Shown here piece after piece: positions 1 through 64,000 of a stretch of DNA of 64,000 nucleotides. Below the pieces are notes generated by a model. The model searched no databases and was not told the DNA's origin. It worked only from the letters and a program-made list of their open reading frames with translations. Each line of letters starts with the position of its first letter. Position 1 is the stretch's first letter. Origin of the DNA: Aspidapion aeneum (taxonomy: Eukaryota; Arthropoda; Insecta; Coleoptera; Brentidae); contig CAUYVT010000084.1 in NCBI GenBank assembly GCA_963576565.1, forward strand, positions 310,001 to 374,000, in the 5' to 3' direction. Position numbers and translations under genes: made by a program.

Positions 1-312
1 ATATTATTGTGAACTTTACTAAATTCTTTCAAAACATCATCATATCTACACTTAAGTTCATGTATTAGGGATACGTCGGTCTTTGCTAGCACAGCACAGC
101 GAGTAAGCATCCTTAATATTATTCGAAAAGGTAGCTCTTTGCGAGGTATACCTATTTAATTTTTCGGTATTTGTTACCGAAAATGTAGGCATCTTGAATA
201 AAAAGAAATACCACAAAAAATACTCTGCCAATCTATGGGCACCTAAGCTCACACTGGGTACTATAGTTATAGTGTATCTACGTGAAAGCTAATATAACTA
301 AAAACTGAAGTA

Positions 313-530
313 TGTTTTATTGAACTCCAGACTCAATTACCTTTCGTTTGATACCACACAAACCATGTTTTGACTTAATCTCTAATTTTTCAAATCTACC
401 CCCACCCTTTTTATTTAAACTAAAATGTATTTTGTTTAACTCCAGACTCAATTACCTTTCGTTTGATATCACACACGCCATATTTCCACTTAAACACTAA
501 TTTTTGAAATTTACCCCCACCCTTTTATAT
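313..530. repeat. 115-bp tandem duplication
   Basis: Two consecutive copies share the phrase aactccagactcaattacc and end in a CCCCCACCC tract. The copies have clear point differences. No gene is visible; open frames here are fortuitous. Confidence 0.75.
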
Positions 531-652
531 GGATTGTGTTCAGTAGATTTTGTTCATTTTGAGATGGGACCATCTCGACCCAAAACCCAGCCTGGGTATC
601 AAATTTCATTAAAATCGGGCAAGCCGTTTTTGAGTTATGCGCGTTGGTCGTT

Positions 653-691
653 ACAGACAGACAGACAGACAGACATACAGACAGACAGACG
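653..691. repeat. (CAGA)n microsatellite
   Basis: Tetranucleotide CAGA repeat interrupted once by CATA. It follows a phrase of the type aaatttcattaaaatcgg and tgagttatgcgcgtt, which resembles the tail of a dispersed repeat ending in a microsatellite. The phrase is read directly; the family assignment is inference. Confidence 0.9.
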
Positions 692-792
692 GCGCAACAA
701 AAAAGTTTCAAAATCATCTGAAACGCAAAGATATATAAAAATTTTTGAAATCGGAGCAACTTTTTTTTTCTCGAAAAAATTAGGATCACAAT

Positions 793-828
793 AGCTCACA
801 CTACTATAGTATAGTAGTAGTGTGAGCT
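793..828. repeat. Near-perfect palindrome
   Basis: Inverted arms beginning AGCTCACAC and ending GTGTGAGCT, about 14 bp perfectly paired with TA-rich centre. A weaker hairpin with the same arm words follows at about 855-896. Probably terminal inverted repeats of a short MITE or its remnants. Confidence 0.7.
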
Positions 829-929
829 AATACTCTGCCAATATATGGGCCCCTAAGCTCACACTAGGTACTATAGTTATAGTGTACGTGTGAGCTAATA
901 TAGTAAAGGCATTTATTCATCTAAAGCTT

Positions 930-1330
930 AAATTAGTTACAAAATTTAGCTTATCAGACTAGTCAGACTTTGTGGTTTTTGTTTCTTATTAGCTTAATAT
1001 ATATTTTTCCTGTTTATTTATAATTTTATTTAATAATCCCTAGTTGATAAGTATTGTATATGTTTTGGGTACATTAAAATAGTAAAATGGTTAAAATAAT
1101 AATTTTTTAAAATTTCACTTCATTAAAATTATCCAGGTAAAACCCTAAAATTAACATTAAAAATAATTAACCATGTTTTTACATCACATAAATAGAACAG
1201 AAGTAAAGTAAAAACTTTTTAAACAACAGTAAGATACAAAGTTATGGGTTTTATTTACATCACAAAAATAGAACGAAGGTAAAATAGAACTTTTTTAAAC
1301 AACAGTTAGATACAAACAAAGTGGGTAGAT
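930..1330. other. Non-coding AT-rich stretch with a ~75-bp tandem duplication (about 1175-1322)
   Basis: Two copies of a segment containing aaatagaac, then acttttttaaacaacagt and agatacaaa. No gene, RNA or transposon signature is seen in the rest. Confidence 0.6.
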
Positions 1331-3425
1331 CTAGAAACTTGCTTCTGGATAATTTAGAAACTCCTCGACTGTATAGAAGCACTCCTCCACCAGAAAGTCC
1401 CTAAGACAGTTTTCCAATTTTTTGGTTTTTTCAATTTTGATTAGGTTTTTTGTTTTGTTAAAGCATTTGATGCCCATATAAACCGGATAGTTTTGACAGC
1501 TTCCAAGTCTAGAGAATGGCTGGTGTATGTTCTGGTTACCTCGTGTCTGGTGACTATGAATGTTGTTATTTTTTGTGAACGTTTGTTCATTGTTCTTTAT
1601 AAGAAGAAAATGTTGGAATATGTACAAACATGTTAAATTAAGTATTTTAAATTTTTTAAATAATGGTTGGCAACTTGTTGTTGGTGGTACTTCTGAAAGC
1701 TCTCAAAAAATGTGAGGAGGATCCCCAGAATATCAGTCCATATTGAACTTGGGATTGAACAAGTCCAAAATACATCAGCCTGATAACAGTCTCGTCCACT
1801 GTATGCTCAGTTTACTGCACAATTTGTCTATATGGGTTTCCCAGGTTAGTTTTGTGTCAATATACAGACCAAGGAGCTTAAAGGTAGCCACATTCTCCAA
1901 GCTTTTGCCATTTAATTTTATTAGTGGGCTTTGATCCATTGTTGCATTTTTTGGTGTTTAGTAAGAGGCCGTTTTGCTCACAATACTTGCTAAACTCTTC
2001 CGACGTGAGATTTCCGTTTTTAACAAGGTTGACTAGTTCATCTTCTGTAATGAAGAAGTTGGTGTCATCAGCATACACAACCAGCAGGTCTGGGGTTCCG
2101 CAAATTTCATCTATGTCATTTATGAAGATGATAAAGAGTCGTGGAGAAAGTATAGAGCCTTGTGGCAATCCCAGATCTACCGTCTGCATATCCGATTCCA
2201 CCCCCTCAATCATCACCCTCTGGAGTCGTCTTTTAAGAAAACCTGCCAGCCATTCTAGTGCTTTTCCTCGAACGCCTATGTTTTTTAGCTTATTTAAAAG
2301 TTGGTTGTGGTCTATGGTGTCGAAAGCTTTGCTTAAGTCATAGAATAATCCAATGATCTTTTTTTTATCGTTTAGTGCTTTGTAAATAAATTCTATGCAA
2401 TGTAGAATGGCTGTTGATGTGGATTTTCCTTTTCTAAAGCCATTCTGAAAGGTTTTCAATATTTTATGTTTTTCTGTGAAGTTTAGCAGTCTTTTTGTGA
2501 AAGATTGCTCAAAGATTTTTGCAAATTGGTTCTGTATGCTTATTGGCCTATAATTTGCTGGATTTAATTTTGATCCTTTGTTTTTATAGATTGGTACTGT
2601 TTTAGATTGTTTTAACTCTTCCGGGTACTGCCCTGTGGAAAATGATTCGTTTATGAGATATGAACGGGTGTGGCGATAATATGTGCAATGTTTTTAATGA
2701 CTCTACCGTGGATTTGATCAGTTCCTGCTGATGATTTTTTTGTTGTTTTTTTATGATTTCCTCAATTTCCACTGGTGTGGTAGGGTAAAGGAAGAGGCTA
2801 TTTGCGTACTGTCCTGTATTAATATTTGCTTTCGCGTATTGTGGCCGGTTTATGCGTGTAGATTTTATTTGATTTACGAAGAATGAATTAAAGTAATTAG
2901 CAATTTCTTTTGGATCTATTAATAGTTTTTGGCTTTCTTGGTTTATAATTTTAATTGTGTGTTGTTTTTTTTATTTTGTTGCAGTTTTCGTTTATTATTT
3001 TCCACGTTTCGCGGCTGATATTAGAAGATTTCAAGATCCTATTGTTGTTTTTTATGTTTTTTTATTTCTTTTTTGTACATGCTTTTAAAATCTTTGTATT
3101 TACGTTTATAGAAGTTGCTTTTTAGTTCCTTTGATAGCCGGTTTAGCTCACAAAGGTGGTTATGCATTTGTTTTATTTCTGGTGAGTACCATGTTTTTTT
3201 CGAGCATTTTTTATCTTTTTTTAGTGGAAAAGCGTTTTCATAGAGGGATAAAAATTTGTTATAAAAAGCTTTGAATTTTTTTTGAAAAGAATCAGCTACA
3301 TACATCTCACTCCAGTTTTCTGTTTGCAGGTTTATAGCAAAAGATTGTATGTTATTATTGCTTAGATTTCTTTTGAATTTTGTTTTTTGTTGTACTTGAT
3401 TTTGCGCTACAGAGAATGTGGCAAT
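1331..3425 (-). pseudogene. 5'-truncated CR1/Jockey-like non-LTR retrotransposon (reverse transcriptase)
   Basis: Minus-strand remains of an ORF2 polyprotein broken by frameshifts. Order of pieces: a linker (3305-3039); RT start with the NYRPISI-type motif (about 2650-2470); RT core (2459-1878) with FYDLSKAFDT, the LPQGS turn and catalytic YADDT; thumb-region LGLYIDTKLTW (about 1880-1820); and the C-terminal tail (1627-1331) with HSHQTRG, YPVYMGIKCFN and a final FYTVEEFLNY, a typical end for this group. Endonuclease and ORF1 are absent, as expected after 5' truncation. At least three frame changes make it dead. Its upstream end abuts the (CTA)n tail of the next retrotransposon at 3429. Confidence 0.85.
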
Positions 3426-3428
3426 TTG

Positions 3429-3450
3429 GTAGTAGTAGTAGTAGTAGTGT
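3429..3450 (-). repeat. (CTA)n 3' tail of the RNase H-bearing retrotransposon
   Basis: A run of TAG triplets on the plus strand (CTA on the element strand) lies just downstream of the last coding trace of the retrotransposon. Several RNase H-bearing non-LTR clades end in a simple trinucleotide repeat instead of poly(A). This marks the 3' end of the minus-strand element. Confidence 0.6.
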
Positions 3451-3473
3451 GGGGTAGGCTCTAGGCCTGGCGA

Positions 3474-5164
3474 CTAGGCCCATGAAGCGCCCTTTTCGCC
3501 AACCCCCGGGCATCCCCCCAACTGCGTCCTTCCCTCACTAAGGAATCTGCCCATCTTCTGTATAAAGGCCAGAATATCGGGCCACCTCAGATTCAGAAGG
3601 TCCTCCGTCTCAAAGGCCTCCTCCTCGAATACCTCTCTTCTTGCCTCCTTGTATGCTTCACATGATGAGAGAAAATGCGCCGAGGTCTCGTCCTCGACCA
3701 ACATCGTTCGCACGTCGCGTCCTCCTTCACTCTCATCTTTGCCAGGTGTCCTTGTAGGACGCAGTGTCCGGTCAGGACTTCCACTATGGCTCCCACCTCT
3801 CTTCGTGTTCTACGGAGCAGCCAGTCCCTACGGGATTTGCTGTAGCCTGTCACATACTCCTTCGCCTGTCTGGCGTTTCCTGTGTTGGTCCACTCCCTTT
3901 GTATCTCTTTCTGGGTCCACTCTGTTAGGACCGACTTCATTTGCCCTCTTGTGAGCCCCAGGAACGGTTCTGGCCCGACGCATTTCTGCTGGGATCCTCC
4001 CCTGGCGAGTCTGTCCGCTTTCTCGTTTCCGGGGACTCCCACGTGACCTGGGACCCATACGAGCTCTACCTCTCTTACGCCGGCCAATTCCTGAAGTGCA
4101 TCCGCACACTCCTGCACCAAACCTGCGGACATGGTTGGTTTACACAGTGCTTTCAGCGCAGCTTGACTGTCTGAACAGATGCAGAGGCGTTTTCCTGTTT
4201 CGTTCCTAATTTCTTCCTCCCATGTTAACGCCAGTATAGCGTAAACCTCTGCCTAGAAGACTGTTGCATTGGATCCCAGCGGGTAGCTTTTTCCAATGTT
4301 CTTGCTTTCCACGTACACTCCTGCACCGGTCGAATTCCGGTCTGTCAGCCTTGATCCGTCTGTATAGCAGACCGTGGCGTCGCTAAGGAGTTCAACTCCG
4401 TCCTCCTTCCATGCATCCCTTGGTGGTATGGTTACACGGTATCTCCTTTTCTCCCTTAACCGCTTTTCTGGCATCGCTAGCCTGTACGTCGATAAAGGAA
4501 TCTCCTTTTCCGTCACAGTCGCGATCTCCGAATGTCCTTTTTGTCCACCGCTCCTTCTCCACACGCCCGCGTCCCTTATCCTAAGGTATGCTGCCATCGC
4601 TTCCTTCTTTATCCAGGTGGACAGCGATGGGAGACCCAGGATGGTATTCAGGGCTATGTTAGGAGTAGACCTTAGAGCTCCGGTGATGCTCAAGGTCGCC
4701 AGCCTCTGCATGCTTTCGAGCTTTTTGGCGTTAGTGGTTTTCATTGCCCCCGGCCACCAAACCACGGATCCGTATTGGATCCTTGGTCTTATGATGGCCG
4801 TGTAGATCCAGTGCATGATCCTTGGGCTGAGTCCCCACTTTCTTCCTACCACCCTTCTCACTTGCCAGAATGTTTTTATCGTCTTTGTTGTGAGTCGGTC
4901 TATATGTTGTTTCCAGCTTAGTTTACTGTCTAGCACCATCCCCAGGTACTTAACCTCTTGCGATAGTGCAAGTGGTCTTCCGTACATTTGTGGTGCTTTG
5001 AAGCCTACTATTTTCCTCTTCTTTGTAAAGAGAACCATTTCCGTCTTGCTGGGGTTGACGGAGAGGCCGTTCTCTTGGCACCAGTTCTCTATTAGTTTGC
5101 ACGCCCTTTGCATCCTTTCGCAAATGACGCCTAGGAACTTCCCTGGTACTATAACCAGTCCGTC
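3474..5164 (-). pseudogene. 3' half of non-LTR ORF2: RT thumb, RNase H and Cys-His tail (copy 1)
   Basis: C-terminal half of an RNase H-bearing (I/R1-group-like) retrotransposon ORF2. From 5113 it reads the post-YADD part of the RT (LGMVLDSKLSWKQHI), then an RNase H domain: CYTDGS (first Asp), AEVYAI (Glu), ICSDSQAAL (Asp) and WVPGHVGVPGNEKAD (His). A CxxC...H...C-type tail lies at about 3713-3640. Defects: an in-frame amber codon at about 4253 where relatives have Gln (VF-stop-AEVYA), and a frameshift between the RNase H downstream region and the Cys-His tail (3593-3713). The upstream half continues at 8125 after the Transib insertion. Copy 2 retains only the part from 37661 upward. Confidence 0.85.
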
Positions 5165-5165
5165 G
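5161..5165. repeat. Target-site duplication of the Transib, left copy (CGTCG)
   Basis: CGTCG flanks the element here and again at 8125-8129. The unoccupied site in the second retrotransposon copy (37919-37923) has CGTCG once, in identical flanking sequence. This proves a 5-bp duplication. Confidence 0.95.
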
Positions 5166-8124
5166 CACAGTGGTTCCGATAAAAAATCTGACTTGACAAA
5201 ACTGTTTGTTTATTGAAAGTGGTAAAAATACTTAAAAAAGTTCGCACAGTATGATGGATTTTTATGAATATTTATTGCAAATAATTATATTTAATGTTTT
5301 TGGATAGTTTTTTGCAAAAAACAAATTTGAAGTTTATTTAGCTAATCTGACTTGAAAATATCGTACAATCGTACAACGCCTAGCAAAAAACAAATTTGAA
5401 GTTTATTTAGCTAATCTGACTTGAAAATATCGTACAATCGTACAACGCCTAAAATTGATAAAAATCTATAAATATTTGTTGCAAATAATTTATTTTAAAA
5501 TTGTTCAAACAGAAAAAAATAACATTGTAGAAAGAAATGCCATTTATTTTAATCTTCATCGTCATCATCGTCATCATTGTCGTCTTCATTAGGCCCGAAA
5601 TCTTGGAGTAATAATAATACATCAGGAGATATACTTTTGTTTTTTTTTTTGGCGTTTAACTCGGAGACTGCTTACAATCGGGTCTGAAGAAATTAATAAC
5701 ATGTGCATCACGTCTGTCATGGTGTCCATTCTAGAAAATTTACGGGTATGGTGTTCCCTTAAATTCTTATAGTCCTTGTTGCGGGCCTCTTGCGCCTCCT
5801 CAGACATCATCCCAACTGGAAGTAAGGCTTCTTTTATTAGTGTTGTCCCATGGAGAAGTAACTTATGCACACTTTGTGGCATGTAATACCATCCGTATTT
5901 TTTAACATATAATTCTGCTGTGGCGGAACAGAATTTTTCAAATTCTTTTAAATTAATGCTGTAACCACTGTTAATCGTTTTAAGAATGGTACCAAATCGC
6001 TCAATAAGCACCTGATCTACACCCGTAATTTCAGATGCTAAAGCTGCATTTGCAAAAAACCTCCTTGCGGTGTTCCCATCATTGGTAGTACCAAATCCTG
6101 GTTTGGGTATATCGACCAATAACCCCATTTCGTTACGAAAGCGATACTGTATTAATTTTTTTCTATTGTCAAAGTCAACTTTTTTTTCTTTTCGTACCTG
6201 CCATGATTTAATTTCTAATCTGTATAAGTACAAAACATTTTATCCATGCATGTAGGCTTGATAAGCCTAAAGCCTTTTGTTTCTTTTTTGCGAACGAGTT
6301 CAAGGTCGTTCATTTGAGAAGGCGTTGCACCACATATATAGCAATTTTGTGCTCCTTGATTTAAAAGCACGCTGCAAATCTTTCCATCAATCATGGTTAA
6401 AGCAAGTTCCTGCTTGACAAAAATTTCGCGCCCTTCTATTTGCACAACTGTTGGGGATAATGCTGTAATTTGCGTTTTTACATTGTCTATTTCTTTTTTT
6501 GTTAATTCTGGGTTTTCTTTCTTTAAAAGTATTTTTATTGGACGGCAGTATTTTGTAGATGAAGGGAAGTGATTTTGCCACAAGATAATTTTTCTCCCTT
6601 GACTTGTACTACTACTAGTGGCTGAATGCGTAGTCAACTGCAACGGAACAAGAGATACAACAAATGTGTAGGAATCATCCACATCCTCCTGCGTGGTTGA
6701 AAACAGCTGCTTATATTGGCTTTGTCCCGAAGCTCCATCACAGCCCCATTTAAATACCATATCCAAGGTTGGAAGTGTATCTATCCCTACACGTATTTGT
6801 TTTAACACCTCAAGCTGTACCGACACCAAGCGGTGTATAGTATGATTAAGTAATGATTGCAATTCTACTTCTGCAGAGTATTCCGTGATCTTGATTTTAT
6901 CTGGATAACATTGTTTTTTTGCCTCAAGAAGCATGTGATAATTCGGGAAAATATCGGCATGGTGGGCTTTGCTTATCTGACGCATTGAGATATACTGGTC
7001 TTTTGTTAGCTTTTTATCTACAAAAAAGGCTAAAGCTTCATCATTTGTCATTTTTATTGGCATTTTACTACATGAAGACTGGTAGGCTTTTTTTATTTTT
7101 GTAGCTCTTTTTGGAGAAAAACTTGCTACTTGATTTACTAGCTGTGCCGCATCGCGTCTACCGGCAGATCTTAAGCTCATTTCAGCTGCAAGAACAATCT
7201 CATCATTCGTATGCGATTCCAATAATGACTTTAATTTTCTTTTTCGAGATCTATCACTACTTTCGCCGAATAATTTTTCGGGGCGACCAATGGTTTTTCT
7301 ATTTTGATCACTTTTTTCGTCTATAAAGGTAACTCTAGCACTTAACCATTGACTATTTTTATTTAAAAACTGTGGCAATATATAATGACAGTCAGTCCAA
7401 CGCACTTTAAGTTTTTTACAAAAATCGGCCATTTTTGTTTGCACTTTTACACGAATATGTCCATCGGGATCTTCAAAACCACTTTCAGTCATTATATAAT
7501 CACATACTTTGGACAATGGCCTTGATAAATTTGGTTCGCTTCGCCAAACATCAAAAAGTTCTCTTTTTGTAAATCCGCCCTCCATTTCTAAAAATAATTT
7601 TTAAAAAAAGTTGGTTACATATGGTTGCTAAACAATTAAATTTACAAACTTAAATAACTAAGTTAAATGCCCAATATAACTTCATAACAGACTTTGACGG
7701 CCTTTGTCATTGCAAGCTTATGAAATCAATGAAAAAGGAAAAAAGACGATATTCAAACATAGATACACACAACCAAAAATAAAAGACAAATATAATTCAT
7801 GAAAAATTAAAATCTATAAAAAATACAAGTACATACCTGTAGTTTTCTTCGCCGCAGTATTCAAGTCAATCGCTTTAGTTACGTACGCACAGTCCGAGAT
7901 CAAATTAGCAACTGCCGGTCGACATGCTTACTGTAAAAATTTAATTGCATAAATCAAGCGGATTCTGTCTGCTCTTGCGCTGTCCCTGTTATTTTATTCT
8001 CAAAATTGTTTGCAAATCTTAGGTTTACAACTGTTTAGCATCATAATAAAATAGTGTTTGTGTTGTTCAGAAAATAAAAAAAATAGCCTTTTGTCAAGTC
8101 ACATTTTTAATACGAACCTCTGTG
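5166..8124 (-). mobile_element. Transib DNA transposon, 2,959 bp, nested in a retrotransposon
   Basis: The ends are inverted repeats of about 36 bp: CACAGTGGTTCCGAT at the left and, reversed, CACAGAGGTTCGTATT at the right. Both continue into AAAAAT-TGACTTGACAAAA. The left end begins with CACAGTG, identical to the heptamer of V(D)J recombination signals. The target duplication is 5 bp, CG-rich and confirmed by an empty site. The cargo is a transposase with RAG1-like catalytic motifs. These three traits together define Transib, the lineage related to RAG1. The right end differs from the heptamer at one base (CACAGAG). Two frameshifts in the gene suggest the copy is not autonomous. Confidence 0.95.
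5549..7585 (-). pseudogene. Transib transposase (two frameshifts)
   Basis: RAG1-core-like recombinase, about 680 aa when its pieces are considered together. First piece, 7585-6215 (456 aa): a catalytic Asp at residue 283 in WGCDGASGQSQYK; a second Asp at 400 in ALTMIDGK; zinc-type CYICG at 415-418. Second piece, about 6233-5622: NEMGLLVDIPKPGFG, then NDGNTARRFF, VHKLLLHG, and SEEAQEARNK, whose second Glu (149 of this piece) aligns with the third catalytic acid of RAG1. The first frame change is near 6215-6235. A second occurs in an 11-base T run at 5640-5650; past it a short acidic Asp/Glu tail ends at a stop at 5549. A plausible 5'-UTR intron runs from GTATGT (7836) to TTTTTAG (7588), just before the ATG. 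Confidence 0.9.
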
Positions 8125-9191
8125 CGTCGTCGGCGTACGCTTTGCCGTCAAATCCTTGTTCTTCCAGTTTGTGAAGTAGACTGTCCATTATAAGGCACCA
8201 GAGGTGTGGAGATAGGCAGCTGCCCTGGGGGCAGCCTCCTTTTACCCTCCTTTTGACCTGGACGTCCTTCATACTTGCCTCCACTTCTCTCTCCTGCAAG
8301 GCCATCTCGGTCCATGATATGAGGACCGGGTTGATGCCCTTTTTCTGCATTGCTCGACTTATTGAGCTTGTTCTTGCCTTATCAAAGGCTCCTTCGACGT
8401 CAAAGAAAACTGACAGTGCATATTCCTTGTTTTCGAGAGCTTTTTCTATCCTTTGCACGGTTGTATGGAGGGCTGTATCCGTAGATCTACCCTTCCAGTA
8501 TGCATGCTGTTCTGTGTGGACAGGGGATGCTTTGAGTGGTACCTCTATGAGGTACCTGTCAACCATTTTCTCCAATGCCTTCATCAAAAATGATGCCAAA
8601 CTTATGGGCCGGAATGATTTTGCGGTGGTGTAATCTTTCTTCCCTTCTTTGGGTATGAATACTACCCTGGCTGTCCTCCACATTTGTGGGACATAGGCCA
8701 AAGCTATGCTTGCCTGGAATATCCCTTTCAGGTGGGATAACAGTGACTCAAGGCCCTTTTGCAGTAGAGCTGGGAAGATTTCGTCCGGCCCCGCTGCCTT
8801 AAACGGAAGGAAGCTTTGGACTGCCCAGGATACCGCTTCGTCGGTTACGATTTCGGCCGCTAGGCTCCAATCTGGGGCGGTTATTAAGTGGTTTTCGTCC
8901 TGGGCAGCCTCTGTGGGGTCCCTCTCGCCTGGGAAATGTGTCGCCAGGAGATGTTCGAGAGACTCTTCTGCAGATTTCGTCCATGTTCCTTCCTGTGTCT
9001 TAAATACGCCTATAGCTTCCTCCTTTTCTTGACTTAGCAGTTTCATCAGTCTGGCGGCGTCTGGAAGGCTTTCCAAGTCTTCGCAGAATTGCCACCACGA
9101 CTTGCGTTTGCTTCGCCTCACCTCGTTTTTAAAGTTGTTCTTGGCGGCCTTGTGCGCATCCCAGGCTTCTTCTCTGTCCGCAATTTGGTAA
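8125..9191 (-). pseudogene. Non-LTR reverse transcriptase, 5' half (copy 1)
   Basis: ORF2 region upstream of the Transib. The long open stretch (9121-8099) contains WRTARVVFIPKEGK and SFRPISLASF (RT motifs 1-2), a WKGRSTDTAL motif, FFDVEGAFD with the first catalytic Asp, GGCPQGSCLSP, and AYADD, after which host sequence is interrupted by Transib. The 5-bp target duplication lies within the two Asp codons. Together with 3474-5164 it forms one RT-RNase H protein. Upstream it runs in frame into endonuclease sequence ending SDHTYQ. Copy 2 (37661-38980) is nearly identical but has its own nonsense changes. Confidence 0.88.
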
Positions 9192-9830
9192 GTGTGGTCC
9201 GAGAGTGCAAATGGACCAATACTCGAGGAGTCCGGACTTACGTTTGAGAATATGTTATCCAGGCATGTTTCTGTCTCCTCCGTTATGCGGGTTGGTTCTT
9301 CAAATAGGTGTTTTATATTGTATTCTATCAGTAGATTGGTAAGTTCTTGCTTTTCCCTCTTGTATTTTGTATTGGGTCCAAAGTCTACATTAACATCTCC
9401 ACAAATTATAAAGATGTCTTTTGTATTGTAAATACTGTTCAGGAGACCCTCTAGTAGCTTTAAGTAATTTTTATAGTTTCCTTACACTGAAATTATAAAA
9501 ATATAAAAATTTTTCAAATTAAGCCTAACTATGCATGCTTCTAGATCCACCTCTATAGAATTTTTAAAAATAACTTTTTCAAAATTTAAGCTATCTTTCA
9601 AATAGATACCCACACCCCCCCCCCCTTATTCTATTTGACCTACAAAAGTATGCTGCTAGTTGATAGTTCTCAATATATGTGGAGGTCAGCTCACCTTCTG
9701 TTAACCAATGTTCATCTATACACAGTACATCTATGTCAAATTCTTGTAATATTATATTAATTGTATCACATTTCCCCTCCATCCCTTGGATGTTAAGATG
9801 GAGAATATTGAGTGTGTTGAGTGTTGCTTG
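9192..9830 (-). pseudogene. Apurinic-type endonuclease domain of the non-LTR ORF2 (copy 1)
   Basis: The start of ORF2 reads LHLNIQGMEGK (endonuclease motif 1), then VLCIDEHWLTEGEL (catalytic Glu region). After a run of 11 C at 9615-9625 it continues RGGGVGIYLKDSL. Further on: ICGDVNVDFG, EPTRITEETETCLDNIFSN and SDHTYQ, the usual last active-site motif. The style of these motifs is CR1/Jockey-like, whereas the RT that follows is of the RNase H-bearing type. Frame breaks occur at the C run and near 9480. Nicking of target DNA is the known role of this domain. Confidence 0.8.
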
Positions 9831-9889
9831 CTTTTCTGGTATGCATTTTGAGGTAGTGATTTCTGTATTTGTGACACTGCTTAAAGACG

Positions 9890-11043
9890 CTAATCGAAAA
9901 AATCTCCTCCATTTTGCAGGAACTCCTTGTTTTTTCGGAAATCAAATCGTTTTATGCCCACATTTTGTGGCCAAAAGCTATTTTCATACATCTCATTCTT
10001 GAAAATAAGTGGAGCAGTAACAACAAACCTTTTTAGTTTATTCGGTTCAGATGGGATTTCTTTCACCATGATATCCACTTCTTTAAAGTTTGGTTTTTTC
10101 TGTATAAACTCTTTAATTATGTTGGCTGTTACACCTGCTTTGACGCGATAGATGTACAGCCATAGTTTTCTGTCTTCCCCTTGAAACTGATTGTCTTCTC
10201 CTGTTCCAATGCGCTTTTTAATTCGCCTTTTTTCATATCTAGGCAGTTTGAAGTTTTCTTCTTCTGAATCAATTATTGATTCTGTGGTTTCCTCGTGGGA
10301 GTGATTTCTCCGCGAGTGCCGAGGTGAGTGCATTTTTGTTTTAAAAAAGGGTATTTGTTCATCCCTACTTTGTACATATTTTGGATTATTCCTTGTAGGA
10401 GATCGATTGTAAACTCGCTGTTTTTAAGTATTGAGTTTTGCTTTTGGGAGTTTCGTGAGTTATGCGGTTGTCTATGTTGTTCTTCTGATATGCCTTGTGG
10501 TGGCAGAGTGGTGTTGTTTGCTCTACTTATTTTTTCTTCCAGCATTTTTAGTGCTTGCTTTGTTGTTTCTTGCATATCTGTCATGCTTACCTTTAGTTTG
10601 TTTATTTCTTGCTCCAGTTTGTGGACGTTTTCATCCCTAGTTGTTTTTTGTATTTGCTTTCGGAGTTCATTGTTCTCTTTTTCTAGCTCTGCTATTTTCT
10701 TTTTCCCACTTTTTATTTGATCATTTAGCGTTTGGTTGGCGTAATTTAGTTCCTTTTTGCTTGCACGCTCCTCGTTTACTTTTTGTTTAAGCTGTTGGAT
10801 CTCTTCTTTTAAGGATTTTATTTCTGTTAATTCTGTTTGCTGTTTTTCGTACATTTTCTTGCATTCCGAGCCACATAAGCAGGTTTTTTGGTCTATTATT
10901 TGACCTTGTTTAAAATCTCTTTCGAAGCAGCTCATATGAAGGACTCCAAAACACATTTTGCATATTAGGCATTTCAATTCTTGTTTTGAATGGCATTTGT
11001 AGGTTATGGTTGGTGTTTCGTCATCCGGGTTGGTTGGCGCCAT
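9890..11043 (-). pseudogene. Non-LTR ORF1: PHD-like zinc finger, coiled coil and RNA-binding-like C-terminus (copy 1)
   Basis: Reads from MAPTNPDDETPT at 11043. A Cys/His cluster (KCHSKQELKCLICKMC, then HMSC and CLCGSEC) resembles a PHD-type finger as found in CR1-group ORF1 proteins. A long charged coiled coil of about 110 residues follows. A frameshift near 10300-10430 separates this from the C-terminal part (10333-9890), where KLWLYIYRVKAG and later FVVTAPLIFKNEMYE look like a small RRM-like RNA-binding fold. The likely role is an RNA chaperone in the retrotransposon RNP. A second copy is at 39684-40846. 3'-truncated versions occur at 25030, 30000 and 44840. Confidence 0.75.
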
Positions 11044-11590
11044 ATTTGCGAACGCACCCCGTGCGTTTGCTTGCCTGCGTCTTCGGCCTTGAAACGGCCG
11101 TCGAAAAAAAGTTGCTTCTCAACCGGCAAAGTTTTGTTCTGCTGTTGACATTTGGCAGATGGCGAAAGACAGCTGGTTTTGACGTACTGCCAGCTGTTTT
11201 CGATTTTGAAATATATTTTCTTTGCTGTTTTACTGCTTATTCTTACCCCTTTTGGGTGCTGTGAACTTCTCCACAGGTGGCGTCGCCCCCCGGCTAATAT
11301 TACTGCGACTTTGGACTTTTATTAAACTGTATTTCACACTTTTTTAGTTAATTTTTGCTAAGAGCACATTTAAGTGCATTGACATTTGACAGAATTATGT
11401 AGGGAAATTTAAAGACTTTTAAGGTTTTTATAATTTAAGTTATAAATATTTTTTTTGTTTGGTTTTTTCTTCCATTTTAATTATAAAAATTTCTTCATGG
11501 TATACAGTTTTTTTTTTGGTTTGATGTCGACCACACACCTGTTACTGTTTTGAAGGATATGAAGGATTTTTGTCACTTAGTTAAAGAAAA
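11044..11590 (-). other. 5' untranslated/flanking region of the non-LTR element
   Basis: No gene. This segment, with CTGCCAGCTGTTTTCG and GGCCCCCCGGCTAATATTACTG words, is repeated almost unchanged at 25505-26045, 30440-30985, 40850-41395 and 45300-45845. It is a constant part of the duplicated blocks. It must contain the retrotransposon 5' UTR/promoter and then the flank of the exon-like units, but I cannot place the boundary. Confidence 0.5.
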
Positions 11591-11594
11591 GTCG

Positions 11595-11885
11595 TCAGAA
11601 AAGTCTGGCAACACTGGTTGAGACAGTGATTCCCAGTCTCCAAGTCAAATCAAAAGGATAATTAATACAAAATATAAACATACCCTTGCTTTCTTCAGAC
11701 TTTTTTTGGAATTCCTTTTGAAATATGGCACCAAGTGAATGCGCCATACCACATAAAAGTTTTTTTTCTGTCCTTTTAAGATGTGTGGTCGTAATAACAC
11801 AATTTACTAACGGCTTATCATTCAAACTAAAATATAAATAAAGCACAAAAAGTTTGTTATTAGGGACCTTTTCCAGGCACTCCAT
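11595..11885 (-). repeat. Single exon-like unit, diverged outlier left of the array
   Basis: A relative of the array units. It keeps the minus-strand acceptor TTTATATTTTAG and donor AAGG-GTATGT, but carries a 6-nt insertion at the exon start (NDKP) and diverged residues (LKRTEKK). Upstream it has the words CCTAATAAC and ATGGAGTGCCTGG, absent from internal units. It probably reflects the ancestral single-copy arrangement. Confidence 0.7.
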
Positions 11886-11907
11886 TAGTTAACGTTATCC
11901 TTTAGGG

Positions 11908-12135
11908 GAAGGGCGGGTAATTGTGGCCCCCTAAAGTTTTTTAATCATATTTTTCTTAATATTAATAGAAAATGTACAAAAAAAAATAATAAAACACCTG
12001 AATGTATTACGAACAAAATACATTTATAAACTTTTTAGAAATACAAAAAAACACAAAAATATTTAGCATTTTAAAAACTACCAAATGGCCACAATTACCC
12101 CATATACGTGGGGTAATTGTGGCATGGGCTACACA
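11908..12135. mobile_element. Pogo-like left-end fragment (~228 bp)
   Basis: Begins with the pogo terminus GGGGAAGGGCGGGTAATTGT and ends just after a hairpin whose arms are GCCACAATTACCCCA and its complement. It then switches to exon-flank sequence at CAAGTCTGGCAACACTGG. Equivalent fragments occur at 21884-22110, 26555-26780 and 41711-41935. It is either a MITE or the partial product of tandem duplication with a full pogo. Confidence 0.7.
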
Positions 12136-12176
12136 AGTCTGGCAACACTGGTTGAGACAGTGATTCCCAGTCTCCA

Positions 12177-15100
12177 AGTCAAATCAAAAGGATAATTAAT
12201 ACAAAATATAAACATACCCTTGGTTTTAGACGTTTTTCTGAATTCTTTTTGAACTATTGCACCAAGTGTGGCTGCCATACCAGATAAAAGTCTTTTGTCT
12301 GCTACACTTATGTGTGTCGTTGTAATCACACAGTTTACTAACGGCTTCAAACTAAAATATAAATAAAGCACAAAAAGTCAAATCAAAAGGATAATTAATA
12401 CAAAATATAAACATACCCTTGCTTTCTGTAGGCGTTTTTCGGAATTCCTTTTGAAATATGGCACCAAGTGAATGCGCCATACCACATAAAAGTTTTTTTC
12501 TGCCCGACTAAGATGTGTGGTCGTAATCACACAATTTATTAACGGCTTCAAACTAAAATATAAATAAAGCACAAAAAGTCAAATCAAAAGGATAATTAAT
12601 ACAAAATATAAACATACCCTTGCTTTCTGTAGACGTTTTTCGGAATTCCTTTTGAAATATGGCACCAAGTGAATGCGCCATACCACATAAAAGTTTTTTT
12701 TCTGCCCGACTAAGATGTGTGGTCGTAATCACGCAATTTATTAACGGCTTCAAACTAAAATATAAATAAAGCACAAAAAGTCAAATCAAAAGGATAATTA
12801 ATACAAAATATAAACATACCCTTGCTTTCTGTAGGCGTTTTTCGGAATTCCTTTTGAATTATGGCACCAAGTGAATGCGCCATACCACATAAAAGTTTTT
12901 TTTCTGCCCGACTAAGATGTGTGGTCGTAATCACACAATTTATTAACGGCTTCAAACTAAAATATAAATAAAGCACAAAAAGTCAAATCAAAAGGATAAT
13001 TAATACAAAATATAAACATACCCTTGGTTTTAGACGTTTTTCTGAATTCTTTTTGAACTATTGCACCAAGTGTGGCTGCCATACCAGATAAAAGTCTTTT
13101 GTCTGCTACACTTATGTGTGTCGTTGTAATCACACAGTTTACTAACGGCTTCAAACTAAAATATAAATAAAGCACAAAAAGTCAAATCAAAAGGATAATT
13201 AATACAAAATATAAACATACCCTTGCTTTCTGTAGGCGTTTTTCGGAATTCCTTTTGAAATATGGCACCAAGTGAATGCGCCATACCACATAAAAGTTTT
13301 TTTCTGCCCGACTAAGATGTGTGGTCGTAATCACACAATTTATTAACGGCTTCAAACTAAAATATAAATAAAGCACAAAAAGTCAAATCAAAAGGATAAT
13401 TAATACAAAATATAAACATACCCTTGCTTTCTGTAGACGTTTTTCGGAATTCCTTTTGAAATATGGCACCAAGTGAATGCGCCATACCACATAAAAGTTT
13501 TTTTTCTGCCCGACTAAGATGTGTGGTCGTAATCACGCAATTTATTAACGGCTTCAAACTAAAATATAAATAAAGCACAAAAAGTCAAATCAAAAGGATA
13601 ATTAATACAAAATATAAACATACCCTTGCTTTCTGTAGGCGTTTTTCGGAATTCCTTTTGAATTATGGCACCAAGTGAATGCGCCATACCACATAAAAGT
13701 TTTTTTTCTGCCCGACTAAGATGTGTGGTCGTAATCACACAATTTATTAACGGCTTCAAACTAAAATATAAATAAAGCACAAAAAGTCAAATCAAAAGGA
13801 TAATTAATACAAAATATAAACATACCCTTGGTTTTAGATGTTTTTCTGAATTCTTTTTGAACTATTGCACCAAGTGTGGCTGCCATACCAGATAAAAGTC
13901 TTTTGTCTGCTACACTTATGTGTGTCGTTGTAATCACACAGTTTACTAACGGCTTCAAACTAAAATATAAATAAAGCACAAAAAGTCAAATCAAAAGGAT
14001 AATTAATACAAAATATAAACATACCCTTGCTTTCTGTAGACGTTTTTCGGAATTCCTTTTGAAATATGGCACCAAGTGAATGCGCCATACCACATAAAAG
14101 TTTTTTTTCTGCCCGACTAAGATGTGTGGTCGTAATCACACAATTTATTAACGGCTTCAAACTAAAATATAAATAAAGCACAAAAAGTCAAATCAAAAGG
14201 ATAATTAATACAAAATATAAACATACCCTTGCTTTCTGTAGACGTTTTTCGGAATTCCTTTTGAAATATGGCACCAAGTGAATGCGCCATACCACATAAA
14301 AGTTTTTTTTCTGCCCGACTAAGATGTGTGGTCGTAATCACGCAATTTATTAACGGCTTCAAACTAAAATATAAATAAAGCACAAAAAGTCAAATCAAAA
14401 GGATAATTAATACAAAATATAAACATACCCTTGGTTTTAGATGTTTTTCTGAATTCTTTTTGAACTATTGCACCAAGTGTGGCTGCCATACCAGATAAAA
14501 GTCTTTTGTCTGCTACACTTATGTGTGTCGTTGTAATCACACAGTTTACTAACGGCTTCAAACTAAAATATAAATAAAGCACAAAAAGTCAAATCAAAAG
14601 GATAATTAATACAAAATATAAACATACCCTTGCTTTCTGTAGGCGTTTTTCGGAATTCCTTTTGAATTATGGCACCAAGTGAATGCGCCATACCACATAA
14701 AAGTTTTTTTTCTGCCCGACTAAGATGTGTGGTCGTAATCACGCAATTTATTAACGGCTTCAAACTAAAATATAAATAAAGCACAAAAAGTCAAATCAAA
14801 AGGATAATTAATACAAAATATAAACATACCCTTGGTTTTAGATGTTTTTCTGAATTCTTTTTGAACTATTGCACCAAGTGTGGCTGCCATACCAGATAAA
14901 AGTCTTTTGTCTGCTACACTTTTGTGTGTCGTTGTAATCACACAGTTTACTAACGGCTTCAAACTAAAATATAAATAAAGCACAAAAAGTCAAATCAAAA
15001 GGATAATTAATACAAAATATAAACATACCCTTGCTTTCTGTAGGCGTTTTTCGGAATTCCTTTTGAATTATGGCACCAAGTGAATGCGCCATACCACATA

Positions 15101-18100
15101 AAAGTTTTTTTTCTGCCCGACTAAGATGTGTGGTCGTAATCACGCAATTTATTAACGGCTTCAAACTAAAATATAAATAAAGCACAAAAAGTCAAATCAA
15201 AAGGATAATTAATACAAAATATAAACATACCCTTGGTTTTAGATGTTTTTCTGAATTCTTTTTGAACTATTGCACCAAGTGTGGCTGCCATACCAGATAA
15301 AAGTCTTTTGTCTGCTACACTTATGTGTGTCGTTGTAATCACACAGTTTACTAATGGCTTCAAACTAAAATATAAATAAAGCACAAAAAGTCAAATCAAA
15401 AGGATAATTAATACAAAATATAAACATACCCTTGCTTTCTGTAGGCGTTTTTCGGAATTCCTTTTGAATTATGGCACCAAGTGAATGCGCCATACCACAT
15501 AAAAGTTTTTTTTCTGCCCGACTAAGATGTGTGGTCGTAATCACGCAATTTATTAACGGCTTCAAACTAAAATATAAATAAAGCACAAAAAGTCAAATCA
15601 AAAGGATAATTAATACAAAATATAAACATACCCTTGGTTTTAGATGTTTTTCTGAATTCTTTTTGAACTATTGCACCAAGTGTGGCTGCCATACCAGATA
15701 AAAGTCTTTTGTCTGCTACACTTATGTGTGTCGTTGTAATCACACAGTTTACTAACGGCTTCAAACTAAATATAAATAAAGCACAAAAAGTCAAATCAAA
15801 AGGATAATTAATACAAATATAAACATACCCTTGGTTTTAGATGTTTTTCTGAATTCTTTTTGAACTATTGCACCAAGTGTGGCTGCCATACCAGATAAAA
15901 GTCTTTTGTCTGCTACACTTATGTGTGTCGTTGTAATCACACAGTTTACTAACGGCTTCAAACTAAAATATAAATAAAGCACAAAAAGTCAAATCAAAAG
16001 GATAATTAATACAAAATATAAACATACCCTTGCTTTCTGTAGGCGTTTTTCGGAATTCCTTTTGAATTATGGCACCAAGTGAATGCGCCATACCACATAA
16101 AAGTTTTTTTTCTGCCCGACTAAGATGTGTGGTCGTAATCACGCAATTTATTAACGGCTTCAAACTAAAATATAAATAAAGCACAAAAAGTCAAATCAAA
16201 AGGATAATTAATACAAAATATAAACATACCCTTGGTTTTAGATGTTTTTCTGAATTCTTTTTGAACTATTGCACCAAGTGTGGCTGCCATACCAGATAAA
16301 AGTCTTTTGTCTGCTACACTTATGTGTGTCGTTGTAATCACACAGTTTACTAACGGCTTCAAACTAAAATATAAATAAAGCACAAAAAGTCAAATCAAAA
16401 GGATAATTAATACAAAATATAAACATACCCTTGCTTTCTGTAGGCGTTTTTCGGAATTCCTTTTGAATTATGGCACCAAGTGAATGCGCCATACCACATA
16501 AAAGTTTTTTTTCTGCCCGACTAAGATGTGTGGTCGTAATCACACAATTTATTAACGGCTTCAAACTAAAATATAAATAAAGCACAAAAAGTCAAATCAA
16601 AAGGATAATTAATACAAAATATAAACATACCCTTGCTTTCTGTAGACGTTTTTCGGAATTCCTTTTGAAATATGGCACCAAGTGAATGCGCCATACCACA
16701 TAAAAGTTTTTTTTCTGCCCGACTAAGATGTGTGGTCGTAATCACGCAATTTATTAACGGCTTCAAACTAAAATATAAATAAAGCACAAAAAGTCAAATC
16801 AAAAGGATAATTAATACAAAATATAAACATACCCTTGCTTTCTGTAGACGTTTTTCGGAATTCCTTTTGAAATATGGCACCAAGTGAATGCGCCATACCA
16901 CATAAAAGTTTTTTTTCTGCCCGACTAAGATGTGTGGTCGTAATCACGCAATTTATTAACGGCTTCAAACTAAAATATAAATAAAGCACAAAAAGTCAAA
17001 TCAAAAGGATAATTAATACAAAATATAAACATACCCTTGCTTTCTGTAGGCGTTTTTCGGAATTCCTTTTGAAATATGGCACCAAGTGAATGCGCCATAC
17101 CACATAAAAGTTTTTTTCTGCCCGACTAAGATGTGTGGTCGTAATCACACAATTTATTAACGGCTTCAAACTAAAATATAAATAAAGCACAAAAAGTCAA
17201 ATCAAAAGGATAATTAATACAAAATATAAACATACCCTTGCTTTCTGTAGACGTTTTTCGGAATTCCTTTTGAAATATGGCACCAAGTGAATGCGCCATA
17301 CCACATAAAAGTTTTTTTTCTGCCCGACTAAGATGTGTGGTCGTAATCACGCAATTTATTAACGGCTTCAAACTAAAATATAAATAAAGCACAAAAAGTC
17401 AAATCAAAAGGATAATTAATACAAAATATAAACATACCCTTGGTTTTAGATGTTTTTCTGAATTCTTTTTGAACTATTGCACCAAGTGTGGCTGCCATAC
17501 CAGATAAAAGTCTTTTGTCTGCTACACTTATGTGTGTCGTTGTAATCACACAGTTTACTAACGGCTTCAAACTAAAATATAAATAAAGCACAAAAAGTCA
17601 AATCAAAAGGATAATTAATACAAAATATAAACATACCCTTGCTTTCTGTAGGCGTTTTTCGGAATTCCTTTTGAATTATGGCACCAAGTGAATGCGCCAT
17701 ACCACATAAAAGTTTTTTTTCTGCCCGACTAAGATGTGTGGTCGTAATCACGCAATTTATTAACGGCTTCAAACTAAAATATAAATAAAGCACAAAAAGT
17801 CAAATCAAAAGGATAATTAATACAAAATATAAACATACCCTTGGTTTTAGATGTTTTTCTGAATTCTTTTTGAACTATTGCACCAAGTGTGGCTGCCATA
17901 CCAGATAAAAGTCTTTTGTCTGCTACACTTATGTGTGTCGTTGTAATCACACAGTTTACTAATGGCTTCAAACTAAAATATAAATAAAGCACAAAAAGTC
18001 AAATCAAAAGGATAATTAATACAAAATATAAACATACCCTTGCTTTCTGTAGGCGTTTTTCGGAATTCCTTTTGAATTATGGCACCAAGTGAATGCGCCA

Positions 18101-21100
18101 TACCACATAAAAGTTTTTTTTCTGCCCGACTAAGATGTGTGGTCGTAATCACGCAATTTATTAACGGCTTCAAACTAAAATATAAATAAAGCACAAAAAG
18201 TCAAATCAAAAGGATAATTAATACAAAATATAAACATACCCTTGGTTTTAGATGTTTTTCTGAATTCTTTTTGAACTATTGCACCAAGTGTGGCTGCCAT
18301 ACCAGATAAAAGTCTTTTGTCTGCTACACTTATGTGTGTCGTTGTAATCACACAGTTTACTAACGGCTTCAAACTAAAATATAAATAAAGCACAAAAAGT
18401 CAAATCAAAAGGATAATTAATACAAAATATAAACATACCCTTGCTTTCTGTAGGCGTTTTTCGGAATTCCTTTTGAAATATGGCACCAAGTGAATGCGCC
18501 ATACCACATAAAAGTTTTTTTTCTGCCCGACTAAGATGTGTGGTCGTAATCACACAATTTATTAACGGCTTCAAACTAAAATATAAATAAAGCACAAAAA
18601 GTCAAATCAAAAGGATAATTAATACAAAATATAAACATACCCTTGGTTTTAGATGTTTTTCTGAATTCTTTTTGAACTATTGCACCAAGTGTGGCTGCCA
18701 TACCAGATAAAAGTCTTTTGTCTGCTACACTTATGTGTGTCGTTGTAATCACACAGTTTACTAACGGCTTCAAACTAAAATATAAATAAAGCACAAAAAG
18801 TCAAATCAAAAGGATAATTAATACAAAATATAAACATACCCTTGCTTTCTGTAGGCGTTTTTCGGAATTCCTTTTGAATTATGGCACCAAGTGAATGCGC
18901 CATACCACATAAAAGTTTTTTTTCTGCCCGACTAAGATGTGTGGTCGTAATCACGCAATTTATTAACGGCTTCAAACTAAAATATAAATAAAGCACAAAA
19001 AGTCAAATCAAAAGGATAATTAATACAAAATATAAACATACCCTTGGTTTTAGATGTTTTTCTGAATTCTTTTTGAACTATTGCACCAAGTGTGGCTGCC
19101 ATACCAGATAAAAGTCTTTTGTCTGCTACACTTATGTGTGTCGTTGTAATCACACAGTTTACTAACGGCTTCAAACTAAAATATAAATAAAGCACAAAAA
19201 GTCAAATCAAAAGGATAATTAATACAAAATATAAACATACCCTTGCTTTCTGTAGGCGTTTTTCGGAATTCCTTTTGAATTATGGCACCAAGTGAATGCG
19301 CCATACCACATAAAAGTTTTTTTTCTGCCCGACTAAGATGTGTGGTCGTAATCACGCAATTTATTAACGGCTTCAAACTAAAATATAAATAAAGCACAAA
19401 AAGTCAAATCAAAAGGATAATTAATACAAAATATAAACATACCCTTGGTTTTAGATGTTTTTCTGAATTCTTTTTGAACTATTGCACCAAGTGTGGCTGC
19501 CATACCAGATAAAAGTCTTTTGTCTGCTACACTTATGTGTGTCGTTGTAATCACACAGTTTACTAACGGCTTCAAACTAAAATATAAATAAAGCACAAAA
19601 AGTCAAATCAAAAGGATAATTAATACAAAATATAAACATACCCTTGCTTTCTGTAGGCGTTTTTCGGAATTCCTTTTGAATTATGGCACCAAGTGAATGC
19701 GCCATACCACATAAAAGTTTTTTTTCTGCCCGACTAAGATGTGTGGTCGTAATCACGCAATTTATTAACGGCTTCAAACTAAAATATAAATAAAGCACAA
19801 AAAGTCAAATCAAAAGGATAATTAATACAAAATATAAACATACCCTTGGTTTTAGATGTTTTTCTGAATTCTTTTTGAACTATTGCACCAAGTGTGGCTG
19901 CCATACCAGATAAAAGTCTTTTGTCTGCTACACTTATGTGTGTCGTTGTAATCACACAGTTTACTAACGGCTTCAAACTAAAATATAAATAAAGCACAAA
20001 AAGTCAAATCAAAAGGATAATTAATACAAAATATAAACATACCCTTGCTTTCTGTAGGCGTTTTTCGGAATTCCTTTTGAAATATGGCACCAAGTGAATG
20101 CGCCATACCACATAAAAGTTTTTTTTCTGCCCGACTAAGATGTGTGGTCGTAATCACACAATTTATTAACGGCTTCAAACTAAAATATAAATAAAGCACA
20201 AAAAGTCAAATCAAAAGGATAATTAATACAAAATATAAACATACCCTTGGTTTTAGATGTTTTTCTGAATTCTTTTTGAACTATTGCACCAAGTGTGGCT
20301 GCCATACCAGATAAAAGTCTTTTGTCTGCTACACTTATGTGTGTCGTTGTAATCACACAGTTTACTAACGGCTTCAAACTAAAATATAAATAAAGCACAA
20401 AAAGTCAAATCAAAAGGATAATTAATACAAAATATAAACATACCCTTGCTTTCTGTAGGCGTTTTTCGGAATTCCTTTTGAATTATGGCACCAAGTGAAT
20501 GCGCCATACCACATAAAAGTTTTTTTTCTGCCCGACTAAGATGTGTGGTCGTAATCACGCAATTTATTAACGGCTTCAAACTAAAATATAAATAAAGCAC
20601 AAAAAGTCAAATCAAAAGGATAATTAATACAAAATATAAACATACCCTTGGTTTTAGATGTTTTTCTGAATTCTTTTTGAACTATTGCACCAAGTGTGGC
20701 TGCCATACCAGATAAAAGTCTTTTGTCTGCTACACTTATGTGTGTCGTTGTAATCACACAGTTTACTAACGGCTTCAAACTAAAATATAAATAAAGCACA
20801 AAAAGTCAAATCAAAAGGATAATTAATACAAAATATAAACATACCCTTGCTTTCTGTAGGCGTTTTTCGGAATTCCTTTTGAATTATGGCACCAAGTGAA
20901 TGCGCCATACCACATAAAAGTTTTTTTTCTGCCCGACTAAGATGTGTGGTCGTAATCACGCAATTTATTAACGGCTTCAAACTAAAATATAAATAAAGCA
21001 CAAAAAGTCAAATCAAAAGGATAATTAATACAAAATATAAACATACCCTTGGTTTTAGATGTTTTTCTGAATTCTTTTTGAACTATTGCACCAAGTGTGG

Positions 21101-21812
21101 CTGCCATACCAGATAAAAGTCTTTTGTCTGCTACACTTATGTGTGTCGTTGTAATCACACAGTTTACTAACGGCTTCAAACTAAAATATAAATAAAGCAC
21201 AAAAAGTCAAATCAAAAGGATAATTAATACAAAATATAAACATACCCTTGCTTTCTGTAGGCGTTTTTCGGAATTCCTTTTGAAATATGGCACCAAGTGA
21301 ATGCGCCATACCACATAAAAGTTTTTTTTCTGCCCGACTAAGATGTGTGGTCGTAATCACACAATTTATTAACGGCTTCAAACTAAAATATAAATAAAGC
21401 ACAAAAAGTCAAATCAAAAGGATAATTAATACAAAATATAAACATACCCTTGCTTTCTGTAGGCGTTTTTCGGAATTCCTTTTGAAATATGGCACCAAGT
21501 GAATGCGCCATACCACATAAAAGTTTTTTTTCTGCTCGACTAAGATGTGTGGTCGTAATCACACAATTTATTAACGGCTTCAAACTAAAATATAAATAAA
21601 GCACAAAAAGTCAAATCAAAAGGATAATTAATACAAAATATAAACATACCCTTGCTTTCTGTAGGCGTTTTTCGGAATTCCTTTTGAAATATGGCACCAA
21701 GTGAATGCGCCATACCACATAAAAGTTTTTTTTCTGCCCGACTAATATGTGTGGTCGTAATCACACAATTTATTAACGGCTTCAAACTAAAATATAAATA
21801 AAGCACAAAAAG
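12177..21812 (-). repeat. Tandem array of 48 exon-like units, two types in higher-order order
   Basis: 48 head-to-tail units fill 9.6 kb: 29 of type A (202 bp) and 19 of type B (199 bp). On the minus strand each unit has a polypyrimidine-rich acceptor ending TTTATATTTTAG, an open segment of 137 nt (A) or 134 nt (B), a donor AAGG-GTATGT and a 65-nt intron-like spacer. The A segment reads KPLINCVITTTHLSRAEKKL then LGAIFQKEFRK; B reads KPLVNCVITTTHISVADKRL then LGAIVQKEFRK. The hydrophobic pattern is weakly reminiscent of the first half of a BRCT domain, a guess only. Segment lengths are 2 modulo 3, so joining neighbours shifts the frame. Three A units (about 12380, 13184, 16998) have 7 rather than 8 bases in a homopolymer and are frameshifted. 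The arrangement is mostly AB dimers, with an A'AAB tetramer repeated at the left. Confidence 0.9.
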
Positions 21813-21883
21813 TTTGTTATTAGGGGTTTGTTATTAGGGACCTTTTCCAGGCACTCCATTAGTTAACGTTATCCTTTAGGGAA

Positions 21884-22110
21884 AGGGCGGGTAATTGTGG
21901 CCCCTAAAGTTTTTTAATCATATTTTTCTTAATATTAATAGAAAATGTACAAAAAAAAATAATAAAACACCTGCATGTATTACGAACAAAATACATTTAT
22001 AAACTTTTTAGAAATACAAAAAAACACAAAAATATTTAGCATTTTAAAAACTACCAAATGGCCACAATTACCCCATATACGTGGGGTAATTGTGGCATGG
22101 GCTACACAAG
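21884..22110. mobile_element. Pogo-like left-end fragment, right border of the array
   Basis: Same ~227-bp fragment as at 11908, with the internal hairpin, joining exon-flank sequence at its right end. The array is thus bracketed by two such fragments. Confidence 0.7.
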
Positions 22111-22386
22111 TCTGGCAACACTGGTTGAGACAGTGATTCCCAGTCTCCAAGTCAAATCAAAAGGATAATTAATACAAAATATAAACATACCCTTGGTTTT
22201 AGACGTTTTTCTGAATTCTTTTTGAAATATTGCATCAAGTGTGGCTGCCATACCAGATAAAAGTTTTTTGTCTGCTAGACTAATATGTGTGGTTGTAATG
22301 ACACAATTTACTAACGGCTTCAAACTAAAATATAAATAAAGCACAAAAAGTTTGTTATTAGGGACCTCCTTTTCCAGGCACTCCAT
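22102..22386 (-). repeat. Exon-like unit adjacent to the first pogo element
   Basis: B-related unit with diverged residues (ISLADKK, LDAIFQ) and the upstream ATGGAGTGCCTGG word. The donor and acceptor words are kept. Its near twin is at 41935-42219 in the second duplication copy. Confidence 0.7.
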
Positions 22387-22405
22387 TAGTTAACGTTATC
22401 CTTTA

Positions 22406-24794
22406 GGGGAAGGGCGGATAATTGTGCCCCCCTAAAGTTTTTTAATCATATTTTTCTTAATATTAATAGAAAATGTACAAAAAAAAAATAATAAAACACC
22501 TGAATGTGTTACGAACAAAATACATTTATAAACTTTTTAGAAATACAAAAAAACACAAAAATATTTAGCATTTTAAAAACTACCAAATGGCCACAATTAC
22601 CCCATATACGTGGGGTAATTGTGGCATGGGCTACAATTGCCCGATTTTACATTTGCTCACAGTTGTCACACACAAAAAATTTTCTTTCGGTGTTGGCACA
22701 TGCCTCATGGGCCCACATGGCACAAGATACACAGCGTAGCCAAATCTCCCCATTTTTTCCGAATTCGCCACATACCAAGCATATATCTGCATTTATGTTT
22801 TTATCTATTACATCGTCATCGTTATCCTCGGAAAAAGAACTGGAACTGCTTTTGTTTGCTTGAATTCTGCCAGTTTTCTCTCTTAAAACCATCTTTTTCG
22901 CAGATATTGTTTGTTCTTCTTGCTCCTCACCATCACTATTAAACACCTTTCTTTTGTAACTAGATTTTTTAAGAGCCTTTTTTTGATTTTTTCTAATTTT
23001 CTTTTTGTTTTCTTTATCTTCAAGTACTTTTTTGTAAGGAGTAGAAGTTAGGATTACTGAACTTTGTTTTCTGGATGTGGTTCTTTTTACCGTCTTTTGC
23101 GATGGTCCTGGTAAGCTAAGGATCTCCTCAAATGATACTGATCCTTGTTGTTCAGCAGCTTCGTTTCCAGTATTTTCTAAAATTGCGGAGGGATCAGGAT
23201 TTAAATGTATTGCCGCTGCTACAAAATCTTCATCGGAAAAAACATCAGGGTTGTGAGGATAAATCCCCGTTGTCTGAAACGCCTTTATTCCCTTTTCTGA
23301 TGTTGCTACCCTGACATATGCATTATTAAATAATTCGGCAATCTCAAAAGGAGTTATTTTTTCATGCGGGTGGTTCTTGAGATACTTGCTGCATTCGTTA
23401 TTGTATGCAGTTTTTAGAGGCGAAAAAAAAGTGACATCCAACGGCTGTAATTTGTGCGAGGTGTGTGGTGGTATTGTCACAATTACGATGCCATTTTCCT
23501 TGCAGAAATTGTACACTTCGAGTGTTGAGTGGGTACAATGGTTATCCATAACCAACAAAACTGGGTCTTCCTTTGAAGGTTTGGTATGATTTTTAAAATG
23601 ATGAAGATATTCCAAAAAAAGTTCTTCTGTGATCCAACCCTTATCTGAACATGAATAGATTGCTCCTACTGGTCCATTTTTTTGCAAAAGGGGCGTAATT
23701 CTTTTGCGACAGAAGATGAACATGGGTGGCACATATAAACCTGAAGCACTGAAAGCACAGACAACTGTTATATTTTTGCCTCTTTCCCAACTTGTTGCGA
23801 ATCCCACCTGCTCTAAACCTTTTGGGGCAAAAATTTTGTACTGTTGATATCCCTGTCTCATCCAGGTTGTAGATTCTGTTGGGGCTTGGTTAAGACACTG
23901 CTCAGATTTTCATAAAATAAAGATACTGCTTCCTTGTTAAATGCTGTAATTCTGCTTACACTGGTTGCTTCCGGTTTACGAAGAGAAACTGACGGATTTC
24001 GCTTTAGAAATCCGCGAAGCCATTCATTACCAGCGAGTTTGTTACCTTTGTTGAAGGGATTTGGAATGCCATTTTTCTCGGCGTACTCAAAAGCGCATTT
24101 CTTAATTTCGGTCCTCGTAATGCCATAATATAATTTGGACAAGTTCAGAACGCGACTGGCAAGCTGCTTTTCTGTTTCCGGGTTAAAAACGGTGCTTCTC
24201 CCAAACTTAGGGCCCATATTCGAATTTTGCTTAAGCCGTTTTTGCAGAGTTGCTCGAGGAATGCCGAAAGCTCTCGACACCTCCCTTAGTGCTCTGCCTC
24301 CTCGTATGGCATCTAAAGCGGTTCTTAGATGATCCGCAGAGTAGCCACCCTTTTCAGTTTTAATAAAAAAACATAGTGGGGTAATTGTGGCCGGCCACAT
24401 TTCTCCCACAAGGTGTGGTCACCATTACGCCAAAAGCACATTTTTACAAAAAAAATTATAAAAAAATATTACAGCAAATTAGTAGAAAAAATGATACATA
24501 AATTAAAATTACATACCTTAAAGATATAAATATCAATCCGCTGTAATTTTGATCACTAAAACTAAAGGCACAGCTCCGCGCTAAAATCGACACGTTTTTA
24601 CATGAAAAGCACATGGCAGAATGATTCACACTTTACTCAGTTCCCAGACTGCCGCGCGCGATAGGATTTCGGGTGAAAGCTTTGGGCGCTTTCCTAAAGA
24701 GGGCGTCATTAGTATGTTGGCAAGATTTTGTCTGGTTTTTTAGAAAGGCGGTGGCCCCCATTACCCCAAGGGCCACAATTACCCGCCCTTCCCC
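22406..24794 (-). mobile_element. Pogo-like DNA transposon, copy 1 (2,389 bp)
   Basis: The terminal inverted repeats begin GGGGAAGGGCGG and are flanked by TA on both sides (22404-22405 and 24795-24796), the target duplication expected of the Tc1/mariner-pogo group. TIR-core copies also lie near the ends (GGGGTAATTGTGGC words), giving a subterminal hairpin. The gene inside is broken. Confidence 0.9.
22647..24409 (-). pseudogene. Pogo-like transposase, copy 1 (disrupted)
   Basis: Same protein as the intact 585-aa copy at 27534-29291. Here a short deletion near 23850-23890 removes sequence around the first catalytic motif (NLDETGIS) and breaks the frame, leaving an N-terminal piece (24409-23858) and a C-terminal piece (23861-22647) with VMDNHCTHST, PPHTSHKLQPLD and the PHD finger. 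The start codon near TIR-proximal MPRTYKRK is also missing, because the upstream sequence has a short deletion relative to copy 2. Confidence 0.85.
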
Positions 24795-25030
24795 TACCTT
24801 TAAATAATATAACTTGTTTCGGAAAAAATTAGTCCAGGGACATCCACGCTAATGATGTTTTCTTCATTTGGCCTTAATTTTTTCTGTTAAAGGAGCATAA
24901 CTTGAAAAAAATTTATAGATGCCCAAATTAGCTAGGTTTAGTATTAACCACTGTTAATAATATATACATATACTTTAATATTAAAAGAGCAATTAGCCAG
25001 GGACAGCAAATGCTTCCTATTGGGAGAATT
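24795..25030. other. Non-coding joint segment between pogo and truncated ORF1
   Basis: Starts cctttaaataatataacttg and ends at gagaattgccc, where it joins ORF1 sequence. It is repeated at 29756-30000 and 44598-44835. I do not recognise it; it may be the original flank that was fused to the retrotransposon in the founding rearrangement. Confidence 0.6.
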
Positions 25031-25502
25031 GCCCATATCTGTCATGCTTACCTTTAGTTTGTTTATTTCTTGCTCCAGTTTGTGGACGTTTTCATCCCTA
25101 GTTGTTTTTTGTATTTGCTTTCGGAGTTCATTGTTCTCTTTTTCTAGCTCTGCTATTTTCTTTTTCCCACTTTTTATTTGATCATTTAGCGTTTGGTTGG
25201 CGTAATTTAGTTCCTTTTTGCTTGCACGCTCCTCGTTTACTTTTTGTTTAAGCTGTTGGATCTCTTCTTTTAAGGATTTTATTTCTGTTAATTCTGTTTG
25301 CTGTTTTTCGTACATTTTCTTGCATTCTGAGCCACATAAGCAGGTTTTTTGGTCTATTATTTGACCTTGTTTAAAATCCTTTCGAAGCAGCTCATATGAA
25401 GGACTCCAAAACACATTTTGCATATTAGGCATTTCAATTCTTGTTTTGAATGGCATTTGTAGGTTATGGTTGGTGTTTCGTCATCCGGGTTGGTTGGTGC
25501 CA
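25030..25502 (-). pseudogene. 3'-truncated non-LTR ORF1 fragment (block 1)
   Basis: Carries the coiled coil and part of the Cys-rich finger of the ORF1 described at 9890-11043. It is cut at residues SMTDM, after which an unrelated tail (GNSPNRKHLLSL) is read. A one-base loss near 25378 breaks the finger region, so the open part starts at 25456. The word AAAG-GTAAGC on the minus strand just before the cut is a good splice donor, but a breakpoint is the simpler reading. Confidence 0.75.
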
Positions 25503-26049
25503 TATTTGCGAACGCACCCCGTGCGTTTGCTTGCTTGCGTCTTCGGCCTTGAAACGGCCGTCGAAAAAAAGTTGCTTCTCAACCGGCAAAGTTTTGTTCT
25601 GCTGTTGACATTTGGCAGATGGCGAAAGACAGCTGGTTTTGACGTACTGCCAGCTGTTTTCGATTTTGAAATATATTTTCTTTGCTGTTTTACTGCTTAT
25701 TCTTACCTCTTTTGGGTGCTGTGAACTTCTCCACAGGTGGCGTGGCCCCCCGGCTAATATTACTGCGACTTTGGACTTTTATTAAACTGTATTTCACACT
25801 TTTTTAGTTGATTTTTGCTAAGAGCACATTTAAGTGCATTGACATTTGACAGAATTATGTAGGGAAATTTAAAGACTTTTAAGGTTTTTATAATTTAAGT
25901 TATAAATATTTTTTTGTTTGGTTTTTTCTTCCATTTTAATTATAAAAATTTGTTCATGGTATAGTTTTTTTTGGTTTGATGTCGACCACCCACCCGTTAC
26001 TGTTTTGAAGGATATGAAGGATTTTTGTCACTTAGTTAAAGAAAAGTCG

Positions 26050-26533
26050 TCAGAAAAGTCTGGCAACACTGGTTGAGACAGTGATTCCCAGTCTCCAAGT
26101 CAAATCAAAAGGATAATTAATACAAAATATAAACATACCCTTGCTTTCTGTAGACGTTTTTCGGAATTCCTTTTGAAATATGGCACCAAGTGAATGCGCC
26201 ATACCACATAAAAGTTTTTTTTCTGCCCGACTAAGATGTGTGGTCGTAATCACACAATTTATTAACGGCTTCAAACTAAAATATAAATAAAGCACAAAAA
26301 GTCAAATCAAAAGGATAATTAATACAAAATATAAACATACCCTTGGTTTTAGATGTTTTTCTGAATTCTTTTTGAACTATTGCACCAAGTGTGGCTGCCA
26401 TACCAGATAAAAGTCTTTTGTCTGCTACACTTATGTGTGTCGTTGTAATCACACAGTTTACTAACGGCTTCAAACTAAAATATAAATAAAGCACAAAAAG
26501 TTTGTTATTAGGGACCTTTTCCAGGCACTCCAT
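26050..26533 (-). repeat. Two-unit exon-like repeat (A then B)
   Basis: An A unit (26050-26295) and a B unit (26276-26533) in the same orientation and order as the array dimers, with identical splice-like words. They are followed by the ATGGAGTGCCTGG word and a pogo left-end fragment at 26555-26780. Confidence 0.8.
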
Positions 26534-26554
26534 TAGTTAACGTTATCCTTTAGG

Positions 26555-26780
26555 GGAAGGGCGGGTAATTGTGCCCCCCTAAAGTTTTTTAATCATATTT
26601 TTCTTAATATTAATAGAAAATGTACAAAAAAAAATAATAAAACACCTGAATGTATTACGAACAAAATACATTTATAAACTTTTTAGAAATACAAAAAAAC
26701 ACAAAAATATTTAGCATTTTAAAAACTACCAAATGGCCACAATTACCCCATATACGTGGGGTAATTGTGGCATGGGCTAC
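26555..26780. mobile_element. Pogo-like left-end fragment
   Basis: Same ~226-bp fragment with terminal GGGGAAGGGCGGGTAATTGT and internal hairpin, joined to exon-flank sequence. Confidence 0.7.
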
Positions 26781-26826
26781 ACAAGTCTGGCAACACTGGT
26801 TGAGACAGTGATTCCCAGTCTCCAAG

Positions 26827-27223
26827 TCAAATCAAAAGGATAATTAATACAAAATATAAACATACCCTTGCTTTCTGTAGACGTTTTTCGAAATTCCTTT
26901 TGGAATATGGCACCAAGTGAATGCGCCATACCACATAAAAGTTTTTTTCTGCCCGACTAAGATGTGTGGTCGTAATCACACAATTTATTAACGGCTTCAA
27001 ACTAAAATATAAATAAAGCACAAAAAGTCAAATCAAAAGGATAATTAATACAAAATATAAACATACCCTTGCTTTCTGTAGACGTTTTTCGGAATTCCTT
27101 TTGAAATATGGCACCAAGTGAATGCGCCATACCACATAAAAGTTTTTTTTCTGCCCGACTAAGATGTGTGGTCGTAATCACACAATTTATTAACGGCTTC
27201 AAACTAAAATATAAATAAAGCAC
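26827..27223 (-). repeat. Two-unit exon-like repeat (A', A)
   Basis: Two A-type units between the pogo fragment at 26555 and pogo copy 2. The first has the 7-base homopolymer frameshift seen in three array units, showing that this variant predates or was copied between blocks. Confidence 0.75.
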
Positions 27224-27295
27224 AAAAAGTTTGTTATTAGGGGTTTGTTATTAGGGACCTTTTCTAGGCACTCCATTAGTTAACGTTATCCTTTA

Positions 27296-29755
27296 GGGGA
27301 AGGGCGGGTAATTGTGGCCCCTAAAGTTTTTTAATCATATTTTTCTTAATATTAATAGAAAATGTACAAAAAAAATAATAAAACACCTGAATGTATTACG
27401 AACAAAATACATTTATAAACTTTTTAGAAATACAAAAAAACACAAAAATATTTAGCATTTTAAAAACTACCAAATGGCCACAATTACCCCATATACGTGG
27501 GGTAATTGTGGCATGGGCTACAATTGCCCGATTTTACATTTGCTCACAGTTGTCACACACAAAAAATTTTCTTTCGGTGTTGGCACATGCCTCATGGGCC
27601 CACATGGCACAAGATACACAGCGTAGCCAAATCTCCCCATTTTTCCCGAATTCGCCACATACCAAGCATATATCTGCATTTATGTTTTTATCTATTACAT
27701 CGTCATCGTTATCCTCGGAAAAAGAACTGGAACTGCTTTTGTTTGCTTGAATTCTGCCAGTCTTCTCTCTTAAAACCATCTTTTTCGCAGATATTGTTTG
27801 TTCTTCTTGCTCCTCACCATCACTATTAAACACCTTTCTTTTGTAACTAGATTTTTTAAGAGCCTTTTTTTGATTTTTTCTAATTTTCTTTTTGTTTTCT
27901 TTATCTTCAAGTACTTTTTTGTAAGGAGTAGAAGTTAGGATTACTGAACTTTGTTTTCTGGATGTGGTTCTTTTTACCGTCTTTTGCGATGGTCCTGGTA
28001 AGCTAAGGATCTCCTCAAATGATACTGATCCTTGTTGTTCAGCAGCTTCGTTTTCAGTATTTTCTAAAATTGCGGAGGGATCAGGATTTAAATGTATTGC
28101 CGCTGCTACAAAATCTTCATCGGAAAAAACATCAGGGTTGTGAGGATAAATCCCCGTTGTCTGAAACGCCTTTATTCCCTTTTCTGATGTTGCTACCCTG
28201 ACATATGCATTATTAAATAATTCGGCAATCTCAAAAGGAGTTATTTTTTCATGCGGGTGGTTCTTGAGATACTTGCTGCATTCGTTATTGTATGCAGTTT
28301 TTAGAGGCGAAAAAAAAGTGACATCCAACGGCTGTAATTTGTGCGAGGTGTGTGGTGGTATTGTCACAATTACGATGCCATTTTCCTTGCAGAAATTGTA
28401 CACTTCGAGTGTTGAGTGGGTACAATGGTTATCCATAACCAACAAAACTGGGTCTTCCTTTGAAGGTTTGGTATGATTTTTAAAATGATGAAGATATTCC
28501 AAAAAAAGTTCTTCTGTGATCCAACCCTTATCTGAACATGAATAGATTGCTCCTACTGGTCCATTTTTTTGCAAAAGGGGCGTAATTCTTTTGCAACAGA
28601 AGATGAACATGGGTGGCACATATAAACCTGAAGCACTGAAAGCACAGACAACTGTTATATTTTTGCCTCTTTCCCAACTTGTTGCGAATCCCACCTGCTT
28701 TAAACCTTTTGGGGCAAAAATTTTTCCAGGATTTTGTACTGTTGATATCCCTGTCTCATCCAGGTTGTAGATTCTGTTGGGGCTTAGTTGGTGCTTGGTT
28801 AAGACACTGCTCAGATTTTCATAAAATAAAGATACTGCTTCCTTGTTAAATCCTGTAATTCTGCTTACACTGGTTGCTTCCGGTTTACGAAGAGAAACTG
28901 ACGGATTTCGCTTTAGAAATCCGCGAAGCCATTCATTACCAGCGAGTTTGTTACCTTTGTTGAAGGGATTTGGAATGCCATTTTTCTCGGCGTACTCAAA
29001 AGCGCATTTTTTAATTTCGGTCCTCGTAATGCCATAATATAATTTGGACAAGTTCAGAACGCGACTGGCAAGCTGCTTTTCTGTTTCCGGGTTAAAAACG
29101 GTGCTTCTCCCAAACTTAGGGCCCATATTCGAATTTTGCTTAAGCCGTTTTTGCAGAGTTGCTCGAGGAATGCCGAAAGCTCTCGACACCTCCCTTAGTG
29201 CTCTGCCTCCTCGTATGGCATCTAAAGCGGTTCTTAGATGATCTGCAGAGTAGCCACCCTTTTCAGTTTTCCTTTTGTAGGTCCTTGGCATCTAAAAAAA
29301 AACACATTTTATTTAGGTTTTAATAAAAAAACATAGTGGGGTAATTGTGGCCGGCCACATTTCTCCCACAAGGTGTGGTCACCATTACGCCAAAAGCACG
29401 TTTTTTACAAAAAAAATTATAAAAAAATATTACAGCAAATTAGTAGAAAAAATGATACATAAATTAAAATTACATACCTTAAAGATATAAATATCAATCC
29501 GCTGTAATTTTGATCACTAAAACTAAAGGCACAGCTCCGCGCTAAAATCGACATGTTTTTACATGAAAAGCACATGGCAGAATGAATCACACTTTACTCA
29601 GTTCCCAGACTGCCGCGCGCGATAGGATTTCGGGTGAAAGCTTTGGGCGCTTTCCTAAAGAGGGCGTCATTAGTATGTTGGCAAGATTTTGTCTGGTTTC
29701 TTAGAAAGGCGGTGGCCCCCATTACCCCAAGGACCACAATTACCCGCCCTTCCCC
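27296..29755 (-). mobile_element. Pogo-like DNA transposon, copy 2 (2,460 bp), with intact transposase
   Basis: Terminal repeats GGGGAAGGGCGGGTAATTGT and complement; TA at 27294-27295 and 29756-29757. It encloses one uninterrupted 585-codon gene. This is the only copy here that could still supply transposase. Confidence 0.93.
27534..29291 (-). CDS. Pogo/Tigger-like transposase with C-terminal PHD finger (585 aa)
   Basis: Cuts and moves the pogo-like element. Residues about 10-55 form a psq-type helix-turn-helix (ALREVSRAFGIPRATLQKRL) for binding the ends. A CENP-B-like second HTH region follows to about 150. The DDE_1 core has Asp178 (NLDETG), Asp287 (VMDNHC) and Asp323 (HKLQPLD); the last spacing is 35 residues, a pogo-type DDD. 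After a basic linker (about 430-530) comes a C4HC3 PHD finger with C542, C545, C558, C561, H566, C569, C579 and C582, ending four residues later. The start MPRTYKRK at 29291 follows an AG acceptor-like tract (TTTTTTTTTAG), so a 5'-UTR intron is possible. PHD fingers usually read histone H3 tails; a chromatin-targeting role here is inference. Confidence 0.92.
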   Translation of the reverse strand: MPRTYKRKTEKGGYSADHLRTALDAIRGGRALREVSRAFGIPRATLQKRLKQNSNMGPKFGRSTVFNPETEKQLASRVLNLSKLYYGITRTEIKKCAFEYAEKNGIPNPFNKGNKLAGNEWLRGFLKRNPSVSLRKPEATSVSRITGFNKEAVSLFYENLSSVLTKHQLSPNRIYNLDETGISTVQNPGKIFAPKGLKQVGFATSWERGKNITVVCAFSASGLYVPPMFIFCCKRITPLLQKNGPVGAIYSCSDKGWITEELFLEYLHHFKNHTKPSKEDPVLLVMDNHCTHSTLEVYNFCKENGIVIVTIPPHTSHKLQPLDVTFFSPLKTAYNNECSKYLKNHPHEKITPFEIAELFNNAYVRVATSEKGIKAFQTTGIYPHNPDVFSDEDFVAAAIHLNPDPSAILENTENEAAEQQGSVSFEEILSLPGPSQKTVKRTTSRKQSSVILTSTPYKKVLEDKENKKKIRKNQKKALKKSSYKRKVFNSDGEEQEEQTISAKKMVLREKTGRIQANKSSSSSFSEDNDDDVIDKNINADICLVCGEFGKNGEIWLRCVSCAMWAHEACANTERKFFVCDNCEQM

Positions 29756-30000
29756 TACCTTTAAATAATATAACTTGTTTCGGAAAAAATTAGTCCAGGG
29801 ACATCCACGCTAATGATGTTTTCTTCATTTGGCCTTAATTTTTTCTGTTAAAAGAGCATAACTTGAAAAAAATTTATAGATGCCCAAATTAGCTAGGTTT
29901 AGTATTAACCACTGTATTAATAATATATACATATACTTTAATATTAAAAGAGCAATTAGCCAGGGACAGCAAATGCTTCCTATTGGGAGAATTGCCCATA
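29756..30000. other. Non-coding joint segment (second copy)
   Basis: Near-identical to 24795-25030; ends at the same ORF1 breakpoint. No gene. Confidence 0.6.
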
Positions 30001-30440
30001 TCTGTCATGCTTACCTTTAGTTTGTTTATTTCATGCTCCAGTTTGTGGACGTTTTCATCCCTAGTTGTTTTTTGTATTTGCTTTCGGAGTTCATTGTTCT
30101 CTTTTTCTAGCTCTGCTATTTTCTTTTTCCCACTTTTTATTTGATCATTTAGCGTTTGGTTGGCGTAATTTAGTTCCTTTTTGCTTGCACGCTCCTCGTT
30201 TACTTTTTGTTTAAGCTGTTGGATCTCTTCTTTTAAGGATTTTATTTCTGTTAATTCTGTTTGCTGTTTTTCGTACATTTTCTTGAATTCCGAGCCACAT
30301 AAGCAGGTTTTTGGTCTATTATTTGACCTTGTTTAAAATCTCTTTCGAAGCAGCTCATATTAGGCATTTCAGTTCTTGTTTTGAATGGCATTTGTAGGTT
30401 ATGGTTGGTGTTTCGTCATCCGGGTTGGTTGGTGCCATAT
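30000..30440 (-). pseudogene. 3'-truncated non-LTR ORF1 fragment (block 2)
   Basis: Same truncated ORF1 as at 25030, with further damage: a missing stretch near 30356 that removes part of the finger, and a Gln-to-His change in the coiled coil. Only a coiled-coil frame (30278-29889) is open. Confidence 0.75.
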
Positions 30441-30986
30441 TTGCGAACGCACCCCGTGCGTTTGCTTGCCTGCGTCTTCGGCGCCTTGAAACGGCCGTCG
30501 AAAAAAAGTTGCTTCTCAACCGGCAAAGTTTTGTTCTGCTGTTGACATTTGGCAGATGGCGAAAGACAGCTGGTTTTGACGTACTGCTAGCTGTTTTCGA
30601 TTTTGAAATATATTTTCTTTGCTGTTTTACTGCTTATTCTTACCCCTTTTGGGTGCTGTGAACTTCTCCACAGGTGGCGTGGCCCCCCGGCTAATATTAC
30701 TGCGACTTTGGACTTTTATTAAAATGTATTTCACACTTTTTTAGTTGATTTTTGCTAAGAGCACATTTAAGTGCATTGACATTTGACAGAATTATGTTGG
30801 GAAATTTAAAGACTTTTAAGGTTTTTATAATTTAAGTTATAAATATTTTTTTGTTTGGTTTTTTCTTCCATTTTAATTATAAAAATTTGTTCATGGTATA
30901 GTTTTTTTTGGTTTGATGTCGACCACCCACCCGTTACTGTTTTGAAGGATATGAAGGATTTTTGTCACTTAGTTAAAGAAAAGTCG

Positions 30987-31277
30987 TCAGAAAAGTCTGG
31001 CAACACTGGTTGAGACAGTGATTCCCAGTCTCCAAGTCAAATCAAAAGGATAATTAATACAAAATATAAACATACCCTTGCTTTCTTTAGACTTTTTTCT
31101 CAATTCTTTTTGAACTATTGCACCAAGTGTGGCTGCCATACCACATAAAAGTTTTTTCTCTGCTCGACTAATATGTGTGATTGTAATAATACAATTTACT
31201 AACGGCTTATCATTCAAACTAAAATATAAATAAAGCACAAAAAGTTTGTTATTAGGGACCTTTTCCAGGCACTCCAT
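30987..31277 (-). repeat. Exon-like unit at the right end of the first duplication copy
   Basis: Diverged single unit with the NDKP insertion and ISRAEKK, followed by the ATGGAGTGCCTGG word. Here the flank continues into unique sequence (CCTTTATTAATGTG) rather than a pogo end. It looks like the original right border of the gene fragment. Confidence 0.7.
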
Positions 31278-31299
31278 TAGTTAACGTTATCCTTTATTA

Positions 31300-32619
31300 A
31301 TGTGACATTAAACGACAGTCCAATTTTTGCGTTTTGTAGATACAATTTCATTTGCGTCATTTTGTTATCCTTTTGTGTTCTGTAGGCAAAACTAATACCA
31401 GTGAAAAACTGCCAGGAAAATATAAAATTAGGTCTGTGTACTGGGGTATTTCTATTTTACTGACCAACGAATTTTTGTATTTTTTTCTGTAAGGCCGCCT
31501 TGTTCACATTTCATATTAACATGCTGTTGTTTCTTTTTCCTGTTTACGGCGCGCGGATTTCGCGGCAGTCTGTTTGCGCGCGAAACATAAAATTAGAAAT
31601 AGAAATGAAGTTCTAATTGAAAGAAAAATAATTAATTTATATCAATTTATAAGCAATAACAAACACACGTTAACACGGTTTAACTTTTAATCATCAGCTG
31701 TACCACACATTAGAAAACAGTCAGGAAACACACTTGACTTTTAAGAGACTACAATAAAAAAGTAGACGCATTTAAAATATTTCGCTTGGCAATTCACTCG
31801 TTTGTTTTTGAAAAACAATATTTTTTTAAATTTCTACAAAAAGGTGGTTTGCAAAAATTAACAGACCCTGTTCGTTGGAAATGGGTCATTAGTTTTTGGA
31901 CCGTGCTACGGCTTGGAATATCCCTTCCCTTAAACGCAACAACAAATAAATTTGCAACATCTTCAAAGCTACTTCCCCCGAAATACCATTAAATATCTGT
32001 AGTTTTTTCTAAACGCGTGAAAATCAATTACCCACTTCTCACTTGTTTCGCTGCACACGACGGAACGGCGAAAAACTTCGTAAAGACGAGAGGTCACGAT
32101 GTATTGTCCTACTTTCCCACTACATACGGGTCTAAAACAGCGAAACAGGTATTTCAACGCCCAAATATATGTTACTTCTCTCCTACACACATTAACCACA
32201 GCAACAGTCTATGATACCCATACCATTTAATCTACCTGTATATTTTGATTTCCTATCTAAGGTATGTTTCAAACTGTTTCGAAGTTTACCTAAATTGTCT
32301 TACCTTATGTTAGCTACTTCTTTATCATCAACCATAACTGGTTCAGATGTTGTAGCTCCATCCAAATTAATAATTTTATTTAAGTTCTCTTATTGATTGG
32401 AACTGAACCCAGCCTAAAAATTGTATTAACTAAAATGCAGAGGCATCTCAATTAAGCGTCCATTATATCAACAATTAAGATTTTTTGAGGTTCTTTATGG
32501 TTCAAAAATAAACTAAAAAATAAACATCTCGTTTTCGAGAATTTTTGACAGCATTTTATGTCAAAAGCTCATTATTACAAGCTTTTATTTAGCTTCAGAT
32601 GTTCTGTCTAACCATCTAA
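31300..32619. other. Non-coding tail shared with 46150-48477
   Basis: No supported gene. Short open frames do not agree in substitutions expected of coding sequence. The segment recurs at 46150-48477, where about 1 kb containing an LTR-like sequence is inserted. It contains a GC-rich word (cggcgcgcggatttcgcgg) near 31550. It ends abruptly at catctaa, where the 5-kb element begins. Confidence 0.65.
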
Positions 32620-32808
32620 GGGTAAAATTCATATAAAAGGAGAATTTCGCTTTTAGAAATGAAAAAAAATTAAGTGCTTAATTTAGAGAAAATTTTTTTA
32701 TAATCGGTTTCTACAATGCTTTGACTTTATGGTGTTATACCAGCCAAGCTTAATTTATGACACATTATTTTTTATGTGACTTTTTGTTAAAAAAGTCACG
32801 AAAAAAAG

Positions 32809-33177
32809 TCATTCCGGTAACACTCATTTATTTTAAAATAATTCGTTGTTAACCTGTCAATTATGCTTAAAATGGTTTAAGGTAATCATATTTTAACATT
32901 ACTTATCTAAAAATGTATGAAAGTAGCTACCTCGGTTTAAAAAATTTAGTTTATTCGACATTTAATGGAGCTTTTTGCCTAAATTAATGATTTTTGACGA
33001 CTTTTGTTGATTTATTTTTTTATTTGAGCCTTTTAGCGGCATCCAGTTTACTTTAATTTTTAGTACATACCACTCTATAAAGAATTATTTTGTTTCGTAC
33101 TCTTTATATGTAAAACTACAACAAAAAATAATTTTTTTCTGTTGTTACCGGAATGACTCATTTTGTTACCGGAATGA
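32809..33177. promoter_or_regulatory. Subterminal 13-bp motif cluster, left side (three copies)
   Basis: TCATTCCGGTAAC at 32809-32821, and GTTACCGGAATGA at 33144-33156 and 33165-33177. All are exact. They lie between the left terminal repeat and the end of the gene. Confidence 0.85.
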
Positions 33178-33431
33178 CGATTTCAACTACTGATTTAAAG
33201 AACAATGAATATATTTGTTATAAGGTATCAAACGAAACTTAAATCTAATCTTATCTACTAGTTCTTTGGAAAAACATACCTACATTTTCTAAAAAAAACT
33301 TTTTTTTAAATCAACTAAAATCTAAAACCACTGATTCATACAAAAGAACTATGAATAGGTATTTAATAAAAAAAAATGGACAAAACTTAAAAAAAAACTA
33401 GTAATATTAGTTTTATTTCTAATATTAAAAC

Positions 33432-36400
33432 TTATTTTTTTAATGAGCATGAAGGACAAAGGAAAATTTCACCAAATTTATTGATATTGTGCTTAAGAAT
33501 GCATTTGAGGTGATATGTTCTGATACAGCCTTGGCATTTTCGTCCTTCGTTTTGTACATTTAGATTTCGCGTACACGTGTAGCAAAGACCAAGCGTAACT
33601 TTGATATTCTTCTCAAAAGTTGGGTAAGTTGATTCCTTAACCGAGGTAAAAGGTTGACCTATTTCAATTTGTTAAGGAGAGATACTTTATGTTTAAGAAA
33701 TGAAAATTACCAAAGACAATTAATATAAAAGGATACCAGCAACGCCAACTAGCTTTATTTTGGAAGAGGTAGCTACAGTTTTTGCAACTGAACGAAGCTC
33801 TGAACTGAGATCTACACTATTAGAGGTCCCAGGCATAGATGATTCAAAATCAGGTTCTCTTTCTTTCGCAATATCTGTTACAAAAATTAAGAAAAGTTTC
33901 GGTTTCAAAACAAAGTCAAACGGTACAAATTTGATTAAAAGGATACTTTTATTTTTTACAGTCATTGTGACTACAGAGGGCTTCACACTATAATGAATGC
34001 AAGGTTCCTCAAATTTGCATGTAAAGCAGCTGAGACTCCTCAAAAACAGTTGATTTGCACTTTTTTTGCTCCACGTTACTTGATGTGTCGCCATAATATT
34101 TGGTACTTGAGAAATATTACTTGGTATTTCAAGTTTGGCAGCTCTTATTTCGTCATCCGAAACTTCCCAGATCTTGACAGAACTCTTTCCGAGCTCTCGT
34201 ACAAAATCACCTGCACATACTATGTCATTTCCATGTAAGACAAATTTATCAGCAGTTCTTTTAAGAACTCCTCCGACGCCATCCATTGGTCCCTTGCCAT
34301 GCCCACTTTCACTGAAGTTCCATGACAATGACTCGACATTCTTAAAATATTGAGGAATTTGCTTCATCATCATGAAATAGTTGTTCCTATTTTTGTATTG
34401 TGATGTGGGTCCATCAGACAAGAAATGTATTTTTGTAATGTTTGGAAAACAAATGGCCAGTTCCTTTAAAATGCCATCGAGGTGGGCCCATACTGCATGC
34501 GACTGATGGTCTAAGTTGTCGCTGACAGAACAGAAACATTGAGAATTCACAGGGGAATCATTTTCTACTCTGTAGTAGTAAATGCCAGTATGAAGGGAAA
34601 TCTGCTTTTTGGACGCCCCAAAATGCATCGATTGAATTTCAGATTCGTATTTTGCAACATAATTTTCAGAAAAGTCTATCTGGATTAACAGTTCGTTTGG
34701 CTGTAAAAACTGTTTTAGTCTTTGCATTTCTCTTTGCTGGTGTCGCATAAAAAAAACATGTTTCATATACTGCGTCAACTGGCCTTGCAATAAATTGATG
34801 ATATTTTTTGCAGTATCGTTTTTTTCTATTTTGACTGTTTTGCGAATAGACTTCACCTCGCCCTTGATTTCTTTGTTTTCGGTTTTTGATTCCCACTGCC
34901 TATACAATATTTTTTTTGTCAACTCTTCTCCTTTTGCTCGCAGTGGAATAAATTTTCCCTTACACTCTGGACAATTGCGAAGCATACATTCTATATTCTT
35001 ATCATCGCAAACCACTGCTTTCAGAAGTTCATCCGGTTTTAGAATAGTTGTCACCTTAGCATTATAGAGTGATGTGCACAGCATCTCAATATTTGAATGC
35101 TTTGAGCAAGCGCAAGTGTCTCTATCACTTTGCTTTGGAATGACTACCCAAAACGGTTTGAACCTGCAAAAAGTTGTTTGTGATATTTTATAGGTGTCCT
35201 CATTTGCTAGATATTTCTTGTGTAAATTTGCTAGAGTGTCCAACAGAATGCGTTTTTGTTTTTTAATTTTATTTTTGGTAACAAAGTCTTTCTTTCCGGG
35301 ACACATTTTTGAATTCTCATCCTTTTCAAAGAAATCTTGAACAGACTTTGCTACTTTTTGAATAATCTCATGATTACGTTTTTTTCTATCGTACTGAGAT
35401 TCGTTCGATTTCTGGTGCATTTTATAGGATAATATTTTTTTTGTCTGTCCTACCAGGCGGTACTTTTTTATTATCTTTCCGGAAACAAATTTCTTCAAAA
35501 GATTTTTGTCATTGTGACCCACTGCTTTCTTGGAATTCTGTTCTAACTGGTCTTTTATCACTTCTCCAAAAAGTAAAGATTTTTTAACGGATGGAGGAAC
35601 TTCAATGCCCGCAATCATTTTAGTCACTTTTGTGGCAGGACTGTCAATGTCAGCTATTATATTGTCTGATTTTGTGTTATTTCGACGTTTCTCTCTCTCC
35701 AGTCTTTTTCTACTTTTATTCAATATTTTATTTAATATTTGAATTTTTTCTTGTGCCTTTTTCAATTTTCTATAACAAGAAGCTTTATCTTTTTTAATTC
35801 TTTGACGTCCAACAGACTTCTGCCTTGAAGATATTTTTTTCTTTTTTAATTTATTCATTAAATCGAAATCGTCTTTTTGGTAAACTTCTTGATTCTGTTG
35901 AATGTCCATTGATTCATCTTCACTGGTTGGAGGAGAATTTTCTTTTAAAATTTCCTCTGTTCTAGTTTGCAATTTCAACTTGTCTCTGTATCTTTTGCTG
36001 TTTTTTTTCCATCTTTTTCTTAGTGATTTTTGATCTTTTGGGGTTCGATCTTTAATAGACTTGGCCAATCCTTGTTCTTTCTCTTTTTGGTACCTCTCAC
36101 GATCTTTCCTTCTTTTTTCATTAAGCTGGTCTTCTGTTAATTTTGCTCTATGTTTTTGCACTCTTTTCCTCACTTTTTCCCTATTTATGTTATCCTTGTT
36201 TTTCTTACTTGGTGTAGGTTTTTTAGTTTTTCCTTTAAACTTCTGTGTTTTTTTGATATTTTCATCGACTTCTTGAATCTGATTATTACCATTATTCTGA
36301 GGATATAAAGAATGGATATTTTTTTTTTCAACAGTTTTATCCTTAGGTTTGGGCTCATGGTCAACAAACTTTTTGTCAGACTCGTCACTTGTTGAATGTG

Positions 36401-36659
36401 ATGGTGACGACATAACATATTTTGTGGTTTTCGGCTGTTTTTGGTTTCTAGCAGGTTTTTTTTCAGGTGTTATCTCGCACTCATAAATCTGGTATTGTTT
36501 AGGTTCTTCGCGTGACGTAGAAGGCTGTGATAGCACCGCAGATTTTGCAATTTTCTTTGCTTCCTTTTTTTCTTTTTTCATTTTTATATTTTTCTCGTAG
36601 GCTTCATTTTTTTCGCGTGTCAGTTTTTCTTTAAAATCTTTTAACTTTTTGCTATCCAT
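33432..36659 (-). CDS. Large DDE-like putative transposase with spliced PHD-finger exon
   Basis: Exon 1 (36659-33737) encodes 974 residues plus one base. A 78-nt intron (33736-33659, GTATCC...AAATAG) joins in frame to a terminal exon (33658-33432), giving about 1,049 aa. Residues 1-450 are Lys/Arg-rich and coiled. A Cys/His cluster follows (C516, C518, H521, C528, C558, C563, C566). Then an RNase H-like triad: Asp662 in LLIQIDFSENY, Asp749 in IHFLSDGPTSQYKN and Glu784 in NFSESGHGKGPMDGVGG, spaced 86 and 34 residues. The last exon forms a C4HC3 PHD finger: C1000, C1003, C1016, C1019, H1024, C1027, C1042, C1045. The long open frame suggests recent function. The catalytic assignment is inference; Asp793 is an alternative third acid. 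Confidence 0.75.
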
Positions 36660-36873
36660 TTTACATCTATAAGAAATACAAGAGGGGAGGTTTTACGTGA
36701 ACTGGTACTTTTGCGCTCGCATTTTACGCCAGAGGCAGAGGTGCAAACTCAATCTTTTGTATGAAATAAAACACCACAGAAACCCAATCCCAATTTCACT
36801 GAGTAAAGAAGCTGTTATAAGTTTTAAAAAATGAAGGGAAAAAAGTACCTTAACCTTTGGAGAAAAAAAAGCA

Positions 36874-37480
36874 TCATTCCGGTAACCAAGCATCATTCCG
36901 GTAACGAAAAACGAAATGAGAAATGTTACCGGAATGATGAAATTTTAAATTTTTCAACATGGCAACCTCTAGTATTAAAGTAAGCAAACAAAATTTTGAG
37001 GTTATGTAGTAGGCATGTAACACTATCAGAAAAATGCTCTTTATTTGGGTTTATTGTCATGAAAACCCACAAACATGGTGTTACCGGAATGGCAAATAAT
37101 AAGGGTACGCGCAAAATTTAGCGTATTTATTGTTTTATTTAAAAAAACTCACCAAAATTAGAAAAAAAACACCACCACGATATCACACAACATTCACATG
37201 CGGATACTCTCCATATACTAAGGATCGAATAATTTGCGTCGGTAATACAGATTTCTTGTTTTGAAAGTTAGGTTACCGGAATGATGCAGGACCCTTAGGA
37301 CACCACTTTTGAGCTGATAATAATTACGCTGATGAAAGTAGAAATTTTATTGGGTTGTAAACCACAAATCTGTGAATTGCTCTTTCTAAGACTATTTTTA
37401 TAACGATGATTCGCTGAACGGGTTTGCAATTATCTACGTTGAAAGTTGAAATTTCGAGTTTGTGACAGTTACCGGAATGA
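36874..37480. promoter_or_regulatory. Subterminal 13-bp motif cluster, right side (six copies)
   Basis: Reverse-oriented copies at 36874-36886 and 36893-36905; forward copies at 36925-36937, 37080-37092 (last base differs), 37272-37284 and 37468-37480. The cluster lies upstream of the transposase start, so the sites could serve both end recognition and autoregulation. Confidence 0.85.
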
Positions 37481-37660
37481 CAATTTGATGGTTTAAAATT
37501 AAAAAAAAATATTTCTAATTTCTTAAGAGCCAAACAAAAAAAAATGGATCTCAAAATAACTTTTTACTTTTACGTACTTTTGGATTTACTTGATTATATG
37601 CCATACATTGCCAGCTATGGTCGCGGACATCAAATTCTCCTTTTATATGGATTTTACCCA

Positions 37661-38983
37661 TATGTTGTTTCCAGCTTAGTTTACTGTCTAGCACCATCCC
37701 CAGGTACTTAACCTCTTACGATAGTGCAAGTGGTCTTCCGTACATTTGTGGTGCTTTGAAGCCTACTATTTTCCTCTTCTTTGTAAAGAGAACCATTTCC
37801 GTCTTGCTGGGGTTGACGGAGAGGCCGTTCTCTTGGCACCAGTTCTCTATTAGTTTGCACGCCCTTTGCATCCTTTCGCAAATGACGCCTAGGAACTTCC
37901 CTGGTACTATAACCAGTCCGTCGTCGGCGTACGCTTTGCCGTCAAATCCTTGTTCTTCCAGTTTGTGAAGTAGACTGTCCATTATAAGGCACCAGAGGTG
38001 TGGAGATAGGCAGCTGCCCTGGGGGCAGCCTCCTTTTACCCTCCTTTTGACCTGGACGTCCTTCATACTTGCCTCCACTTCTCTCTCCTGCAAGGCCATC
38101 TCGGTCCATGATATGAGGACCGGGTTGATGCCCTTTTTCTGCATTGCTCGACTTATTGAGCTTGTTCTTGCCTTATCAAAGGCTCCTTCGACGTCAAAGA
38201 AAACTGACAGTGCATATTCCTTGTTTTCGAGAGCTTTTTCTATCCTTTGCACGGTTGTATGGAGGGCTGTATCCGTAGATCTACCCTTCCAGTATGCATG
38301 CTGTTCTGTGTGGAGAGGGGATGCTTTGAGTGGTACCTCTATGAGGCACCTGTCAACCATTTTCTCCAATGCCTTCATCAAAAATGATGCCAAACTTATG
38401 GGCCGGAATGATTTTGCGGTGGTGTAATCTTTCTTCCCTGCTTTGGGTATGAATACTACCCTGGCTTTCCTCCACATTTGTGGGACATAGGTCAAAGCTA
38501 TGCTTGCCTGGAATATCCCTTTCAGGTGGGGTAACAGCGACTCAAGGCCCTTTTGCAGTAGAGCTGGGAAGATTTCGTCCGGCCCCGCTGCCTTAAACGG
38601 AAGGAAGCTTTGGACTGCCCAGGATACCGCTTCGTCGGTTACGATTTCGGCCGCTAGGCTCCAATCTGGGGCGGTTATTAAGTGGTTTTCGTCCTGGGCA
38701 GCCTCTGTGGGGTCCCTCTCGCCTGGGAAATGTGTCGCCAGGAGATGTTCGAGAGACTATTCTGCAGATTTCGTCCATGTTCCTTCCTGTGTCTTAAATA
38801 CGCCTATAGCTTCCTCCTTTTCTTGACTTAGCAGTTTCATCAGTCTGGCGGCGTCTGGAAGGCTTTCCAAGTCTTCGCAGAATTGCCACCACGACTTGCG
38901 TTTGCTTCGCCTCACCTCGTTTTTAAAGTTGTTCTTGGCGGCCTTGTGCGCATCCCAGGCTTCTTCTCTGTCCGCAATTTGGT
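37661..38983 (-). pseudogene. Non-LTR reverse transcriptase (copy 2), truncated at the transposon border
   Basis: Same RT as 8125-9191, here uninterrupted through AYADDGLVIVPG, which shows the pre-Transib state. It is cut off at 37661, so the RNase H domain is absent. It has its own stops: a Gln-to-ochre change just after GRPLALS (about 37718) and an amber at about 38758 (Glu codon in copy 1). Confidence 0.88.
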
Positions 38984-39640
38984 AAGTGTGGTCCGAGAGT
39001 GCAAATGGACCAATACTCGAGGAGTCCGGACTTACGTTGGAGAATATGTTATCCAGGCATGTTTCTGTCTCCTCCGTTATGCGGGTTGGTTCTTCAAATA
39101 GGTGTTTTATATTGTATTCTATCAGTAGATTGGTAAGTTCTTGCTTTTCCCTCTTGTATTTTGTATTGGGTCCAAAGTCTACATTAACATCTCCACAAAT
39201 TATAAAGATGTCTTTTGTATTGTAAATACTGTTCAGGAGACCCTCTAGTAGCTTTAAGTAATTTTTATAGTTTCCTTACACTGAAATTATAAAAATATAA
39301 AAATTTTTCAAATTAAGCCTATGCATGCTTCTAGATCCACCTCTATAGAATTTTTAAAAATAACTTTTTCAAAATTTAAGCTATCTTTCAAATAGATACC
39401 CACACCCCCCCCCCCCCCCTTATTCTATTTGACCTACAAAAGTATGCTGCTAGTTGATAGTTCTCAATATATGTGGAGGTCAGCTCACCTTCTGTTAACC
39501 AATGTTCATCTATACACAGTACATCTATGTCAAATTCTTGTAATATTATATTAATTGTATCACATTTCCCCTCCATCCCTTGTATGTTAAGATGGAGAAT
39601 ATTGAGTGTGTTGAGTGTTGCTTGCTTTTCTGGTATGCAT
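38984..39640 (-). pseudogene. Non-LTR endonuclease domain (copy 2)
   Basis: Same motifs as copy 1 (CIDEHWLTEGEL, ICGDVNVDFG, SDHTYQ). The C run is 15 bases here against 11 in copy 1, leaving both copies frameshifted at the same point. A 4-base deletion near 39320 also distinguishes the copies. Confidence 0.8.
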
Positions 39641-39683
39641 TTTGAGGTAGTGATTTCTGTATTTGTGACACTGCTTAAAGACG

Positions 39684-40846
39684 CTAATCGAAAAAATCTC
39701 CTCCATTTTGCAGGAACTCCTTGTTTTTTCGGAAATCAAATCGTTTTATGCCCACATTTTGTGGCCAAAAGCTATTTTCATACATCTCATTCTTGAAAAT
39801 AAGTGGAGCAGTAACAACAAACCTTTTTAGTTTATTCGGTTCAGATGGGATTTCTTTCACCATGATATCCACTTCTTTAAAGTTTGGTTTTTTCTGTATA
39901 AACTCTTTAATTATGTTGGCTGTTACACCTGCTTTGACGCGATAGATGTACAGCCATAGTTTTCTGTCTTCCCCTTGAAACTGATTGTCTTCTCCTGTTC
40001 CAATGCGCTTTTTAATTCGCCTTTTTTCATATCTAGGCAGTTTGAAGTTTTCTTCTTCTGAATCAATTATTGATTCTGTGGTTTCCTCGTGGGAGTGATT
40101 TCTCCGCGAGTGCCGAGGTGAGTACATTTTTGTTTTAAAAAAGGGTATTTGTTCATCCCTACTTTGTACATATTTTGGATTATTCCTTGTAGGAGATCGA
40201 TTGTAAACTCGCTGTTTTTAAGTATTGATTTGACGAGTTTTGCTTTTGGGATTTTCGTGAGTTATGCGGTTGTCTATGTTGTTCTTCTGATATGCCTTGT
40301 GGTGGCAGAGTGGTGTTGTTTGCTCTACTTATTTTTTCTTCCAGCATTTTTAGTGCTTGCTTTGTTGTTTCTTGCATATCTGTCATGCTTACCTTTAGTT
40401 TGTTTATTTCTTGCTCCAGTTTGTGGACGTTTTCATCCCTAGTTGTTTTTTGTATTTGCTTTCGGAGTTCATTGTTCTCTTTTTCTAGCTCTGCTATTTT
40501 CTTTTTCCCACTTTTTATTTGATCATTTAGCGTTTGGTTGGCGTAATTTAGTTCCTTTTTGCTTGCACGCTCCTCGTTTACTTTTTGTTTAAGCTGTTGG
40601 ATCTCTTCTTTTAAGGATTTTATTTCTGTTAATTCTGTTTGCTGTTTTTCGTACATTTTCTTGCATTCTGAGCCACATAAGCAGGTTTTTTTGGTCTATT
40701 ATTTGACCTTGTTTAAAATCTCTTTCGAAGCAGCTCATATGAAGGACTCCAAAACACATTTTGCATATTAGGCATTTCAATTCTTGTTTTGAATGGCATT
40801 TGTAGGTTATGGTTGGTGTTTCGTCATCCGGGTTGGTTGGCGCCAT
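39684..40846 (-). pseudogene. Non-LTR ORF1 (copy 2)
   Basis: As at 9890-11043: PHD-like finger, coiled coil and RRM-like C-terminal part. A one-base gain at about 40690 breaks the finger, and an indel at about 40225-40250 shifts the frame before the C-terminal part. Confidence 0.75.
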
Positions 40847-41397
40847 ATTTGCGAACGCACCCCGTGCGTTTGCTTGCCTGCGTCTTCGGCCTTGAAACGG
40901 CCGTCGAAAAAAAGTTGCTTCTCAACCGGCAAAGTTTTGTTCTGCTGTTGACATTTGGCAGATGGCGAAAGACAGCTGGTTTTGACGTACTGCCAGCTGT
41001 TTTCGATTTTGAAATATATTTTCTTTGCTGTTTTACTGCTTATTCTTACCCCTTTTGGGTGCTGTGAACTTCTCCACAGGTGGCGTGGCCCCCCGGCTAA
41101 TATTACTGCGACTTTGGACTTTTATTAAACTGTATTTCACACTTTTTTAGTTAATTTTTGCTAAGAGCACATTTAAGTGCATTGACATTTGACAGAATTA
41201 TGTAGGGAAATTTAAAGACTTTTAAGGTTTTTATAATTTAAGTTATAAATATTTTTTTTGTTTGGTTTTTTCTTCCATTTTAATTATAAAAATTTCTTCA
41301 TGGTATACAGTTTTTTTTTTGGTTTGATGTCGACCACACACCTGTTACTGTTTTGAAGGATATGAAGGATTTTTGTCACTTAGTTAAAGAAAAGTCG

Positions 41398-42219
41398 TCA
41401 GAAAAGTCTGGCAACACTGGTTGAGACAGTGATTCCCAGTCTCCAAGTCAAATCAAAAGGATAATTAATACAAAATATAAACATACCCTTGCTTTCTTCA
41501 GACTTTTTTTGGAATTCCTTTTGAAATATGGCACCAAGTGAATGCGCCATACCACATAAAAGTTTTTTTTCTGTCCTTTTAAGATGTGTGGTCGTAATAA
41601 CACAATTTACTAACGGCTTATCATTCAAACTAAAATATAAATAAAGCACAAAAAGTTTGTTATTAGGGACCTCCTTTTCCAGGCACTCCATTAGTTAACG
41701 TTATCCTTTAGGGGAAGGGCGGGTAATTGTGCCCCCTAAAGTTTTTTAATCATATTTTTCTTAATATTAATAGAAAATGTACAAAAAAAAAATAATAAAA
41801 CACCTGAATGTATTACGAACAAAATACATTTATAAACTTTTTAGAAATACAAAAAAACACAAAAATATTTAGCATTTTAAAAACTACCAAATGGCCACAA
41901 TTACCCCATATACGTGGGGTAATTGTGGCATGGGCTACACAAGTCTGGCAACACTGGTTGAGACAGTGATTCCCAGTCTCCAAGTCAAATCAAAAGGATA
42001 ATTAATACAAAATATAAACATACCCTTGGTTTTAGACGTTTTTCTGAATTCTTTTTGAAATATTGCATCAAGTGTGGCTGCCATACCAGATAAAAGTTTT
42101 TTGCCTGCTAGACTAATATGTGTGGTTGTAATGACACAATTTACTAACGGCTTCAAACTAAAATATAAATAAAGCACAAAAAGTTTGTTATTAGGGACCT
42201 CCTTTTCCAGGCACTCCAT
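41398..42219 (-). repeat. Two separated exon-like units with pogo left-end fragment between them
   Basis: Units at 41398-41691 (NDKP, LKRTEKK type) and 41935-42219 (ISLAGKK type), with the ~225-bp pogo fragment at 41711-41935. The equivalent interval in copy 1 (11595-22386) holds the same two outer units plus the 48-unit array between them. Confidence 0.85.
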
Positions 42220-42238
42220 TAGTTAACGTTATCCTTTA

Positions 42239-44597
42239 GGGGAAGGGCGGGTAATTGTGCCCCCCTAAAGTTTTTTAATCATATTTTTCTTAATATTAAT
42301 AGAAAATGTACAAAAAAAAATAATAAAACACCTGAATGTATTACGAACAAAATACATTTATAAACTTTTTAGAAATACAAAAAAACACAAAAATATTTAG
42401 TATTTTAAAAACTACCAAATGGCCACAATTACCCCATATACGTGGGGTAATTGTGGCATGGGCTACAATTGCCCGATTTTACATTTGCTCACAGTTGTCA
42501 CACACAAAAAATTTTCTTTCGGTGTTGGCACATGCCTCATGGGCCCACATGGCACAAGATACACAGCGTAGCCAAATCTCCCCATTTTTTCCGAATTCGC
42601 CACATACCAAGCATATATCTGCATTTATGTTTTTATCTATTACATCGTCATCGTTATCCTCGGAAAAAGAACTGGAACTGCTTTTGTTTGCTTGAATTCT
42701 GCCAGTCTTCTCTCTTAAAACCATCTTTTTCGCAGATATTGTTTGTTCTTCTTGCTCCTCACCATCACTATTAAACACCTTTCTTTTGTAACTAGATTTT
42801 TTAAGAGCCTTTTTTTGATTTTTTCTAATTTTCTTTTTGTTTTCTTTATCTTCAAGTACTTTTTTGTAAGGAGTAGAAGTTAGGATTACTGAACTTTGTT
42901 TTCTGGATGTGGTTCTTTTTACCGTCTTTTGCGATGGTCCTGGTAAGCTAAGGATCTCCTCAAATGATACTGATCCTTGTTGTTCAGCAGCTTCGTTTCC
43001 AGTATTTTCTAAAATTGCGGAGGGATCAGGATTTAAATGTATTGCCGCTGCTACAAAATCTTCATCGGAAAAAACATCAGGGTTGTGAGGATAAATCCCC
43101 GTTGACTGAAACTCCTTTATTCCCTTTTCTGATGTTGCTACCCTGACATATGCATTATTAAATAATTCGGCAATCTCAAAAGGAGTTATTTTTTCATGCG
43201 GGTGGTTCTTGAGATACTTGCTGCATTCGTTATTGTATGCAGTTTTTAGAGGCGAAAAAAAATTACGATGCCATTTTCCTTGCAGAAATTGTACACTTCG
43301 AGTGTTGAGTGGGTACAATGGTTATCCATAACCAACAAAACTGGGTCTTCCTTTGAAGGTTTGGTATGATTTTTAAAATGATGAAGATATTCCAAAAAAA
43401 GTTCTTCTGTGATCCAACCCTTATCTGAACATGAATAGATTGCTCCTACTGGTCCATTTTTTTGCAAAAGGGGCGTAATTCTTTTGCGACAGAAGATGAA
43501 CATGGGTGGCACATATAAACCTGAAGCACTGAAAGCACAGACAACTGTTATATTTTTGCCTCTTTCCCAACTTGTTGCGAATCCCACCTGCTTTAAACCT
43601 TTTGAGGCAAAAATTTTTCCAGGATTTTGTACTGTTGATATCCCTGTCTCATCCAGGTTGTAGATTCTGTTGGGGCTTAGTTGGTGCTTGGTTAAGACAC
43701 TGCTCAGATTTTCATAAAATAAAGATACTGCTTCCTTGTTAAATGCTGTAATTCTGCTTACACTGGTTGCTTCCGGTTTACGAAGAGAAACTGACGGATT
43801 TCGCTTTAGAAATCCGCGAAGCCATTCATTACCAGCGAGTTTGTTACCTTTGTTGAAGGGATTTGGAATGCCATTTTTCTCGGCGTACTCAAAAGCGCAT
43901 TTCTTAATTTCGGTCCTCGTAATGCCATAATATAATTTGGACAAGTTCAGAACGCGACTGGCAAGCTGCTTTTCTGTTTCCGGGTTAAAAACGGTGCTTC
44001 TCCCAAACTTAGGGCCCATATTCGAATTTTGCTTAAGCCGTTTTTGCAGAGTTGCTCGAGGAATGCCGAAAGCTCTCGACACCTCCCTTAGTGCTCTGCC
44101 TCCTCGTATGGCATCTAAAGCGGTTCTTAGATGATCCGCAGAGTAGCCACCCTTTTCAGTTTTAATAAAAAAACATAGTGGGGTAATTGTGGCCGGCCAC
44201 ATTTCTCCCACAAGGTGTGGTCACCATTACGCCAAAAGCACGTTTTTTACAAAAAAAATTATAAAAAAATATTACAGCAAATTAGTAGAAAAAATGATAC
44301 ATAAATTAAAATTACATACCTTAAAGATATAAATATCAATCCGCTGTAATTTTGATCACTAAAACTAAAGGCACAGCTCCGCGCTAAAATCGACACGTTT
44401 TTACATGAAAAGCACATGGCAGAATGATTCACACTTTACTCAGTTCCCAGACTGCCGCGCGCGATAGGATTTCGGGTGAAAGCTTTGGGCGCTTTCCTAA
44501 AGAGGGCGTCATTAGTATGTTGGCAAGATTTTGTCTGGTTTTTTAGAAAGGCGATGGCCCCCATTACCCCAAGGGCCACAATTACCCGCCCTTCCCC
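42239..44597 (-). mobile_element. Pogo-like DNA transposon, copy 3 (2,359 bp)
   Basis: Ends GGGGAAGGGCGGGTAATTGT and complement, flanked by TA at 42237-42238 and 44598-44599. Internally deleted. Confidence 0.9.
42479..44211 (-). pseudogene. Pogo-like transposase, copy 3 (catalytic deletion)
   Basis: Same transposase as 27534-29291. About 50 bp is missing near 43260, removing the residues PPHTSHKLQPLD including the third catalytic Asp, and the frame changes there. The N-terminal start region is lost as in copy 1. The HTH, first two Asp motifs and PHD finger remain readable in two pieces (44211-43246 and 43318-42479). Confidence 0.88.
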
Positions 44598-44835
44598 TAC
44601 CTTTAAATAATATAACTTGTTTCGGAAAAAATTAGTCCAGGGACATCCACGCTAATGATGTTTTCTTCATTTGGCCTTAATTTTTTCTGTTAAAGGAGCA
44701 TAACTTGAAAAAAATTTATAGATGCCCAAATTAGCTAGGTTTAGTATTAACCACTGTTAATAATATATACATATACTTTAATATTAAAAGAGCAATTAGC
44801 CAGGGACAGCAAATGCTTCCTATTGGGAGAATTGC
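44598..44835. other. Non-coding joint segment (third copy)
   Basis: Near-identical to 24795-25030 and 29756-30000. Confidence 0.6.
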
Positions 44836-45379
44836 CCATATCTGTCATGCTTACCTTTAGTTTGTTTATTTCTTGCTCCAGTTTGTGGACGTTTTCATCC
44901 CTAGTTGTTTTTTGTATTTGCTTTCGGAGTTCATTGTTCTCTTTTTCTAGCTCTGCTATTTTCTTTTTCCCACTTTTTATTTGATCATTTAGCGTTTGGT
45001 TGGCGTAATTTAGTTCCTTTTTGCTTGCACGCTCCTCGTTTACTTTTTGTTTAAGCTGTTGGATCTCTTCTTTTAAGGATTTTATTTCTGTTTGCTGTTT
45101 TTCGTACATTTTCTTGCATTCCGAGCCACATAAGCAGGTTTTTTGGTCTATTATTTGACCTTGTTTAAAATCTCTTTCGAAGCAGCTCATATGAAGGACT
45201 CCAAAACACATTTTGCATATTAGGCATTTCAATTCTTGTTTTGAATGGCATTTGTAGGTTATGGTTGGTGTTTCGTCATCCGGGGTGGTTGGTGCCATAT
45301 TTGCGAACGCACCCCGTGCGTTTGCTTGCCTGCGTCTTCGGCGCCTTGAAACGGCCGTCGAAAAAAAGTTGCTTCTCAA
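44835..45379 (-). pseudogene. 3'-truncated non-LTR ORF1 fragment (third copy)
   Basis: The best preserved truncated ORF1, open from 45379 to 44747: an N-terminal extension rich in Arg/Ala, MAPTTPDDETPT, the complete PHD-like finger, the coiled coil and the SMTDM breakpoint with the GNSPNRKHLLSL tail. Because this truncated form is open across a fusion, it might be expressed, but no independent support is visible. Confidence 0.7.
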
Positions 45380-45846
45380 CCGGCAAAGTTTTGTTCTGCT
45401 GTTGACATTTGGCAGATGGCGAAAGACAGCTGGTTTTGACGTACTGCCAGCTGTTTTCGATTTTGAAATATATTTTCTTTGCTGTTTTACTGCTTATTCT
45501 TACCCCTTTTGGGTGCTGTGAACTTCTCCACAGGTGGCGTGGCCCCCCGGCTAATATTACTGCGATTTTGGACTTTTATTAAACTGTATTTCACACTTTT
45601 TTAGTTGATTTTTGCTAAGAGCACATTTAAGTGCATTGACATTTGACAGAATTATGTAGGGAAATTTAAAGACTTTTAAGGTTTTTATAATTTAAGTTAT
45701 AAATATTTTTTTGTTTGGTTTTTTCTTCCATTTTAATTATAAAAATTTGTTCATGGTATAGTTTTTTTTGGTTTGATGTCGACCACCCACCCGTTACTGT
45801 TTTGAAGGATATGAAGGATTTTTGTCACTTAGTTAAAGAAAAGTCG

Positions 45847-46131
45847 TCAGAAAAGTCTGGCAACACTGGTTGAGACAGTGATTCCCAGTCTCCAAGTCAA
45901 ATCAAAAGGATAATTAATACAAAATATAAACATACCCTTGCTTTCTTTAGACTTTTTTCTCAATTCTTTTTGAACTATTGCACCAAGTGTGGCTGCCATA
46001 CCACATAAAAGTCTTTTGTCTGCTAGACTTATGTGTGTCGTTGTAATGATACAGTTTACTAACGGCTTCAAACTAAAATATAAATAAAGCACAAAAAGTT
46101 TGTTATTAGGGACCTTTTCCAGGCACTCCAT
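45847..46131 (-). repeat. Exon-like unit at the right end of duplication copy 2
   Basis: Diverged B-like unit (ISLADKR, then LGAIVQKELRKKSKESK) with the ATGGAGTGCCTGG word. The flank then continues into unique sequence as at 31290. It corresponds to 30987-31277, and the two differ in several codons. Confidence 0.7.
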
Positions 46132-46429
46132 TAGTTAACGTTATCCTTTATTAATGTGACATTAAACGACAGTCCAATTTTTGCGTTTTGTTGATACAAT
46201 TTCATTTGCGTCATATTGTTATCCTTTATTTATCTGTCAAAAGCAACTTTTGTGTTCTGTAGGCAAAACCAATACCAGTGAAAAACTGCCAGGAAAATAT
46301 AAGATTAGGTCTGTGTACTGGGGTATTTCTATTTTACTGACCAACGAATTTTTGTAAATAAAATTTTTTTTCTGTAAGGCCGCCTTGTTTGTGGTAAAAT
46401 CAAATAGGTACTAACTTGTAAGTCTAAGC

Positions 46430-47044
46430 TGTTACCACAGCTAGAGTGACCTATTACTCAGCTACGACTCAGTTTTATCTCAAAAAACACCTTTGCGTAA
46501 ATTCTACCTCCAAAAAATCAACTACTGTCGCATTCCTCTAGCTTCTACCACCAAAAAAATAAACTACTGCCACCTTCTCCTTGCTTCTACCACCAAAAAA
46601 CCAACCTTGTTTGATTATAATTGTATTGTTACAAATTTAAGTTATTTAAATTTTATAATTAGAATTTATTTAGGTTTAGTGTAGTATTAGGTTGACGTAT
46701 CTTATGGTTGTATTCTTAGTCTAGGTTTTAGTTGCGTTATCTATGACACTTGTGCTTGGCCGCGTACCTTCTGGAAGAAACGAGAATGCTCGTGAATCGA
46801 AGAAGGATGGATGGTTCTCGAATAGTAGGCAGACCCTATATATAGGGCCGGACGTCGAGCATCGAGTCAGTCACAGATAACGTACTGTAGTGGTCGTGAG
46901 ATATTAACACGAAGTTAATAGACCGATTATAGTAGTGAATTATTAGTAAGTTTAAGTGCGTGTTTTTGTACATAATTGTCGAAATAAATTGACATATCGT
47001 TTTTGACGTTTGCGAGTTTTATTTGAAGAAGTGAACCCGTAACA
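46430..47044 (+). mobile_element. Solo-LTR-like segment (615 bp)
   Basis: Begins TGTTACCACAG and ends GTAACA, a short inverted terminus typical of LTRs. Inside: a TATA box TATATATAGG at 46837, an insect-type initiator TCAGTC 30 bp downstream at 46867, and AATAAA at 46983. It lies within an insertion (about 46389-47382) absent from copy 1. No clear target duplication flanks it (taagc against gtatt), so it may be part of a longer, partly deleted element. Confidence 0.55.
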
Positions 47045-48502
47045 GTATTAAAGAATTTTGTGGTAGTAGCAGCTAGAAGTAATTATGATTTTACTTTTGC
47101 ACTGAAAAAGAACCCGAGCTGCAAAAACCCACCTCGCCTTATGACAAAAGCGCCTTTGAAGGCTGACTCAAATGTGGAACAAAAATAGCTGGCGATAAAG
47201 AAATATTTTTGACACAGCTTTTCGGACGACCGACGGCTCGAACGAGCAAAATATGTTCGTGACGTGGAATGAATGAAGAGAGTTAGCGCGCTACATTTGG
47301 AAGGAAAGGGTTGGAAATAAATTTATTTATCCATAGGGTCGTCCGTCGAACGAAAATAAATCAAATAAAAATTTGAAAAATTTCACATTTCATATTAACA
47401 TGCTGTTGTTTCTTTTTCCTGTTTACGGCGCGCGGATTTCGCGGCAGTCTGTTTGCGCGCGAAACATAAAATTAGAAATAGAAATGAAGTTCTAATTGAA
47501 AGAAAAATAATTAATTTATAAGCAATAACAAACACACGTTAACACGGTTTAACTTTTAATCATCAGCTGTACCACACATTAGAAAACAGTCAGGAAACAC
47601 ACTTGACTTTTAAGAGACTACAATAAAAAAGTAGACGCATTTAAAATATTTCGCTTGGCAATTCACTCGTTTGTTTTTGAAAAACAATATTTTTTAAAAT
47701 TTCTACAAAAAGGTGGTTTGCAAAAATTAACAGACCCTGTTCGTTGGAAATGGGTCATTAGTTTTTGGACCGTGCTACGGCTTGGAATATCCCTTCCCTT
47801 AAACGCAACAACAAATAAATTTGCAACATCTTCAAAGCTACTTTCCCCGAAATACCATTAAATATCTGTAGTTTTTTCTAAACGCGTGAAAATCAATTAC
47901 CCACTTCTCACTTGTTTCGCTGCACATGACGGAACGGCGAAAAACTTCGTAAAGACGAGAGGTCACGATGTATTGCCCTACTTTCCCACTACATACGGGT
48001 CTAAAACAGCGAAACAGGTATTTCAACGCCCAAATATATGTTACTTCTCTCCTACACACATTAACCACAGCAACAGTCTATGATACCTATACCATTTAAT
48101 CTACCTGTATATTTTGATTTCCTATCTAAGGTATGTTTCAAGCTGTTTCGAAGTTTACCTAAATTGTCTTACCTTATGTTAGCTGCTTCTTTATCATCAA
48201 CCATAACTGGTTCAGATGTTGTAGCTCCATCCAAATTAATAATTTTCTCTTGTTGATTGGAACTGAACCCAGCCTAAAAATTGTATTAACTAAAATGCAG
48301 AGGCATCCCAATTAAGCGTCCATTATATCAACAATTAAGATTTTTTGAGGTTCTTTATGGTTCAAAAATAAACTAAAAAATAAACATCTCGTTTTCGAGA
48401 ATTTTTGACAGCATTTTATGTCAAAAGCTTATTATTACAAGCTTTTATTTAGCTTCAGATGTTCTGTCTAACCATCTAACTATCTATCAAATCTTGTGAA
48501 GC

Positions 48503-49280
48503 GTTTTTGACACACTTCCCATTATCCGATTTGGATGAAATTTGGTACACACATAGTGGTCCCATGACAATACAACATTAAGAAAAAAATATCCTCCCAC
48601 CTCTACCCCCACCCTTTCTATAGAAAAATGTTTTTGACACACTTCCCGTTATCCGATTTGGATAAAATTTGGTATACACATAGTGGTCCGATGATAATAC
48701 AACAATAAGAAAAAAATATCCTCCCACCCTTACCCCCACCCCTTTCATAGAAAAATTAGTTTTTGACACACTTCCCATTATCCGATTTGGATGAAATTTG
48801 GTATTCACATAGTGGTCCGATGACAATACAACATTTAAAAAAATATCCTCCCACCCCTACCCCCACCCCCTTCCATAGAAAATGCGTTTTTGACACCCTT
48901 CTCAATATCCAATTTGGATGAAATTTGGTATACATATAGTGGTCCGATGACAATACAACATTGAAGAAAAAAATCCTACCACTCCTACCCCTACCCCCAT
49001 CTATAGAAAAATGCGTTTTTGACACACTTCCCATTACCGGATTTGGATGAAATTTGGTATACATATAGTGGTCCGATAACAATACAACAATAATGAAAAA
49101 ATGTCCTCCCACCCCTACCCCCCACCCCCTTCCATAAAAAATGCGTCTTTTGACACACTTCACTTCAAATGACTTTTATAAAATTTGGTATATGCATAAA
49201 GGTCAGATGGCAATACAGCCCAAACAAAAAATATATTTCTATCTTTACCCCCACCCTCTCCTTCCCTCAATAGAAAAATG
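48503..49280. repeat. ~127-bp minisatellite, six units
   Basis: Each unit starts with tttttgacacacttccc, continues gatttggatgaaatttggta and agtggtccgatgacaata, and ends in a C-rich CCCCACC tract. The reading frames across it (YTKFHPN) are a by-product of periodicity. The opening phrase also appears once at about 53760-53905, so the array probably grew from a dispersed element. Confidence 0.85.
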
Positions 49281-49291
49281 AGTTTCCAAAC

Positions 49292-49692
49292 AAGTCACAA
49301 GCTTTTATAAAATGCACTAAAAATTAAAAAATAATTTTCTAACATTCTAATATTATCATAATAATAAAAGCGATGGCCGCAAATCAAAGCATAAGTTAAT
49401 CTAAATTTGTGATCTAAACACTTAAAGAATATTCAACATAGCAGGTCATCAAAGATATGTTTGATGTGCCTCAATGTTATGCCATTGCCATACCTATGTC
49501 AGAGAAATGCTGGGGTATCTTGGGTCGGGTTTGGTATCTTTGCATTTTTCTGCTAGATTGATTCTTGCAAATAGTGATATTTAATTGCTAAAATTTCCAT
49601 TAGTCGGCCATCGCTTTTATTATTATGATAATATTAGAATGTTAGAAAATTATTTTTTAATTTTTAGTGCATTTTATAAAAGCTTGTGACTT
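49292..49692. mobile_element. Foldback MITE with perfect 88-bp inverted repeats
   Basis: Arms 49292-49379 and 49605-49692 are exact reverse complements over all 88 bases, starting AAGTCACAAGCTTTTATAAA. The 225-bp spacer is non-coding. A diverged relative lies at 54341-54883. Perfect arms imply recent insertion or gene conversion. Confidence 0.9.
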
Positions 49693-49699
49693 AAAAAAA

Positions 49700-50690
49700 T
49701 TTTTTTGCCAATTTATTTTTCTATCAAAAAAGTTTATTCTTCTTTATTACTAATAGTGCGATAACGAGAAAAGTCTCCGAATATCACAAATTTACAAGGT
49801 TCAAACTCAAAATTTCATTTTAAATTTACTTTTTAGGACCATATATAATTTTTTTCACGAACTTTTTCAGTTAATACACACTAATCTATAAATAAACTTT
49901 TGGAAAAACGACGAGGAGCAAACATTTTTGTCAGGTTTGTTTTGTTTGTTGTTAAAACCTTCATAACAGTTACATTATCATAATCACACACATATAAAAT
50001 ATTTAAAAAATCTAAATAATACGTATACTTTGTAACGTCCTTTCCTCGTTTTATAAAGAAAAGGATTTTGTTACGTTTGGCGTGGACCTCTTACCAGGAA
50101 TCTAGATAATTGGGCGCCACTCTAGGAGCCTAGAGTCTCCTATTGCCAGTACGACTAGCCTTTAGACAGTCGAGAAAGGGGTGGGTTCGTAATAATAACA
50201 AGTCGTCGAAGACTTAAACCAATGTATTCTAGTCAAAATGTCCAAAAGTTTAATAAGAAAGTTTAACAAACAGTTAAGCAAAGTAAAAGCGTGCAAGCAA
50301 AGTAATAAAATCATGCCAAAAAAAAATGCGGTTAAAGCAAAACTTAATTAATCGTGCGATAAGCAAAAAGAAATATTTAAGCGGATTAATGCGGAAATAA
50401 ACAAACGGTATCAGGCAAATTAATAGCGTGGACAGCAGACCCTTATATTAAAAACGCATCGGAAAAACCTGTGTAATGGTTTATGTCAAAACAATGGACA
50501 ACCTGTATAATCAGATTGTAGAGTGACGGGCTAAACGGTTAACCTGTAAGTCTTTACTGTTGTAACGTAATACGGGTATTACACGGACTGTAAAGGTGTG
50601 GCCGTTACTGTTGTGGTAGTAGTCGTGTAATAAAACCCCCTGTATGCATTAATCGTTGATCGTACCTGAGTCAGCTGTCCTACCTATAAT
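49700..50690. other. Non-coding stretch, no gene recognised
   Basis: AT-rich unique sequence. Near 50110-50130 the minus strand contains TGGCGCCCAA, similar to LTR-element primer-binding sites, but no matching LTR pair was found. Confidence 0.4.
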
Positions 50691-51080
50691 AACATGGCTT
50701 ACCACGGTATGCTAATACGGCGGTTGCGGACTTCGACGATCACTGGTCGACAGGTTCTCGGGGCTTGCGACGGTGGTTGCACGGTGAAGAACTTGCGACG
50801 ATGGTTGCCACAGAACACCAAAAGTGGTTGCCGCTGAACGGCTGGGCTGGTACTCGAAGCAGGGTCGCTTCGATGTGTGCTGCTGGCCGGCCCGGCCCGG
50901 CGGGACTCATTCTGTCTTATCCTGCTTTGTGCGTGCGCGCCTATTTATAGTCGTGATGACGTCAACGTCAACCACGAGAAGCGGTGTTTTACGTCACGCA
51001 TACTTGCTCACAGCGACGATTGGTTTGGCGGTTTGGTATTTTACGCGTGCGTTCATACCGGTTTGGCAGTAGTAGCAGTA
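50690..51080 (-). promoter_or_regulatory. GC- and CpG-rich patch with TATA-like box
   Basis: This patch is markedly richer in GC and CpG than its surroundings. The minus strand has CTATAAATAGGCGCG at about 50936-50950, a good TATA box, with GC-rich sequence downstream. It could be an LTR promoter or a host promoter. Plus-strand frames through it lack recognisable domains. Confidence 0.3.
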
Positions 51081-51189
51081 GTATATTTTTACGCGGTAGT
51101 TTATTTATGAATTATACACACCTGGGCTACTAAAACGTTAGTATTTAAATCACCTCGTCACAACTTATTATAATAAAAAGCTCTGTTTG

Positions 51190-51425
51190 TCCAAACTCTA
51201 ATAAACACTTATTAAGAGTTAACTGTATTGTTCTAAAGGAACGCTTGTTAATTAAAAGGACACCCTTGCAAAGTAAAAGAAGTGTAAAAACGGTTTGTTC
51301 CTATTGTCGTTCTTCGTAGATTATCCAAAAGCTTTGCACCGATGGGGGTCTAATAGACACTCACCTATTAAGTCTTAAAAAAGTTAACTGTTTCGTCCTA
51401 ACTTTATCAGTTCAAATTATGAGAA
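51190..51425. repeat. Diverged relative of the 53041-53429 foldback
   Basis: Shares the words gggggtctaata, cctattaag and gttaactgtttcgtcct with the arm of the later foldback. No gene. Confidence 0.5.
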
Positions 51426-51429
51426 AATT

Positions 51430-53040
51430 TTTATCCCGCTTCAGATATTTAAAACAAAATAAAATGTAATATGTCTAGATATCTATAAATTCAGTTAGTT
51501 ACTTATTAAATTTTGAAAATTTTTAATTTTTAAAAGATAACGTAAAATTAGTCATCACTTGTCTTATTTTCTTAACTTAAATTTTGCAGTTAATGAAAAG
51601 CAAGCATAGGTATTTACTTACCGAACATCCTGTGGTGCCCTCAATTGGGGGATCTGGGGTATATTGTAGGGGTCAGCTAACAGCTTAATTTTAAAAATCT
51701 ACATTGGCAACTTAAATAATAATTTTACTTAGAGGTTGAACCGTAAAGAAATTTCAATTATTTTTAACACTCACTATTGTACGATATTATATTAAAGTAA
51801 CTCACGTTATTGTATTCAACCCATCACTTAACTTTGTATAACCACTGACTAACACTTGACAACACCTTACTTGTGGAGACTCTGAGCTTAAATTAAATAA
51901 TAAACGAATAGATCCTAGCCTTTTTATCAACTCTGTTCGATGATGAAATATCCGCCAAATCAAGGTTCTAAAGCCTCGAGACAAAAACGGCGCCAACGCT
52001 ACCTAATTTTAATTAGGACAGCCAAACAAGGCAATGTTTGCATGGCTTTGCGCATTGCTAAAAATAAAAGCGGACAGACCTCGAGGTTAATCCCACTAGG
52101 CCAAACTTTGATATTTGTATGGCTTTAAATGGTGAAAAACATCACGAGATGTTGTTCCCCACTTTAAGACTTGTTATAAAAGCGCGATCTGGATAGCAAA
52201 AGGAATCAATCGGAGTAGTAATTTTAATCGGAGTAGATCAATCGGAGTAGATTAATCGGAGTAGATCAGTCGGAGTATTAATTTTAATCGGAGTCATGAT
52301 CTCTGTTAAGATCAGTTCAAATCAGTCAAAAACTTAATATCATTCGTAATAAGTAGTGTTAAATATTAGTGGTGGCATTCTGGCTGTAATTATGGTGAGA
52401 GATTTATTTTGAACTTTAATCTATCGGTTGTTGCTTAAAATTCGTGGACTATGAAAATTGACTTTGAATCATTTTGTTTTACCATACAAACTTTTGCTCA
52501 CAAGAGCGTTTTGCTAATATGTTAACTGATAGACTATGGTTAAAAAGAGTTTATTGAAAAATATGATTTTAATGTTATAAATTTAACTTTTGTGTGACTT
52601 GAATCAAAATAACGACATGCAATACTTTGGAATATGTACTATATTTTATTTATCAATATATAATAACCTGCTTTAAAGAAAGTGTTTAATTTTTATCAAT
52701 ATAAAACGGTTGTAAACAAAGCAATATACGCTAAAACGCTTACGCTAAAAAGATGGTAAAGATTTTGTAACTGCACCCGGGGTAACTTAGAAAAATATTC
52801 GCTCGGTTTTCACGAAACCCTGGGGCAGCTTCACAATATGATAAATCATTTTCTCCATCGAACGATAGCGTGGGTATTTTTACATCATAAATCTACATGC
52901 AAAATATAATTTAAACATAAGTTATTGTTGTAAATTATCTAATGTACTTAATTGAACATTTTTACAAATCAGACCGGATCGCCAAAAGCAAGCAAAAAAT
53001 AATTTACAGCGTGTACCAAAACGTCGAAAAAGCCGATATT
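51430..53040. other. Non-coding stretch with a short tandem repeat at 52205-52295
   Basis: At 52205-52295 the word AATCGGAGTA recurs about five times with 14- to 22-bp spacing. Otherwise unique AT-rich sequence without a supported gene. Confidence 0.5.
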
Positions 53041-53429
53041 CGTGGCTAAGCGAGTATAGAAAGATTTTGTTTCTCTTGTATTTTTTCGTAGGCAGTTCGA
53101 AAGCTATACACTCACGGGGGTCTAATGGACATCTATTAAGTGTTGACAGTTAACTGTTTCGTCCTTAATGGACTTTTCAGAACACTGCATGGCCAATGTG
53201 ACACCTTTGTAAAGCTAAAGAGACGGTATATAAATTTATTACTATCTCTCTAGCTGTACAAAGGTGTCACATTGACCATGCAGTGTTCTGAAGAGTCCCT
53301 TAAGGACGAAACAGTTAACTGTCAACGCTTAATAGGTGTCCATTAGATCTTGGACTCCCGTGGTTGTACAGCTTTCGAGCTGCCCACAGAAAAATACCCG
53401 AGAACCTTTTCTATACCCGCTTAGCCACG
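53041..53429. mobile_element. Foldback element with ~170-bp inverted arms
   Basis: The left arm runs CGTGGCTAAGCGAGTATAGA...GTGACACCTTTGTA (53041-53211). The right arm is its near reverse complement (53257-53429, ending CTTAGCCACG). The inner ~80 bp of each arm is almost perfect, with more mismatches outward. The loop is 45 bp. No coding capacity. Confidence 0.85.
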
Positions 53430-54340
53430 AAAAAATTTATGTTTTTCTTCACGGGTACTAAACTTTACCGTCGATTTTCAAATAAAGAAGGAAATCTTTT
53501 GATATGGTTAGAATGTTTGTAAATTGAACATTCTTCGAGGAGTGCGATTTATGCGGGTTAAGTTGGACCTCGCCTTAAAGATCTTTTAAACGTCTTTATA
53601 AACACGCAATTATTTAAAAAATATATCGGTTAATTTTTGAGATATTTGCTTTTTATTTTTTACTTAAGTTAAATTTAAGTGCAAATATCCTAAAAACTAT
53701 TTGACGAATTAGTCATTACATGTTTGCAACGATATCTAAATGGCCTCTTGACCCTATTTTATTTAAAAGTTTTTATTTAACTTCACCTGTATGTATGTAT
53801 GTGGGTATGTATGTAATCAAATCTTGCAACTCATTTTTGAAGAACTTCCAAACATCCGATTCACTTCAAATTTCGCATAGCGTCTTAGTTCCGATGACAA
53901 TCCAATAATAGGGACATTTTGGGTCAGGTCAAATATCAGAAAATTTGACAGCTGTTACCCATTAAAAAAACTATAGTTTAAAAAAACAGATTCACAAAAA
54001 AAAAAGCTTGGGTTCCGTCTGCCGGCCAGTGTTGCCAGAACTTTTTTGTTTTTCGTACTAGATTACTGTTGAAAAAAGTACTAGAATTTCATAAAAATGT
54101 ACTAAATTTTAATATGCATGTGTTTAAATAAATTATAAAAAATAAAACGTTTTCCGTGTTCAAAAAAATCCAAAGTAGTTTTAAAAAACAAAATAACAAA
54201 AATAAAAATTATAGGAACATTATCATTTATTCGTCGAAAAGCACATAACTAATAAACACAACATACTAAACAAATAAAATGAACACTTTGGAATATTATT
54301 ATCTTCTACACAGTAAAAAGGCCGACCCAATCTATCTTAA

Positions 54341-54883
54341 TAAATAAATTTAGAAAAAAAAACTTTTTGAAAATAAGATTTTATAAAATGGACTAAAAAG
54401 CATAAAATAATTTTTTGAGTGTTCTGATATCATAATAATAAAAGCGTTGGGCGTATTTAATATTAGGTAAATGCCTTTCCATGCGCATTTGGTAGATCGT
54501 CTACAACCGATGATGGGCCGACTCTTCTTTTTCAATGTGACAAAATAAATCGACACACTGCCGGTCGCGGATGATCTGCTAATATGAAGCAGGCGTAATA
54601 ATGTCCATCCATATCAGAAAAATGTAAGGATAGCTTGAGTAGGGTTGGGTTGGGTTGGGTTAAATTGTCTACCCTTACATTTCTCTGCTATAATATATAG
54701 AATTTGAATTTTCACTAAACTTCGAGTTAACAAGGCTAAAACAAAAACGGGTAAATTTCCTTTAATACGCCCATCGCATTTATTATTATGATATCAGAAC
54801 ACTGAAAAAATTATTTTATGCTTTTTAGTCCATTTTATAACAGCTTGTTTTCAAAATGTTTTTTTTTCTAAATTTATTTTTTA
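54341..54883. mobile_element. Foldback MITE, relative of 49292-49692
   Basis: Arms of about 115 bp share ttttataaaatg, then actaaaaa and tatcataataataaaagcg with the earlier MITE. The spacer contains a smaller hairpin (agaaaaatgtaagg against ccttacatttctctg) and a GGGTT pentamer run at about 54640. Arms are imperfect, so it is older. Confidence 0.8.
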
Positions 54884-54910
54884 ATTTTTAGATTTGTCTA
54901 AGTCTATGCA

Positions 54911-55640
54911 TTTCTAATTTTGGTCGAGATCGAATCAACTAAAGTCTTACCTCTTCTATGCCCCCCCCCCACTTTTTCGTGGGAGAGCATGTGAATTTTG
55001 AAATCAATCAGATACCTACGTGGAAGTCAGTTGAAAGTAATCAGAAAAACTCGTTATTAAATCGTCCATTTTGAATCCACCATATTGAATTTGTGTAATC
55101 TGATCAAAAATTCGTAATTCTCATCATAAAAAACCCCAAGATACCAATTTTGGTGAAAATTCGACAAACTAAAATTTTACCCCCTCTCCGCCCTCCACGT
55201 TAGGGTTGAGGTAGGCAGTCAGTGATACCACATTATTGGATTGTCATCGAAACTATAACGGTATGTGACATTTGAAGTTAATCGGATACGTGGAAGTCAG
55301 TCAAAAGTAATCAGAAAAACTTGACATTAAATCGTCCATTTTGAATCCGCCATATTGAATTTTTGTAATCTGATCAAAAATTCGTAATCCTCATCCTCAA
55401 AAACCTCTAGATACCAATTTTGGTGGAAATCCAACAAACTAAAATTTAACCCTCTCCGCCCTCCAGGTTAGGGTGAGGTAGGCAGTCAGTGATACCACAT
55501 TATTGGATTGTCATCGGAACTATAACGGTATGCAAAATTTGAAGTAAATCGGATACGTGGAAGTCAGTTGAAAGTAATCAGAAAAACTTGACATTAAATC
55601 CTCCATTTTGAATCCGCCATATTGAATTTTTGTAATCTGT
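54911..55640. repeat. ~268-bp tandem repeat, about 2.7 copies
   Basis: The words accaattttggtg, tctccgccctcc, ggtaggcagtcagtgatacc and tgaatccgccatattgaat recur at 267-270-bp spacing. The first copy is partial. No gene. Confidence 0.8.
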
Positions 55641-55647
55641 TAAGAAT

Positions 55648-56905
55648 GTAACTATAAAATAATCCTCTTATAAAAAACTCCAGAAGTGAAAGATTACTGC
55701 TACGTTTTATGTAATTATCACACTTATAAAATTCACCTAGTAAAAATTGATCTTTAACTATTAAATGGTTTAATTACACAAAACTTATGAAGTTAACTTC
55801 GTATTTGAAATTGAACATAATTGTAAAATTTTTCTGATAAAAATTAGTGATCTTTAACTACAAAATGATCCACTCATAAAAAACTTGGGAAGGTAAAGAT
55901 CCCTACTATTACTATTTATTAATTAACACGGCTATAAAATGTACCTGATAAAAATAAGTGATCTTTAACTATAAAATGGTGTGTGAATCGGGGTGGGCAT
56001 GCATTGGTGGAAACAGACTGCCTACCTCAACCCTATAAATAAACTTCTGAAGTTTAAGATCACTACTTGTATTAATTAATTTACACTTTTATAAAATTTA
56101 CCTGGTAAAAATAAGTGATCTTTAACTATAAAGTGATGTAACCTAAAAAAATTGAAGTTAAAGAGCACTCCTTCGTATTAGATAATTAACAAAGTTATAA
56201 AATTCTCCTGGTAAAAATTAGTGATCTTTAACTATAAAATGATCCAATCATAAAAAACTTCTGAAGTTAAAGATTACTGCTACGTATTTGTTAATTAACA
56301 CGGTTATAAAATTCAGCTGGTAAAATTTAGTGATTTTTAACTATTAAATGGTTTATACAGAACTTCTTAAGTTAAAGATAACTAATTCAAAGTTGTAAAA
56401 TTATCCTGGTAAAAATTAGTGATCTTTAACTACAAGATTATCCATCACCAAAAACTTGTGAAGGGAAAGATCACTACGTTTTAAGTTATTAACACAGTTA
56501 TAAAATTTACCTAGTAAAAATTAATGATCTTTAACTATAAAATGGTATTACCATAAAAAAATTTGAAGTTAAAGAACACTACTTGGTATTTGATAATTAA
56601 CTGTTTTAAAATTTATCTGGTAAAAAATAGTGATCCTTAACTATAAAATGGCCTAATCAGCAATAACTTCTGAAGTTAGATACAGATTACTACTTCGTAT
56701 TTGATAATAAATAGTTATAAAATTTATCTGTTAAAAATAATTGATCTTTAACTGTAAAATTGTCTAATAAAAAAAAATGTGTAAAGTTACACATCACTAC
56801 TTCGTATTCGATAAATAACAGTTGTAAAATTTACCTCGTAAAAATTTGTGATCTTTAACTATAAAATGATCTAATCATCAAAAGCTTCTAAAGTAAAAGA
56901 TGTTA
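55648..56905. repeat. ~105-bp satellite array, about 11-12 diverged units
   Basis: The word gtgatctttaacta recurs eleven times at about 100-110-bp spacing (near 55748, 55850, 55950, 56115, 56220, 56328, 56420, 56526, 56628, 56740 and 56850). It is joined to aattaacac-ttataaaatt and aacttctgaagttaaag. Units are well diverged, so the array is old. The same unit reappears at the right edge of the window. Confidence 0.85.
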
Positions 56906-57559
56906 CGCTCAATGTTTCCGTTGTGTATTTCCATTATTTATTTTATCAAATTGTTCCCTATACAATAATTTTGTTGTGTTTATACACATATTTTGTAATT
57001 AAGGTTCCAAATTATTTCTTAATATTTTGGTTTGCTGAATCCCCAAATTTCGCTTCTTAATACTACTACCCTATTAGGTTTGTGCCCCTAGCTGTTGCTC
57101 AGTCAGGGAGACTGATTGCAATCAAGAGTTCTTCTTTTCATTTATTATTTTTTTATTTATTAGTCAGAATACATATATTTATTTCAAAGGGAGTTAAACA
57201 GAAAACTGTATATTTTTATTTACTATTCAGTATACCAGTTACTTTTTAGAGCAAAAGCAATCAAACTGCCTTCAGCATCAGAGAGGGACCCTATTGGTAG
57301 TAATTTAAGCAAATATGCATGAGACTTACAGTTTTTAACAAGGGGGTGGGTTTGTTAATGGACAGCCTGCGGGCAGTAAAAGGCATGACTATCACAAATT
57401 GCTGTATTCAATTCTTATTCTTTCTCGAGATACAAGAATAGCTTCAAATATCATATCTTCTAATGTTATACTAGGGGTTAGTACTTAATTCTATTCCTAA
57501 ATTATAGTCTAATCATCTTAACTCTACTTTATTACCCAGAGGGCCTGTGGTTCTACCAC
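56906..57559. other. Unique stretch, no gene recognised
   Basis: Unique AT-rich sequence between the satellite and the candidate spliced gene. No domain, RNA or transposon signature seen. Confidence 0.4.
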
Positions 57560-58440
57560 CAAGGAAGGTACTCAAATATTTTATTATGATGGATACTTAT
57601 CCGTAACTCTAGCCCTAGAGTAAGGGTGACAGCTCACTGTCCTGCGACTGGGACATCTTTGCCCTATGATAAGGTAGGTGAATTGGAGAGATCAGTACAT
57701 AGTCATCTCTACCATGGGTTGAACAGGGTATGGTCCCAGCAGATGGCTTTTCTTTTTCCAGACCTTTGCAGTCCGCAAAATCTGTCCAAAGTATCTTTTG
57801 ACTAAAGGTGCAGTCGAAAAGAGAAGCTGTCTTGATGATGATCTGTCTTGAAGATAGTCGGTCAAGAAGAGCCTACAAAGGAAAGAGAAGGGACTGAGTA
57901 TATCTAACCTATCTGGTCCTCTCGTTGTTCAAAAAAAAAACAGAAAAGAGCAAAACATGAACCTTACGATGTTGGGCGGCTCATATGGTGTCTCAGAGAA
58001 GCCTCAAGGTGTTGAATGCCAAGATTCTTTACTGGAAGAAAGAAAAACAATCTTACATGAAAAATGGGGCACGTGGAGAGACGATGGATAGAATCAGAAT
58101 GTTAAATTTATAACAGAACTTACCAGCAGAATCCTGCCGTTTTCTCGCTCTCCCGGTTGTCCCTCACAACCGACACAACCCGAAGGTCAAAAACACCCCT
58201 ACTGGGTAAACAAAAGGGCACTTTCCTGCCACAAAAGAAGCGATAAAACTTTCACCACCCGGCATCGGGAGAGGCTTTTAGAGGAAAGGAATGATTCGGC
58301 AATAGGGCTCACAGATTAGGTAAATAAGTATAAAAAAAGATGGGACACTCATTCTATGCCTCTTTTTTTAGTTCCTGACCAATCGAGCGCGGCGCTGCAA
58401 TCGCCCAGCTGGCGCGGCGGCGGCAGCCGCCAATTTTAAA
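57560..58440 (-). CDS. Candidate small spliced gene (three exons), unrecognised
   Basis: The minus strand has matched splice signals. Exon 1 ends at 58125 (CTG-GTAAGT). Exon 2 spans 58033-57969, from acceptor TTTCTTCCAG to donor ATC-GTAAGG. Exon 3 starts at 57872 after TTCTCTTTCCTTTGTAG, and AATAAA follows at 57585-57580. Exon 1 begins near a GC-rich patch (58390-58440). Joining exons 2 and 3 opens a frame of 65 codons from an ATG in exon 2 (MSRPTSLFLTDYLQDR..., ending before 57690), with Lys/Arg-rich middle VWKKKSHLLGP. Exon 1 alone holds a 32-codon upstream frame. I do not recognise the product; a non-coding RNA is equally possible. Short length keeps confidence low. Confidence 0.35.
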
Positions 58441-58458
58441 AATTAAATTTTGATTGCA

Positions 58459-58511
58459 CCAAAATGTTTGCATTGTTTCATATCAAAAATGAAACAATGC
58501 AAATATTTTGG
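58459..58511. repeat. 53-nt hairpin with 23-bp stem
   Basis: CCAAAATGTTTGCATTGTTT...AAACAATGCAAATATTTTGG: 22 of 23 stem positions pair, with a 7-nt loop. It lies just upstream (minus strand) of the GC-rich patch. It is too short for a standard miRNA precursor; a MITE remnant or cruciform is more likely. Confidence 0.7.
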
Positions 58512-58519
58512 CAGTAAAT

Positions 58520-59600
58520 TCAGAAAATAAAACTACATTATGTATGTGGGTAGGTATTTATTATAAATAACTTATTTAAAACTTTATTAAAAGAAAATTA
58601 ATAAATTTTTTATTGTATAATTCAACACACTAAATATGTAATACCAGTATTATAATTAATCTTTTTTAATAATAATGTGAGTTCCTTACATATATTAGGG
58701 GGCTAGCTCAGTCACAATATATCATATTTTATATAACACTTTTGTCCAGAGGTGGTTCAGTTGCTAATTTTAGTACACCATATTTGCCCAGGTAGAATAT
58801 CCTAGGTCACGTAGTGAGTGCTGCTCTCTTGATCAGTTACCTACCTTAGCATACACACCAAATTACCCTAAATGATCTATCCCGCTGTTATAATTGGTCT
58901 CATTTTTGAAAATGTGAATTGTGAACACGAGCCCCACTCTATGTGCATGTCAGTCATGTCTCCTTTGGAGCAGCTGGAAAAACAGTACCTGAAACAATAT
59001 AAAATTGTAATATACAAACAATATTCTTTCTTCGGAATGTTATAATTCCTATTTACCCAAAGTGCTAGATAAGCAAACCGAACCCAGCCCAAGGTTTGAA
59101 ATTTATAACCCACAATCAGAGGATAGACATCAGCGTAGCTAAGGGGGGCCTGGCCCCCTCTGTTGGATCTCAGGCTGCCCTTATGTATTGCAGGGGTCCC
59201 CTGGATCACTACTATTAAAAAAATACAGATACAATATATGTGTATCACAGAAAGCCAAGACGTAGGCCGCAGCCCCCTTCAGGCTGGCCACGCCGATGAA
59301 ATTGGGCCTTTTGTTAAAATAAACCATGCAAATTTATTTTATAGGTTATGTTATATACTTACTTGAGATTATTAATAAATTCTTGAATTTTTGGCTGGCC
59401 GGTAAAATTTGGTTTCCTAAATACCAAAAATGTTGGTAAAAGCCGTAAAAATTGCAGTAAAAAACGAAAAAATGGAATTCCAGAAAATTCGAGACCGATC
59501 AGCTGGTTTCTACCGAAAAGATGGGCAGTAGCGGGTTGGGTGAGGATGAGCGGGGGTCTACGGTGGCGCCGCCATCGACTGGTCAGTGAAGCTCGAGTGA
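58520..59600. other. Unique stretch with no secure gene
   Basis: A 123-codon minus-strand frame (59248-58877) lacks recognisable features. A splice-acceptor-like CTGTTTTTCCAG lies near 58984 on the minus strand. Short G- or C-runs such as AAGGGGGGCCTGGCCCCCT (59139) occur. Nothing is confidently annotated. Confidence 0.35.
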
Positions 59601-59615
59601 CCAGGCCCTGATAGG

Positions 59616-62190
59616 GCTGTCTAACAAAACATATGATCAAATCCAAGATGTCTTCCATAGGACAGACAAACCGATTTCCCATAAGCCGTAATGTTAACAA
59701 AAACGTAAATTTTACAAAAACGACAAGAGCTTTAGTCTCAAAAATTAATCAGTTTTAAGAATAGATCCTTTGTGCATATGGGAAAAATGCGTTTTTCTTA
59801 AAAATATTAAACTAAAGCGAGAAAATCTGAAATAAAAGGGACCATGTTTTCTTCAAAAAAGTAGGTTATGTTTTTGTTTATTTTGTTTTTTTTTTTTAAC
59901 TTTTTTTCTAGTTTTTTCACTTATTTTGAATTACTACATGGGCGCACCAAGGGGGCGGGGGGCTAGGGGGCCGGACCCCCCAAACCACATATTTTTTTAG
60001 ATATTTTCCATATATTTCATGAGTAAACAGAAAAAATAGCATAAAGTACATCATGAGACCTCTGGGGCCCCCCAAAGGTTTTTGAAGTTTTTTGACCAAT
60101 GAATCAATGAACTATCAGCCCAAGGTAGGGGAAAGTAGTTCTATTCAAAGAGCTCACTTCAAGGCTCACTTAACAGAGACGAAATTGAAATAGACTAAAC
60201 TTTTCTCATCAGATTCAGGTTTTCTATTAGGATCTTTTGTTGTACTTGACTAAACCTTTTGCTAAGTAATAGGCCTTCTATAGCATTAAACTGTGAAAAA
60301 TATTTCACTATGATTTTTAGGTTTAGACAAAGTTTAATCACGGATCACCTTAACAAAGGTGATCTGTGGTTTAATTGTTTTAACCCTCCAGTAGTAAAAT
60401 GAAAAAGAGGCACAACTTATAGGTAGGTCAGTCCAACAGATCAATATGCACATATAAGTTCCAACCAAGGTTGGTCAAGCAAACTTCTAATAAGTACTTT
60501 ACAAAATATGTTTATTTAAAAAAATATAAGTAAACATTATATAAAAAAAAAAACTTGCAAAATTAAAATACAGTTTTTTCTTGTCATTGGCCTCACACAC
60601 CATACATCACCATATGATTTTCCATGAACTATAATACATAGGGCTTAAGTACGGTCAAATTCATCAGCTCACAACAGTAAGTACTGTTCAAATTTTACAA
60701 CAGTACAATATTCGCTGTTGTATTACTACTGTTACTATTACTTTTATTACTGTTTTTTTGTAACAATATTTGCTCAATTATGTATCTAAAAGTTTATGCA
60801 AATAAACATATACTCTACTCTACAATTGGGCGTAACAGCATATGACCCATTAGGAGTATTAGAACCCAAATTTTTTTGAGAGAAATTGAAAAAAATATCT
60901 GAGAGAACTTATTTGTTTTTCTTGTGGTCATCAAAGTCAACAAAGATTACTTTTTTATCCATCTATTATTAATGATGCCAAAAAATTTTTTTTTGGTAAT
61001 AAGCTCAGTACATTACCGGAGAAATTTCACAACAGGACTTGTAGTAGGTCCAGTCAGATACTATACAAATTTTACGGTGTACAAGTTTTAGGTGTCAAAA
61101 AGCATGGAAATAAAGGAAAATTTGCACCAAAATAGTTTAAGATAAAAAGAGGTTTGAGTTAGGGAGACTGTCAAACACACCAGTTTATTCTAAACTGTTT
61201 TGAGGTCTGTAAAATAAATATTTATTAAAGAAAAAGAAACTTTGATGATACAGGACTTCACTCGACACTATACAGGACGCTACACTACCAAAAGTTTATT
61301 TAAGGTTCTGTAGGATGGTGTACAAATTTGGTTCAGCTCATTATTCACACTTTAACCTCATATTGTTTTCCTTTTCTTTCTTCTCGGGACCCTTTTTTCA
61401 ACCATCATTTTTAAAATTTTTCAACCGTTTTGAAACAATAATCCATTCAGGAGAGACCCAGTCATGATCATTGCTGTATTCTAGTTTTGAAAGTTGCTTG
61501 CCTAGAATAGTAAAAAAATCATAGTGAAATATTTCTTACAGTTTAACACAATTCTATGTTACACTTCTGCAAAAGGTCCACTCAAGCACAAAAAAAGATC
61601 CCAATAGAACATGTTGCCAAAATGGCAGTTGCACATTTATCCAAAACAAACCTGACAAAAAACTTTCGAATATTTCAATTTATCCTCTGTTAAGTCAGGT
61701 AATAGAGCACTTATCCACTTTCTTTTCCCTTCTTTGAGCTGATACCTAGTTCATTTAAATCAAGATGATTTTTTAACGTCAAAATACTTGGCATTCCATC
61801 AAAACTAACATTATCAAGCTCTCCCCAGCTGCCACAATTCATAACAGCACAGAAACTAATAATAATGATTCAAACTGAGTAAAAAACTGGAAAAAAAGTA
61901 AAAAAAAACAAAAGTAAATAAAAACATAACCTGACTTTTGAACAAAACATGGTCCCTTTTATTTGAGATTTACTGGCTTCAATTGATTTTTTTTAAGAAA
62001 AACGCATTTTTCCCATGTGTACAAAGGTTCAATACTTAAAACAGCATCTTTGTTGTAAGTTAAATCGTTTCACTTTTTTTTAAAATTACGTTTTTGTTAA
62101 CATTGCGGCTTATGGGAAAACGCTTTGTCTGTCCCATGGCGACCATCTTGGATCGAAAAACAGCTGATCGTGACAGTTCGTTAGACAAGC
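59616..62190. mobile_element. Large foldback element with arms of ~660-700 bp
   Basis: The left arm starts near GTCTAACAAAACATATGATC (59619) and the right arm ends near GTTAGACAAGC (62190). Paired landmarks: cataagccgtaatgttaacaa (59683) with ttgttaacattgcggcttatg (62095); gggaccatgtttt (59839) with aaaacatggtccc (61946); ctattaggatcttttgtt (about 60226) with its partner at about 61600; gtgaaaaatatttcactatg (60293) with catagtgaaatatttctta (61521). The loop of about 1.2 kb has no recognisable gene. Arms are diverged by many substitutions and indels. It could be a non-autonomous foldback transposon or an inverted duplication. Confidence 0.75.
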
Positions 62191-63260
62191 TAATTTCTTT
62201 CCCCAACGTTGATCTATGCACCTGTCATAGTTGTCAATCTTTTCGCAAAATCGCAATTCACAAGTCCCAAATGGGCCCACGCCTTACTTGATAGACAAAA
62301 AGGACCGACTAAAGCCCAATCGGCTCTAAAAATTACTTAGTTCATCGATCTAGCCATGATCAGCCCCTAAGACACCCCCCCGGGGTTAATCAAGGAATGA
62401 CAATAGGTTGACATCCCACAAATCTACCATTAGGATTTTCTACTTTTACGAGGGCCGTAAAAGAATAAAGAGGATTATTTCTGATTTTATGTGATAAATA
62501 AAACAAAGGTGCAATAAATATTTTATTTATTACCACCGATCCCCTATTTCGTTGGGGTAACTCTAGTTCCGTTTTTATTACACAGGAACGCATAAAAACT
62601 AGTATTTGGTATTACAGAATCAATACAATATCAGAATAATACCAATTTATAGGTGATGAGAAGGTTAATTACTAGCGTCAATCATTCAACAGAGATCACC
62701 TCACACGAGAAAATCACTGGAGCCCCACTCACCAACCTTACAAAGACCACTTATTTGCAGGAACCTTACGAACTTTAAATCGATTCAGAATGGTCCTGCT
62801 GATATCCAACATGTATTAGTATGGAAGACAGACGAAAAGAAATGCCTAAGGTCCAGGTAGGGTCCGTAATAAGAATCGAGCTATATTTATACATCACCAC
62901 GGCAATATGACCTATTACTGTATGAAGCTCCCTCGTATCACAATTGCGAATTATCGATCCATGAACCCAGGGGACTGATTTTGGTTGTTTCAGCCGTCAG
63001 CTGAGACCACCGGTGAAAAGTAAGGTTATAATAACCCAAAATTGGCCAAAGTATCATAACATATTGACTCGTAGCGGACTGAACCGTGGTCTTCTGTGCA
63101 AAGTATTTACCACTTTTAAAGGGGATTTTAGAGACAATTTATGTTTTATTTATCTTTCACGGCATCTAAAAATATGTTGGATTGTCGCGGTAGATACGTT
63201 AGTGTAGTGCTAACCATACTAGCTGGGAATAGTTTAAGGACTGGGAAGTGGATTCTAAGT
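62191..63260. other. Unique stretch, no gene recognised
   Basis: Short open frames have no domain signatures. The G/C-rich word cacccccccggggttaatc at about 62372 is the only notable local feature. Confidence 0.35.
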
Positions 63261-63264
63261 GGGA

Positions 63265-63820
63265 TTTATAGACCACGGTGGATAGAATATACCGGTGTTC
63301 GGATCTTATAAATATATGTCGAATTTTCACGTCTCTGGTGGGCCAGCTGATTTTTAGAAACGAAAGTGAGATATGATAAGAACACTACTATTTTCGTACT
63401 ATTTTTCAGTATATTCTTATAAAATAATATTTTTCAGACATACCAGTCGTTATTTTTTTTAGCCCACTTTATTTCTCTTTACACAAAAACTAAAATTCAA
63501 AGAAATGAAAGTGTTTGTTTCAGCTTCAAAAATTATCCGCTGACATACCTCTTTGTTTACTACCCAGTAGTCCTCAATTCACCTTTGATATTAAACGATC
63601 GCATTCAGTTTGACTTGTAGTTTAAGTTTTGTGTAATAAAAAATAAAGCGGGCTAAAAAAAATAACTACAATACATCTAGAAAATTACATTTTATAAAGA
63701 TGTACTAGATAACAGTAACTTTTGTTTACAAAAATCAGCTGGACCACCAGTGACATGGAAAATTCAACATATATATATAAGATCCGAACACCAGTCTATT
63801 CTATCCACCGTGTTTATAGA
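63265..63820. mobile_element. Foldback MITE, ~200-bp arms
   Basis: The left arm has ccacggtggatagaata, tgttcggatctta, ccagctgattttta and ttattttttttagccca. The right arm carries these in reverse complement order, ending ctatccaccgtg at 63812. The spacer of about 150 bp is non-coding. Confidence 0.8.
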
Positions 63821-63940
63821 CCACAGGAACCTAACTAGGATACCATAAATAGGATTCCCTAAATTAAGGTATTAATTTACTATTTTTCTCTCAGATTTTC
63901 TTGGTAATTCTAAACTTAAAATAAACCTGTAACATAGATT

Positions 63941-64000
63941 TAAGCTTCATATTTGATAATTAACAGGTATTAAATTTATCTGGTAAAAATTAGTTTTAAC
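63941..64000. repeat. Start of a second ~105-bp satellite tract
   Basis: Contains ttcatatttgataattaaca and aatttatctggtaaaaatta, the same words as units near 56580-56710. The window ends inside it. Confidence 0.7.

Follow-up and report, generated by a model that had tools for sequence, protein, structure and literature searches.

Among described cut-and-paste transposons, Sola elements have a DDD triad and Sola2 elements have 5'-GRG termini. The piggyBac elements combine a DDD triad and TTAA targets with a C-terminal cross-brace zinc domain that contacts DNA, and hAT (Ac), En/Spm and P elements carry many copies of short motifs inside both ends, with target duplication lengths other than the one described here. 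Sola elements are reported from insects and bivalves (PMC10294476 and PMC5199201), and PMC3627910 gives AWWT as the Sola2 target in dictyostelids and a length of 888 aa for the Sola2 transposase of D. fasciculatum.

The window analysed here, a 64-kb stretch of Aspidapion aeneum DNA, contains the element whose features are listed in Table 1. A sequence-only reading had proposed a DNA transposon with ~28-bp inverted ends. These ends match at 27/28 positions, a pattern that none of 100 window shuffles reproduces at ≤3 mismatches, and a genome search with them bears out the proposal, recovering 16 ends that make up 8 dispersed full-length copies in the assembly (99.5-99.98% identity) rather than a single one. 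All 16 ends begin with 5'-GGG, and 7/8 copies are flanked by perfect 4-bp target duplications (ATAT, ATAT, TTAT, TTAA, ATAC, TTAA and ATAA), each of them AT-rich with a central TA. The element of the window is a DNA transposon of the cut-and-paste kind, recently mobile and with a transposase gene of its own.

Table 1. Features of the element and its flanks in window coordinates.
Feature	Position	Strand	Remarks
Left flank, another repeat	31503..32619	+	interrupted after ...CCATCTAA
Complete transposon	32620..37659	.	5,040 bp; ends recur at 7 other genomic places
Terminal inverted repeat, 3' (gene-end) side	32620..32647	+	GGGTAAAATTCATATAAAAGGAGAATTT
13-bp site	32809..32821	-	189 bp from gene-end side
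13-bp site	33144..33156	+	524 bp from gene-end side
13-bp site	33165..33177	+	545 bp from gene-end side
Exon 3	33432..33658	-	C4HC3 PHD-type finger and stop
Predicted intron 2	33659..33736	-	78 nt, GTATCC...AAATAG (GT..AG)
Predicted exon 2	33737..33874	-	linker
Predicted intron 1	33875..33946	-	72 nt, in frame, GTATCC...AACAG; missing from the sequence-only gene model
Exon 1 of transposase	33947..36659	-	basic N-terminal region, Cys/His region, RNase H-like core
Codon D793, proposed catalytic Asp 3	34281..34283	-	223/223; third residue of model helix 447-464
Codon E784, catalytic Glu of the sequence-only reading	34308..34310	-	210/223; loop after fifth strand
Codon D749, catalytic Asp 2	34413..34415	-	222/223, 1 gap; directly after fourth strand
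Codon D662, catalytic Asp 1	34674..34676	-	223/223; first strand of RNase H-like fold
13-bp site, inverted	36874..36886	-	774 bp from promoter-side end
13-bp site, inverted	36893..36905	-	755 bp from promoter-side end
13-bp site	36925..36937	+	723 bp from promoter-side end
13-bp site, one mismatch	37080..37092	+	568 bp from promoter-side end
13-bp site	37272..37284	+	376 bp from promoter-side end
13-bp site	37468..37480	+	start 180 bp from promoter-side end
Terminal inverted repeat, 5' (promoter) side	37632..37659	-	GGGTAAAATCCATATAAAAGGAGAATTT
Right flank, non-LTR retrotransposon (RT)	37660..39500	-	interrupted by the element after ...CAACATAT

The window copy itself lacks a target duplication because its two flanks derive from different loci. 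The right flank is 99.6% identical over 264 bp to 4902-5165 and the left flank 97.4% identical to 47382-48479; both paralogues lie within the window and run on without the element, and comparison of the junctions with them ruled out a duplication. This copy may represent two separate insertion junctions joined by recombination between copies, by aberrant transposition or by an assembly join; a recombination check inside it found few informative sites among the copies.

Relatives of the element occur in insects and bivalves. Their ends were scanned for in two ways, one demanding GGG and the other leaving the start free; the six relative loci with ends found have GGG at the termini, and 4-bp target duplications are present at relative loci as well. 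In the free scan, ends with any start were found at 5/22 loci, versus 19/660 shuffled and 86/462 mispaired halves, and GGG-starting ends at 4/22 loci, versus 0/660 and 8/462, respectively, such that only GGG starts stand out. One match (L046, with CAGGGG ends and CTAT) was set aside for its different terminal start. Scans of viral contigs for relatives and for the terminal inverted repeat, and one scan of genome contigs, found none.

Given the 5'-GGG ends and AT-rich 4-bp duplications, the likeliest home of the element is the Sola superfamily, in a Sola2-like position, a placement that we consider probable from termini and duplications compared by description. It is less likely that the element belongs to a separate and so far unnamed superfamily distinct from Sola: Pfam and NCBIfam profile searches returned no family for the core, and the duplications follow WTAH, with 2/7 fitting the AWWT given for dictyostelid Sola2 in the sections consulted (PMC3627910), but the length and composition of the duplications, the 5'-GGG ends, the DDD triad and the occurrence in insects and bivalves all fit Sola. 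Literature searches on Sola2 in Acyrthosiphon, on DUF7869 and on GHGKG in transposases returned nothing. Two other assignments were rejected: Tc1/mariner/pogo, which have a TA duplication, on the 4-bp duplications and on a core with no Pfam DDE_1/DDE_3 match, and piggyBac on targets that extend beyond TTAA (2/7 are TTAA) and on the Pfam DDE_Tnp_1_7 model of its core, for which no match was reported at E ≤ 1 in a search whose HMMER filters drop weak ones.

The nine 13-bp sites that had been described as confined to the non-coding flanks are indeed so placed, provided that the one-mismatch copy (37080) is counted with the eight exact ones. At ≤2 mismatches, 10 matches are found versus 1.17 expected, the tenth (two mismatches) falling in the coding part, and 0/100 shuffles reach 10. 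Across 5 families, including that of the window, different motifs stand at nearly equal positions, ~180, 377, 570 and 725 bp in from the promoter-side end, followed by an inverted pair at ~755-804, and a sixth family keeps the internal spacing of the array. These positions hold to a few bases, although the motif letters and the DNA between sites have diverged between families, whose transposase cores are ~34-46% identical to that of the window element; at three of the loci, a first scoring of this register was unsuccessful. The array is asymmetric, with fewer sites on the gene-end side, where the window element, L063, L065, L048, L043 and L061 have a pair of sites 20-24 bp apart and a single inverted site lies at 189 in the window element and at 190 in L065.

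Such fixed distances despite diverged motifs and spacers suggest that a bound factor assembles a defined complex, and the conserved register strengthens the idea that the 13-bp motif is bound by the transposase. Alternatively, the array could be a promoter or transcription feature, bound by a host factor or a transposase domain for expression only, with a spacing that reflects promoter architecture and not a transpososome. The location of the site-dense side upstream of the gene in every family examined agrees with this alternative, but the gene-end side also bears sites, and the motif differs by family, which fits an element-encoded binder and not one host factor; we therefore regard a purely transcriptional role as rather improbable.

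The transposase gene likely has two small introns. Its minus-strand reading frame begins at ATG 36659 and runs for 979 codons before the first stop, and the exon 1 core is homologous to 222 proteins among the matches listed. Of the earlier gene model, the 78-nt intron (33736-33659) and the in-frame splice to a Cys/His exon stand on sequence evidence, whereas its single-intron structure was rejected on account of a likely in-frame 72-nt intron (33946-33875) and of the residues expected from its donor (xIL[L/F]), which occur at the same place in 12/20 relatives shown of those listed. The splice sites of both predicted introns are identical in 8/8 copies, two copies are open through all predicted exons, and removal of both introns gives a predicted protein of 1,025 residues.

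The PHD-type finger, joined to the C terminus by predicted splicing, is supported by the C4HC3 ligand spacing read from exon 3, by a match to Pfam PHD_NSD close to the cut-off (8.9e-5; 23.2 bits versus 23.9) and by weaker matches to Pfam PHD (0.0037) and to PHD structures of Lid/KDM5 proteins in the PDB (0.005-0.1); its predicted structure has a pLDDT of 50. That the exon is not spliced in and the finger lies outside the protein is unlikely: the finger pattern is found in just 4/222 relatives among the matches listed, and a dedicated search with the C-terminal part gave no match, but P0006, a relative from the window element's own clade, has a 47% identical finger inside its transposase frame. 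The pogo/Tigger-type transposases of the same window, an unrelated DDE group (Pfam DDE_1), likewise end in a PHD-like finger, which is 22% identical to that of this element; a literature search on PHD fingers in Tigger transposases of insects returned nothing.

The core model (pLDDT 93) has the strand and helix order of an RNase H-like fold, as the sequence-only reading had anticipated, and VIA-align matches it to integrases and Mos1; Foldseek alone is weak, with no match at E ≤ 0.001 against BFVD and PDB. Asp662, Asp749 and Glu784, named earlier as the active site, lie where they had been placed, and both aspartates are kept among the 223 sequences compared (that of the window and 222 relatives among the matches listed), whereas Glu784 does not hold as the third residue because 13/223 lack it and D793 is invariant on the third-acid helix. 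We propose a DDD triad (D662-D749-D793); in the model, the third catalytic helix carries D793. It is very improbable that Glu784 is nevertheless the third acid and D793 structural, for although Glu784 is kept in 210/223 sequences, the 13 without it still have all three aspartates, the model puts it in a loop and D793 on a helix, and the C9 copy, whose predicted protein is open in all three exons, has a lysine in its place.

Taken as a whole, the account of a recently mobile cut-and-paste transposon with a DDD transposase, a predicted spliced PHD finger, fixed-register end arrays and a likely Sola2-like placement appears highly probable. The predicted transposase of ~1,025 residues would consist of a conserved Cys/His region, the RNase H-like DDD core and the C-terminal PHD-type finger. 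The element inserts at NTAN sites with a 4-bp duplication, as 7/8 copies show. Either the transposase or an element-specific host factor may bind the 13-bp sites and unite the two ends in a defined complex, perhaps also repressing the element's own promoter on the array side, and the finger may read histone tails or, like the zinc domain of piggyBac, contact DNA. Far more speculative, and in our view doubtful, is the idea that the superfamily reads its ends by distance and not by sequence: one large complex would use 6-7 fixed sites as its ruler, and each family would rewrite the motif along with the transposase. In its boldest form, the sites would lie in the linkers of phased nucleosomes, the C-terminal PHD (or another C-terminal module in other lineages) would read these, and only a correctly chromatinised end would be cut; any one of the promoter-side intervals (~180, ~197, ~192 and ~155 bp) could accommodate a nucleosome.

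The array makes it possible to test directly whether the ends of eukaryotic transposons are recognised in their chromatin form. It turns the loose notion of many subterminal motif copies into a measurable architecture that suggests a precisely built protein-DNA machine, and the pairs of motif and transposase across families provide data for learning DNA recognition. A DDD triad with GHGKxxxD, 5'-GGG ends and a 4-bp NTAN target give a working definition of a transposase group that is widespread in animals and for which Pfam searches gave no model, and a young family with two open copies suits laboratory work.

An RNase H-like fold, an acidic triad, and terminal inverted repeats with duplications in several copies place the element among DDE/D cut-and-paste transposons. 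It resembles Sola2 in its 4-bp AT-rich duplications, a transposase of ~900-1,000 residues, GRG-type ends and DDD triad, and differs in part in its targets (WTAH, with 2/7 fitting AWWT) and in its 28-bp terminal inverted repeats, versus 12-21 bp in Sola2; the fixed-register arrays and the PHD finger are features here that the consulted sections of PMC3627910 do not mention for Sola2. With piggyBac, the element shares the proposed DDD triad, a predicted C-terminal cross-brace zinc domain and, in part, the target, whereas long subterminal arrays are its own feature. Finally, many subterminal motif copies are common to this element and to hAT (Ac), En/Spm and P, but here it is the positions, and not the motif, that are conserved across families.

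The sequence-only reading of the element at 32620-37659 proves accurate: inverted ends of 28 bp enclose a gene that runs on the minus strand from 36659, and of its nine 13-bp sites, which all lie outside the coding part, eight are exact and one has a mismatch. Its interpretation as a transposon is borne out by copies elsewhere. Searching the assembly (1.29 Gb, 149 contigs; the window is C94:310001-374000) for the terminal repeat at ≤3 mismatches, we observe 16 matches, which pair into eight full-length elements; the reversed repeat, used as a control at the same threshold, has 0 matches. The copies are 5,018-5,070 bp long, with 1-23 substitutions between them per ~5 kb, and 7/8 have a perfect 4-bp duplication at their ends (ATAT, ATAT, TTAT, TTAA, ATAC, TTAA, ATAA). 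When flanks are rejoined with one duplication dropped rather than both retained, the frame lengthens from 205 to 256 codons in one host repeat, which resembles a mariner-type gene, and from 187 to 287 codons in a second, RT-like one; at the remaining insertions, no frame exceeds 135 codons. Two copies (G000 C1:55175216-55180233 and C1:55300502-55305519) lie 125 kb apart with 1 difference in 5,018 bases, unlike flanks and an ATAT duplication of their own at each, perhaps reflecting a local hop. An older relative fragment (L016, G000 C9:45766000-45770000) matches the element's promoter-side non-coding part at 74-88%.

To its right, the window copy is flanked by a non-LTR retrotransposon; a paralogue of this at 4902-5165 (99.6%) continues without the element. 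To its left lies a different repeat, of which a paralogue at 47382-48479 (97.4%) likewise continues; one element therefore joins two different insertion junctions. The adjoining 4-mers, CTAA on the left and ATAT on the right, both have the central TA of other targets. The two could have been brought together through ectopic recombination of one copy with another, through aberrant transposition or through an assembly join, and variant sites among the copies do not discriminate between the three. Inside the RT paralogue is a Transib-like insert (5166-8124; ends CACAGTGGTTC / CACAGAGGTTC; 5-bp duplication CGTCG) with frames at 6215-7600 and 5622-6239, which we take to resemble RAG1/Transib; Pfam gives no match for these frames. 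A satellite array occupies 12176-21813 (48 copies of a ~202-bp unit, 401-bp two-unit period), and related pieces also occur elsewhere in the window.

Three copies (window, C7 and C9) keep an uninterrupted main frame of 979-982 codons; it is broken in the other five. Because an 11-base deletion disrupts the third exon of C7 and a Tyr replaces one finger Cys in C3a, only the window copy and C9 combine an open frame with an undamaged finger, although an open frame by itself is no sign of activity. The proposed catalytic triad, D662-D749-D793, is conserved, and a structural model gives an RNase H-like fold; C9 has Lys in place of Glu784, the third acid suggested earlier. The one-intron gene first described keeps its intron and gains a predicted, in-frame 72-nt intron (33946-33875), both starting with GTATCC; predicted splice sites are identical in 8/8 copies. 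Among the first 30 relatives, compared as proteins, the C-terminal motif is readable in 20, of which 12 have, at the equivalent place, the residues expected from a donor of the 72-nt-intron type, and in several of these the frame stops shortly afterwards.

P0006, a relative in the window's clade of ten (support 0.991), has a finger that shares 47% identity with the window's PHD exon. C-terminal fingers are also found in P0029, P0167 and P0215, the tails of the remaining relatives having been screened by a loose pattern. Since the P0167 and P0215 fingers share 44% identity with one another and 25-27% with the window's, there is a hint that fingers may have been captured more than once. Precomputed Pfam domains PF02338 and PF01602 occur on the relatives P0167 and P0127. 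The window also holds three copies of a pogo/Tigger-type transposase (22647-23909, 27534-29291, 42479-44220; Pfam DDE_1 in the one scanned), which is unrelated to that of the element, yet ends in the same kind of PHD-like finger.

Of the 88 matches listed with the core as genome query, eight are the copies themselves (99-100%) and the remaining 80 range from 29% to 71%. In a scan of 22 relative loci, taken with ~1.5 kb on each side, for inverted ends bordered by a 4-bp NTAN duplication, we find GGG-starting ends in four (L043 ATAT, L048 ATAT, L049 ATAA, L061 TTAT). Longer stretches of three of the 22 reveal ends in L063 and L065 (both TTAT), which are 96% alike and represent a single family, and none in L064, bringing the total to 6/22, with the others mostly scanned at ~1.5 kb each side. 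The control gives a GGG match in 0/660 shuffled loci and 8/462 mispaired halves, some of which are expected because L043 and L061 belong to one family (91-97%). L046 has, near a related transposase, an inverted pair that begins CAGGGGAATTAC and is bordered on both sides by CTAT; this is either a nested element or an end of another type.

Site motifs differ between families (TCATTCCGGTAAC, TCATTTCGGCAAC, TCATTAGCGTGGA, TCAACTCCGTGAA, TCTCACTTCC, TCTACTCCATGGA), and the five relative families have no DNA match between them at 1e-5 save 98 bp (L049 versus L064). Between families, blastn of the first 900 bp at E <= 1 yields short matches only, the longest among those listed being 55 bp; a 44-bp match of the window to L049 lies at corresponding positions immediately ahead of the first site. 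With site distances kept, position is thus conserved where sequence largely is not.

Starts of the array sites, in bp from the promoter-side end
Locus	Sites	Inverted sites	Remark
Window	180, 376, 568, 723	755, 774	
L063	181, 378, 568, 722, 737	759, 780	
L065			equal to L063 within 1 bp
L048	182, 380, 572, 728	784, 804	
L043	175, 375, 573, 730, 745	766, 785	
L049	382, 573, 730, 745	774, 794	first site below detection at threshold used
L061	181, 374, 539		rest missing
L064	spacings 198, 190, 156, 15	pair 19 bp apart	spacings only; outer end not located

The shifted-register control is passed by the window, L063 and L048 and failed by L043, L049 and L061, for which placing an equal number of sites at random gives 5e-5, 5.5e-4 and 0.016, respectively. 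Three exact sites in L064 predict two more near 1041 and 1238, which are found at 1041 (2 mismatches) and 1239 (3 mismatches); its best GGG pair would move every site by 16 bp. On the gene-end side, two sites spaced 20-24 bp recur as a pair whose distance from the end varies, and the window and L065 share one inverted site at 189-190. Exact sites number 7 to 9 among the eight copies, in part via a 14-bp tandem unit. The transposase may bind these sites, whose fixed distances would serve end synapsis and perhaps also autoregulation; nucleosome-length intervals between them may be meaningful, and the finger could contact chromatin or DNA.

Sola transposases are of the 'DDD' type, and Sola2 ends read GRG. 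PMC3627910 describes Sola2 with AWWT or ATAT/AAAT/ATTT duplications, an 888-residue transposase and TIRs of 12-21 bp. The duplications of our element agree with this in being 4 bp long and AT-rich; 2 of the 7 fit AWWT, and all 7 have a central TA. By these described features, the element is a likely, Sola2-like member of the Sola superfamily.
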